From Chloroflexota bacterium (GTDB lineage: Bacteria; Chloroflexota; Limnocylindria; P2-11E), in the NCBI GenBank assembly GCA_005889405.1, contig VBFY01000013.1:1-40343 (forward strand): 40,343 bases of DNA, given 5' to 3'. The notes beneath the pieces were generated by a model. That model saw only the letters and a program-made list of their open reading frames with translations, was not told the origin of the DNA and made no database searches. Shown piece after piece: positions 1 through 40,343 of this stretch. The position numbers and the translations under genes were made by a program. Within the stretch, counting starts at the first letter, position 1; every line of letters begins with the position of its first letter.

Positions 1-2003
1 ACATCGACATCCCGGGCTACCTCGAGCTGATGGCGAAGGGCCAGCACGTCGAAGCGGCGCGCCTCGTGAAGGAGGTGCTGCCGTTCCCCTACATGCTCGG
101 ACTCGTCTGTCCCAAGCCGTGCCAGGAGGTGTGCCGCCGCGGGCTGGTCGAGGAGGAGATCGCGATCTGCCAGTGCCACGGCTACACCGGCGAGCTCGTG
201 ATGGAGATGGACGTCGCCCCGACGCCGTTCCCGCAGAAGGTCGCGAGCGGCAAGCGCGTCGCGGTCGTAGGCGCCGGACCGGCCGGCATGACCGCCGCGT
301 ATTACGTCGCGCTCGACGGTCACGCGGTGACGGTGTTCGACATGATGGACAAGCAGGGCGGCATCTGCCGCTACGGCATTCCGGAGTACCGCCTCCCGAA
401 GGTGAAGCTCGACAAAGAGCTGAACTCGCTCTGGCAGCTGCGCGACACGGAGTTCAAGGGCGGCATGAAGCTCGGCCGCGACTTCACCGTGGATCAGCTC
501 CTCGCGCAGGGGTACGACGCGGTGTTCCTCGGCATCGGCGCGTGGAGCAGTAACGCGCTGCGTATCCCGGGCGAGGACCTGCCGGGCGTGATCGAGGCGA
601 TCAACTACCTCCGCCAGAACGCCGAAGGCGATCCCGTTCCGGTGGGGAAGGGCAATCGCGTCGTCGTCATCGGCGGCGGGTTCACGACCTTCGACTGCGC
701 GCGCACGTCGCGACGTCTCGGCGCCGAGGTCACCGTTGTCTACCGGCGCTCGCGCAAAGAGATGGGCGCGCACTACAGCGAGGTCGACGACGCCGAGCAC
801 GAGGGCATCAAGCTCGACTTCTACGCCGCGCCCGTGAAGATCATCGAGAAGAACGGCCGCGTCGGCGGTGTCGAATTCCAGCGCATGGCGCTCGGCGAGC
901 CGGATGCGTCGGGCCGGCGTCGCCCCGTGCCCGTCGAGGGGGCGAACTACACGATCGAGTGCGACACCGTCATCCCGGCGATCGGCCAGATCCCGGTACT
1001 CGACTGGATAGAGCGCGATACCGGCGTTCGCAGGAGCAAGCGCGAGACGATCATCACGAACGGCGCGCTGATGACCGATCGCCCCGGTGTCTTCGCCGGT
1101 GGTGACGCGCAGATGGGCACGCGGACCGTCATCGAGTGCGTCGCGCAGGGCAAGCTCGCGGCGAAGGCCATCGATCGCTACCTGGCCGGCGACGACATGG
1201 CCCGTGTCGCGGAGGACATCGCCGAGGAAGAGCGCGTGCCCGAGCTCATCGACATCGTGCCGTACAAGCCCGAGGAGCCGCAGGTGCGCATGCCGATGCT
1301 GCCGTTCCCCGACCGCGTGCAGTCCTTCCAGGTGATCGAGAACGGCTACACCAAGGACCTCGCCGAGAAGGAAGCCGCGCGCTGCCTCCAGTGCGTGTGC
1401 CCCGATGTTGGACGGTGCCACCTGCAGCGGCTATCGGTCGAGCACGGCCTCACCGACAACCGCTTCCACCGCGCGGAGCCGATCGACTACCACGACTACG
1501 AGTACGACTTCAGCCACGACTTCATCCTTCGTGACCTGAACAAGTGCATCAACTGCACGCAGTGCGTGCGCATCTGTCGCGACGTGATCGGCGCGAACTG
1601 CTACGGCCTCATGGGCGGCGGCTACGACTCGATCGTGACGACGCCGTGGAACGTCTCGCTGTCGTACACCGACTGCGTCTCGTGCGGCGCGTGCGCCGAG
1701 ACGTGCCCGACCGGCGCGCTCATGATGCGCGAGCGCGATCTCCAGACCTACGAGCTCGACATCGTGCGCTGCATCTACTGCGGCGACTGCGTCGAGGTCT
1801 GCCCGCACGGCGCACTCGGCGAAACGCCGAACTTCGAGCTCGCGACGTACAAGCGGTTCGGCGTGACCGTTCTCGCGAAGGAAGAGCTCGCCGTGGCGCG
1901 GACGTGGAAGCCGTCCGAGCAGGTCCCGACCAACGGCGATGGAAAGGGCGGCGTGCGTCCGCCCGAGATCCGCCCGCCGGCTCCGCCGCGCTGGGGCGCC
2001 TGA
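1..2003 (+). CDS. GltD-type FAD/NAD(P) oxidoreductase fused to ferredoxin and NuoI-like Fe-S modules (5' partial)
   Basis: The frame is open to the left edge, and residues before the first ATG (position 30) still match the GltD N-terminal Fe-S domain, so the gene starts outside the window. Domains in order, numbered from that ATG: Cys-rich region with C27, C31, C35, C47 and C49; FAD Rossmann motif GAGPAG near 81-86; a second nucleotide-binding motif (VVVIGGGF) near 212-219; then a C-terminal Fe-S part with CINCTQCVRIC, CVSCGACAETCP and CIYCGDCVEVCP. The first two clusters resemble the ferredoxin region of NuoG/formate dehydrogenase proteins; the last, with the following FELATYKRF stretch, resembles NuoI. 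GltD-family proteins move electrons between NAD(P)H, FAD and Fe-S clusters. Partner and substrate are unknown here; an electron-input subunit for a dehydrogenase, hydrogenase or glutamate synthase is possible. The next gene overlaps its stop codon. Confidence 0.85.
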   Translation, partial: IDIPGYLELMAKGQHVEAARLVKEVLPFPYMLGLVCPKPCQEVCRRGLVEEEIAICQCHGYTGELVMEMDVAPTPFPQKVASGKRVAVVGAGPAGMTAAYYVALDGHAVTVFDMMDKQGGICRYGIPEYRLPKVKLDKELNSLWQLRDTEFKGGMKLGRDFTVDQLLAQGYDAVFLGIGAWSSNALRIPGEDLPGVIEAINYLRQNAEGDPVPVGKGNRVVVIGGGFTTFDCARTSRRLGAEVTVVYRRSRKEMGAHYSEVDDAEHEGIKLDFYAAPVKIIEKNGRVGGVEFQRMALGEPDASGRRRPVPVEGANYTIECDTVIPAIGQIPVLDWIERDTGVRRSKRETIITNGALMTDRPGVFAGGDAQMGTRTVIECVAQGKLAAKAIDRYLAGDDMARVAEDIAEEERVPELIDIVPYKPEEPQVRMPMLPFPDRVQSFQVIENGYTKDLAEKEAARCLQCVCPDVGRCHLQRLSVEHGLTDNRFHRAEPIDYHDYEYDFSHDFILRDLNKCINCTQCVRICRDVIGANCYGLMGGGYDSIVTTPWNVSLSYTDCVSCGACAETCPTGALMMRERDLQTYELDIVRCIYCGDCVEVCPHGALGETPNFELATYKRFGVTVLAKEELAVARTWKPSEQVPTNGDGKGGVRPPEIRPPAPPRWGA

Positions 2004-3121
2004 CGCTCCGCGACCGACTCGTCGCGCGCATCCGCGGGCGCGGGCCGATCACCTTCGCGGAGTACATGGAAGCGGCCCTCTTCGATCCACAGGACGGCTA
2101 CTACACGTCGCGCGTCGCCCTGGGGTTCGAAGGCGACTACCTCACGGCGTCTGATCTCGGGCCGCACTTCGCGCGCGCGCTCGCGAAGGCGTTCGTCGAT
2201 CTCTGGACGCAGCTGGGCAAGCCCGCGGCCTGGGATCTCGTGGAGGCCGGCGCCGGCCGGGGCGTGTTCCTGCGCGACGTGCTCGGAGCGCTCGAGCGGG
2301 AGCGGCCCGAGGCGGCGAGGGGCGCGCGACCCACGATCGTCGAGGTCTCACCCCGGTTGCGGGAGCAGCAGTCCGCCGCGCTCGCGGGTCGCGATCTGCG
2401 GTGGGCGTCGGACGCGAGGGCCCTCGCGCCGGTGCAGGGCGTCATCTTCGCGAACGAGGTCCTCGACGCGTTCCCGGTGCACGTGCTCGTGCGGACGGCC
2501 GACGGCGTGCGCGAGGTGTTCGTCGAGGAGCGCGGCGGCGTGCTCGCCGAGACGCTCCGCGCGCCCAGCCAATCCGATCTCGGTTGGCGCGTACCCGAAC
2601 GGCTCCCGCAGGGCGGCCGGTGGGAGGTGAGCCCCGCGGCGGAGGGTTGGGTCGCGAGCCTCGGACCCGCGCTCACCAGCGGCTACGTCGTGTTCGTCGA
2701 CTACGGCGGCGACGAGAACGAGCTGCTCACACGGCTGGGCGCCGGGACGCTCCGCGGTTTCTCGCGCCACCGGCTCATCAGCGATCCATACGGCGAACCG
2801 GGCGCGCACGACCTCACCGCGAGCGTCAACTTCACCGCGATCCGTCGTGCCGCCGAGGGCGCGGGCTTCGTGTTCGCGGGACGCGCGACGCAGCGTGACG
2901 CACTCATCGCGCTTGGCATCCGCGAAGCCACCGCGCGCGCCGAGACGCCGATCGAACAGCTGCGCGCGCTCGGTCGCCGTTCCGCGATCGACACGCTGCT
3001 AGACCCGAACGGCTTCGGCGCGTTCGAATTCGTGTGCTTCGCGAAAGACGCGCCGACCGACGGGCTGCGCATGTTCGCGGGAGCGCGCTCCGACGCTACG
3101 GGTTCTGGTTCGCGTCGATAA
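2000..3121 (+). CDS. SAM-dependent methyltransferase, MidA/NDUFAF7 family
   Basis: About 373 residues, the usual size for the family. The N-terminal ITFAEYMEAALFDPQDGYY segment and the following DYLTASDLGPHFARAL are characteristic MidA/NDUFAF7 signatures. The SAM-binding loop is DLVEAGAGRGVF (about residues 79-90), followed by the conserved FANEVLDAFPVH. In mitochondria this family methylates an arginine of the complex I subunit NDUFS2 during assembly; bacterial substrates are mostly unproven. The gene follows the Fe-S fusion gene with an overlap, which fits a shared redox role. Start: conserved family sequence begins before the first ATG (2066), and no ATG, GTG or TTG lies at the right place, so CTG at 2000, overlapping the upstream stop (CTGA), is my best guess. 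The start is uncertain. The 3' end overlaps the convergent lipoprotein gene by 26 bp. Confidence 0.85.
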   Translation: MTLRDRLVARIRGRGPITFAEYMEAALFDPQDGYYTSRVALGFEGDYLTASDLGPHFARALAKAFVDLWTQLGKPAAWDLVEAGAGRGVFLRDVLGALERERPEAARGARPTIVEVSPRLREQQSAALAGRDLRWASDARALAPVQGVIFANEVLDAFPVHVLVRTADGVREVFVEERGGVLAETLRAPSQSDLGWRVPERLPQGGRWEVSPAAEGWVASLGPALTSGYVVFVDYGGDENELLTRLGAGTLRGFSRHRLISDPYGEPGAHDLTASVNFTAIRRAAEGAGFVFAGRATQRDALIALGIREATARAETPIEQLRALGRRSAIDTLLDPNGFGAFEFVCFAKDAPTDGLRMFAGARSDATGSGSRR

Positions 3122-3668
3122 GGAGCGTCGCGAACGAAGACATCGGCGCTTCCTGCGTTCCGTATAGCACGACGATGAACGTGCGGTGCTGCCACATGCT
3201 CACCTTGGGGGTCGTCGTGCCGTAGAAGAGCACGCGTCGGCCGGAAAGCGTCTGCTCCTTCGCGACCGTCGTCGTAAAACCCTTGCCCACGCTGTCGAGG
3301 ACGCCAGGAAGCGCGGCATAGGACGGCTGCATCGCCATCACGAGTACGAACATGTCGACCGGGTCGCCGCCCTTCGTGAGCAGGCGTAGCGCGAATCCGC
3401 TCGCGTACTGCGACAGCTCCGGCTTGTTGAAGGCATCGCGGACGATGCGGTCCGCTTCGGGCGGAGGTGTGACCCACTCGTAACCCTGGATCGTCTTGAA
3501 GTAAGAGTCCGCGAGGGCGACGGTCGGCTCCGGTGACGGCGTCGGGCTCGGTGACGGCGTGGGGCTCGGAGTTGGCGTCGGCGTCGCGGTAGGCGCGGTC
3601 GCCACCTGCGGTGGAGATCCGCAGCTGACCGCGAACGCGAGCAGGACCGCGACGAATGCTCGAGACAT
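3096..3668 (-). CDS. Putative lipoprotein with Pro/Thr/Ser-rich linker
   Basis: A 190-residue protein with a short hydrophobic signal sequence ending in a lipobox-like AVSC (Cys16; the -3 residue is Ala rather than the common Leu). A TPTPSPTPSP-type linker (about residues 26-45) follows, typical of extracytoplasmic proteins of GC-rich bacteria tethered to the membrane. The remaining ~140 residues form a compact domain that I do not recognise. It is probably a surface lipoprotein. The ATG at 3668 is preferred because the hydrophobic segment follows it directly; a TTG at 3680 would add four residues. The last 26 bp overlap the end of the convergent methyltransferase gene. No function can be assigned. 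Confidence 0.7.
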   Translation of the reverse strand: MSRAFVAVLLAFAVSCGSPPQVATAPTATPTPTPSPTPSPSPTPSPEPTVALADSYFKTIQGYEWVTPPPEADRIVRDAFNKPELSQYASGFALRLLTKGGDPVDMFVLVMAMQPSYAALPGVLDSVGKGFTTTVAKEQTLSGRRVLFYGTTTPKVSMWQHRTFIVVLYGTQEAPMSSFATLLIDANQNP

Positions 3669-3714
3669 GGGGGCATTCAAGCACTGCTGCGGTGCGGTAA
3701 CAATGACTGAGCGG

Positions 3715-3720
3715 TATCCT
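3715..3720 (+). promoter_or_regulatory. Putative -10 box for tRNA-Val
   Basis: TATCCT lies ten bases before the mature tRNA 5' end. The same hexamer precedes infC (14678) and tyrS (31115). There is no clear -35 box. This is inferred from position and recurrence. Confidence 0.4.
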
Positions 3721-3730
3721 GACGTGTAAC

Positions 3731-3804
3731 GGGCTCTTAGCTCAGCTGGTTAGAGCGCAGCGTTGACATCGCTGAGGTCGGGCGTTCGAGCCGCCCAGAG
3801 CCCA
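3731..3804 (+). tRNA. tRNA-Val (GAC)
   Basis: A complete cloverleaf can be folded by eye. The acceptor stem is GGGCTCT with AGAGCCC, the D arm is GCTC...GAGC, and the anticodon stem CAGCG/CGCTG encloses the loop TTGACAT with anticodon GAC at 3765-3767. The variable loop is short, and the T arm is GGGCG/CGCCC with loop TTCGAGC. The discriminator is A at 3804 and the CCA end is not encoded. GAC reads GTC valine codons, frequent in the neighbouring genes. No repeat of the tRNA 3' end was seen downstream, so there is no sign of an integrated element. Confidence 0.95.
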
Positions 3805-3814
3805 CAGGCAGCTC

Positions 3815-4417
3815 TCAACTCGGCGTAGATGTCAGGGCGTCGTAGCAGTCGCGGCACAGGACTTTCTTGCGCCACTGCGGTCCGACGCGAGCCCACTCTT
3901 CATCACTGACGCGGAACAGGTCGCATGCCTTTTGACATCTCGCGCAAGCGTTGAACGGCATCTCGCACCTTAGCTGGTTGGCCCACTCGCTCCGAACCGG
4001 CGCCAGGAGCGCTCGGGCACGAGCCTCGAAGGTTCTCCCCAGCTTCTGGGCCTCCGATCCCGACCGTACGTCAATGACGCATGGGTTGGTGAACTCGTTG
4101 GGCGCGGCATAGATCACCCAGTCGCCCATCCTCACATACTCGGCCTCGACCCACGTCGCTCGGTCAATCTCCTGGCGCGACAGGCCCGCCGTTTTCAGGT
4201 CCGCCCGCGTGGGCGCCGGTCGGGTCACCAGCAGACCCGCGCCGAGACGCCAATCGCCGGCGAAGTGGAGCGCACGATGTCCAGGGCAGTTGCTGTCGAA
4301 ACGTCGTAGCTCAGTGGGAACGAGGACCTTCACCATGCGGTCCATGTGCCTCATCACGAGAGCGCGGGTGACCGCGCTGGGACGGCCCCTCGGCCGCGCC
4401 TTTCTCAGACGACTCAT
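3815..4417 (-). CDS. Hypothetical protein with C-terminal Cys cluster
   Basis: I do not recognise this protein. From ATG 4417 it has 200 residues: a very basic N-terminus (SRLRKARPRGRPS), a middle part with several Trp and Tyr residues, and a C-terminal CARCQKAC...VLCRDCYD pattern that could bind one zinc ion. The frame stays open to 4549, but the added 44 residues are low-quality Arg-rich sequence, so the internal ATG is preferred. It lies 10 bp beyond the tRNA-Val gene on the opposite strand, and its base composition looks slightly less GC-rich than its neighbours. Together these could indicate an acquired gene, but no recombinase or duplicated att site is visible. Confidence 0.55.
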   Translation of the reverse strand: MSRLRKARPRGRPSAVTRALVMRHMDRMVKVLVPTELRRFDSNCPGHRALHFAGDWRLGAGLLVTRPAPTRADLKTAGLSRQEIDRATWVEAEYVRMGDWVIYAAPNEFTNPCVIDVRSGSEAQKLGRTFEARARALLAPVRSEWANQLRCEMPFNACARCQKACDLFRVSDEEWARVGPQWRKKVLCRDCYDALTSTPS

Positions 4418-4557
4418 AGGTCGGGGACGGGTCACCGCACGGCCGCCGTGAAGGTCTTTACCTGCATGACTCCGGAATCTAGGAATCGACCGCCCCTTGC
4501 GGTCATGGGTAGAAGGTATGGCTATCCCGAGCGCGTAGCCTACGCACACTTCGCGGT

Positions 4558-4674
4558 GTGATCCGTTTTCTCGCGGTCGTACTGGCTTTCACACTCACCG
4601 CCGGCTGCAGCTACATCCAGATGCAGCCCAAGAGCGGTGGTCAGGCGACGCCATACGCACCGCGCTTGCCCTAG
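4558..4674 (+). CDS. Very small lipoprotein (38 aa)
   Basis: This short frame runs from GTG 4558 to TAG 4672-4674. It encodes a hydrophobic signal sequence (MIRFLAVVLAFTLTAG) with a good lipobox, LTAGC, with the lipidated Cys at 17, followed by only 21 polar residues (SYIQMQPKSGG...PRLP). The organisation (charged n-region, hydrophobic h-region, lipobox, short tail) is that of entericidin-like or other minimal lipoproteins, though I see no sequence match to a named family. No clear Shine-Dalgarno sequence is present. It sits between two minus-strand genes and ends 3 bp before the VOC gene's 3' end. Confidence 0.5.
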   Translation: MIRFLAVVLAFTLTAGCSYIQMQPKSGGQATPYAPRLP

Positions 4675-4677
4675 GCG

Positions 4678-5145
4678 CTATCTCTTCGCAGCCGACGTTC
4701 CTTTTGGCGTCGTCGGGCGGACGGCGGTCGCGAACGATGAAGCGGTCGTCAGTTCTGCTGGTGCCGTCCCCCGCCGCAGCGGCGATCCGAAGCGGATGAG
4801 GTTCCCGTCGGGATCCTTGTGCGAACCCTCACGTTTGCCGTAATCAAAGTCCTCGGGCTCGACAAGTTCGACACCTGCGCCTCTCCACTCCTCGGCGAGC
4901 GCGTCCGCGTCATCCACGTGCATGTAGATCGATCCGCGGCCCACGCGCTCGGCATCGACGCCTGGTCCCGCGAGATGGATCGTCAGATCGTTGCGATGAG
5001 CGAACGCGTATCCCGCGTCATGATGCGAGGTACTAAAGCCCAACTTCTCATAGTGGGCGACCGAGCGTGCAACGTCTGAGACCACGAAGATCGGCTCGAC
5101 GCTGACCACACCTCGCACACCCAAATCATAGGATTCGAGGCCCAT
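4678..5145 (-). CDS. VOC (glyoxalase/bleomycin-resistance fold) family protein
   Basis: A 155-residue protein that opens with VEPIFVVSDVARSVAHYEKLGF, the classic first beta-alpha unit of the vicinal oxygen chelate fold. Its second half carries GSIYMHVDDADALAEEW and ends the fold with KDPDGNLIRFG, also hallmark VOC segments. Such proteins are single-domain glyoxalases, dioxygenase-like enzymes or antibiotic-binding resistance proteins, and sequence alone does not settle the substrate. The His/Glu metal positions cannot be assigned reliably without alignment. The ~25-residue tail is Ala/Thr-rich and probably disordered. The ATG start has a GGGGACGGAG stretch just before it. Confidence 0.85.
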   Translation of the reverse strand: MGLESYDLGVRGVVSVEPIFVVSDVARSVAHYEKLGFSTSHHDAGYAFAHRNDLTIHLAGPGVDAERVGRGSIYMHVDDADALAEEWRGAGVELVEPEDFDYGKREGSHKDPDGNLIRFGSPLRRGTAPAELTTASSFATAVRPTTPKGTSAAKR

Positions 5146-5164
5146 CTCCGTCCCCGAATTTGCC

Positions 5165-5629
5165 CTAACCCTTCGTCGCGGACTTGCCCTTCGTCTTCCC
5201 GCGGCTCGCCCTTGCGGCCGGCGCCGCCGCGACGCGCGCGCTGCGCTTCGTGGCGTGCTCTTTCACCCCGTTGAGCAGCTCCTGTACATCGAACGGCTTT
5301 CGAAGCGCCATCCTGGCGCCGAGCTCGCGGAGCTGCGGCCGCAGCGTGTCCATGTCCTCGGTCGCGGACACGACGATGACCGGGGGCTGACGGTCCGGCT
5401 CCATCTCCGCGCGATGGCGGAGGAACTGGATGCCGTCGGCGCCGGGTAGGAAGAGATCGAGTAAGACGAGGTCGACCGCCGCGTCGCTCTCCAGGATGCG
5501 CAGCCCTTCCTCGGCGTCGGGCGCCAGCGTGACCTCGTAACCGTTGCTGCGGAGGATCGTCTCGATCAGCCGGCTGGTGTTCTCGTTGTCCTCGACGACC
5601 AGGATGTTCTGCTTCTGGGTGCTTTCCAT
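5165..5629 (-). CDS. Single-domain response regulator (CheY-like receiver)
   Basis: A 154-residue protein made of one receiver domain and a basic tail. The acidic pocket is E13-D14, the phospho-acceptor is D57 in LVLLDLFLP, the switch Ser is S87 (VVSATED) and the conserved Lys is K110 (LRKPFD). All the residues needed for phosphoryl transfer are therefore present. No output domain follows; the last ~35 residues are Ala, Arg and Lys rich (RASRGKTKGKSATKG) and could bind nucleic acid or be disordered. No histidine kinase is nearby, so the partner is unknown. No good ribosome binding site is visible upstream of ATG 5629. Confidence 0.9.
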   Translation of the reverse strand: MESTQKQNILVVEDNENTSRLIETILRSNGYEVTLAPDAEEGLRILESDAAVDLVLLDLFLPGADGIQFLRHRAEMEPDRQPPVIVVSATEDMDTLRPQLRELGARMALRKPFDVQELLNGVKEHATKRSARVAAAPAARASRGKTKGKSATKG

Positions 5630-5674
5630 CGGGCCAGTCTGAAAGATTGGTCAAGCGCGCGTCGAATGGCCGGC

Positions 5675-5965
5675 TCAGGCCGGTCGGGAGAGCTGCTTCT
5701 CGGGATCCTCGTTCACCATCAGGCCGTGCCCGCCGTCGACCGGATCGACAAGCTGCCAGCCGTCCAGCTCGAGCTCCAAGAGCCATTCCGCGAAGTCGCG
5801 CAGCATGAGCGACGCCTCCGTCAGGGTCTCGGCCTCGTCGGCGACCCACTTCACGCACAGGCTCTCGAGCCGTGCCTCAAAGTCCTCCTCGCCCAGCTCG
5901 CCGGCGATGTCCGCCGCCTCGCGCGGCGTCAGCAGCCGCGGCTTCCCGTTGTCTTCGGCCCGCAT
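5675..5965 (-). CDS. Small acidic hypothetical protein
   Basis: A 96-residue acidic protein with no family I recognise. The start is chosen by a strong Shine-Dalgarno: GGAGG then TGAGGAA directly before ATG 5965, clearly better than the ATG at 6007. The N-terminal LTPREAADIAGELGEEDFEARLESL stretch looks alpha-helical, and the C-terminal part (LDGWQLVDPVDGGHGLMVN) looks like a short beta hairpin. It is divergent from the SPFH gene and downstream of nothing obvious, so context gives little help. The convincing ribosome binding site and non-random amino-acid pattern make it a likely real gene. Confidence 0.65.
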   Translation of the reverse strand: MRAEDNGKPRLLTPREAADIAGELGEEDFEARLESLCVKWVADEAETLTEASLMLRDFAEWLLELELDGWQLVDPVDGGHGLMVNEDPEKQLSRPA

Positions 5966-6090
5966 TTCCTCACCTCCGACGCGCTCGTCGGAGCGCGATG
6001 GAGACATCGGCGGCGCCTTGAGCGTTCATTACACCTTCACCTGCGGATGCTTTACTGGGGCGAGCAGCTGTCCACGCGAGGAGGGAATGG

Positions 6091-6930
6091 ATGTCCATCA
6101 GGGTGGCCCAGGGGCGGTCCCCGGCGGGACCGGCCATCGGTTTCGGCGTCGTCGGCATCGCCGCGTTGCTCGTGCTCATCATCGCGATCTTCGGGTCGTT
6201 CACGCAGGTCGGGGTCGGCGAGGTCGGCATCGTGAAGCACTTCGGTGCGATCGACACCGACCACCCGGACGTCTTCGACCCGGGCATCCACACAAAAGTC
6301 CCGTTCCGTGACGACGTGGTCATCTTCGACACACGCATCCAGAAGGAGCAGGTCGATTCCAGCGCCGCGTCGAAGGATGGCGTCACCATCCACTCGACGA
6401 TCACGATCAACTTTCACATCGAGGCCGCCAAGGCGCCGCTCATCCTTCAGAACATCGGCGCGAACTACAAAGAGCGCATCATCGACCAGCAGATCCAGCA
6501 GGCCTTCAAGGACGTGACCGCCCAGTACGCCGGTCTCGAGCTGATCCAGAAGCGTGAGGAAGTCGCCCTCAAGGCGAAAAGCGTCCTGAAGGACAAGCTC
6601 ACGCCCTACTACATCGTTGTGGACGAGTTCACGATCCCGAACTACGAGTTCCCGAAGGAGTTCAACGACGCGATCCTCGCGACGCAGGTCGCGAACCAGC
6701 AGAACCTGCAGGCCAAGCAGCTCCAGGACAAGGCGCGCACCGAGGCCGAGACCGCGCTGATCGTCGCGCAGGGTCTCGCGAACGCTCAGAAGGCGCAGGC
6801 GACGACGCTGACCCCGGAGTACCTGCAGCTCCAGGCGATCAACAAGTGGAACGGCCAGCTGCCCCAGTACCTCACGCCCAACACGCCCCTGCCGTTCATC
6901 GGCACGACCCCGACGGCCCCGGCGAGGTAG
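6091..6930 (+). CDS. SPFH/band 7 (prohibitin-like) membrane protein
   Basis: A 279-residue protein with one N-terminal transmembrane segment (about residues 17-36, FGVVGIAALLVLIIAIFGSF). An SPFH domain follows: VGVGEVGIVKHFGAI, then the FDPGIHTKVPFRDDVVIFDTR segment typical of prohibitin/HflC proteins. A long helical region rich in Gln, Ala and Glu (about 190-245) probably forms the coiled coil used for oligomerisation. The ending QLPQYLTPNTPLPF is also common in this family. Such proteins build large membrane microdomain scaffolds and often modulate FtsH-type proteases. The ribosome binding site GAGGAGG precedes ATG 6091. The next gene starts 2 bp after the stop. Confidence 0.92.
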   Translation: MSIRVAQGRSPAGPAIGFGVVGIAALLVLIIAIFGSFTQVGVGEVGIVKHFGAIDTDHPDVFDPGIHTKVPFRDDVVIFDTRIQKEQVDSSAASKDGVTIHSTITINFHIEAAKAPLILQNIGANYKERIIDQQIQQAFKDVTAQYAGLELIQKREEVALKAKSVLKDKLTPYYIVVDEFTIPNYEFPKEFNDAILATQVANQQNLQAKQLQDKARTEAETALIVAQGLANAQKAQATTLTPEYLQLQAINKWNGQLPQYLTPNTPLPFIGTTPTAPAR

Positions 6931-6932
6931 CC

Positions 6933-7103
6933 GTGGCCGCTCTCGAGATCGTGATGGTCGCGGCCGCCGTGCTGCTGCTTATCACGCTGTTCATGTACCT
7001 CTGGCAGCGCCTGGGGCTGATGGGCGCGGACCACGCCCACCGGTCACCCCCGCACAAGCACCTGGATATCCCGCCGCACGACCACGACCGCCTGGGGCCC
7101 TAG
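6933..7103 (+). CDS. Tiny single-pass membrane protein with His-rich tail (56 aa)
   Basis: From GTG 6933, 2 bp after the SPFH stop codon, this frame encodes a hydrophobic helix (about residues 4-24, ending LITLFMYLWQRLG) and a C-terminal tail with seven His residues (ADHAHRSPPHKHLDIPPHDHDRLGP). The histidine spacing suggests metal binding. Tight coupling to the SPFH gene suggests translational coupling and a partner role in the same membrane assembly; this is inference. I know no named family. A shadow ORF is unlikely because the frame has a clean hydrophobic-then-polar pattern. Confidence 0.6.
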   Translation: MAALEIVMVAAAVLLLITLFMYLWQRLGLMGADHAHRSPPHKHLDIPPHDHDRLGP

Positions 7104-7139
7104 CGATCGCGGCACGCGCTCTGCTGCCACCCTCCCGGC

Positions 7140-7427
7140 ATGGAGCGCCTGGACGTTGGCGACGAGATCGCGGTCGACGAAGCCTGCGCGCGCTGCGCGA
7201 CCCCTCTGGTGGCGCCGGCCAGCGTCGTCCGGCAGGACGGCGAGCTCTTCTGCTGCGCGAGCTGCGCCAGGGCTGCCGGGGGCAGAGTCGGGCTCGTCGG
7301 CCGAGGCTGCGCTCACTGCGGCGCCCCGATCGTCGACCGCGCCACCGCCGTCACATCCGACTCGCGCTTGTTCTGCTGCGCCAACTGCGCCGTCGCGCCG
7401 CGCGACGTCGAGCCGCCGATCCGGTAA
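7140..7427 (+). CDS. Small protein with duplicated Cys4 metal-binding module
   Basis: A 95-residue protein built from two copies of one module: CxxC (C16, C19) then FCCASC (C38, C39, C42), and CxxC (C57, C60) then FCCANC (C79, C80, C83). Spacing between the pairs is the same in both halves and the flanking residues match (LFCCxxC), so an internal duplication is clear. Each half can form a zinc-ribbon or treble-clef-like site. Likely roles are metal binding, redox sensing or protein-protein contact, with nothing specific visible. No Shine-Dalgarno is seen before ATG 7140. It lies between the SPFH pair and the bactofilin, all in one direction. Confidence 0.65.
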   Translation: MERLDVGDEIAVDEACARCATPLVAPASVVRQDGELFCCASCARAAGGRVGLVGRGCAHCGAPIVDRATAVTSDSRLFCCANCAVAPRDVEPPIR

Positions 7428-7596
7428 CGCCGCTGCAACGCCGGCTCGGCGTTTCTTGCCCCACTAGTACTGGGGTGACGTTCTAGGAAATCGCGCGTTG
7501 AGGGGATAGTGTCCCGACTTACGTTCAAGAGATCGAGCGGTCCTGCGCGTCCGTCGACGGCGCCGGTGTGGCGTCCCGCCGAAGCGCCGGAACCCG

Positions 7597-7623
7597 CCAA
7601 CACTGCCAACACCGCCAACACCG
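7597..7623 (+). repeat. Short tandem repeat, 9-bp unit, three copies
   Basis: Three near-perfect copies of AACACYGCC lie in the open frame upstream of the preferred bactofilin start. If translated they would give Asn-Thr-Ala repeats, so they may mark a variable N-terminal linker or untranslated leader. Confidence 0.5.
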
Positions 7624-7667
7624 CTGATTCGGGCCGCAAAGAGGAAGCTTCGGAAGGGAACAAGACC

Positions 7668-8096
7668 ATGCAGCAGCGAGACACACGTGACTACTCGGCA
7701 CCGCGGGAGCACACGACGGGGAGCTCGGGCGACCTGAACGCCCTCCTCGGCAAGGGCTCCGAGTTCGAGGGCAAGCTCGCCTTCGAGGGCAAGGTCCGGA
7801 TCGACGGGACGTTCTCCGGTGAGATCTCTACCAACGACCTGCTCATGGTCGGAGACGGCGCTAAGGTAACGGCCGAGATCAGCTGCGGGACGGTCATCGT
7901 CGAGGGCGAGGTCATCGGCAACATCAAAGCGACGTCAGCCGTCGAGCTGCGCCGCCCGGCGAAGGTGCACGGCGACATCACCACACCGTCGCTGGTGATC
8001 GAGAAGGGCGTCGTCTTCGAAGGCCGTTCACGGATGGACGAGCTTCAGTCCTCGAACGTCGTTCCGATCTACGCGTCCGCCGAACCCGGCGAGTAG
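7668..8096 (+). CDS. Bactofilin
   Basis: From ATG 7668 this is a 142-residue protein. Its core, from GKGSEFEGKLAFEGKVRIDG to about residue 122, shows the regular glycine and hydrophobic pattern of the right-handed beta-helix of bactofilins. These polymerise without nucleotide into membrane-associated filaments used in cell shape and polar organisation. The ~26 residues before the core are disordered, as usual. The frame stays open upstream to a GTG at 7509, which would add a 53-residue Pro/Ala/Thr-rich segment. I prefer the ATG because of the GGAAGGGAA stretch before it and the normal family length, but the longer form cannot be excluded. Confidence 0.85.
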   Translation: MQQRDTRDYSAPREHTTGSSGDLNALLGKGSEFEGKLAFEGKVRIDGTFSGEISTNDLLMVGDGAKVTAEISCGTVIVEGEVIGNIKATSAVELRRPAKVHGDITTPSLVIEKGVVFEGRSRMDELQSSNVVPIYASAEPGE

Positions 8097-8105
8097 CAAA
8101 GCCAT

Positions 8106-8123
8106 AGACGCCGTTTCTGGCGT
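8106..8123 (+). other. Hairpin between bactofilin and pentapeptide-repeat genes
   Basis: The 6-bp perfect stem GACGCC/GGCGTC encloses the loop GTTTCT. No T-tract follows, so this is not a typical Rho-independent terminator. It lies right before the ATG of the next gene and could shield its start. Confidence 0.35.
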
Positions 8124-8127
8124 CCTC

Positions 8128-8832
8128 ATGTTCGACGGCGTCACGATCCGTGACGCCGACTTCCGGCGCGCCACCTTCGACGCGGTCGCGCCGCAGGGCT
8201 GCGCCTTCGAGCATTGCGACTTCCGCGGGCAGACGCTCGACCGCCGTTTCCAACCCCTGTTCTCTTCCCGGCGGCGGAGCGTCTTCCGCGATTGCCGCTT
8301 CGACGAGGCCGACCTGCGCGCGGTCCGCCCGGGCCAGGCGCGCTTCGAGCGCTGCCGTTTCGACAACGCGAAGATCGACGGCTGGGAGTCGTTCACCGCC
8401 GAGTTCATCGACTGCACGTTCTCCGGCCGGATCGCGAACGTCCGCGTCTACGGCCGGCCCTGGGGCGCGGGAGCGGCGAACCTCGACCCCATGCGCAAGA
8501 TCAACGAGTTCCGCGGCAACGACTTCCGGAAGGCCGACCTCGTCGGCGTCACGTTCGTGCACGGCATCGACGTCGGCGCGCAGCGCTGGCCGCAGGGTCC
8601 CGAGTACGTCGTGCTCGACAAGATCCACCAGCGCATCGCGAAGGCGCGGGTCACCGTCCTCGACTGGCGCGAGCACCCCGCCCGCGAAGAGGCCCTCGAG
8701 ATGCTCCAGTCGGCGGCGCAGCTCTACTCGAACCAGATGACCGTCATCGGTCGCCGCGTCGAGGAGCGCTGGTCCGCCCCGGCCGCGGTGCAGGAGCGCG
8801 TCTGGGACACCCTCGCCCGCTCCATCGCATAG
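8128..8832 (+). CDS. Pentapeptide-repeat-like protein
   Basis: A 234-residue protein. The first ~150 residues repeat a five-residue pattern with Phe or Leu at the centre: DADFRRATF, CAFEHCDFRG, SVFRDCRFDEADLRAV, ARFERCRFDNAKI, AEFIDCTFSG, NEFRGNDFRKADLVGVTF. This is the signature of the quadrilateral beta-helix of pentapeptide-repeat proteins, here rich in Cys and Phe. The last ~80 residues are helical and unlike the repeat. The family includes DNA mimics that protect gyrase and many proteins of unknown role; no specific function can be given. The gene converges on the ABC exporter ATPase with an 11-bp gap. Confidence 0.75.
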   Translation: MFDGVTIRDADFRRATFDAVAPQGCAFEHCDFRGQTLDRRFQPLFSSRRRSVFRDCRFDEADLRAVRPGQARFERCRFDNAKIDGWESFTAEFIDCTFSGRIANVRVYGRPWGAGAANLDPMRKINEFRGNDFRKADLVGVTFVHGIDVGAQRWPQGPEYVVLDKIHQRIAKARVTVLDWREHPAREEALEMLQSAAQLYSNQMTVIGRRVEERWSAPAAVQERVWDTLARSIA

Positions 8833-8843
8833 GCCTCTCGCCG

Positions 8844-9803
8844 TTAGGGCCGCGTTTCCAGATAGATCCGCCGGACGACATCGTCGATCTCCGGCTCCTC
8901 GACGGTTAGATCGCGAAGATTCGCACGCGTAGCGACCGCAGCCGCGAGCTGCGCGGCGTTCGTGCGCGCGCGCTCGAACGCGATCCACTGGCGCGGGCCC
9001 TCTACCTTGATGACGCGTCCGCCTTCCACCTCGAGCGGTCCCTGCGGCTCCTCGAGATCCACGACCAGAACGCGCTCCGTCCCGTAGCGCTCCTTCAAGG
9101 CGTTCACGTCTCCGTCGTAGATCAGGCGTCCGTGGTCGATGATCAGGATGCGCGAGCACAGCCGCTCGATATCGGCGAGGTCGTGCGTCGTGAGCATTAC
9201 AGTGACGCCCCGCTCGCGGTTGGCGCGGATCAGGAACTCGCGCACGCGCTGCTTGGCCACCACGTCCAGGCCGATCGTCGGCTCGTCCAGGAACAAGATC
9301 TCCGGGTCGTGGAGCATCGCAGCCGCCAGCTCCCCGCGGATGCGCTGACCGAGCGAGAGCTGGCGTACCGGAGTGCGAATGAACGGATCAAGCTCGAGCG
9401 CCTCGCGCAGCGAGGCCAGTGTGTGGCGGTAGCGGTCCGCCGGCACTCGGTACATGTGTCGCAGGAGCTCCAGCGAGTCGACGAGCGGCAGATCCCACCA
9501 GAGCTGGACGCGCTGTCCGAACATCACGCCGATCCGCCGCGCGAGAGCGATGCGCTCGTCCCAGGGCACTAGGCCCCCGACCGACACGCGGCCGGCCGTC
9601 GGCACGAGGATCCCCGTGAGCATCTTCACCGTGGTCGACTTGCCGGCGCCGTTCGGCCCGATGTAGCCGAGGATCGTCCCGCGCTCGACGGAGAAGGTCA
9701 GATCCCGTACGGCCTGGACGGTGATGCGGTCTCGCCGGAGCAGTCCCGCCGACCGGTGGACGACGAAATCCTTGGCCACACCCTCGAGCTCGATGAGCGG
9801 CAT
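8844..9803 (-). CDS. ABC-2 type exporter, ATP-binding subunit
   Basis: A 319-residue nucleotide-binding subunit. The Walker A motif is GPNGAGKST, the signature is LSLGQR, Walker B is ILFLDEPTIGLD and the switch His sits in LTTHD. Length and the extra C-terminal ~80 residues fit the group of ABC-2 ATPases (COG4586-like) whose partners are two different permeases, as found here. Substrate is unknown; relatives have been linked to export of toxic organic cations and antibiotics. It starts 2 bp after the stop of the second permease gene, so the three genes form one minus-strand operon in the order permease, permease, ATPase. Confidence 0.92.
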   Translation of the reverse strand: MPLIELEGVAKDFVVHRSAGLLRRDRITVQAVRDLTFSVERGTILGYIGPNGAGKSTTVKMLTGILVPTAGRVSVGGLVPWDERIALARRIGVMFGQRVQLWWDLPLVDSLELLRHMYRVPADRYRHTLASLREALELDPFIRTPVRQLSLGQRIRGELAAAMLHDPEILFLDEPTIGLDVVAKQRVREFLIRANRERGVTVMLTTHDLADIERLCSRILIIDHGRLIYDGDVNALKERYGTERVLVVDLEEPQGPLEVEGGRVIKVEGPRQWIAFERARTNAAQLAAAVATRANLRDLTVEEPEIDDVVRRIYLETRP

Positions 9804-9805
9804 CG

Positions 9806-10618
9806 CTATCCGCCCGCGCTCTGGTAGTGGCGCACCGCGAAACGCCAGACGGTCGACGCGACGACCGCCGCCGCGAGCGCGACAACCGGCGACGCGACCT
9901 GCAGAACAGCCGGCAAACCGAGCGGATCGGTCTTGCCAAGGACGTGAAGCGCGGGGAAGTACGCGATGAAGGCCATCGGCACGAAATAGCCGAGGAATCG
10001 GCGCAGCCAGCGGTCGAAGATGTTCATCGGATATTGGGCGAGGAACGCGCCGCCATAGGTGAACGCGTTCGCCGCCTCGCGACCCTCGACGGTCCAGAAC
10101 GCGATGCAGATGACCGCGACCCAGACCGAGCCGTAGATCAGGACACCCGAGGGAACGGTGAGCGCGAGCACGAGGGCGCGGTCCGGCGTCCAGTCGATCG
10201 CGAGCGTGTTCAGCGCGTACCCGAGCACGAGTAACGCCTGAGCGACGCGCCCGAGCCGGCGTAGCTGGAAGTCACCGGTGATGACCTGGAACAGCGTCCC
10301 CTTCGGACGCACCAGCATGAGGTCAAAGTTCCCATCGCGGATCAGGGCCGGAAAGCCATCGAGGTGGCCGATGACCAGATCGGTGAACGCGAACGAGAGC
10401 GTCGCGAGCGCGTAGAGCAGCGCCACCTGCGCGACGCTCCAGGTGCCCAACTGCGGGACGTTGCTGAAGATGACGAGGATCGCGACGAAGTCGAGGAACG
10501 ATACGAGGAATGCCGCGACGGTCTCGATCGCGAATGACGTCCGGTACTGGAGCTGCGCCCGCACGCGCGCGGCGATCAGCAAGCGATATAGCGACAGCGA
10601 CTCCCGGAGCTCAGCCAC
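9806..10618 (-). CDS. ABC-2 type exporter, permease subunit (second)
   Basis: A 270-residue membrane protein with about six hydrophobic helices and the pattern of COG3694-like ABC-2 permeases: an N-terminal helix pair after LYRLLIAARVRAQLQY, then LLYALATLSFAFTDLVIGHLDGFPALIRDGNFDLMLVRP-type segments. The conserved loop LIRDGNFDLMLVRPKG corresponds to the coupling region of ABC-2 permeases. GTG 10618 is chosen because the frame's longer upstream part only shadows the neighbouring permease gene; it overlaps that gene's stop by 8 bp (GTGGCTGA), which implies translational coupling. It works with the ATPase encoded 2 bp downstream. Confidence 0.88.
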   Translation of the reverse strand: MAELRESLSLYRLLIAARVRAQLQYRTSFAIETVAAFLVSFLDFVAILVIFSNVPQLGTWSVAQVALLYALATLSFAFTDLVIGHLDGFPALIRDGNFDLMLVRPKGTLFQVITGDFQLRRLGRVAQALLVLGYALNTLAIDWTPDRALVLALTVPSGVLIYGSVWVAVICIAFWTVEGREAANAFTYGGAFLAQYPMNIFDRWLRRFLGYFVPMAFIAYFPALHVLGKTDPLGLPAVLQVASPVVALAAAVVASTVWRFAVRHYQSAGG

Positions 10619-11417
10619 CCTGCACCACCAGCCGTCGGACGCCGAACGCGAAGAGGCGCTCGGCGATGACGAGGAGCACGACCGCCCAGACGAGCTGGAC
10701 GGCGAGGGTGCCGAGGACCTCGCCCCCCGTGGCACGACCGATGAAGATGTCGATCGGAAGCTGGACCATCGACGGGAACGGGGTCGCGTGCGCGAGGGCC
10801 GCAAGCCAATCGGGGAAGAACGCCACCGGGACGATGAAACCGGAGAAGAGGTTGACCGCGACCGCTCCTAGGAACATGGCGCCGCGGTGGTCCGTGGTCC
10901 AGAAGGCGACGATGTTGTAGATGGCACGGAACCCGTAGCTCACGACGATCGCGAGACCCACGCTGATGACGAACGCGAGCCACTCCAGCGGATCCGCCGG
11001 CAGCACGAGCCTGAACACGAGCGCGCCGACGAGGAGCGGCGGCAACCCGCGGTAGATGGCGTGGTACAACGCCCGCCCGAGGTCGAACGCGAGCGACGCG
11101 CGCAGCGGATGCACCGGTCGGATCAGGTCTCCGGCGATGTCGCCGGACCGGATGCGGAGCGCGAGGTCCTGCCAGCCGAAGATGTAGATCGTCATGATCA
11201 GTGCCTGGCCGAGCCACACGTAGGTGACCGTGGCGCTCGCGTCGTAGCCGGCGATGTGGTCCCGCTGCTCGAACAGGGCTAAGAGGATGAACGCGCGCAT
11301 GAAACCGAAGACCGTGTTCACGAAGACTCCGGCGATGGTGGCGGCCGGATACGCCGCGTAGCGCGCGTAACCGCGCCTCGCGAGCTCCCAGTCAAGTCGA
11401 AGCGTGTCCAGACCCAC
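10611..11417 (-). CDS. ABC-2 type exporter, permease subunit (first)
   Basis: A 268-residue membrane protein with about six hydrophobic segments, matching the COG4587-like permease that pairs with the previous two proteins. The middle loop IRSGDIAGDLIRPVHPLRASLAFDLGR is the equivalent of the coupling loop in its partner permease, and both share the R(S/D)G(D/N)xxxxLxRP pattern, so the two permeases are probably ancient paralogues. The start is GTG 11417; the frame continues far upstream but only as a shadow of the antisense thrS gene. It is the first gene of the exporter operon and is divergent from the thrS T-box leader. Confidence 0.85.
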   Translation of the reverse strand: MGLDTLRLDWELARRGYARYAAYPAATIAGVFVNTVFGFMRAFILLALFEQRDHIAGYDASATVTYVWLGQALIMTIYIFGWQDLALRIRSGDIAGDLIRPVHPLRASLAFDLGRALYHAIYRGLPPLLVGALVFRLVLPADPLEWLAFVISVGLAIVVSYGFRAIYNIVAFWTTDHRGAMFLGAVAVNLFSGFIVPVAFFPDWLAALAHATPFPSMVQLPIDIFIGRATGGEVLGTLAVQLVWAVVLLVIAERLFAFGVRRLVVQGG

Positions 11418-11450
11418 GGAAGGGGAGAGCCTATCGGTCGCGGCCTGCGC

Positions 11451-11456
11451 TATGCT
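11451..11456 (+). promoter_or_regulatory. Putative -10 box for the thrS leader
   Basis: TATGCT lies just upstream of the T-box leader and divergent from the exporter operon. No good -35 box is evident. Placed by position only. Confidence 0.3.
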
Positions 11457-11462
11457 TCCTTT

Positions 11463-11670
11463 CTCGCGACGACGCGGACAGAGCCGCACGCAGTTGCCGT
11501 AAGCGAGCCCGGGAGGGTGTGAGCCGGGCCGGCGGGCGATGTGGAGACCACCGCCGAGCGATGTGGGTGGGCCCCATACAGCCCGAACGAGAGCCTCTTC
11601 GGAGGAACTCGGGTGGAACCGCGGGAGCAGCGCCTCTCGTCCCGAAAAGCAGGGACGAAGGCGCTTTTTT
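11463..11670 (+). promoter_or_regulatory. T-box leader of thrS, specifier ACC (Thr)
   Basis: The T-box core GGGTGGAACCGCGG is at 11611-11624, immediately followed by a Rho-independent terminator, and thrS starts 20 bp later. In stem I, GAG-ACC-ACCGCCGAG (11544-11558) lines up exactly with GAA-TTC-GCTCCCGAG in the second T-box of this window, which places the specifier codon ACC (threonine) at 11547-11549. Uncharged tRNA-Thr would pair with the specifier and with the TGGA of the T-box, forming the antiterminator and allowing thrS expression. A stem with loop TTCG (GAGCCTC/GAGGAACTC, about 11591-11610) precedes the T-box sequence. The 5' boundary is approximate. Confidence 0.9.
11630..11670 (+). 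terminator. Rho-independent attenuator of the thrS T-box
   Basis: The stem is GCGCCT-C-TCGTCCC with GGGACGA-AGGCGC (one bulged C), loop GAAAAGCA, followed by six Ts at 11665-11670. Its 5' arm begins right after the T-box motif, as expected for the mutually exclusive terminator. Confidence 0.9.
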
Positions 11671-11690
11671 CGTGCCCAAGGGAGAACGTC

Positions 11691-13538
11691 ATGGCAAGAA
11701 CGGAGCGGAAGGCCGACCACGGCGATGAAGCGATCTACGCGCTGCGGCACTCGGCCGCGCACGTCATGGCCGGCGCGGTGCTCGAGCTGTTCCCAGGCGC
11801 GAAGTTCGGTTTCGGGCCGCCCGTTCAGGACGGCTTCTACTACGACTTCGACCTCCCGCGGGCACTCACGCCCGACGACCTCGGGAAGATCGAAGAGAAG
11901 ATGCGCGAGGTGGTGAAGGCTGACACGCCCTTCGAGCACCGCGATATGAGCGTGCCCGATGCCCTCAAGTTCTTCGGCGAGCGCAAGCAGGACTACAAGG
12001 TCGAGCAGATCCAAAAGCTCGGCGGCGCCGATTCGGAAGACGACGCCGACTCGGCCGACGGGGGGCGGGTGAGCACCTACCAGCACAACGGCTTCGTCGA
12101 TCTCTGCAAAGGACCGCACGTCGAAAGAACGGGGAAGATCGGCCCGTTCAAGCTGCTCTCGATCGCCGGCGCGTACTGGCGTGGCAACGAGCGCAACCCG
12201 CAGCTGCAGCGCATCTACGGGACGGTGTGGCCCGATCAGAAACAGCTCGACGACTATCTGAAGCGACTTCAGGAGATCGAGCGGCGCGACCACCGCGTGC
12301 TCGGCCGAGAGCTCGAGCTGTTCCGGATCGACGAAGAGCTCGGCTCCGGTCTGGTGCTGTGGCTGCCGAACCTCTCGATCGTGCGCGAGGAGCTCGAGGC
12401 GTGGTGGCGGAAGATCCACCACGAGCGCGGCTACACGCTCGTCTACACGCCGCACATCGCGCACGAGAAGATCTACATCCGCTCCGGACATCTCGAGAAG
12501 TACGGCGACAACATGTACGGCCCGCTGCTCCTGGACGAGGGCACTCAGAAGTTCTGGATCAAGCCGATGAACTGTCCCGGCCACATCAAGGTCTTCCAGT
12601 CGAAGGTCCATTCGTATCGCGAGCTACCCATGCGGATCGGCGAGCTCGGCACGGTGTACCGCTACGAGCGCGGGGGAACGCTGCACGGAATGTTGCGCGT
12701 CCGCGGCTTCACGCAGGACGACTCGCATATCTTCTGCACCTGGGACCAGGCGCAGGACGAGATCGGCAAGGTCTTCGATCTCGCTCTCGAGTTCCTCAGC
12801 GTCTTCGGCTACACGGAGCCGTCGATCTATCTGTCGACGCGTCCCGAGAAGCGACTCGGCTCCGACGAGCTGTGGGACAAGGCCGAGGCGGCCCTGCGTA
12901 CCGCGCTCGGCATCCGCGAGGTCCCGTACAAGATCGACGAGGGCGGCGGCGTCTTCTACGCGCCCAAGATCGACATCAAGGTCCACGACGCGATCGGACG
13001 CGAGTGGCAGGGCGCGACGGTGCAGATCGACCTCAACCTGCCCGAGCGCTTCGACGTGACGTACGTGAACGACAAGGGTCAGCGCGAGCGAGCGGTGATG
13101 ATCCACCGTGTGCTCTTCGGCAGCCTCGAGCGCTTCGTCGGCGGTCTCATCGAGCACTACGCCGGCAACTTCCCGCTCTGGCTCGCGTGGGAGCAGGTCG
13201 CGGTCATCCCGGTGCGCGAGACCGCGCTCCCGTACGCGCGCGACATCGCCGCGAGGCTCCGTGCCGAAGGCTTCCGCGTGCATCTCGACCAGCAGGCCGG
13301 CGATCTGCGCAACCGCGTGAAGGAAGCGCAGCAGCGGCGGGCGAACTACATGCTCGTCGTCGGGGACAAGGAAGCGGCCGCAGGCAGCGTATCGGTCCGT
13401 CGCCGGGGGTCACGCGACGAGGAGCGCGGGGTCGCGTTCGATGCGTTCGTCGAGCGCATCACGAAAGAACGCGAGACCAAGGCGCTCCCCGCCGACTTCG
13501 CACCGCACGAGCCGAGCGCCGGCGATGCGATGACATGA
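11691..13538 (+). CDS. thrS: Threonyl-tRNA synthetase without N-terminal TGS domain
   Basis: A 615-residue class II synthetase that charges tRNA-Thr. It opens directly with the editing domain: HSAAHVMA (H20, H24) and later FVDLCKGPHV, the zinc-dependent or water-coordinating site that hydrolyses Ser-tRNA-Thr. The catalytic core follows, with zinc ligands at C295 (MNCPGH), the His of the GGTLHGMLRVRGFTQDD region and the His in VMIHRVLFGSLERFVG; the anticodon-binding domain closes the protein. The usual ~60-residue TGS domain is absent. ATG 11691 is preceded by GGGAGAA and follows the T-box. The upstream open frame lies in the leader and is not coding. It overlaps the GNAT gene (ATGA). Confidence 0.96.
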   Translation: MARTERKADHGDEAIYALRHSAAHVMAGAVLELFPGAKFGFGPPVQDGFYYDFDLPRALTPDDLGKIEEKMREVVKADTPFEHRDMSVPDALKFFGERKQDYKVEQIQKLGGADSEDDADSADGGRVSTYQHNGFVDLCKGPHVERTGKIGPFKLLSIAGAYWRGNERNPQLQRIYGTVWPDQKQLDDYLKRLQEIERRDHRVLGRELELFRIDEELGSGLVLWLPNLSIVREELEAWWRKIHHERGYTLVYTPHIAHEKIYIRSGHLEKYGDNMYGPLLLDEGTQKFWIKPMNCPGHIKVFQSKVHSYRELPMRIGELGTVYRYERGGTLHGMLRVRGFTQDDSHIFCTWDQAQDEIGKVFDLALEFLSVFGYTEPSIYLSTRPEKRLGSDELWDKAEAALRTALGIREVPYKIDEGGGVFYAPKIDIKVHDAIGREWQGATVQIDLNLPERFDVTYVNDKGQRERAVMIHRVLFGSLERFVGGLIEHYAGNFPLWLAWEQVAVIPVRETALPYARDIAARLRAEGFRVHLDQQAGDLRNRVKEAQQRRANYMLVVGDKEAAAGSVSVRRRGSRDEERGVAFDAFVERITKERETKALPADFAPHEPSAGDAMT

Positions 13539-14677
13539 CCGTCTCGTCGGCGCGCGCGCCTACGCTGCGCGGCCGGCGCGTCACGTTGCGCCCGATGACG
13601 CATGCTGACGCGCCACACGCCGTTCGCTGGGCGAACGATGCGGACTTTGCCTGGTACCAGTGGGGCCGTCGGCCCGGCCGCTTCCCCGACGACGAGGCTG
13701 CGTGCAAATGGATGGACGTGATCACCGAGCACCGTGGCGTCATGTTCGTGATCGAGTACGAGGGCCGTCCCATCGGCCAGGCCAACTACCGCGACCTCCA
13801 GCCGAAGGGGAAGAGCGCCGAGGTCGGGATCGGGATCGGCGAGCCTGCGCTGTGGGGCAAGGGCATCGGCCGCGAGGCGCTGGGCCTCCTGGTGAGGCAC
13901 CTGGTCGACGACCTGCAGGTCCACCGCGTCACGCTCAGCGTCCTCGCCTTCAACGACCGCGCGATCGCTTCCTACAAGGCGGCGGGCTTCGAGGTCGAGG
14001 GCATCGAGCGCGACGGCGTGATGACAGACCATGGCACCTGGGCCGACGACGTCAAGATGGCCTACGTCGTCGGACAGTCGCGCCTCGAGTTCGATCCGCG
14101 GCCGGTCGTCCTGACCGGCACACACATACGCCTCGAGCCGCTGCGCCGCGAGCATGCGGCCGAGCTATTTTCCGTGGCGCACGACGACGACATCTGGCGG
14201 CTCTTCCTTGTACCGATGCCGCGCGACGTGGTGGAGCTCGAACGCTGGATCGCCGCGGCTCTCGAGGAGCAGACGCTCGGGAATCAGGTCGCGTTCATCA
14301 CGCGGCGCATGAGCGACGGCGCGCCGATCGGGAGCACGCGCTTCCTGCACATCGACCGAGCGAACAAGACGGCCGAGATCGGCTGGACCTTCCTCGGGCG
14401 GGACGCACGCCGCACCGTCGCGAATACCGAAGCGAAGTACCTGCAGCTTCGCCATCTCTTCGACGAGCTTGGCGCCAACCGTGTGTGGCTGCAGACCGAC
14501 AAGCTGAACGAGCGGTCGCAGCGGGCCATGGAACGGCTCGGCGCGATCAAGGAGGGAGAGCTGCGCGACGACCGGATCTCGCACGACGGCCGCGTCCGCA
14601 CCAGCGTCGTGTACGGGATCACGCGCAGCGATTGGCCATCAGTTCGTGCGCGCATAGAGGGGCTCCTGGCCCGGTGA
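13535..14677 (+). CDS. Tandem GNAT acetyltransferase (two RimJ/RimL-like domains)
   Basis: A 380-residue protein made of two GNAT domains. The first (about residues 8-180) begins LRGRRVTLRPMTHADA and contains the acetyl-CoA loop region GEPALWGKGIGREAL with VLAFNDRAIASYKAAGFE; the second (about 190-375) begins LTGTHIRLEPLRREHA and has WTFLGRDARRTVANTEAKYL followed by TDKLNERSQRAMERLGA. The first keeps a clear Q/RxxGxG/A-type loop (GKGIG); the second loop is altered (GRDARRT), so it may be weak or structural. Such enzymes acetylate N-termini, small molecules or antibiotics; the substrate is unknown. The ATG overlaps the thrS stop codon, so it should be translated together with thrS. Confidence 0.85.
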   Translation: MTVSSARAPTLRGRRVTLRPMTHADAPHAVRWANDADFAWYQWGRRPGRFPDDEAACKWMDVITEHRGVMFVIEYEGRPIGQANYRDLQPKGKSAEVGIGIGEPALWGKGIGREALGLLVRHLVDDLQVHRVTLSVLAFNDRAIASYKAAGFEVEGIERDGVMTDHGTWADDVKMAYVVGQSRLEFDPRPVVLTGTHIRLEPLRREHAAELFSVAHDDDIWRLFLVPMPRDVVELERWIAAALEEQTLGNQVAFITRRMSDGAPIGSTRFLHIDRANKTAEIGWTFLGRDARRTVANTEAKYLQLRHLFDELGANRVWLQTDKLNERSQRAMERLGAIKEGELRDDRISHDGRVRTSVVYGITRSDWPSVRARIEGLLAR

Positions 14678-14683
14678 TATCCT
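14678..14683 (+). promoter_or_regulatory. Putative -10 box for infC
   Basis: TGATATCCT at 14675-14683 contains a TATCCT hexamer with a TGn extension. The GATATCCTCT sequence is shared with the tyrS promoter region. It lies right after the GNAT stop codon, about 60 bp before the infC start. No -35 match is evident. Confidence 0.35.
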
Positions 14684-14743
14684 CTTCCGAGTTGACTTCA
14701 CTTACCGCCGGACTTCCCCTCTGCTCCTAGCGGAGGCGCGCGT

Positions 14744-15523
14744 ATAGCTGCTCCCGAACTGCGGATCAACGAAGGCATCCGCGTGCCCGCCGTGCGCCTG
14801 ATCGGCCCGAACAACGAGCAGCTCGGTGTCGTCCCGACGCAGCGCGCGCTCGCGCACGCGCAAGACCTTGGGTACGACCTGGTCGAGATCGCGCCGAACT
14901 CCACGCCGCCGGTGGCGCGCATCCTCGATTTCGGGAAGTACCGCTACGCCGAGCAGCAGAAGGCGAAGGAGGCGAAGAAGCGCCAGCGCTCGGTCACGTG
15001 GAAAGAGATCCGCATCACGCCGAAGATCGACGAACACGACATCGAGACGAAGATCAAGTCCGCTTCGAAGTTCCTCGACGAGGGCGACAAGCTCAAGGTG
15101 ACCGTGCGCTTCCGCGGCCGCGAGCTCGCGCACCCCGATCGCGGCCGCGTGCTGCTGCTGCAGGTCGCCGACCGGCTGAAGGACCACGGGATAGTCGAGC
15201 GCATGCCCCTACTCGAGGGGCGGTCGATGATCATGGTCATGAACCCGGTGCGCCGTGACGCGCAGGGCGCGCCCGTGCCGCCCACGGCCGCGTCCGCGCC
15301 CGCGCCGGCTGCGGCTGCTCCCGCAACTGCGCCGAACGCTGCCGCGCCGAAGCCAGCACCAGCCCCGATCGCCGCCGCGCCGAAGCTAGCGCCAGCGCCG
15401 AGCGCCGCCGCGCCGAAGCTCGCGGCACCCGCTCCTGCTCCGAAGCCGACGACCGCGCCCGCGCCCGTGCGAGCGGCGACCGCGGCACCCCCGAGCGCCT
15501 CGCCTCGTAAGCGGACGAACTAA
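14744..15523 (+). CDS. infC: Translation initiation factor IF-3 with ATA start codon and Ala/Pro-rich tail
   Basis: IF-3 binds the 30S subunit and proofreads start-codon choice. Core features are RINEGIRVPAVRLIG, NSTPPVARILDFGKY, the KEIRITPKIDEHD linker region and the C-terminal KLKVTVRFRGRE. The conserved RINE motif lies before the first GTG (14783), so the true start must be upstream. Between the in-frame stop (14693) and RINE no ATG, GTG or TTG exists. ATA at 14744 stands 7 bases after a perfect GGAGG (14732-14736), so ATA is the likely start, giving 259 residues. Rare start codons are the known basis of IF-3 autoregulation. The last ~85 residues are an unusual Ala/Pro-rich, 11-residue repeat tail ending PRKRTN. 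rpmI and rplT follow in the standard order. Confidence 0.93.
   Translation: MAAPELRINEGIRVPAVRLIGPNNEQLGVVPTQRALAHAQDLGYDLVEIAPNSTPPVARILDFGKYRYAEQQKAKEAKKRQRSVTWKEIRITPKIDEHDIETKIKSASKFLDEGDKLKVTVRFRGRELAHPDRGRVLLLQVADRLKDHGIVERMPLLEGRSMIMVMNPVRRDAQGAPVPPTAASAPAPAAAAPATAPNAAAPKPAPAPIAAAPKLAPAPSAAAPKLAAPAPAPKPTTAPAPVRAATAAPPSASPRKRTN
15341..15439 (+). repeat. Tandem repeat of 33 bp (11 residues), three copies, inside infC
   Basis: The motif GCCGCGCCGAAGC recurs at 15341, 15374 and 15407, exactly 33 bp apart, encoding AAPKPAPAPIA, AAPKLAPAPSA and AAPKLAAPAPA. Reading frame is preserved, so copy number could vary without breaking the protein. Confidence 0.85.
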
Positions 15524-15527
15524 CCCA

Positions 15528-15533
15528 TACAAT
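15528..15533 (+). promoter_or_regulatory. Possible -10 box upstream of rpmI
   Basis: TACAAT lies between the infC stop and the rpmI ribosome binding site (GAGGAGG at 15553-15559). It would give ribosomal protein mRNA independent of infC. No -35 box is seen. Confidence 0.3.
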
Positions 15534-15568
15534 TGGCGTTCACACTTCGCGCGAGGAGGCGTCACGCC

Positions 15569-15775
15569 GTGCCCAAGATCAAGAGCCATAGCGGTGCGAA
15601 GAAGCGTTTCACCGCGACCGGGCGCGGCAAGCTCACGCGCATGAAGGCGTACAAGGGCCACCTGAACGCGCATAAGTCGCCGCGCCGGAAGCGGAGTCAC
15701 GCCGGCAAAGGGCTCGTCGCCCGCGGTGACCTCCGGCTGATCCGCAAGATGCTGCCGCACCTCGTAGGGAAGTAG
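15569..15775 (+). CDS. rpmI: 50S ribosomal protein L35
   Basis: The 68-residue product matches L35 in full: PKIKSHSGAKKRFTATGRGK at the start and the basic HKSPRRKRSH core with the KMLPHLV ending. L35 is a structural protein of the large ribosomal subunit. GTG 15569 is chosen because PKIKSHSGA is the invariant N-terminus and GAGGAGG sits 9 bases upstream; the longer open frame upstream is not conserved. Order infC-rpmI-rplT is the usual one in bacteria. Confidence 0.96.
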   Translation: MPKIKSHSGAKKRFTATGRGKLTRMKAYKGHLNAHKSPRRKRSHAGKGLVARGDLRLIRKMLPHLVGK

Positions 15776-15812
15776 GAATGACGACTCATTACATTCGTCG
15801 CCATTCATACGT

Positions 15813-15831
15813 GCACCTTCTTCGAAGGTGC
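15813..15831 (+). other. Hairpin in the rpmI-rplT gap
   Basis: The perfect 8-bp stem GCACCTTC/GAAGGTGC has a three-base loop TTC and lies 14 bases before the rplT start. No T-run follows. It may adjust rplT translation, be a processing site, or resemble the rRNA-like targets that L20 uses for autoregulation; none of these is shown. Confidence 0.45.
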
Positions 15832-15845
15832 GGTAGGGAGAAGCC

Positions 15846-16220
15846 ATGACACGCATCAAGCGCGGGGTCGCAGCCCATAAGAAGCACAAGAAGCTCCTGA
15901 ACGCCGCCGAGGGGCGCCGCGCAGCGAAGCACAAGCTCATCCGCCCGGCCCGCGAGGCCGCGCTTCACGCGCTGAACTACGCCTATCGCGACCGCCGCAA
16001 GCGGAAGGCGCAGTTCCGCTCGCTCTGGATCGCGCGCATCAACGCCGCGTCACGCGAGTCCGGCGTCTCGTACAGCCGACTCATGGCCGCGATGCGGTCC
16101 GCCGGCGTTCAGCTCGACCGCAAGGTCCTCGCGGACATGGCCGTACGTGACCCCAAGGTGTTCCGGCATTATGTGGACCTCGTCAGCACCAAGAAGTCAG
16201 GTAAAGCCAGCAGCTCATAA
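15846..16220 (+). CDS. rplT: 50S ribosomal protein L20
   Basis: The 124-residue product is L20: TRIKRGVAAHKKHKKLLNAAEG at the N-terminus, the long basic helix region, and SRLMAAMRSAGVQLDRKVLADMAV in the globular C-terminal domain. L20 is needed early in 50S assembly and in several bacteria represses its own operon. GGGAGAAGCC precedes ATG 15846. The protein is slightly longer than average at its C-terminus (KKSGKASSS). Confidence 0.96.
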   Translation: MTRIKRGVAAHKKHKKLLNAAEGRRAAKHKLIRPAREAALHALNYAYRDRRKRKAQFRSLWIARINAASRESGVSYSRLMAAMRSAGVQLDRKVLADMAVRDPKVFRHYVDLVSTKKSGKASSS

Positions 16221-16225
16221 GGCAG

Positions 16226-16455
16226 CGACGGAGAGTAGTAGCGCGTAGACGTCGCACAGGGAACGCGGGTCGTGACTGAGAGCCCGTAGCGAGACGGAAC
16301 GTGCGAATTCGCTCCCGAGCCGATGCGCAGAAAAGCGCATCCGGGCGGAGCCCGATAGCGCTCCCCAACGAGTGTCCATCGGCCGCGTGCCGGTGGGAGA
16401 TCGGGTGGTACCGCGGAGGCCCGCCTTCGTCCCGGACGGAGAGCGGGCCTTTGAT
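16226..16455 (+). promoter_or_regulatory. T-box leader of pheST, specifier TTC (Phe)
   Basis: This leader shows the canonical elements in order: GAGAGTAGTA near the base of stem I (16231-16240), GGGAACGCGGG and GACTGAGAGCCCG in the distal part of stem I, GTGCGAA-TTC-GCTCCCGAG (16301-16319) with specifier TTC at 16308-16310, and the T-box GGGTGGTACCGCGG at 16403-16416, followed by a terminator. TTC is a phenylalanine codon, matching pheS and pheT downstream. It begins a few bases after the rplT stop, so it can regulate readthrough from the infC-rpmI-rplT transcript as well as any local initiation; no local promoter was found. Confidence 0.95.
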
Positions 16456-16460
16456 TTATT
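16417..16460 (+). terminator. Rho-independent attenuator of the pheST T-box
   Basis: The 8-bp stem AGGCCCGC/GCGGGCCT (16417-16424 with 16443-16450) encloses a loop that itself contains CGTCC/GGACG, and is followed by the T-rich TTGATTTATTT. It starts at the end of the T-box motif, as in the thrS leader. Confidence 0.85.
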
Positions 16461-16506
16461 TGGGCGGTTTGCGGGTGAGGCTCACATCCGCAAGGGAAAG
16501 GATCGC

Positions 16507-17562
16507 ATGGCGGGACCACAGGATCTGAATGCGCTCGCGGACCGCGCGGTGGCTGACATCGCCGCCTGCGCGGACGACGCCGCGCTCGAAGCGGCGCGAA
16601 TCCGTTACCTCGGGCGCAAAGACGGCGAGGTCACGCAGGCCACCAAGCAGATCGCGACACTCCCCGCGAAGGACAAGCCCGCGTACGGCGCCGCGGTGAA
16701 CGAGGCGAAGGCGCGGATCGAGGCAGCGCTGCGGAGCCGAAACGCGGCGCTGCACGACGCGTCGATCGATAGCACCCTGCGCGAGCGCGAGGACCTGACC
16801 CTTCCCGGGCGACCCGTGCGTATCGGTCGTCTCCATCCGGTGACCGCAACGATCCGCGAGGTCTCGCGCATCTTCGGCACGATGGGCTTCGAGACCATCG
16901 AGGGTCCCGAGATCGAAACGGACTACTACAACTTCGAGGCGCTCAACATCCCGCCGGGCCATCCCGCACGAGAGAAGTGGGACACGCTGTGGGTGTCCAA
17001 TCCCCTCGGCGACGACCCGAAGTTGCCGCTGCTCGGCCGCACGCACACCTCACCGATGCAGGTGCGGGTCATGGAGAAACGCCAGCCGCCGATCCGCGTG
17101 GTGATCCCGGGGCGCTGCTATCGCTACGAGGCGACCGATGCGATCCACGAGAGCATCCTCCACCAGTACGAGGGCCTCGCCATCGACGAGAAGCTCACCA
17201 TGGCCGACCTCAAGGGCGTTCTGTATTCGTTCGCGCGGCAGGTCTTTGGGAGCAAGAGCAACGTGCGGTTCCGGCCGGACTACTTTCCGTTCACCGAACC
17301 CTCGGCCGAGATCGCGTTCTCCTGCGTGATCTGCGACGGCAAGGATCCGCACTGCCACACCTGCGGCGGCGACGGTTGGATCGAGGCCGCCGGCTGCGGC
17401 ATGGTGCATCCCGACGTCCTGCGCCGCGTCGGCTACGACCCGGACCGCTATCAGGGCTTCGCATTCGGCGGCGGGATCGAGCGTCTCGCGATGGTGATCT
17501 CGGGCACGCCGGATATCCGTCTGTTCGCGCAGAACGACCTGCGGTTCCTGGAGAGCTTCTGA
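16507..17562 (+). CDS. pheS: Phenylalanyl-tRNA synthetase alpha subunit
   Basis: The 351-residue catalytic subunit of the (alpha-beta)2 enzyme. N-terminal helical coiled-coil region (about 1-95) binds tRNA-Phe; the class II core follows with FGTMGFETIEGPEIETDYYNFEALNIP (motif 1 region), VVIPGRCYRYEATDAIHE (motif 2) and FAFGGGIERLAMV (motif 3). The FEALN and HPARE-type signatures are typical of bacterial PheS. An additional CVICDGKDPHCHTCGGDGWIE segment (about 273-294) has four Cys and may bind metal. ATG 16507 follows GGAAAGG; the open frame further upstream is T-box leader. Its stop overlaps the pheT start (TGATG). Confidence 0.97.
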   Translation: MAGPQDLNALADRAVADIAACADDAALEAARIRYLGRKDGEVTQATKQIATLPAKDKPAYGAAVNEAKARIEAALRSRNAALHDASIDSTLREREDLTLPGRPVRIGRLHPVTATIREVSRIFGTMGFETIEGPEIETDYYNFEALNIPPGHPAREKWDTLWVSNPLGDDPKLPLLGRTHTSPMQVRVMEKRQPPIRVVIPGRCYRYEATDAIHESILHQYEGLAIDEKLTMADLKGVLYSFARQVFGSKSNVRFRPDYFPFTEPSAEIAFSCVICDGKDPHCHTCGGDGWIEAAGCGMVHPDVLRRVGYDPDRYQGFAFGGGIERLAMVISGTPDIRLFAQNDLRFLESF

Positions 17563-19973
17563 TGCTGATCCGGGTGCCGCTGTCCTGGCTGCGCGAGTAC
17601 GTCGACGTGACCGTTTCCGCAGACGACCTCGCGCATCGCCTCCACATGGCCGGCACGGAGTCGAAGGGCATCGAGCGGAGGGCCTGGGACAAGATCTGGG
17701 TCGGGCGCATCGCCGAGCTCGCGAAGCATCCCGACGCCGACAAGCTTCAGCTCGCGACGGTCGAGTACGGCGAGGGCCGGCGCAAGACCGTCGTGACCGG
17801 AGCGACGAACTTGAAGCTCGGCGCGATCGTCGCATACGGCGAGGTCGGCGCGGAGTACCTCGAGGGCCATACCGGCGAGCGAATGGTCATGAAGCCGAAG
17901 GACATGCGCGGCATCAAGAGCGAGGGCATGGTCATGTCCGAGAAAGAGCTCGGCATCGGCGAGGACCACGACGGCATCCTCCTGCTCGATCCGAAGCTGC
18001 CGGTCGGCGCGCCCCTCTCCGAGGCGCTCGGCGAGACGGTCTTGCTCCTCGAGCTGCAGCCGAACCGTCCCGACTGCCTCGGCATCCTCGGTATCGCTCG
18101 CGAGGTCTCCGCGCTTCTCGAAACGCAGCTCCGCGAGCCCGAGCGCGCGGATCTCGGGCGCCAGGCGCCGAAGGCGCTTGACGTCCGCATCGAGGATACC
18201 GACGCGTGCCGGCGCTTCGCGGTCGCGCGGCTTGACGGCGTTCGCATCGGTCCGTCGCCCGAGTGGATGCAGCGCCGCCTCGTCGCAGCCGGGATGCGCC
18301 CGATCTCCAACGTCGTGGACATCACCAACTACGTGATGCTCGAGCTCGGCCAACCGCTCCACGCCTACGACCTGCGCGATATCCGTGGGGGCGCGCTCGT
18401 CGCCCGCCAGGCGCGTCCAGGCGAGCGGATCCGCACCCTTGACGGCGTCGATCGCAGCTTGCCGAACGGCACGCTCGTGATCGCGGACGAGGAGCGCGCG
18501 CTCGGCATCGCCGGGATCATGGGCGGAGAGGACTCCGAGATCCGCGGCGACACGACGACGGTCGCGCTCGAGTGCGCATCGTTCGAGCCGCGCGCAATCG
18601 GCCGCACCGCGACACGGCTCGACATGCGCGGCTCTTCCGGGAGCGCCGCGGCGCGACGCTTCGCATGGGAGCTCAGCTCTGACCTCGTGCCGATCGCGCT
18701 CGCGCGAGCCGTCGCCCTCCTGCGCGATCACGCCGGCGCGAAGCTCGCCGGCACCGTCGACCGGTACCCGCGTCCGCGGCCACGCACCCTGGTCCGCATG
18801 CCCTACGGGCTCGTGCGGAAAGTGCTCGGCATCGACATCGCGCGCGACGAGGCGATACACATCCTCGAGCGCCTCGGGTTCTCCGGCTGCACGATCGAGC
18901 GCGACATCCTGCTCGCGCAGCCACCGGTGGAGCGCACCGACATCGCGATCCCGCACGACCTCATCGAGGAGATCGCGCGCATCGCTGGGTACGACCGGTT
19001 GCCGGCGCGGGTCCCGGACGGTCCACTGCCGCTCATCGAAACGCATCCGCTCGAGGAGTTCCGCGAGCGGCTCCGCGACGCGCTCCTAGAGCTGGGCCTC
19101 CAGGAGACGGTGTCCTACTCGCTCATCGATCCGCAGTGGCTCGGGCGCCTTACGCCCGATGCGACGCCGATCGCCCCGGAGCCGCTTCGGATCCAGAACC
19201 CGACGACAGCGTCGCAGTCCGTGGCGCGCCCCACGCTGCGAGCGAGCGTGCTCGACACCGCGCGGCGCAACCTGCGCCACCGCGGCGGCGTCGCGTTGTT
19301 CGAGATCGCGCCGGTCTACCTCCCGCGCAAGGCCGATCTGCCGGACGAGCGTTGGACCGCGGCGATCGTGCTCGCGGGGAGCGCGCAACCGGACAGCTGG
19401 CTCGGCCCGGGCCGCGACGCGGATCTGTGGGATCTGAAGTCCGTCGTGAGCGGAGCGCTCGCAAAGCTGCGGGTCGGCGCGGTCGGAGAAGTCCAGTCCG
19501 GCGCACCCGGCCTCCATCCCGGACGCTCGGAACGACGTGGGTCGGCCGACCGCGACGTCATGACCTGGGGGCAGCTCGATCCCCGCGTCGCCGATCTCTG
19601 GGAGCTGCCCGCCGCGACGTTCGTCGCCGAGCTCGACGTCGCTTCGCTGCATGGGCGGGTAGCGCCGCCGCGCGTCGTGGCGCCGCCCCGCTACCCAGCC
19701 GCGATGCGCGATCTTGCGATCGTTCTCGACGAGCCCACGGCTTACGCAGCGGTCGAGGAAGCGATCCGGGCTGCTGGGAAGGCCCTCGTCGAGTCGGTCT
19801 CTTTGCTCGACGTTTACCGCGGGCCACAGGTCGGCCCGGGTAAGAAATCGTTCGCGGTCCGGCTCGTTCTGCGGTCGTCCGACGGCACGCTGAGCGAGGC
19901 CGACGTCGACCGTGCCGCGAGGCGAATCGAGGGCCGGCTCCTCCACCAGCTGGGGGCGACGCTCCGCACGTAG
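17562..19973 (+). CDS. pheT: Phenylalanyl-tRNA synthetase beta subunit
   Basis: An 803-residue subunit of normal length. It shows the N-terminal MLIRVPLSWLREYVDV, the EMAP-II-like tRNA-binding domain (about 40-150, VGRIAELAKHPDADKLQ and GIKSEGMVMSEKELG), the B3/B4 editing domain (ELQPNRPDCLGI and ISNVVDITNYVMLELGQPLHAYD), the B5 region, a catalytically inactive class II-like core (LGLQETVSYSLID) and the C-terminal anticodon-binding FDX-ACB domain (PPRYPAAMRDLAIVLDE). The editing domain removes Tyr misacylated on tRNA-Phe. It forms a heterotetramer with PheS and is controlled by the same T-box. Confidence 0.97.
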   Translation: MLIRVPLSWLREYVDVTVSADDLAHRLHMAGTESKGIERRAWDKIWVGRIAELAKHPDADKLQLATVEYGEGRRKTVVTGATNLKLGAIVAYGEVGAEYLEGHTGERMVMKPKDMRGIKSEGMVMSEKELGIGEDHDGILLLDPKLPVGAPLSEALGETVLLLELQPNRPDCLGILGIAREVSALLETQLREPERADLGRQAPKALDVRIEDTDACRRFAVARLDGVRIGPSPEWMQRRLVAAGMRPISNVVDITNYVMLELGQPLHAYDLRDIRGGALVARQARPGERIRTLDGVDRSLPNGTLVIADEERALGIAGIMGGEDSEIRGDTTTVALECASFEPRAIGRTATRLDMRGSSGSAAARRFAWELSSDLVPIALARAVALLRDHAGAKLAGTVDRYPRPRPRTLVRMPYGLVRKVLGIDIARDEAIHILERLGFSGCTIERDILLAQPPVERTDIAIPHDLIEEIARIAGYDRLPARVPDGPLPLIETHPLEEFRERLRDALLELGLQETVSYSLIDPQWLGRLTPDATPIAPEPLRIQNPTTASQSVARPTLRASVLDTARRNLRHRGGVALFEIAPVYLPRKADLPDERWTAAIVLAGSAQPDSWLGPGRDADLWDLKSVVSGALAKLRVGAVGEVQSGAPGLHPGRSERRGSADRDVMTWGQLDPRVADLWELPAATFVAELDVASLHGRVAPPRVVAPPRYPAAMRDLAIVLDEPTAYAAVEEAIRAAGKALVESVSLLDVYRGPQVGPGKKSFAVRLVLRSSDGTLSEADVDRAARRIEGRLLHQLGATLRT

Positions 19974-19993
19974 CCGGCTCCGACCGAACCGCC

Positions 19994-20022
19994 TTGCTCA
20001 AAGGGGGGTACGAGGGTAGCCT
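19994..20022 (+). promoter_or_regulatory. Putative promoter of the peptide-importer operon
   Basis: TTGCTC (19994-19999) and TAGCCT (20017-20022) are separated by exactly 17 bases, and the predicted transcript start (about 20029) falls at the first base of the stem-loop below. The -10 resembles the TATCCT boxes elsewhere in the window. Confidence 0.5.
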
Positions 20023-20029
20023 GCGAAAA

Positions 20030-20050
20030 CATCGCGGCAGTTCCGCGATG
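20030..20050 (+). other. Perfect 5' stem-loop in the importer mRNA leader
   Basis: The 8-bp perfect stem CATCGCGG/CCGCGATG has loop CAGTT. It sits at the predicted 5' end of the transcript, as mRNA-stabilising hairpins do, and about 37 bases before the ATG. Confidence 0.6.
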
Positions 20051-20086
20051 CGGGATTGCGAAAGGCGTGGGAGGTATCAACAAGGA

Positions 20087-21850
20087 ATGACCAACCAATG
20101 GCGACGCGCTGCGGCGGTTGTTGCCGTCGCAGCAATGACACTGGCAGCTTGCGGGACGACGCCGCCGGCTGCCTCGAGCACACCGGGAGCATCGGCGACC
20201 GTCGCGTCAAAGCGCGGTGCCGGCGATGACCTGAAGATCCTGTACTGGCAGGCGCCAACGATCCTCAACGCGCACCTTGCGACGGGCACCAAGGACAGCG
20301 ACGCGGCGCGACTCGTGACCGAGCCGCTCGCCTCGTATGGTCCCGACGCGAAGCCGCTCGCGAACGGTCTCGCGGCGGAGATCCCGACGGTCGCGAACGG
20401 CGGCGTTTCCGCTGACCTCTTGACCGTGACCTGGAAGCTGAAGCAAGGCGTGAAGTGGTCAGACGGAACACCGTTCACCGCTGACGACGTCGCCTTCACG
20501 TTCTCCCTCATGGCCGACCCGAAGACCGCAGTGTCGACGTCGGACGCGGCCGAGGGTGTGAAGTCCGTCGTCGCGAAGGACGCCAACACCGTCGTCGTGA
20601 CCTACGCGGCCGCGAATCCCAACATCTACCAGTGGGGCGTCGGCACGTGCTGCTACATCCTGCAAAAGAAGCAGTTCGAGGCGTATCAGGGCGAGAAGCT
20701 CAAGGACGCGCCTGGCAACCTCAAGCCGATCGGCACCGGGCCATACGTGGTCGACAGCTTCAAGTCGGGTGACGTCGTCACCTACAAGATGAACGACCAG
20801 TTCCGTGACCCGAACAAGCCGTACTTCAAGAGCGTGACGTTCAAGGGTGGCGGCGACGCTCCGTCGGCGGCTCGCGCGGTCTTCCAGACCGGCGACGTCG
20901 ACTACGCGTGGAACCTCCAGGTGGAAGCCGGCATCCTCAAGCCGATGGCCGACACGAGCTCAAAGGGCAAGCTGCTCACGGTCTACGGCTCGAGCGTCGA
21001 GCGCATCCTCCTGAACTTCGCGGACCCGAGCGCATCACTCGGCGACAAGCGCGGCGAGCCCGACACCAAGCACCCGTTCTTCAACGGCGCTGACGGGAAG
21101 ATCGTCCGCACCGCGCTCGCGCTGGCGACCGACCGCAAGACGGTGGCGCAGCAGATCTACGGCGACGGCCTCTCCGGCAAGCCGGGCTGCAACATCGTCA
21201 CTGGCGTTCCGGACTACGAGTCCACGGCGACCGCCGACTTCTGCAGCAAGTTCGACACTGCCGCGGCGGGCAAGATGCTCGATGACGCTGGATGGAAGCT
21301 CGGCTCGGACAACGTCCGCGCCAAGGGCGGCATCAAGCTGAGCATCGTCTACCAGACCACGGTCAACGCCGTGCGGCAGAAGACGCAGGACATCATGAAG
21401 AAGAACTGGGAGGCCGCGGGCTTCAAGGTGGAGCTCAAGTCCGTCCCGGCTGATGTCTTCTTCACCAACACCTCGCCCGATGGTGCGAACCACTTCTGGG
21501 CCGACGTCGAGATGTTCACGAACAACAGTGACCCGGACTTCACGAACTACCTCAACGGCTGGACCAGCAAGCAGGCCACCGGTAAGGCGAACAACTGGAA
21601 CTCCGCGAACTACAACCGCTACCAGAACCCGGCGTTCGACACGATCATCGACAGCCTCCGCTCGGAGAAGGACCCGGCGAAGCGCGCCACCTTGTTCAAG
21701 CAGGCGAACGACATCCTCATCCTGGATGTCGTGATCATCCCGGTCGTGACCCGGACGCAGGTGACCTCGGGGATCGCGAACACCCTGAAGAACGTGGTTC
21801 CGACGGGTTGGGACTCCGAGATGTACGCGGTCCAGGACTTCAGCAAATAG
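20087..21850 (+). CDS. ABC transporter substrate-binding lipoprotein, family 5 (peptide-type)
   Basis: A 587-residue lipoprotein: signal sequence with lipobox LAAC (Cys22), a Pro/Ala/Ser-rich linker, then the family 5 solute-binding fold with WKLKQGVKWSDGTPFTADDVAF, the diagnostic motif of DppA/OppA proteins, and the GTGPYVV segment. The C-terminal lobe includes GAN...DPDFTNYLNGW and a typical family ending. It captures oligopeptides, dipeptides or other cargo outside the membrane and delivers it to the two permeases encoded next. ATG 20087 is preceded by GGGAGG. The expected cargo cannot be told from sequence. Confidence 0.95.
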   Translation: MTNQWRRAAAVVAVAAMTLAACGTTPPAASSTPGASATVASKRGAGDDLKILYWQAPTILNAHLATGTKDSDAARLVTEPLASYGPDAKPLANGLAAEIPTVANGGVSADLLTVTWKLKQGVKWSDGTPFTADDVAFTFSLMADPKTAVSTSDAAEGVKSVVAKDANTVVVTYAAANPNIYQWGVGTCCYILQKKQFEAYQGEKLKDAPGNLKPIGTGPYVVDSFKSGDVVTYKMNDQFRDPNKPYFKSVTFKGGGDAPSAARAVFQTGDVDYAWNLQVEAGILKPMADTSSKGKLLTVYGSSVERILLNFADPSASLGDKRGEPDTKHPFFNGADGKIVRTALALATDRKTVAQQIYGDGLSGKPGCNIVTGVPDYESTATADFCSKFDTAAAGKMLDDAGWKLGSDNVRAKGGIKLSIVYQTTVNAVRQKTQDIMKKNWEAAGFKVELKSVPADVFFTNTSPDGANHFWADVEMFTNNSDPDFTNYLNGWTSKQATGKANNWNSANYNRYQNPAFDTIIDSLRSEKDPAKRATLFKQANDILILDVVIIPVVTRTQVTSGIANTLKNVVPTGWDSEMYAVQDFSK

Positions 21851-21875
21851 CCATCGGAGGCTAGGAAACGAGGTA

Positions 21876-21910
21876 GGGTAGTGCGGTGGATGACCTCCAC
21901 CGCACTACCC
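21876..21910 (+). other. Intercistronic 15-bp perfect hairpin
   Basis: GGGTAGTGCGGTGGA pairs perfectly with TCCACCGCACTACCC around loop TGACC. After a small internal loop, flanking CGAGG and CCTCG extend it. There is no T-tract, so it probably stabilises the upstream binding-protein mRNA and lowers permease expression rather than ending transcription completely. A shorter hairpin (ACGCC-GCAA-GGCGT, 21919-21932) follows. Confidence 0.8.
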
Positions 21911-21918
21911 GGTCCTCG

Positions 21919-21932
21919 ACGCCGCAAGGCGT
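21919..21932 (+). other. Short GNRA-loop hairpin before the first permease
   Basis: The 5-bp stem ACGCC/GGCGT encloses a GCAA tetraloop, 13 bases before the GTG start and overlapping the start of the ribosome binding region (GAGGGGG). It could modulate translation. Confidence 0.4.
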
Positions 21933-21945
21933 GAGGGGGTAACGA

Positions 21946-22905
21946 GTGGGCAGATACGTACTGAGGCGCCTCCTCATCGCCATACCGACGCTCATCGTCA
22001 TCAGCTTCGTGGTCTACGCCATCCTCGCGCTCGCGCCCACCGACCCACTCGCATCGTTCGGCGCCGACCCGCGCGTGCCGCCGGAGGTCCGCGAGCGGAT
22101 CCGTGAATCGCTCGGCCTCAATCAGCCCTGGCACGTCCGCTACGTGAAGTGGGTCATCGCGATCGCCCATCTCGACTTCGGGTACTCGTTCATGAGCCGG
22201 TCGCCGGTCATGGACCTCATCTGGCAGCGGCTGCCGAACACTCTCGCCGTCGTCGGCGTGGCCTACATCATCGGCGTGCTGCTCGCCGTCCCGATCGGGA
22301 TGATCTCGGCGGTCAAGCGCTACTCGGTGTTCGACCACCTGTCGACCACGTTCGCCTTCATCGGCTTCTCGGTGCCGACGTTCTTCACCGGGCTCCTCCT
22401 GATCATCATCTTCAGCGTGAAGCTGCACTGGCTGCCGTTCATCTACGACTCGACCCTCAAAGTCACGAGCCTTTCGACGCTCGGCGATCAGATCCGCCAA
22501 TCGATCATGCCGATCACGGTGCTCGCCCTGTTCGATACCGCGACGATCGCGCGTTATACGCGGGCGGAGATGCTCGAGCATCTGCCGCTGGACTACGTGA
22601 GGACAGCCAGGGCGAAGGGGTTGAAGGAGCGGCTGGTCGTGCTCCGTCATGTGCTTCGCAACAGCCTCATTCCGGTCGTCACGCTCGTCGCGCTCGGCAT
22701 CCCGGCCGTCTTCGGCGGCGCGATCGTCACCGAGCAGATCTTCCGCGTGCCGGGCATCGGTGAGCTGCTGGTGCGCTCGATCGGCCAGGGCGACACGCCT
22801 GTCGTCGCCGCGATCCTGCTGATCTTCGCGACGCTCGTCGTCCTCTTCAACCTGCTCGCGGACGTGCTGTACGGCGTCCTCGATCCGCGGATCCGGTACT
22901 CCTAG
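21946..22905 (+). CDS. ABC importer permease, OppB/DppB type
   Basis: A 319-residue permease beginning GRYVLRRLLIAIPTLIVISFVVYA, the standard N-terminus of DppB/OppB. It has six transmembrane segments, the QPWHVRYVKW periplasmic loop and the EAA-like cytoplasmic loop DYVRTARAKGLKERLVVLRHVLRNSLIP, where the ATPase docks. It ends with LLADVLYGVLDPRIRYS, also typical. It starts at GTG 21946 with GAGGGGG upstream. It forms a heterodimeric channel with the next protein. Confidence 0.95.
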   Translation: MGRYVLRRLLIAIPTLIVISFVVYAILALAPTDPLASFGADPRVPPEVRERIRESLGLNQPWHVRYVKWVIAIAHLDFGYSFMSRSPVMDLIWQRLPNTLAVVGVAYIIGVLLAVPIGMISAVKRYSVFDHLSTTFAFIGFSVPTFFTGLLLIIIFSVKLHWLPFIYDSTLKVTSLSTLGDQIRQSIMPITVLALFDTATIARYTRAEMLEHLPLDYVRTARAKGLKERLVVLRHVLRNSLIPVVTLVALGIPAVFGGAIVTEQIFRVPGIGELLVRSIGQGDTPVVAAILLIFATLVVLFNLLADVLYGVLDPRIRYS

Positions 22906-22908
22906 ACC

Positions 22909-23841
22909 GTGGCCGCGACCGACGTCGAGATCGCGCGACTTCCCGCCAGTGTCGAGCTGAAGCGCCCCGCACGTTCGCTCTGGAGCGATGCCTGGCATCA
23001 GTTCCGCCGACACCGGCTCGCGATGGCGGGTCTGTTCACGTTCGTCACGCTCGTGGTCTTCGTCCTCGTCGGGCCGCTCGTGTACCACACGCGGATCGAC
23101 AACATCGACTTCACGATGTCGCTGAAGGGCCCCAGCCCGGAACATCTCTTCGGCACCGACGATCTGGGCCGCGACATGCTCGCGCGCGCGATCCTCGGAG
23201 GACGGGTGTCCATCGCGGTCGGCATCACGTCGGTGCTGCTCGCGATCACGCTCGGCCTGACGATCGGCGCCCTCGCTGGCTACTTCGTGAAGCTCGACAG
23301 CCCGCTCATGCGGCTCACGGACCTGTTCCTCTCGCTGCCGATCCTGCCCCTGCTGCTGGTGATCGTGTACCTGTTCCGTGACTCGCTCCGGGCCGCGTTC
23401 GGGCCCGAGCTGGGCATCTTCCTCATGATCGTCGGCGTCATCGGCATCCTGAACTGGATGCCGGTCGCGCGCCTCGTGCGCGCCTCGTTCCTGTCGCTGA
23501 AACAGAAGGAGTTCGTCGAAGCGGCACGCGCCGTGGGCGATCCCGACAGCCGCATCATCATGAAGCACATCATCCCGAACGTTCTGAGCCCGGTGCTGGT
23601 GGCCGCGACGATCGGCGTCGGCGGTGCGATCCTCACCGAGTCGACCCTGTCGTTCCTCGGGCTCGGATTCCCCTCCGACACGCCGACCTGGGGCCGCCTC
23701 TTGTTCGACGCGAAGGACTACATCGACATCGCACCGCACTGGGCCTTCTTCCCGGGCTTCCTCATCTTCCTGACGGTACTGTCTATCAACTACGTCGGTG
23801 ACGGCCTCCGAGACGCGCTCGATCCGCGCAAGACCAGCTAA
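22909..23841 (+). CDS. ABC importer permease, OppC/DppC type
   Basis: A 310-residue permease. An N-terminal cytoplasmic segment precedes the first helix (WHQFRRHRLAMAGLFTF, typical of OppC); HLFGTDDLGRDMLARAILGGRVSIAVG is the diagnostic OppC motif. The EAA loop is EFVEAARAVGDPDSRIIMKHIIPNV and the end is YVGDGLRDALDPRKTS. GTG 22909 is 3 bp after the OppB stop. No ATP-binding subunit gene (OppD, OppF) follows; the next gene is a DNA glycosylase overlapping by 44 bp, so the ATPases must be encoded elsewhere. Confidence 0.95.
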   Translation: MAATDVEIARLPASVELKRPARSLWSDAWHQFRRHRLAMAGLFTFVTLVVFVLVGPLVYHTRIDNIDFTMSLKGPSPEHLFGTDDLGRDMLARAILGGRVSIAVGITSVLLAITLGLTIGALAGYFVKLDSPLMRLTDLFLSLPILPLLLVIVYLFRDSLRAAFGPELGIFLMIVGVIGILNWMPVARLVRASFLSLKQKEFVEAARAVGDPDSRIIMKHIIPNVLSPVLVAATIGVGGAILTESTLSFLGLGFPSDTPTWGRLLFDAKDYIDIAPHWAFFPGFLIFLTVLSINYVGDGLRDALDPRKTS

Positions 23842-24412
23842 CTCCGCGCCGCTCGGGTACGGCCCGCGTCTGCCTCGCTCGTTCTTCGCGCGGCCGACGC
23901 TGCTCGTGGCACGCGAGCTCCTCGGCAAGGTGCTCCTCTACGATGGCCCCGAGGGTCGGCGCGCCGCGCGGCTCGTCGAGGTCGAGGCCTACCACGGCAG
24001 CCGTGATCCGGCCTCGCACGCCTTCCGTGGTCCGACGCCGCGCACCAAAGTCATGTTCGGGAGGCCAGGACACGCCTACGTCTATCTCTCGCACGGGGTC
24101 TGGTACTGCATGAACGTCGTCGCGCACGGATCGCGTGACGTCGGCGCGGTGCTCCTCCGCGGCGCCGAGCCGCTGGAGGGCTTCGCCGCGGGCGCGCGTC
24201 TCTCCGGCCCTGGTCTACTCGGCCGTGGTTTCGCGTTGTCGACGGCACACAGCGGCCTCGATCTGACGCGGTCCGCATTGCAGCTGCGCAACGGACCGGC
24301 GGTGATGCCGCGCGAGATCGCGCGCGGTCCGCGGATCGGCATCGCGCAGAGCGCGACGTCGGCGAAGCCGTGGCGCTTCTGGGTGCGCGGATCGAACGCG
24401 GTGTCGCGGTGA
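23798..24412 (+). CDS. DNA-3-methyladenine glycosylase, MPG/AAG family
   Basis: A 204-residue base-excision repair enzyme that removes alkylated purines. The frame has RSFFARPTLLVARELLGKVLL (family N-terminus), RLVEVEAYHGSRDPASHAF with the catalytic Glu in the EVEAY motif, GRPGHAYVYLSHGVWYCMNVV, GAVLLRGAEPL and the ending IGIAQSATSAKPWRFWV, all diagnostic of MPG. It overlaps the OppC gene by 44 bp from GTG 23798. A later GTG would remove the conserved N-terminal FF...LLGK segment, so the overlap seems real. The stop overlaps the mutS2 start (GTGA). Confidence 0.92.
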   Translation: MTASETRSIRARPANSAPLGYGPRLPRSFFARPTLLVARELLGKVLLYDGPEGRRAARLVEVEAYHGSRDPASHAFRGPTPRTKVMFGRPGHAYVYLSHGVWYCMNVVAHGSRDVGAVLLRGAEPLEGFAAGARLSGPGLLGRGFALSTAHSGLDLTRSALQLRNGPAVMPREIARGPRIGIAQSATSAKPWRFWVRGSNAVSR

Positions 24413-26733
24413 CGACCGCCGCCGAGCGCGCGCTCGTCACGCTTGAGTACCCCGCGATCCGCGCACTTCTCGCGGAACGATCGTCGTTCGCGCCCGGGCG
24501 CGAGCTCGCCGAGGCCCTCGTGCCGGCGTCCGATGTCCGGGAGGCGGAGCGGCTACAGGACGAGACCGCCGCCGCGCGCGACCTGCTCCGGACGCAGCGC
24601 TCAGCGGGCATCGGCGGTGCGCGCGATATCCGTGACGCCCTGCAGCGGGCGCGCCTGGGTGGCTCGCTCGATCCGCTCCAGCTCATCGAGATCGCGGACA
24701 CGATCCGCGCGGCCGAGAAGCTGTTCGCCGACGTCCAGCCGTACCCGCCGCTCGCCGCGAAGTCGCGCTTCGCGCGACCGCCACACGACGTCGCTGAGGC
24801 GATCGAACACGCCATCGCGGGGACAGGTGAGGTGCTCGACCGCGCGAGCCCGCGTCTCGGGTCGCTGCGCGCGACGCTCCGCGCGGCCCAGGCGCGCCTC
24901 CAGCAGCGCCTGGACGGCCTGCTGCGGTCCCCGGAGCTCGCGCGCGCGCTGCAGGAGCAGCTCGTGACCCAGCGCGGCGGGCGCTACGTCGTGCCGGTGA
25001 AGTCAGAGATGCGCAGCGCGGTGAAGGGCATCGTCCACGACCAGTCCGCGAGCGGGGCCACGGTCTTCATCGAGCCGCTCGAGATCCTCGAGGCGAACAA
25101 CGCGCTGCGCGAGGCCGAGCTCGCGGAGAGCGCCGAGGTGCGACACGTCCTCGACGAGCTTTCGCGGCGCGTCGAGCGGGCAGGTGAGGACTTCGACACG
25201 GTGGTCAACGCGCTTGCCGCGATCGATCTGCTGCTCGCGAAGGCGGAGCTCGCCGCACATCTCGAGTGCGAGCGGCCGGTGCTCGACGCGCACGGCGTGC
25301 TCGACCTCATCGGCGCGCGTCATCCGTTGCTCGTGGAGCGCGGCACGGGCGTTGTGCCGATCGACGTGCGCCTCGGCTCGGACTTCCGCGTGCTCGTCAT
25401 CACCGGACCCAACACCGGTGGCAAGACCGTGACCCTGCGGACGATGGGCCTGCTCGTGCTGATGGGCGCGTCGGGTCTTCAGATCCCGGCGTCGCGTGGC
25501 AGCCGCGTGCCAGTCGTGCGGCGCGTGTTCGCGGACATCGGTGACGAGCAGTCGATCGCGCAGTCGCTGTCGACGTTCTCCTCGCACCTCCGAAATGTCG
25601 TGGCGACGCTCGCGGAGGCCCAGCGCGACGATCTCGCGCTGCTCGACGAGCTTGGCGCGGGGACCGACCCGGACGAGGGGGCCGCCCTCGCGATGGCCGT
25701 GCTCGAAACGCTCCTCGAGCGCGGGGTCCTCGTCGCGGCGACGACGCATTACCCCGAGCTGAAGGCGTTCGCACTCAACACGCCCGGCGTGTCGAACGCG
25801 AGCGTCGAGTTCGACGCCGAATCGCTTCGTCCGACGTACCGCGTCCACGTCGGCCTCCCGGGCGCATCGAACGCGTTCGCCATCGCGGCGAGGCTCGGCC
25901 TCGACGCGGCCGTCCTCGCACGCGCGGAGTCGCACCTCTCGGACCTCCATCGCTCCCTCGAACGCAGCCTGCGCGAGGCCGAGCGGCACCGCACCGATCT
26001 CTCGACCGCGCTCGAAGAAGCGCGTGTCGCCGCCGAGGACGCGCAGCGCCTCACCGAGGACGCACGGCGCGAGGCCGCGCGGATCCGGGACGACGCCGAA
26101 CGCGCCGCGAAGCGCTCACGCACCGAGGTCGACGAGCTGCTGCTGCAGGCGCGTCGAGCGCTGAGCCAGGCCGAGAACGCGCGCGACAAGGCCGCGAAAC
26201 GCAATCTCGTCGACGAGGCGCGCGCCGCGCTCGCCGAAGCTGAGACGACGCGCCGTTCCTCCGCGCCGGATTCGTCGCCGCGCGCGACCGTCCCGATCGC
26301 GGTCGGAGCGCCGGTGCACGTCGAAGGCGTGAGCGAACCAGGCACGCTGCTCTCGATCGATGACCGTGGCATGGCGGATGTCGCCGCGGGCTCACTGAGA
26401 CTGCGGGTACCGGCCACGAGCCTGCGTCCCGCGCAGGCCGCGGCAGAGACCACGCGCGCGACGCGGCCACACGTCGCCGGTTCCGCGCCTGCGGTCTCGC
26501 TGCAGCTCGATCTGCGGGGTGCACGCGCCGAGGAGGCGCTCGAAGTGCTCGACCGCTATCTCAACGATGCCGCGGTCGCCGGCGTCGACCGACTGCGGAT
26601 CGTGCACGGCAAGGGAACGGGCGCGCTGCGGACCGCGGTGCGCGAGGTCCTCTCACGGCATCCTCTGGTGCGCGCTCACGAGCCCGCCGGCGCCGCGGAA
26701 GGCGGCGACGGCGCGACGATCGTCCGGCTCTAG
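24409..26733 (+). CDS. mutS2: MutS2 family ATPase/endonuclease
   Basis: A 774-residue protein of normal MutS2 length. It has the core and clamp region in its first 300 residues, the ABC-type ATPase with Walker A GPNTGGKT (333-340), the ALLDELGAGTDPDEGAALA Walker B/signature stretch, and STFSSHLRN. A long coiled coil rich in Arg, Glu and Ala (about 520-630) follows, then a short beta domain and a C-terminal Smr nuclease-like domain (SLQLDLRGARAEEALEVLD, HGKGTGALR). MutS2 proteins lack mismatch recognition and act on recombination intermediates or, in B. subtilis, on stalled or collided ribosomes. GTG 24409 overlaps the preceding stop. Confidence 0.95.
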   Translation: MTTAAERALVTLEYPAIRALLAERSSFAPGRELAEALVPASDVREAERLQDETAAARDLLRTQRSAGIGGARDIRDALQRARLGGSLDPLQLIEIADTIRAAEKLFADVQPYPPLAAKSRFARPPHDVAEAIEHAIAGTGEVLDRASPRLGSLRATLRAAQARLQQRLDGLLRSPELARALQEQLVTQRGGRYVVPVKSEMRSAVKGIVHDQSASGATVFIEPLEILEANNALREAELAESAEVRHVLDELSRRVERAGEDFDTVVNALAAIDLLLAKAELAAHLECERPVLDAHGVLDLIGARHPLLVERGTGVVPIDVRLGSDFRVLVITGPNTGGKTVTLRTMGLLVLMGASGLQIPASRGSRVPVVRRVFADIGDEQSIAQSLSTFSSHLRNVVATLAEAQRDDLALLDELGAGTDPDEGAALAMAVLETLLERGVLVAATTHYPELKAFALNTPGVSNASVEFDAESLRPTYRVHVGLPGASNAFAIAARLGLDAAVLARAESHLSDLHRSLERSLREAERHRTDLSTALEEARVAAEDAQRLTEDARREAARIRDDAERAAKRSRTEVDELLLQARRALSQAENARDKAAKRNLVDEARAALAEAETTRRSSAPDSSPRATVPIAVGAPVHVEGVSEPGTLLSIDDRGMADVAAGSLRLRVPATSLRPAQAAAETTRATRPHVAGSAPAVSLQLDLRGARAEEALEVLDRYLNDAAVAGVDRLRIVHGKGTGALRTAVREVLSRHPLVRAHEPAGAAEGGDGATIVRL

Positions 26734-27884
26734 CGGCCCGTTGGTGGAGGGCTGGGCACCACGCTCCGGCGTGGCGTCACCGCGGGCTGCGCTCCGGGCT
26801 GGCTCGTCGGCGCCAGTGGATCACTGGCGCGGGGCGTCTTCTGCGGAGCGCTCACTTTGTTCGGGCTGACTTTCGCGTCCGGCAACTCCTTGGTCTCGTC
26901 GGCAGTGAGGGCACGCACGTCCGGCTTGTCGTTAACGGTGCGCAGCTCGACGCCCGACCTGGCCGACGCGTCACCGGCCTGCGCGGCGCTGCCGATGGTC
27001 ACGGGATCCTCGCCTGCGTCGGTCACGGTCGTGAACACCGGAACCGGCGCACCGGCGGAGGTCGCGATGGTCGTCCCGAAGACGCCGTCGGGGACGTTCG
27101 GAAGCGTCACGACGATGGTGCCGTCCTGCATGCGCACGCGCGCGCCCGGCGTCTGCGCGACGACCCTACCGTCCCGGAAGCCGTTCGCGCGGCCGAGCGG
27201 GTCCACGACGAGCGAGCTCTCTGACAGCGCGGAGACGGTCACCACGCGCTGCGCCGCCGGCGCCGAGCGCGGAGGCTCGGGGGCCGAGTTCGCATGCACC
27301 GTCGTGGTCTGGTCGGGAAGGACGAGGACCTCGCTCGTCGCGGCCGCGTCAGCCGTAGCGACGCGGCCCTCGGTCGTCGTCACCGTCGTCGCGCCGTCCT
27401 CGACCATGACTTCGAACGCGGTCCCGCGCACCGAAGCGGTCGCGGCCGGCGTCTTCACTTCGTAGCGTGAGTCGGCCGTCGTGAGATGCGTGACCACGTG
27501 CCAGCTTCGCCCGAGCGACTGCGCGAGCTCGACGATCGTCGATCCACCGCGCATGGTCGCTTCCTCGATGGTGATGTCGCTCGCAGGCTCGAGCTCGACC
27601 GTCGAGCCTTCGAAGAGCGTGATGATCGCGCGCGCATCGGCGCTGGTGCGGACCGTGCTGCCGACATAGAGGACGGAGCCATCGGTCGCCGATGAGAACT
27701 CTGCTCCGGCACCGCGCATGAGCACAGCTCCGGAGATCACAGTGAGGATCGCGGCGGGCTGGGGAGCTGCACGCGCCGGCGTCTGCGCCTGTGCGGCACC
27801 GGGCGCTCCACTCACGTCGAGCACCGTGGCCACGCAAAGGCCGAGACATAGCGCGATGACAGCGACACGAGTTGGCCGTCCCAC
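26730..27884 (-). CDS. Secreted FecR-domain protein
   Basis: From GTG 27884 this is a 384-residue protein with a cleavable signal peptide (GRPTRVAVIALCLGLCVATVL, then AQAQ) and a FecR domain (about 50-185) recognised by YVGSTVRTSADARAIITLFEGSTVELEPASDITI and VKTPAATASVRGTAFEVMVEDGATTVTTTEGRV. The C-terminal ~190 residues are Pro, Ala and Ser rich and end in an unstructured tail. In most phyla FecR acts as an anti-sigma or sensor; no ECF sigma gene is nearby, so here it may be a structural extracytoplasmic protein. The start at 27884 is preferred to GTG 27923 because GGGAGG lies 10 bases upstream and the signal peptide starts cleanly. It overlaps mutS2 by 4 bp. Confidence 0.8.
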   Translation of the reverse strand: MGRPTRVAVIALCLGLCVATVLDVSGAPGAAQAQTPARAAPQPAAILTVISGAVLMRGAGAEFSSATDGSVLYVGSTVRTSADARAIITLFEGSTVELEPASDITIEEATMRGGSTIVELAQSLGRSWHVVTHLTTADSRYEVKTPAATASVRGTAFEVMVEDGATTVTTTEGRVATADAAATSEVLVLPDQTTTVHANSAPEPPRSAPAAQRVVTVSALSESSLVVDPLGRANGFRDGRVVAQTPGARVRMQDGTIVVTLPNVPDGVFGTTIATSAGAPVPVFTTVTDAGEDPVTIGSAAQAGDASARSGVELRTVNDKPDVRALTADETKELPDAKVSPNKVSAPQKTPRASDPLAPTSQPGAQPAVTPRRSVVPSPPPTGR

Positions 27885-27960
27885 CGACGATCCGCCTCCC
27901 GTGCACCCCAGGCCATCCCACACACGTCCTGGCGATGTGCAACCAGTTAACGGACGGAAG

Positions 27961-27979
27961 GCCCGCTCGCATAGCGGGC
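27961..27979 (-). other. Hairpin in the FecR gene leader
   Basis: GCCCGCT and AGCGGGC pair perfectly around loop CGCAT. On the minus strand it lies about 77 bases before the chosen FecR start and near a TTGACA (27995-28000 complement). It might be part of a promoter or a weak terminator; no T-tract follows. Confidence 0.35.
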
Positions 27980-28024
27980 GATCGGGCCCTCGAGTGTCAA
28001 AGGCGCGTCAACGGGGTATCGGCG

Positions 28025-28048
28025 GCCGAATTCGCTAATTAATTCGGC
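28025..28048 (-). terminator. AT-rich inverted repeat after the PBP-Nudix operon
   Basis: GCCGAATT and AATTCGGC are separated by 8 bases, in otherwise GC-rich DNA. It begins at the stop codon of the candidate 32-aa ORF and could end or stabilise the operon transcript. Without a T-run it is only terminator-like. Confidence 0.4.
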
Positions 28049-28146
28049 TAGGTCTCGTACTCAGAACGGTCGAAGTCGTACCACAGAGCGAGCACTTTGC
28101 TCGCAGCGCACATCGCATCGTGATATTCCGCGTCGTCATCTTTCAT
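28048..28146 (-). CDS. Candidate 32-aa acidic small protein
   Basis: A short frame from ATG 28146 to a TAG at 28050-28048 begins 11 bp after the Nudix stop in the same direction. The peptide starts MKDDDAEYHDAMCAASKVLA and continues LWYDFDRSEYET. It is strongly acidic, with one Cys, one Trp and three Tyr, an amino-acid mix unlike the Arg/Ala/Gly-rich shadows common in this window. The ribosome binding site is weak (GAAGCG). It is followed at once by an AT-rich inverted repeat, as the last gene of an operon would be. I do not recognise the family; non-coding sequence remains possible. Confidence 0.4.
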   Translation of the reverse strand: MKDDDAEYHDAMCAASKVLALWYDFDRSEYET

Positions 28147-28157
28147 CGCGCTTCATT

Positions 28158-28604
28158 TCATTTGTCGACGCGCCGCATGGTCACATTCGTCCCAGCGAGC
28201 GCGCGAGCGAGTCGCTCGTCGTCTTCGCGACGCAGGCCCGCGTCCGCGAGCTCTCGCCGCAGCGCCGCGTGGTAACCGGATCCGCCGGCTGCGGACCAGC
28301 GCACTGCTGAGCCATCCTCCGCGCGCGCCTCGCCCAAAGCGGTCCCGCGAAACAAATGCACGAGCGCGCGGAAGTCCTCGGTCCGCTCGTCCACTTCATA
28401 CGTTGCGACGTGCGCGAGCTCCGCCAGCTCGCAGCCCGTCTCTTCACGCGTCTCGCGGCGCACCGCGTCTTCGGGCGACTCGCCCTCCTCCACACCGCCG
28501 CCGGGCAGCAGCCAGGCGCCGGCGAATGGACCGCCGCGTTGACGCACGAGGAGCACACGACCGCTCGCATCGACGCACGCGACGATCGCGCCGACGCGTC
28601 GCAT
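28158..28604 (-). CDS. Nudix hydrolase
   Basis: A 148-residue enzyme with a complete Nudix box at 36-58 (G36, E42, R50-E51, E54-E55, G57) in GGGVEEGESPEDAVRRETRE followed by ETG. The N-terminal MRRVGAIVACVDASGRVLLVRQRGGPFAGAW is the usual first strands. Such proteins hydrolyse nucleoside diphosphates linked to other moieties; substrate cannot be read from sequence. Its start ATG overlaps the stop of the PBP gene by one base (TGATG), so the two are probably co-translated. The longer open frame upstream is a shadow of the PBP tail. Confidence 0.9.
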   Translation of the reverse strand: MRRVGAIVACVDASGRVLLVRQRGGPFAGAWLLPGGGVEEGESPEDAVRRETREETGCELAELAHVATYEVDERTEDFRALVHLFRGTALGEARAEDGSAVRWSAAGGSGYHAALRRELADAGLRREDDERLARALAGTNVTMRRVDK

Positions 28605-31030
28605 CAAGGAGTGTGCGTGGGGGTCGGGGTGGGCGTCGGCGCGAGCGTCCGCCCCGACGGGAACGGCGGCAGGGTGAGCGACGGGATCACGAACGGCGTG
28701 CCACTCGGCCGCACCGTCCGTCCGGGACTGAACGCCGGCGATGGCGACGGTGAAGGCGAGGGCGATGGGCTCGGGCACGGCTCGGACCCGATGAGATTCC
28801 AGCTATAGCGGCCGTAGCTGCGCGCGCCGGCATTCGCCGAGCGGATCCACTCGTCGGTGTACTTCTGCCAGACGTTCCCGGGCGCACGCTCCTGTGGCTT
28901 GAGCGCGATCCGGCGCGTGCCATCCGGCCCCGGACACCCCTCGACCCACCAGTTGTCGGTCTGCGTCGGTACCGTGCCCTTCACGAAGAACTCGGTCATC
29001 GAGAACGGCGAGAGGTTCGAGGGAAGCAGGCCGGAGCCGTAGCCGCCGAACGCGCCGGGCGCGGCGACCACCGTCGCTTGCACGATGTTCGCGGGCCGCT
29101 CCCAATCGGCAGCCGGGACGCCGTCGAGGACTTCTTTCATGAAGTCGCGCCACAGCACACCGGGTCCCATCGCGCTCGAGAAGTCGCGCGAGCTCATCGG
29201 ATCGCCGTTCGCGTTGCCCATCCACACGCCGGTGACGAGGCTGGGCACGTAGCCCACGCTGTACACGTCCTTCAGGTTGTCGGTCGTACCCGTCTTGAGC
29301 GCGGCCGGCCGGCCGATGTTCGTCCAGCTACCGAAGATGAAGTCCTTCGACGGCTGCGTGGTGTCCTTCAGGATGTCGGTCATGAGCCACGCGACGCCCG
29401 CGTCGAGCACGCGCTTCTGCTCGTAGTCCTTGTGCTCCCACACGACCTTCCCGCGCGAATCCTCGACCTTGAGGATGTACGTGGGGGTGACGCGGACGCC
29501 GAGGTTCGCGAGCACGCCGTAGGCGCTCGTCATGTCGACGAGCTTCACTTCCTTCGCGCCGAGCGTCAGCGACAGTCCGATCGTGTTCGGGTCGATGTTC
29601 GCGGTGATGCCCAGGTCATGCGCTGTCTGGATCGTGTCCTCGATCCCGCTGTATTGCGACAGGAACTTCACCGCCGGCACATTCCGCGACTCGCGGATCG
29701 CCTGCCGCATCGTCACCGGCCCGTGGTACTGGAGGTCGGCGTTCTCTGGACAGTAGCCGCACGTCGCCGGGCTCATGCGCGTCGGATCAGCACGTCCGGT
29801 GAAGTCGGTGCGCGCGTCGACGACCACGGTCGCGGGCGTCGCGCCCTTCTTGAGCGCGGTGACGTAGTTGAACATCTTGAATGAGGAGCCGGGCTGTCTC
29901 TGCGCGATGCCGGCCGCGTCGTACTGCCCCGACACGCGCGGATCGTCCCGGTTGTAGTAGTCGACCGAGCCGACGTAGGCGAGGATCTCGCCGTTGCGCG
30001 GGTCGACTGACACGAGCGCGGCGTTCCAGACGTTCTTGTCGTGCAGGGACTCGACCGAATCCTTGACCTGACGCTCGGCGGCCTCCTGCTTCGCCGTGTC
30101 GAGCGTCGTCGTCACCTTGAATCCGCCGCGCGTGACCGCCGACTCGTCGCCGCCCAGGATCTGCGCGAGCTGGTTGCGCACCTGGAAGACGAAGTGCGGC
30201 GCGGTGATCGTCGTGAGCTGCGGGCCGGCCACCTTGATGGCCTCGGCGTCGGCCGCGTCGCGCTGGGACACCGTGATCGCGCCGAAGTCCACCATCTGGT
30301 CGAGGACGTACGAGCGGCGTTCCTTCGCGCGTTCGACGTTATCCGGCTGCGACGGATCGAGCACGGAGGGGGACTGCGGAAGCCCCGCCAGCAGCGCCGA
30401 CTCGGCGACCGTGAGCGTCGAGAGGTCGGACTTGCCGAAGTACGTCTGGGCCGCGGCCTTGATGCCGTAGGCCTGATTGCCGTAATAGATCTGGTTGAAA
30501 TACAGCTCGAGGATCTGCTGCTTCGAGTAGGTGCGCGTGACCTGGACGGCGAGGATCGCCTCCTTGATCTTGCGCGAGACGGTGACCTCACCACCGACGA
30601 TGCGCTGCTTCACGAGCTGCTGCGTGATGGTCGACGCGCCGCTCACGACGTCCTTATGCAGGAGGTCGTCGCGCACGGCGCGCGCGATGCCGAAGATGTC
30701 GACGCCGGGATTGGTCCAGAACGACTTGTCCTCGGCCGCGATCGTCGCGTCGATGACCAGCTGGGGGATGGTGTCGAGAGTGACGACCTCACGGCGCTCG
30801 ACCTCGAACTGGTAGAGCAGCGTCTTTCCGTCACGGTCGTAGACCTTCGTCGATTGGGCCAGAGGGTCGCGGGCGAGGTCTTCCGGGGACGGCAGGTCGG
30901 AGGCGAAAAACGCGAACGCGGTCACCGCGCCGAAACCGGCGAGCGCGAGGAGGGCGATGGCCAACGCGATCACGACCGGGGGCACCACCGCGAGCCTGCC
31001 GCGAATGCCGCCCCCACTCCGGCGCCGCAA
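28604..31030 (-). CDS. Class A penicillin-binding protein (bifunctional transglycosylase/transpeptidase)
   Basis: A protein of about 808 residues that polymerises and cross-links peptidoglycan. One transmembrane helix (VVPPVVIALAIALLALAGFG) follows a short basic tail. The glycosyltransferase domain has AAEDKSFWTNPGVDIFGIARA (catalytic Glu in EDKSF; an Asn stands where His is common), GASTITQQLVKQ and ILELYFNQIYYGNQAYGI. The transpeptidase domain has QPGSSFKMF (SxxK), SRNVPAV (SxN) and LKTGTT (KTG). The tail is Pro/Ser/Thr-rich (SPSPSPSP, TPTPTPTHTP). The frame is open to a GTG at 31135, but that would overlap the tyrS start, so TTG 31030 is preferred; the start is uncertain. It is divergent from tyrS. 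Confidence 0.9.
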   Translation of the reverse strand: MRRRSGGGIRGRLAVVPPVVIALAIALLALAGFGAVTAFAFFASDLPSPEDLARDPLAQSTKVYDRDGKTLLYQFEVERREVVTLDTIPQLVIDATIAAEDKSFWTNPGVDIFGIARAVRDDLLHKDVVSGASTITQQLVKQRIVGGEVTVSRKIKEAILAVQVTRTYSKQQILELYFNQIYYGNQAYGIKAAAQTYFGKSDLSTLTVAESALLAGLPQSPSVLDPSQPDNVERAKERRSYVLDQMVDFGAITVSQRDAADAEAIKVAGPQLTTITAPHFVFQVRNQLAQILGGDESAVTRGGFKVTTTLDTAKQEAAERQVKDSVESLHDKNVWNAALVSVDPRNGEILAYVGSVDYYNRDDPRVSGQYDAAGIAQRQPGSSFKMFNYVTALKKGATPATVVVDARTDFTGRADPTRMSPATCGYCPENADLQYHGPVTMRQAIRESRNVPAVKFLSQYSGIEDTIQTAHDLGITANIDPNTIGLSLTLGAKEVKLVDMTSAYGVLANLGVRVTPTYILKVEDSRGKVVWEHKDYEQKRVLDAGVAWLMTDILKDTTQPSKDFIFGSWTNIGRPAALKTGTTDNLKDVYSVGYVPSLVTGVWMGNANGDPMSSRDFSSAMGPGVLWRDFMKEVLDGVPAADWERPANIVQATVVAAPGAFGGYGSGLLPSNLSPFSMTEFFVKGTVPTQTDNWWVEGCPGPDGTRRIALKPQERAPGNVWQKYTDEWIRSANAGARSYGRYSWNLIGSEPCPSPSPSPSPSPSPAFSPGRTVRPSGTPFVIPSLTLPPFPSGRTLAPTPTPTPTHTP

Positions 31031-31114
31031 CTGGCGATACGGTCCGCGCCCGAGAGCGTGGTCGCGTGTCGTATTGCGCGCGATGCCTCCATCGTAAGGC
31101 CCGCCCCCGCCCGA

Positions 31115-31120
31115 TATCCT
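31115..31120 (+). promoter_or_regulatory. -10 box directly upstream of tyrS (leaderless start)
   Basis: TATCCT is separated from the tyrS GTG by exactly 7 bases, with no Shine-Dalgarno, so the transcript should begin at the start codon. The same spacing is seen at yebC. It also lies inside the longer possible PBP reading frame. Confidence 0.5.
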
Positions 31121-31127
31121 CTGCGTA

Positions 31128-32342
31128 GTGCCCACGCGCCCCGGCGACGCCGAGCTCGAAGAGTTCCTGACCCGTGGGATGGCCGAGGTGATCGTCCGCG
31201 AAGACCTCGCCGCCAGCCTGCGCGCCGGGGACCGTCAGCTGCGTATCAAACAGGGCTTCGACCCGACGCATCCGAACCTTCACCTCGGCCACGCGATCCC
31301 TCTTCGCAAGATGCGCAAGCTCGCGCAGTGGGGACACGAGATCGTACTCATCGTCGGCGACTGGACGACGCAGATCGGCGATCCCACCGACAAGGACGAG
31401 ACGCGGCCGACGATGTCGCACGACAAGGTCATGAAGAACGCCGAGACCTACATCGAACAGTTCCACCTCATCGTGCCTCGCGAAGGCACGCGCGTCGTGT
31501 TCCAATCCGAATGGTTCGGGAAATTCGGGCTGAAGGACGTCATCGACCTCGCATCGCGATTCACGACGCAGCAGATGCTCCAGCGCGAGGAATTCCGGAA
31601 GCGCCTCGAGAAGAAGACCCCGATCCCGATCAAGGATCTGCTCTACCCGCTGCTGCAGGCGCACGACTCGGTCGCGATCGAGTCCGACGTCGAGGTCGGC
31701 GGTACCGATCAGCTGTTCAACATCCTGGCGGGTCGCGAGCTTCAGGAGCAGGTGGGACAGAGGCCGCAGAACCTTCTCATCAACCACCTGCTGGAAGGTC
31801 TCGATGGCGAGAAGATGAGCAAGTCGAAGCCGAAGACCGGCATCTGGCTCACCGACCCGCCGAACGAGGTCTACGGCAAGGTGATGTCGATCGAGGACAA
31901 GCTCATGCCTCATTACTTCGAGTGGGCGACCGAGATGCCGCGCAAAGAGGTCAACAAGATCCTCGGCGCGATCGGCAACCGCGAGCTGCATCCGAAGGAG
32001 GCGAAGGAGAGGCTCGCCTGGCAGATCACGAGCGAGCTGCACTCGCCCGCGGCGGCCGACGAGGCCAAGGTCGCGTTCGGCAAGCAGTTCAAGGAAGGCG
32101 GGCTCCCCGAGGACATCCCGACAGTCGAAGTGGAGATCAACGGCCACGCGGAGATCAAGATCGTCGACCTGCTTCGCGACTCGAAGATCGCATCGAGTCG
32201 TAGCGATGCCTTGCGCCTGGTGAGCCAGGGCGGCGTGAAGGTCGACGGATCCAAAGCGAGCCTCGAGACGATGGTCCCGACCAGCACTGAACCCGTGATC
32301 CAGGTCGGGCCACGCAAGCACTACCGCATCCGCTGGCGCTGA
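31128..32342 (+). CDS. tyrS: Tyrosyl-tRNA synthetase
   Basis: A 404-residue class I synthetase that charges tRNA-Tyr. The HIGH-type motif is HLGH (52-55) after KQGFDPTHPNL, the tyrosine-binding and catalytic region includes SDVEVGGTDQLFNILAGRELQ, and the KMSKS motif is present unchanged (229-233). The C-terminal S4 RNA-binding domain (about 330-404, VDLLRDSKIASSRSDALRLVSQGGVKVDG) grips the tRNA. The intact KMSKS and overall pattern fit the TyrZ-like subgroup rather than the KFGKT-type TyrS. GTG 31128 matches the family N-terminus. No T-box precedes it, unlike thrS and pheS. The next gene starts 4 bp after the stop. Confidence 0.96.
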   Translation: MPTRPGDAELEEFLTRGMAEVIVREDLAASLRAGDRQLRIKQGFDPTHPNLHLGHAIPLRKMRKLAQWGHEIVLIVGDWTTQIGDPTDKDETRPTMSHDKVMKNAETYIEQFHLIVPREGTRVVFQSEWFGKFGLKDVIDLASRFTTQQMLQREEFRKRLEKKTPIPIKDLLYPLLQAHDSVAIESDVEVGGTDQLFNILAGRELQEQVGQRPQNLLINHLLEGLDGEKMSKSKPKTGIWLTDPPNEVYGKVMSIEDKLMPHYFEWATEMPRKEVNKILGAIGNRELHPKEAKERLAWQITSELHSPAAADEAKVAFGKQFKEGGLPEDIPTVEVEINGHAEIKIVDLLRDSKIASSRSDALRLVSQGGVKVDGSKASLETMVPTSTEPVIQVGPRKHYRIRWR

Positions 32343-32346
32343 GGCC

Positions 32347-34110
32347 ATGACCGTCGCGCGTCCGATCGTCGCCGTCATCCCGTTCGGCGCGCGCGGGACC
32401 ACACCGCGGGCGGGGGCATGGGCGCGCCAGCTCGCCGCGCGCCTTGTGGAGCGCTTCGCGGCGGACGACGCGGTCGATGTGCGGCCGGTCTTCCTGGTCG
32501 CGCTGCCCGAGGCCGCGAGCGAGGCCGGATACCTTGTCTTCGGGTCGTCGCCGGACGCTAGCCTCGCCGCTGAATACGGCCGATCGCTCGGCGCGACCTA
32601 CGCCCTGACGGGTATCTATCGCGAGGACGGCGGCTCGCGCCGGCTCGAGGCGACGCTCGTCGATGTTGGATCCGGAACGGTCCGGGCGACGCGGTCGATC
32701 GCGATCGCTCCCGGCACGCTCGCGACGGCTGAGCCGGCCCTGGCTCGCTGGCTCGCGCGAGCCGTCGGCGCCAACGCCGCGTCCGCCTCGGACGTGCCGA
32801 CCGCGGCGAACGAGACCGCGTACGCAGCCATGCTCGAGGGCATGGACGAAGAGGTGACCACGACGCTCTTGCGTCAGAGCGACCAGGCCGGAGCGGACGA
32901 GGCGATCGGGCGGGCGCTGGAGCGTTACCTCGCAGCGCTGACCGCCGACCCAGAAGCTGCCCCCGCCGAGGAGCGGCTTCTCGTCCTGGCGGCGGAGTCC
33001 TTGGAGCGCGGCGACATCGGTCGGCAGATCCGTGCGCTCGAGGACCTCATCGTGATCCGGCCTCGGTCGTGGCGCGCGCACTACATCCTCGGAAAGCTTC
33101 GCGCGGAGGCCGGCCACACAAGCGAGGCGATCGTCGCCCTCGAGCACGCGCACGCGTTGCACCCGCTGTCCGACCCGGATCTCGTGCGCCTCGCCGAGCT
33201 CTACGCGAATGCCGGTGCGAGCGCATCCGCGTTCGGGCACCTGCGTCGCATCGCTCCCACGAGCGCGGCCTACGGTCCGGCGCAGGAGCTCGCGGCAATC
33301 ATCGCGCTGCAGCGTGGCGACCTCGAAGCGGGACGCGCCGCCTTCGAGCGCGCAGTGGCGGCCGGCGCTTCGGGATGGGAGCTGCACGCGTCGTACGGCG
33401 CGGCGCTGCACGCGCGCGGCGAGAACGTGGAGGCCATCCCTCACTACGAAGCGGCGCTCGCCGCGAACGGTCCCGCGATCGTACGACTGAATCTCGCTCG
33501 CGCGTTGTTCGAGACAGGGAACAGGGAGCGCGCGGCGGGCGAGCTTGACAAGCTGCTCGAGAGCGAGACGAGCGGCGAGATCGCCGGACAGGCACGACGC
33601 CTGCGCTTCGGGATCCGCCACGCCGATCTCGAGCAGGCGCTCGAGTCCGCGGGGCGGGGCGCGGTCGAAGGAGACGCGACCCGTTTCGCCGAGGCGCGAT
33701 CCGCCTTCGACTCCGCCCTCGCCGCGGAGCCCGACCTCTGGGAGGCTCACTTCGGACTTGGCCTGCTCGCGCGGCACCGCGGTGACGCGCAGACCGCGCT
33801 CGCGTCGTTCGCGCGGGTCCTGGAGCTCTGGCCCGAGCATCCGGACGCGCTACACGAGCTCGGCGTCGCGCTGCTCATGGCGAACGACGTCGATCAGGCC
33901 GTCGGCGCGCTCGAGCGGGCAGCCGCGCTGCGGCCCGCCGAGCCCGCGTACCTCGCGGATGCCGGATTCGCTCAGATGCGCGCCGGAGACCTCGCCGCGG
34001 CGCGCGAGCGGCTCGAGCATGCAAGTGCCCTCGACGCTGATGACCCCATCACGCGTGCTTACCTCCAGGAGCTCGATCGCGTGCAGGCCACCGTCGGGAA
34101 AGGCACGTGA
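32347..34110 (+). CDS. TPR-repeat protein with TolB-like N-terminal domain
   Basis: A 587-residue protein without an obvious signal peptide. The first ~130 residues (PIVAVIPFGARG, LAARLVERFA, YGRSLGATYALTGIYRED) resemble the nucleotide-independent alpha/beta domain often found in FlgO/TolB-N-like adenylate-cyclase-associated proteins. From about 220 to the end come at least eight TPR-type helix pairs (for example WRAHYILGKLRAEAGHTSEA, WEAHFGLGLLARHRGDAQTA, PDALHELGVALLMANDVDQA). It is probably a scaffold for protein complexes. It lies between tyrS and NDH-2, and its stop overlaps the NDH-2 start (GTGA), so the operon may couple it to the respiratory enzyme. No catalytic residues are visible. 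Confidence 0.78.
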   Translation: MTVARPIVAVIPFGARGTTPRAGAWARQLAARLVERFAADDAVDVRPVFLVALPEAASEAGYLVFGSSPDASLAAEYGRSLGATYALTGIYREDGGSRRLEATLVDVGSGTVRATRSIAIAPGTLATAEPALARWLARAVGANAASASDVPTAANETAYAAMLEGMDEEVTTTLLRQSDQAGADEAIGRALERYLAALTADPEAAPAEERLLVLAAESLERGDIGRQIRALEDLIVIRPRSWRAHYILGKLRAEAGHTSEAIVALEHAHALHPLSDPDLVRLAELYANAGASASAFGHLRRIAPTSAAYGPAQELAAIIALQRGDLEAGRAAFERAVAAGASGWELHASYGAALHARGENVEAIPHYEAALAANGPAIVRLNLARALFETGNRERAAGELDKLLESETSGEIAGQARRLRFGIRHADLEQALESAGRGAVEGDATRFAEARSAFDSALAAEPDLWEAHFGLGLLARHRGDAQTALASFARVLELWPEHPDALHELGVALLMANDVDQAVGALERAAALRPAEPAYLADAGFAQMRAGDLAAARERLEHASALDADDPITRAYLQELDRVQATVGKGT

Positions 34111-35354
34111 CGAAGCGCGTCGTCATCGTGGGCGGCGGGTTCGGCGGTCTGCACCTCGTCCGTCACTTGGAGAAGCGCCTGCGGCCCGGCGAGGCGGAGG
34201 TCACGCTGGTCGACCGCTCCAACTTCTCGCTCTTCACACCGCTGCTCTACCAGGTCGCGACCGGCGAGCTGCCGCCCCACGCGGTCGCGTATCCGCTGCG
34301 CGTGCCGCTCGCGAAAGCCGGCTTCCGTTTCCTTCGGACCGAGGCCCTGGCGATCGACGTCGAGAAGCGAACGGTGCGCACCGAGGACGGAGAAATCGCC
34401 TACGACCACATCGTCATCGCGCCGGGCAGTGTGACGAACGACTTCGGGATCCCCGGCGTGAAAGAGCACGCGCTCGTCGTGAAGTGGCTGGAGGACGGCC
34501 GCGCGGTGCGCCACCGCATCCTTTCGACCTTCGAGGACGCCGCGCTGATCCCGGATGCCGCGCGGCGGCGCGAGCTGCTTTCCTTCGCGATCGTCGGCGC
34601 GGGCCCGGTTGGCGTCGAGCTCTCGGCGTCGATGCGCGACCTCATGGATCACACGCTGCGCGGAATCTACCCGAGCATCGACGTGCGGCGCGAGCCCTCG
34701 ATCACGCTCGTCGACGGCGCCGATCGCGTCGTGCCGGCCATGGACGAGCGCCTGTCCGCGATCGCGCAGCGGCGGCTCCAGCAGCTCGGCGTGCGCATCA
34801 TGCTGCGGACGCTGGTGTCCGAGGTGGGGGACCGTTCGCTTCGGACGAAAGATGGAACGACGCTGACCGCGAACACCGTCATCTGGGCCGGCGGCGTGAA
34901 GACCAACCCGATCGTCGCCGCGGTCGACCTGCCGCACGCCAAGGATGGCCGGCTGATCGTGGACACATCGTTCCGCGTCGGTGGGCGCGACGACGTGCTC
35001 GCGCTCGGTGATGCCGCGTACTTCGAGCAGGACGGAAAGGCACTGCCGATGCTCGCGCAGGTGGCGGTCCTGGAGGCGCCCGCCGCGGCGGCGAACGTCG
35101 CGCGGCTCGTGCGCGGCGAGCCGACGCAGCCGTACGTCTACAAACGAAAGGGCGACCTCGTCGCCCTCGGGCGGACGAGCGCGGCGGCGGAGTTCGCGCG
35201 ACCGATCCACTTCGTGCTCTCCGGTCTACCGGCGTGGACGGTGTGGCGGACGAACTACCTCATGCAGCTCGTCGGCGGCCGCAACCGCGGCACGCTGCTC
35301 GTCGAGTGGCTGCTGTCCTACTTCTCGCGCCGGATCGTCGCGGACATCACGTGA
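34107..35354 (+). CDS. Type II NADH:quinone oxidoreductase (NDH-2)
   Basis: A 415-residue flavoprotein that oxidises NADH and passes electrons to quinone without pumping protons. The FAD-binding motif is GGGFGG (9-14), the SLFTPLLYQVATGELPPHAVAYPLR stretch is the family's quinone/FAD signature, the NADH-binding Rossmann fold contains IVGAGPVGVELSAS, and AGGVKTNPI and LALGDAAYF are the second FAD contact. The C-terminal part (LMQLVGGRNRGTLLVEWLLSYFSRR) is the amphipathic membrane-anchoring helix region. GTG 34107 overlaps the preceding stop. It could complement the complex I-like activity suggested by genes at the window's left end. Confidence 0.94.
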   Translation: MTKRVVIVGGGFGGLHLVRHLEKRLRPGEAEVTLVDRSNFSLFTPLLYQVATGELPPHAVAYPLRVPLAKAGFRFLRTEALAIDVEKRTVRTEDGEIAYDHIVIAPGSVTNDFGIPGVKEHALVVKWLEDGRAVRHRILSTFEDAALIPDAARRRELLSFAIVGAGPVGVELSASMRDLMDHTLRGIYPSIDVRREPSITLVDGADRVVPAMDERLSAIAQRRLQQLGVRIMLRTLVSEVGDRSLRTKDGTTLTANTVIWAGGVKTNPIVAAVDLPHAKDGRLIVDTSFRVGGRDDVLALGDAAYFEQDGKALPMLAQVAVLEAPAAAANVARLVRGEPTQPYVYKRKGDLVALGRTSAAAEFARPIHFVLSGLPAWTVWRTNYLMQLVGGRNRGTLLVEWLLSYFSRRIVADIT

Positions 35355-35941
35355 GCCTCGTCGTCGACGGACGGCGTGTTCTGTGGCTCGCAGCAGCTGC
35401 AGCCGCGGGTTTCATAGCTGGCCAGCTCGTGATCTGCCCTGCTGAATTCTGGCGCGGCATCTTCATCTTGGGTTTCATTCCGGGAATCCTGCAGGGCCTC
35501 GTGCTTTGGCGATCGCGGCCGTTCCTGCTGATACGTTGGCTCGCCCTAACGCAGTTCGGTGTGGTCACCACGTACGTTTTCACCTTCGCCGCGCTCGTCG
35601 TCGGTAGCCTCGTTTCGTTGGTTGTACCTGGTAGCGAGCCTTCGCAACGCGCCGCTCCTTCGCTCATCGGTGGACTCGTCCTCTTCTTTGGATTCTTCAT
35701 CGGTGGGGCAGGACTAGGTGGACTGCAAGTGACAGGGTTTCCGAGGCACGAGCGACGTGTCGGATGGGTGTTGGCCACGATGCTCGGAAGCGTCGCGGTC
35801 GCGCCGATCGCGCTCGTGCTCGTCGGCCTTGGAGATTGCAAGGGCCCATACGGCGCGCCAAATCAGGTCTACGGGCTGCTCGGCGGATCGCTCTATGGCC
35901 TCGTGACAGCTTTCGCGTTGCCTCCGCGGTCCGAGCCCTAG
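35351..35941 (+). CDS. Multi-pass membrane protein of unknown function
   Basis: A 196-residue hydrophobic protein with about five or six transmembrane segments (for example VLWLAAAAAAGFIAGQLVI, GIFILGFIPGILQGLVLW, FGVVTTYVFTFAALVVGSLV, LVLFFGFFIGGAGLGGLQ, LGSVAVAPIALVLVGLG). I do not recognise a family. GTG 35351 overlaps the NDH-2 stop (GTGA), so it belongs to the tyrS-TPR-NDH-2 operon and may serve with NDH-2, though nothing in the sequence proves this. Its codon usage includes more T- and A-ending codons than neighbours, perhaps a sign of different ancestry. The 3' end overlaps the convergent EF-G-like gene by 4 bp. Confidence 0.75.
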   Translation: MSLVVDGRRVLWLAAAAAAGFIAGQLVICPAEFWRGIFILGFIPGILQGLVLWRSRPFLLIRWLALTQFGVVTTYVFTFAALVVGSLVSLVVPGSEPSQRAAPSLIGGLVLFFGFFIGGAGLGGLQVTGFPRHERRVGWVLATMLGSVAVAPIALVLVGLGDCKGPYGAPNQVYGLLGGSLYGLVTAFALPPRSEP

Positions 35942-38022
35942 CGCGCCGCGGCGCCCTCCTCGACCTTCTCCTCATGCGCCGCGATCACCTTCTCCGCGAT
36001 GTGCGACGGGCATTGCTCGTAGCCGAGCAGTGTCGCGGTGAACGTGCCGCGCCCGCCGGTCATGGATCGGAGGTCGGTCGAGTAGCGGAAGATCTCCGCG
36101 AGCGGCACGTGCGCTTTGATGCTCTGGTGCCCCGCGCCAGCGCCGTCCATGCCGAGCACGCGTCCGCGGCGGCTGTTGAGGTCCGCGAGCACATCGCCCA
36201 TCTGCTCCTCGGGCACGACGACCTCGACGTCCATGATCGGCTCGAGCAGATACGGCTGCGCGTCCTTGACGCAGGCCTGCAGCGCGAGCGACCCCGCGAT
36301 CTTGAACGACATCTCGCTCGAGTCGACCTGGTGGAACGAGCCGTCGTATAGCACCGCCTTGAAGTCCGACAGGGGATAGCCGGCGATCACACCCTTCAGG
36401 GCCTGCTCGCGGATGCCCTTCTCCACCGCGGGCCAGAAGTTGCGCGGCACCGAGCCGCCGACGATGCGCGTCTCGAAGACCACGCCCGAGCCCACCGGCA
36501 GCGGCTCGACCTCGACGAAGCAGTCACCGAATTGCCCATGACCGCCGGTCTGGCGCTTGTAGCGGCCTTGCGCCTGAGCCTTCGCCCGGATCGATTCGCG
36601 GTATGGGACCCGTGGCGTGCGCATCTCGACCTGCACGCCGAACTTCTCCTTCAGCCGGTGCACGGCGACGTCGATGCCCGACTCGCCGACCGCCGACAGG
36701 ATGGTCTCGTGCGTCGCGTCATCGCGCCGTACGTGCAGCGACGGGTCCTCGTCGATGAGCTTGTGGAGCGCGGTCGACATCTTGTCGAGATCGGCCTTGC
36801 TCGCGGGATCGATGGCCACCGAGAAGGACGGTGGCGGGAACGCGATCGGGTCGTAAAGGATGGGCGCATCCTTGTCGGTCAGTGTCGCGTTCGTGGACGT
36901 CGCGGTGAGCTTCGGAATGGCGCAGATGTCTCCGGCACCGACCGCATCGGTGATCTCCTGCTCCTTGCCACGCAGGAAGAACAGCTGGCCGACCCGCTCG
37001 GTCTCGCCCTTCACCGCGTCGTAGACCTGCGAGTTGTGATGCAGCGTCCCCGAATACACGCGCACGTAGCTCAGCTTTCCCACGAACGGGTCGGCGAGCG
37101 TCTTGAACACGAATGCGGACAGCTTCTCGGCTGGATCGGTCTTGCGCGCCGTCTCCGCGCCGGTCGGCGACTTGCCGATGATCGACGTGTCCTCAGCCGG
37201 GGAGGGGAGCATCTCGCGGATCGTGTTGAGCAGGGCGGTGTATCCGACGTTCTTCGACGACGACGTCGCGACGACCGGGATGACCTTGCCCTCGCGGACC
37301 GCTGCATGGAGCGCGTCGCGCAGCTCGTCGTACGACATCTCCTTGCCGTCTAGGTAGCGCGTCAGGAGGTCCTCGTTCGTCTCGACGATGGCCTCCACCA
37401 GCTGCTGGCGGAACTGACCGACGCTGTCGGCCTGCGCCTTGTCGATCTCCGCGATCGGCTCCTTCGGGCCCTTCAGGATCTGGCCGTGCAGGAGATCGAT
37501 CGTCGCTGAGATCCCCTGGTGCTCGCCGACCGGCACGTGCAGGGGAACGACGCGGATGCCGTAGGCCTCGCGGAGCTGCCCCAGCACCTGCTCGAAATCG
37601 GCGTTCTCGCGGTCGAGCCGGCTGACGACCACGACGCGCGGGGTCTTGTGATCGTCGAGCTCGCGCCAGACCAGCTGCGTGCCGACCTGGATCCCCGCGG
37701 AGGCATCGACCACGACGATCGCTGCGTCCGCGACGCGCATCGCGGCGTGCTGATCCCCCGCGAAATCGAGGAAGCCCGGCGTGTCAAGGAGGTTGATCTT
37801 TGTGCCGTCGTGCGTGAACGATGCGATCGCGATGTTGATGGTGATGCGGCGCTTCTGCTCTTCGGGGTCCGTGTCGAGGATGCTGGTGGCGTCATCGACC
37901 TTCCCGAGACGGTTCGTGGCGCCGACCGCGTGGAGCAGGCTCTCGACGAGCGTCGTTTTTCCAGATCCGCCGTGCCCCACGACCCCAACATTGCGGATCT
38001 GTGCCGGATCTATGAGGGCCAA
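35938..38022 (-). CDS. EF-G-like translational GTPase (paralogue, EF-G2/FusA2 type)
   Basis: A 694-residue protein with all five EF-G domains. G1 is GHGGSGKTT (16-24), G2 contains T61 (KRRITI), G3 reads DTPGF (80-84) where elongation factors have DTPGH, and G4 reads SRLD (134-137) instead of NKxD. Domain IV (VPYRESI, GGHGQFG) and V are present. The missing catalytic His and the altered guanine-specificity motif mark it as an EF-G2/FusA2-like paralogue and suggest atypical GTP use; its role is unclear. Start: TTG 38022 has a near-perfect GGGGAGA 5 bases upstream, better than the 38079 start. It is divergent from yebC with a 41-bp gap. Confidence 0.88.
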   Translation of the reverse strand: MALIDPAQIRNVGVVGHGGSGKTTLVESLLHAVGATNRLGKVDDATSILDTDPEEQKRRITINIAIASFTHDGTKINLLDTPGFLDFAGDQHAAMRVADAAIVVVDASAGIQVGTQLVWRELDDHKTPRVVVVSRLDRENADFEQVLGQLREAYGIRVVPLHVPVGEHQGISATIDLLHGQILKGPKEPIAEIDKAQADSVGQFRQQLVEAIVETNEDLLTRYLDGKEMSYDELRDALHAAVREGKVIPVVATSSSKNVGYTALLNTIREMLPSPAEDTSIIGKSPTGAETARKTDPAEKLSAFVFKTLADPFVGKLSYVRVYSGTLHHNSQVYDAVKGETERVGQLFFLRGKEQEITDAVGAGDICAIPKLTATSTNATLTDKDAPILYDPIAFPPPSFSVAIDPASKADLDKMSTALHKLIDEDPSLHVRRDDATHETILSAVGESGIDVAVHRLKEKFGVQVEMRTPRVPYRESIRAKAQAQGRYKRQTGGHGQFGDCFVEVEPLPVGSGVVFETRIVGGSVPRNFWPAVEKGIREQALKGVIAGYPLSDFKAVLYDGSFHQVDSSEMSFKIAGSLALQACVKDAQPYLLEPIMDVEVVVPEEQMGDVLADLNSRRGRVLGMDGAGAGHQSIKAHVPLAEIFRYSTDLRSMTGGRGTFTATLLGYEQCPSHIAEKVIAAHEEKVEEGAAAR

Positions 38023-38050
38023 TGTCGTCTCCCCAGTGCGTGTGCGTTGA

Positions 38051-38056
38051 TAGTAT
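38051..38056 (+). promoter_or_regulatory. -10 box directly upstream of yebC (leaderless start)
   Basis: TAGTAT is 7 bases before the yebC ATG, with no Shine-Dalgarno. The spacing is identical to the one before tyrS, so a leaderless mRNA is likely. Confidence 0.45.
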
Positions 38057-38063
38057 TCGCGCG

Positions 38064-38807
38064 ATGTCCGGACATTCAAAGTGGAGTCAGATCAAGCGCC
38101 AGAAGGGCGCGGCGGACGTCAAACGGGGAGTCGTTTTCACCAAGATGACGCGGGAGATCATGCTCGCCGCGCGTGAGGGAGGCGGCGATCCCGAAGCAAA
38201 TTTCCGGCTTCGGCTCGCCCTCGATCGCGCGCGCGCGGTCAACATGCCGCACGCGAACGTCCAGCGCGCGATCGACCGCGCCACCGGCGCGGACGGCGGC
38301 GCCGCGCTCGAGAGCATCGTCTACGAGGGATACGCGCCAGGCGGCGTGTCGGTGATGGTCGAAGCGGCCACTGACAACCGCAACCGCACAGCGTCGGAGA
38401 TCCGCGCCGCGTTCACGAGGAACGGTGGCAAACTCGGCGAGTCGGGCTCGGTGCAGTGGCTGTTCGAGCAAAAGGGCATCATCGAGATCGACGCCGGAAA
38501 GCGCTCCCCCGACGAGGTGTCGTTGATAGCAATCGACTCGGGCGCGGAGGACGTCGAGACCGACGGCAGCCTCGTCACCGCGTATACGACCCCGAGCTCC
38601 TTCGAGAAGGTGAAGTCAGCCCTCGAGAAGGCCGGCATTGCGGTCGCTTCGGCCGAGATCTCGATGCGCCCGACGACGACCGTCCGCGTCGAGGGCGACC
38701 AGGCCCGTAGAGTCCTCCGCCTCGTGGAGGACCTTGAGGACCTCGACGACGTTCAGAAGGTCCACGCGAACTTCGACGTACCGGACGAGGTCCTCCAGCA
38801 CGCCTAG
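38064..38807 (+). CDS. yebC: YebC/PmpR/TACO1 family protein
   Basis: A 247-residue protein starting with the invariant SGHSKWSQIKRQKGAADVKRG, followed by FTKMTREIMLAAREGGGDPEANFRLR, the YEGYAPGGVSVMVE segment and the middle domain (NRTASEIRAAFTRNGGKLGESGSVQWLF). The family was long annotated as a transcription factor; work on YebC and mitochondrial TACO1 now points to a ribosome-associated factor that helps translation through proline stretches. It leads the yebC-ruvC-ruvA set, a common bacterial arrangement, and is divergent from an EF-G-like gene. ATG 38064 gives the conserved N-terminus. Confidence 0.96.
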   Translation: MSGHSKWSQIKRQKGAADVKRGVVFTKMTREIMLAAREGGGDPEANFRLRLALDRARAVNMPHANVQRAIDRATGADGGAALESIVYEGYAPGGVSVMVEAATDNRNRTASEIRAAFTRNGGKLGESGSVQWLFEQKGIIEIDAGKRSPDEVSLIAIDSGAEDVETDGSLVTAYTTPSSFEKVKSALEKAGIAVASAEISMRPTTTVRVEGDQARRVLRLVEDLEDLDDVQKVHANFDVPDEVLQHA

Positions 38808-38817
38808 CCGGAGCACC

Positions 38818-39309
38818 GTGCTCGGCATCGATCCGGGCACAACGGGAATGGGATACGCCCTCCTCGACCTGAGCACCGATCCGCCCCGCCTTGTCGCTCA
38901 CGGTCTCATCGAGACACCGCGTTTCGGTAGTGCGGCGGAGAGACTCCTTGCGATCGCTGACGCGATCGACGCTCTGATCGCGACACACGTGCCCGCCTAC
39001 CTCGCCCTCGAGCGGCTCTACTTCAACAAGAACGTCAAAACAGCGATGGCTGTGGCAGAGGCGCGAGGCGCGGCCCTGGTGTGCGGCGCTCGCGCGGGGC
39101 TCGCGATCGCCGAGTACACGCCACAAGAAGTGAAACAGTCAGTCACGGGAAGCGGCGGCGCGGACAAACGCGCGGTGCAGCGCATGCTTGTGCACGTGCT
39201 CGAGTTGGCTGAGCCGATCACACAAGACAACGTTGCCGACGCAATTGCGATCGCGCTGACCCACGCCCAGCGCGTGAAGTTCAGCGCCGCAGTCGCGAGC
39301 GCGAAATGA
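38818..39309 (+). CDS. ruvC: Holliday junction resolvase RuvC
   Basis: A 163-residue endonuclease of normal length that cuts Holliday junctions symmetrically. The start GTG 38818 gives VLGIDPGTTGMGYALLD with catalytic D5; E65 lies in LALERLYFNKN; the last acidic cluster is QDNVADAIAIALTHA with D141 and D137, where position 138, aligned to an Asp in E. coli RuvC, is Asn. TGGCG-like CCGGAG precedes the GTG by 5 bases. It follows yebC by 10 bp and precedes ruvA by 82 bp. Confidence 0.94.
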   Translation: MLGIDPGTTGMGYALLDLSTDPPRLVAHGLIETPRFGSAAERLLAIADAIDALIATHVPAYLALERLYFNKNVKTAMAVAEARGAALVCGARAGLAIAEYTPQEVKQSVTGSGGADKRAVQRMLVHVLELAEPITQDNVADAIAIALTHAQRVKFSAAVASAK

Positions 39310-39314
39310 GACAA

Positions 39315-39376
39315 GCGCGTCCGCGGGTGCGGGTGACGGGGCGAGAACCCCGAGCCGCGGCAGGACCCGCGCGCGT
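39315..39376 (+). other. Structured ruvC-ruvA intergenic RNA
   Basis: Nested stems fill most of the 82-bp gap. CGCGGGT (39322-39328) pairs with ACCCGCG (39365-39371), extended outward by GCGCG with CGCGT across a bulge, and GGGG (39338-39341) pairs with CCCC (39348-39351) inside. No T-run follows, and it ends just before the ruvA ribosome binding site (GGAGG 39378-39382). Confidence 0.4.
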
Positions 39377-39391
39377 CGGAGGCGCCGGCAG

Positions 39392-39970
39392 GTGATCGCT
39401 TACGTCAGCGGCGGGGTTGTCGCGCGCGGCGCGGATCATGTCGTCGTTGATGTCCGTGGCGTCGGCTACAAAGTCTTCGTGCCGCGGCCTCCGTCGGGCG
39501 ACACGGTGGCGCTGCACACGCACCACGTCGTCCGCGACGACGCGCAGCAACTGTTCGGCTTCGAAACACGCGACGAACTCGCGTTGTTCGAGCTATTGAT
39601 CACGGTCTCAGGCGTCGGCCCGAAGGCCGGGCTGTCGCTCCTCTCCGTGTCGAGTCCGTCGGCGATCGCCACGGCGATCGCGTCGGGCGACGCGCTTGCG
39701 CTCGCACGCGCGCCCGGCGTGGGAAAGAAGACCGCGGAGCGGCTCATCGTCGATCTGAAAGGCAAGATCGGGAGGACCGGCGCAGAGCGGGAGCCGACCG
39801 GACTCCTGACTGAAGATGAAGCGGCCGCCGCGCTCCAGGCGCTCGGCTACACGATCGCGGAGGCGATCTCGGCGCTGCGCGGCGTCCCGCCCGCGGGCTC
39901 CGCGACCACCGAGGAGCGCGTCACGGCCGCGCTACGCGCCGCAGGACGAGTCGGGGTCGCAGGACGGTGA
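39392..39970 (+). CDS. ruvA: Holliday junction branch migration protein RuvA
   Basis: A 192-residue protein that tetramerises on Holliday junctions and positions the RuvB motors. The N-terminal OB-fold begins MIAYVSGGVVARGADHVVVDV and contains VVRDDAQQLFGFETRDEL; two helix-hairpin-helix motifs follow (VSGVGPKAGLSLL and APGVGKKTAERLIVDLKGKI). A flexible linker leads to domain III (LTEDEAAAALQALGYTIAEAISAL), which contacts RuvB. The start is GTG 39392 after GGAGG at 9 bases. No ruvB gene is found in the remaining 373 bp. Confidence 0.95.
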   Translation: MIAYVSGGVVARGADHVVVDVRGVGYKVFVPRPPSGDTVALHTHHVVRDDAQQLFGFETRDELALFELLITVSGVGPKAGLSLLSVSSPSAIATAIASGDALALARAPGVGKKTAERLIVDLKGKIGRTGAEREPTGLLTEDEAAAALQALGYTIAEAISALRGVPPAGSATTEERVTAALRAAGRVGVAGR

Positions 39971-40066
39971 CGGGGGCGGCCGTCACGGAAGCCTCGTCCA
40001 GCAGCCACCCGAGCGTCATGTCACGCTGGCGCGTGGCCGCCGACCCCCCTGTAAGGAGCGGGGGCC

Positions 40067-40153
40067 ATCGCGATCGCGATCATCATCGCGATGATCTTCC
40101 TCAGGGACCCACTCTCGAATCAGCTCTCGATGATCGGGAACAACCTCACGTAG
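40067..40153 (+). CDS. Possible 28-codon hydrophobic small ORF with non-standard start
   Basis: After a stop at 40052-40054 the frame reads a hydrophobic run (AIAIAIIIAMIFL) followed by RDPLSNQLSMIGNNLT and TAG. The only start with a Shine-Dalgarno is ATC 40067: AAGGAG at 40053-40058 lies 8 bases before it, inside a hairpin loop (CCCCC/GGGGG, 40045-40064). The C-terminal pattern resembles the end of Flp-type pilin or other small membrane proteins. Without a standard start codon this may be a remnant or chance frame; treated as low confidence. Confidence 0.25.
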   Translation: MAIAIIIAMIFLRDPLSNQLSMIGNNLT

Positions 40154-40191
40154 AAATGCGGGCGGCGGCCAGCCTCCCCGTTGCACCTTTT

Positions 40192-40200
40192 TGATACAAT
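40192..40200 (+). promoter_or_regulatory. Extended -10 promoter of the right-edge RNA unit
   Basis: TTGATACAAT shows an extended -10 (TG-A-TACAAT). A matching -35 was not found, as can happen with extended -10 promoters. Predicted start is about 40207. Confidence 0.5.
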
Positions 40201-40203
40201 TTC

Positions 40204-40272
40204 TTCAACGGCTTCCGGTCGATGCCCGGGAGCCGCGGGCGCCGCTGAAAGTGGGTCGACCCCACTTTTTTT
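40204..40272 (+). ncRNA. Candidate structured small RNA or attenuated leader
   Basis: Downstream of an extended -10 box, three elements follow without a coding frame. A hairpin pairs GGCTTCCGG with CCGGGAGCC (40210-40218 with 40226-40234, one G-U pair, loop TCGATGC). An outer pairing of TTCAACGGC with GCCGCTGAA (one mismatch) competes for the same GGC bases. A Rho-independent terminator closes the unit. This is the layout of a small RNA or of a riboswitch/attenuator for a gene beyond the window. No known riboswitch motif is recognised. Confidence 0.45.
40248..40272 (+). terminator. Rho-independent terminator of the right-edge RNA
   Basis: AAAGTGGG pairs with CCCACTTT around loop TCGAC, and Ts continue to 40272 (seven in a row). 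The stem and T-run are both clear. Confidence 0.85.
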
Positions 40273-40343
40273 GTCGCCAACGACGGACCTGGCTGATGTT
40301 TCCGCGAAGGGCAGGCGGTTGGCTTTGTCTCCGCGAGGCGGGG
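40273..40343. other. Right-edge sequence with no assignable gene
   Basis: These 71 bases after the terminator hold no confident ORF; an ATG at 40296 opens a frame that is cut by the window edge and reads Arg/Gly-rich. It may be the leader of the next gene. Confidence 0.3.

Follow-up and report, generated by a model that had tools for sequence, protein, structure and literature searches.

The gene that opens the window (the whole stretch of 40,343 nucleotides of Chloroflexota DNA analysed here) encodes a fusion protein, called G' below, which would occupy the position of NuoG in a variant of respiratory complex I. The variant likely operates as a proton-pumping NAD(P)H:quinone oxidoreductase whose electron entry has been relocated to a GltD-type FAD in NuoG; no biochemistry or expression data are available. 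The entry of NADH at FMN is regarded as the defining front end of complex I, and where exceptions are known, the whole NADH module is gone and electrons come from ferredoxin, F420H2 or flavodoxin.

The window opens contig C25 in a 3.05 Mb, 114-contig assembly (G000, the own genome in what follows). Translation of its forward strand gives a third frame that is open from base 3 to a stop codon at 2001-2003 and codes for 666 aa. The contig edge cuts off the 5' part of the frame, which needs no start codon because the contig begins inside the gene. Full-length relatives have about 802-809 aa and begin 138 residues upstream with a NuoG-type [2Fe-2S] domain. The features of the window discussed here are as follows.

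3..2003, + strand: nuoG-like fusion gene (G'), the last 666 of about 804 aa, from comparison with full-length relatives.
3..209, + strand: second half of the GltD-type [4Fe-4S] domain (Fer4_20; Pfam PF14691, residues 1-69).
177-179, + strand: His59 of the window frame, which is His197 in the relative L035; aligned to 8oh5_C.
255..1151, + strand: FAD and NAD(P)H Rossmann folds of the GltD type (Pfam PF07992, residues 85-383, and alignments).
741-749, + strand: YRR, residues 247-249, of the nucleotide-binding motif GGGFTT...VYRRSRKEM.
1383..1418, + strand: CxxCxCxxxxxC cluster motif, residues 461-472, as in StnC and at the place of the N5 site of NuoG; cysteines invariant in 48/48 sequences.
1521..1721, + strand: NuoG/HydA-like ferredoxin domain with CINCTQCVRIC and CVSCGACAETCP (PF22117, Fer4_Nqo3, residues 507-573); invariant cysteines.
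1728..1859, + strand: second half of NuoI with the motif RCIYCGDCVEVCP and NFELATYKRF (TIGR01971, profile 69-112 of 121).
2000..3121, + strand: MidA/NDUFAF7-type methyltransferase gene (Methyltransf_28; PF02636, 9.9e-55), directly 3' of G'.
34107..35354, + strand: NDH-2-type NADH dehydrogenase gene (PF07992, 7.3e-48; NDH2_C, 4.8e-05), above the cut-off in the genome scan.

A sequence-only reading of the window had claimed that GltD, NuoG-like and NuoI-like modules are joined in a single frame. This claim held, as all the motifs it quoted are present and both Pfam and NCBIfam agree. The GltD-type FAD/NAD(P)H module is followed by three CxxCxxCxxxC motifs and then by a NuoI-like end, with CINCTQCVRIC at residues 515-525 of the window frame, CVSCGACAETCP at 558-569, CIYCGDCVEVCP at 590-601 and FELATYKRF just 3' of CIYCGDCVEVCP. 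The Pfam matches are the second half of Fer4_20, Pyr_redox_2 (2e-31), Fer4_Nqo3 (507-573) and a 4Fe-4S dicluster (558-604), while NCBIfam models of the GltD family cover residues 2-527 (3e-137) and the NuoI model TIGR01971 matches residues 576-619 through positions 69-112 of its 121 (8.9e-18). The molybdopterin-like domain is absent after the Fe-S part. G' is 79-97% identical among relatives within its own family and 47-51% across the class; given this identity and the invariant cysteines, the motif and domain pattern is well beyond chance.

The missing 5' end of the gene lies on contig C49, the last 30 bases of which are the first 30 of the window. C49 supplies the first 147 residues of G', which cover the [2Fe-2S] domain of the NuoG type and run into the GltD Fe-S domain. 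The sequence-only reading had proposed inspecting the upstream genes, and these proved to be complex I genes (nuoB, nuoD, a partial nuoI-nuoE and nuoF). They are arranged on C49 as nuoB, nuoD, nuoI'E', a NuoF-like gene, a further ORF and the N-terminus of G'; the nuoI'E' product is a 238-aa protein in which the first half of NuoI is joined to the helical part of NuoE. Contig C17 of the own genome holds nuo A, C, H, J, K, L, M and N, and C49 holds B and D. The C49-type gene set was also found on one contig, with nuoD intact, in G002, a genome of the same genus with a 97% identical fusion. The own nuoD is about 47 bp shorter than that of G002 near its 3' end (L103, about 11897-12012) and its frame is broken; this deletion could be real or an assembly error, the latter being a possible fault of the draft. 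In the own genus, nuoF' and G' are also separated by an additional ORF with membrane-like stretches (L103, 13954-14561, on C49; L237, 5259-5951), for which there is no room in L079 (G001).

In relatives from other families of the class, the genes form a single run, A-B-C-D-H-I'E'-F'-G'-J-K-L-M-N (L086, L087, L092, L095, L132, L200 and others). G' lies inside this complete nuo run and thus stands where nuoG would be. The own genome and G032, a 99%-complete, 7-contig genome of the own class, each contain one NuoA and one Complex1_51K (PF01512) protein, both of which belong to the variant, and no second NuoA or NuoF was found in either the own genome or this near-complete sister genome. The gene order and the absence of another NuoF are thus direct observations. 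In G041 and G053 (about 91% complete), NuoA, PF01512 and G' are all missing together. The possibility of a canonical complex I elsewhere in the own genome was examined and rejected, as the other NuoD/NuoH-like genes sit in a hydrogenase-4-like cluster on contig C50. That cluster (L104, 6084-13286) comprises NuoL/M/N-, H-, CD-, I- and B-like genes and resembles hydrogenase-4/group 4 energy-converting complexes. A MidA/NDUFAF7-type gene, which follows G' in the window, is also found near G' in L079. In mitochondria, NDUFAF7 serves the assembly of complex I; the gene here is tied to complex I by position and homology only.

The old NADH entry of this complex is degraded. Asp94 (A. aeolicus numbering) of the NADEMEPG loop of NuoF, which serves FMN and NADH, is lost in all 38 NuoF' loci compared, a set that includes one genome counted twice, and Glu95 is lost in 32 of the 38. 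Glu95 is strictly conserved in NuoF, lies in the NADH site and bridges to the nicotinamide through water (PMC6560083); both residues are present in the canonical NuoF of the same phylum (L226, L228, L230) and of E. coli. One of the four N3 cysteines is missing in 18/38 loci, and all four are intact in family f1, in the Ktedonobacterales-type loci and in L051 and L089. The GRGGAG loop and the GGEE motif are mostly retained, so that binding of FMN by NuoF' cannot be excluded; the loss of FMN is inferred only. The nearest matches of NuoF' are subunits of the HydB/StnB type (224 bits, versus 175 for the best NuoF). In f1 and in the relatives L051 and L054, NuoE' is without the thioredoxin-like domain; in those inspected f3-f5 loci that retain it, N1a has lost its second cysteine pair. 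Three marks of canonical NDH-1, namely D94/E95 of NuoF, a NuoE with the four cysteines of N1a and a NuoI with two motifs, are therefore not met. From the residue losses, it is likely that NuoE' and NuoF' are a reduced scaffold in which NADH oxidation has probably been lost. The sequence-only reading had spoken of an unusual electron-input design. Because the normal NADH entry is degraded, this can be extended by inference to a GltD module that is probably the sole entry and not an additional port.

The GltD-type entry, by comparison, appears intact. In a set of 48 G' sequences, a few of which come from the same genomes, no change occurs in any of the tallied Fe-S cysteines where the region is present, nor in the FAD-site Arg268 (Arg239 of StnC) or the Rossmann glycines. 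G' meets the criteria for a GltD-like flavoprotein with its FAD and NAD(P)H Rossmann motifs and an N-terminal Fe-S domain. YRR is where GltD, NfnB and StnC bind the phosphate region of NADPH. The arginine of this motif is present in 43/48 sequences; the five exceptions carry YYR and are mostly extra tandem or orphan copies. The YRR motif and the likeness to StnC favour oxidation of NADPH by G', an inference for which there is no assay. His197 (residue 59 of the window frame) aligns with Lys170 of StnC in 8oh5_C, a ligand of the FAD-proximal cluster. The ligand of this cluster (C7) was reported to be strictly conserved as Lys170 in StnC and as Glu in NfnB (PMC10482914). Histidine occupies the place of Lys170 in 48/48 G' sequences, and lysine in the Stn-like protein of L190. 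The FAD-proximal cluster of G' may hence be His-ligated and possibly tuned toward a higher-potential acceptor, although this is inferred.

NuoI is divided over two genes, a feature that goes beyond what had been read from the window. Each NuoI' (about 35 loci, with a few genomes represented twice) has a single CxxCxxCxxxCP motif, and the canonical NuoI controls of L228 and L230 have two 4Fe-4S motifs. The TIGR01971 profile is split accordingly, positions 1-72 matching NuoI' on C49 and positions 69-112 the tail of G'. The sequence-only reading would have been refuted by an ordinary ferredoxin tail without relation to NuoI; this was checked and not borne out, as the tail of G' matches the very part of the NuoI profile that the short NuoI' is without. 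The simplest and preferred interpretation, which is inferred, pairs motifs 1 and 2 of G' in the manner of NuoG/StnC and has motif 3 build the N6a/N6b dicluster jointly with the single motif of NuoI', so that this dicluster spans two chains. It is preferred because motifs 1 and 2 pair in StnC and the two halves of the NuoI profile join end to end. It is also possible that motifs 2 and 3 of G' alone pair into the NuoI dicluster, which Pfam and blast allow. An AlphaFold2 model of G' built with 20 close homologues was poor (mean pLDDT 48.9, pTM 0.38) and therefore lends no support to cluster distances or to a shared dicluster site.

The pump, in turn, is preserved. The own genome keeps the N2 cysteines of NuoB, the HPSTHG quinone motif of NuoD and the checked charged residues of NuoL, M, N, H and K, and G032 likewise has the N2 cysteines, the quinone-site motif of NuoD and the charged pump residues. 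With NuoA, B, C, D, H, J, K, L, M and N present along with their key residues, membership of the complex I superfamily is met.

These observations suggest a mechanism in which the subunits would assemble into one complex. In G', a GltD-type module with two [4Fe-4S] clusters, FAD and an NAD(P)H site is inserted between the [2Fe-2S] and ferredoxin-like domains of NuoG, the second half of NuoI is fused to the C-terminus and the molybdopterin-like domain is missing. NAD(P)H would donate a hydride to the GltD FAD, from which electrons would pass along the clusters of the GltD module and those of the NuoG type to a dicluster shared by the C-terminus of G' and NuoI', and then via N2 in NuoB to quinone, powering proton pumping by NuoH and J-N as usual. 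In StnC, the C-terminal clusters that correspond, C1/C2, were described as a dead-end branch; in G' this branch would be the live path. The domain architecture and the pattern of residue loss and conservation are established, and the assembly, the direction of flow, the NADPH preference and the shared dicluster site are inferred. The same distinction applies to the earlier suggestion that this protein could couple NAD(P)H chemistry with an Fe-S wire of the complex I type: gene context supports the link, and the chemistry itself is an inference.

Chloroflexota are common in soils and fresh water, and carriers of the variant are a large group of their uncultured members. At E <= 1e-180, G' was detected in 84 of 350 evenly drawn Chloroflexota genomes, distributed over every one of the five own-class families encountered and over f13, f21, f33, f35 and f38; the f38 genome G142 is taken to be the Ktedonobacterales MAG CP126532. 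One of the 84, G183 (L190), has a true Stn-like protein. Its Stn-like set (contig C29, 7396-16680) consists of NuoE, NuoF and a GltD-NuoG with Lys at the Lys170 position and is followed by a second NuoE-F-G-like set, in a Chloroflexota genome of 0.9 Mb. The inspected loci of f13, f21, f35 and f38 show a cassette B-I'E'-F'-G'; in the genomes checked, A'-C'-D'-H' are located elsewhere and a separate canonical 14-subunit operon is also present. One concern is that Ktedonobacterales-type genomes retain canonical complex I and have the variant genes scattered over two loci, which counts against the main reading. In L182 (G350, C1:1110000-1129000), three tandem copies of G' lie beside a B-I'-F' cassette (4984-12646), and in both additional copies YRR is replaced by YYR, suggesting an altered substrate. 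A bolder reading is that Chloroflexota harbour a widespread second kind of complex I, an NADPH:menaquinone pump with GltD-FAD entry in NuoG, a two-polypeptide dicluster and a His-ligated FAD-proximal cluster, which is the only complex I of the own class and stands beside the canonical enzyme elsewhere. This could as readily prove wrong as right.

Several other explanations need to be weighed. NADH might still enter at the FMN of NuoF', with the GltD module as a second port forming a built-in transhydrogenase or a confurcating/bifurcating site that mixes NADH and NADPH electrons as Stn does. In favour of this are the best scores of NuoF' against HydB/StnB-type subunits, the retained GRGGAG and GGEE motifs and the loci with four N3 cysteines (f1, the Ktedonobacterales type, L051, L089). 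However, D94 is lost in 38/38, E95 in 32/38 and one N3 cysteine in 18/38 loci, the N1a ligands or the entire thioredoxin domain are gone from NuoE', and bifurcation in Stn requires the [2Fe-2S] cluster of StnA (PMC10482914), which makes a second port unlikely. The complex could also run mainly in reverse, using quinol and the proton-motive force to reduce NADP+ at the GltD FAD as an NADPH-generating device. Complex I is reversible in principle, and some genomes of the own class have an NDH-2 candidate for NADH oxidation, including the one in the window, possibly a separate NADH route to quinone outside the nuo operon. An NDH2_C domain was found in most genomes of the own family and is missing from G032, from f5 and from most of the f3 genomes sampled. 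Yet G032 has no complex I-type NAD(P)H dehydrogenase besides the variant, and no NDH2_C domain was detected there, so that the variant probably must run forward in this genome, and quinol-driven NADP+ reduction is energetically steep; this reading is likewise improbable.

A soluble, electron-bifurcating transhydrogenase of the Stn type, unrelated to complex I, is suggested by the fact that G' is nearest in sequence to the StnC-type chains 9bov_A and 8oh5_C. However, G' lies within nuo operons with membrane subunits, has no FdhF-like domain (802 versus 1172 aa) and carries His for Lys170 in 48/48 sequences, whereas the Stn-like L190 of the same phylum has Lys; further, neither StnA nor StnB is intact. 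The reading is very unlikely in general, being largely refuted by gene order, and for the window protein it is ruled out by gene order, His197 and the missing domain. A rival that remains possible is that the GltD port uses NADH and not NADPH, in which case the complex would be an ordinary NADH:quinone oxidoreductase whose flavoprotein has been exchanged. G032-like genomes, which have no other NuoF or NDH2_C match, need some way to oxidise NADH, and five paralogues, mostly extra copies, have YYR for YRR. Against this stand the YRR of 43/48 sequences and StnC, the nearest characterised relative, which oxidises NADPH. Since neither a further NuoF nor an NDH2_C protein turned up in G032, NADH use or a transhydrogenase must be considered.

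The fusion of GltD and NuoG as such is known from StnC/NsoC/NfnA (PMC10482914, PMC7483475), and as a subunit of complex I no earlier description of it was found. The GltD-like proteins covered in the consulted passages of the review PMC8097209 do not include complex I, a GltD-type complex I is not mentioned in those of the 2025 survey of complex I variants PMC12361115, and the open-licence literature searched contains no description of a complex I with GltD, including in Limnocylindria and Ktedonobacteria. With a front end rebuilt from an unrelated NAD(P)H flavoprotein on an intact pump, complex I would become an entry point that takes NADPH or has dual specificity. The variant is a natural test of the modularity of the electron wire, of the need for cluster N1a and FMN and of a ferredoxin fold shared by two subunits. 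It is also a warning that pipelines equating a complete complex I with an NADH dehydrogenase may mispredict these bacteria.

Among known systems, the nearest relatives of G' are StnC of the Sporomusa ovata Stn transhydrogenase (8oh5; PMC10482914, PMC7483475), NsoC/NfnA (9n5u) and 9bov_A. StnC and G' share, in the same order, the [2Fe-2S] domain, the GltD insertion with its FAD and NADPH site, the CxxCxCxxxxxC motif and two further 4Fe-4S motifs, and their alignment spans query residues 32-734. StnC has an inactive FdhF-like C-terminal domain and feeds the FMN in StnB of a soluble tetramer, whereas G' has no FdhF-like domain, a third motif from NuoI, His in place of Lys170 and a complex I operon with a degraded NuoF. 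Membership of Stn is therefore not met: Lys170 and the FdhF-like domain are absent, and the StnA/StnB-type partners are degraded; the domain order agrees. GltD (the small subunit of glutamate synthase), NfnB and the N-terminal half of DPD resemble G' in the FAD/NAD(P)H fold and in having two low-potential clusters, and differ in the acceptor. With canonical 14-subunit complex I (NDH-1), the variant shares NuoA, B, C, D, H and J-N, the N2 ligands and the pumping residues, but its NuoE/F entry for FMN and NADH is degraded, GltD lies within NuoG, NuoI is spread over two genes and there is no molybdopterin-like domain. The 11-subunit complex I and Fpo-type enzymes combine the membrane and quinone modules without an NADH module and take F420H2 or flavodoxin as inputs (PMC12361115). 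While those enzymes do without NuoEF or NuoEFG, the variant keeps rebuilt derivatives of NuoEFG, and its input would be a GltD flavoprotein inside NuoG.
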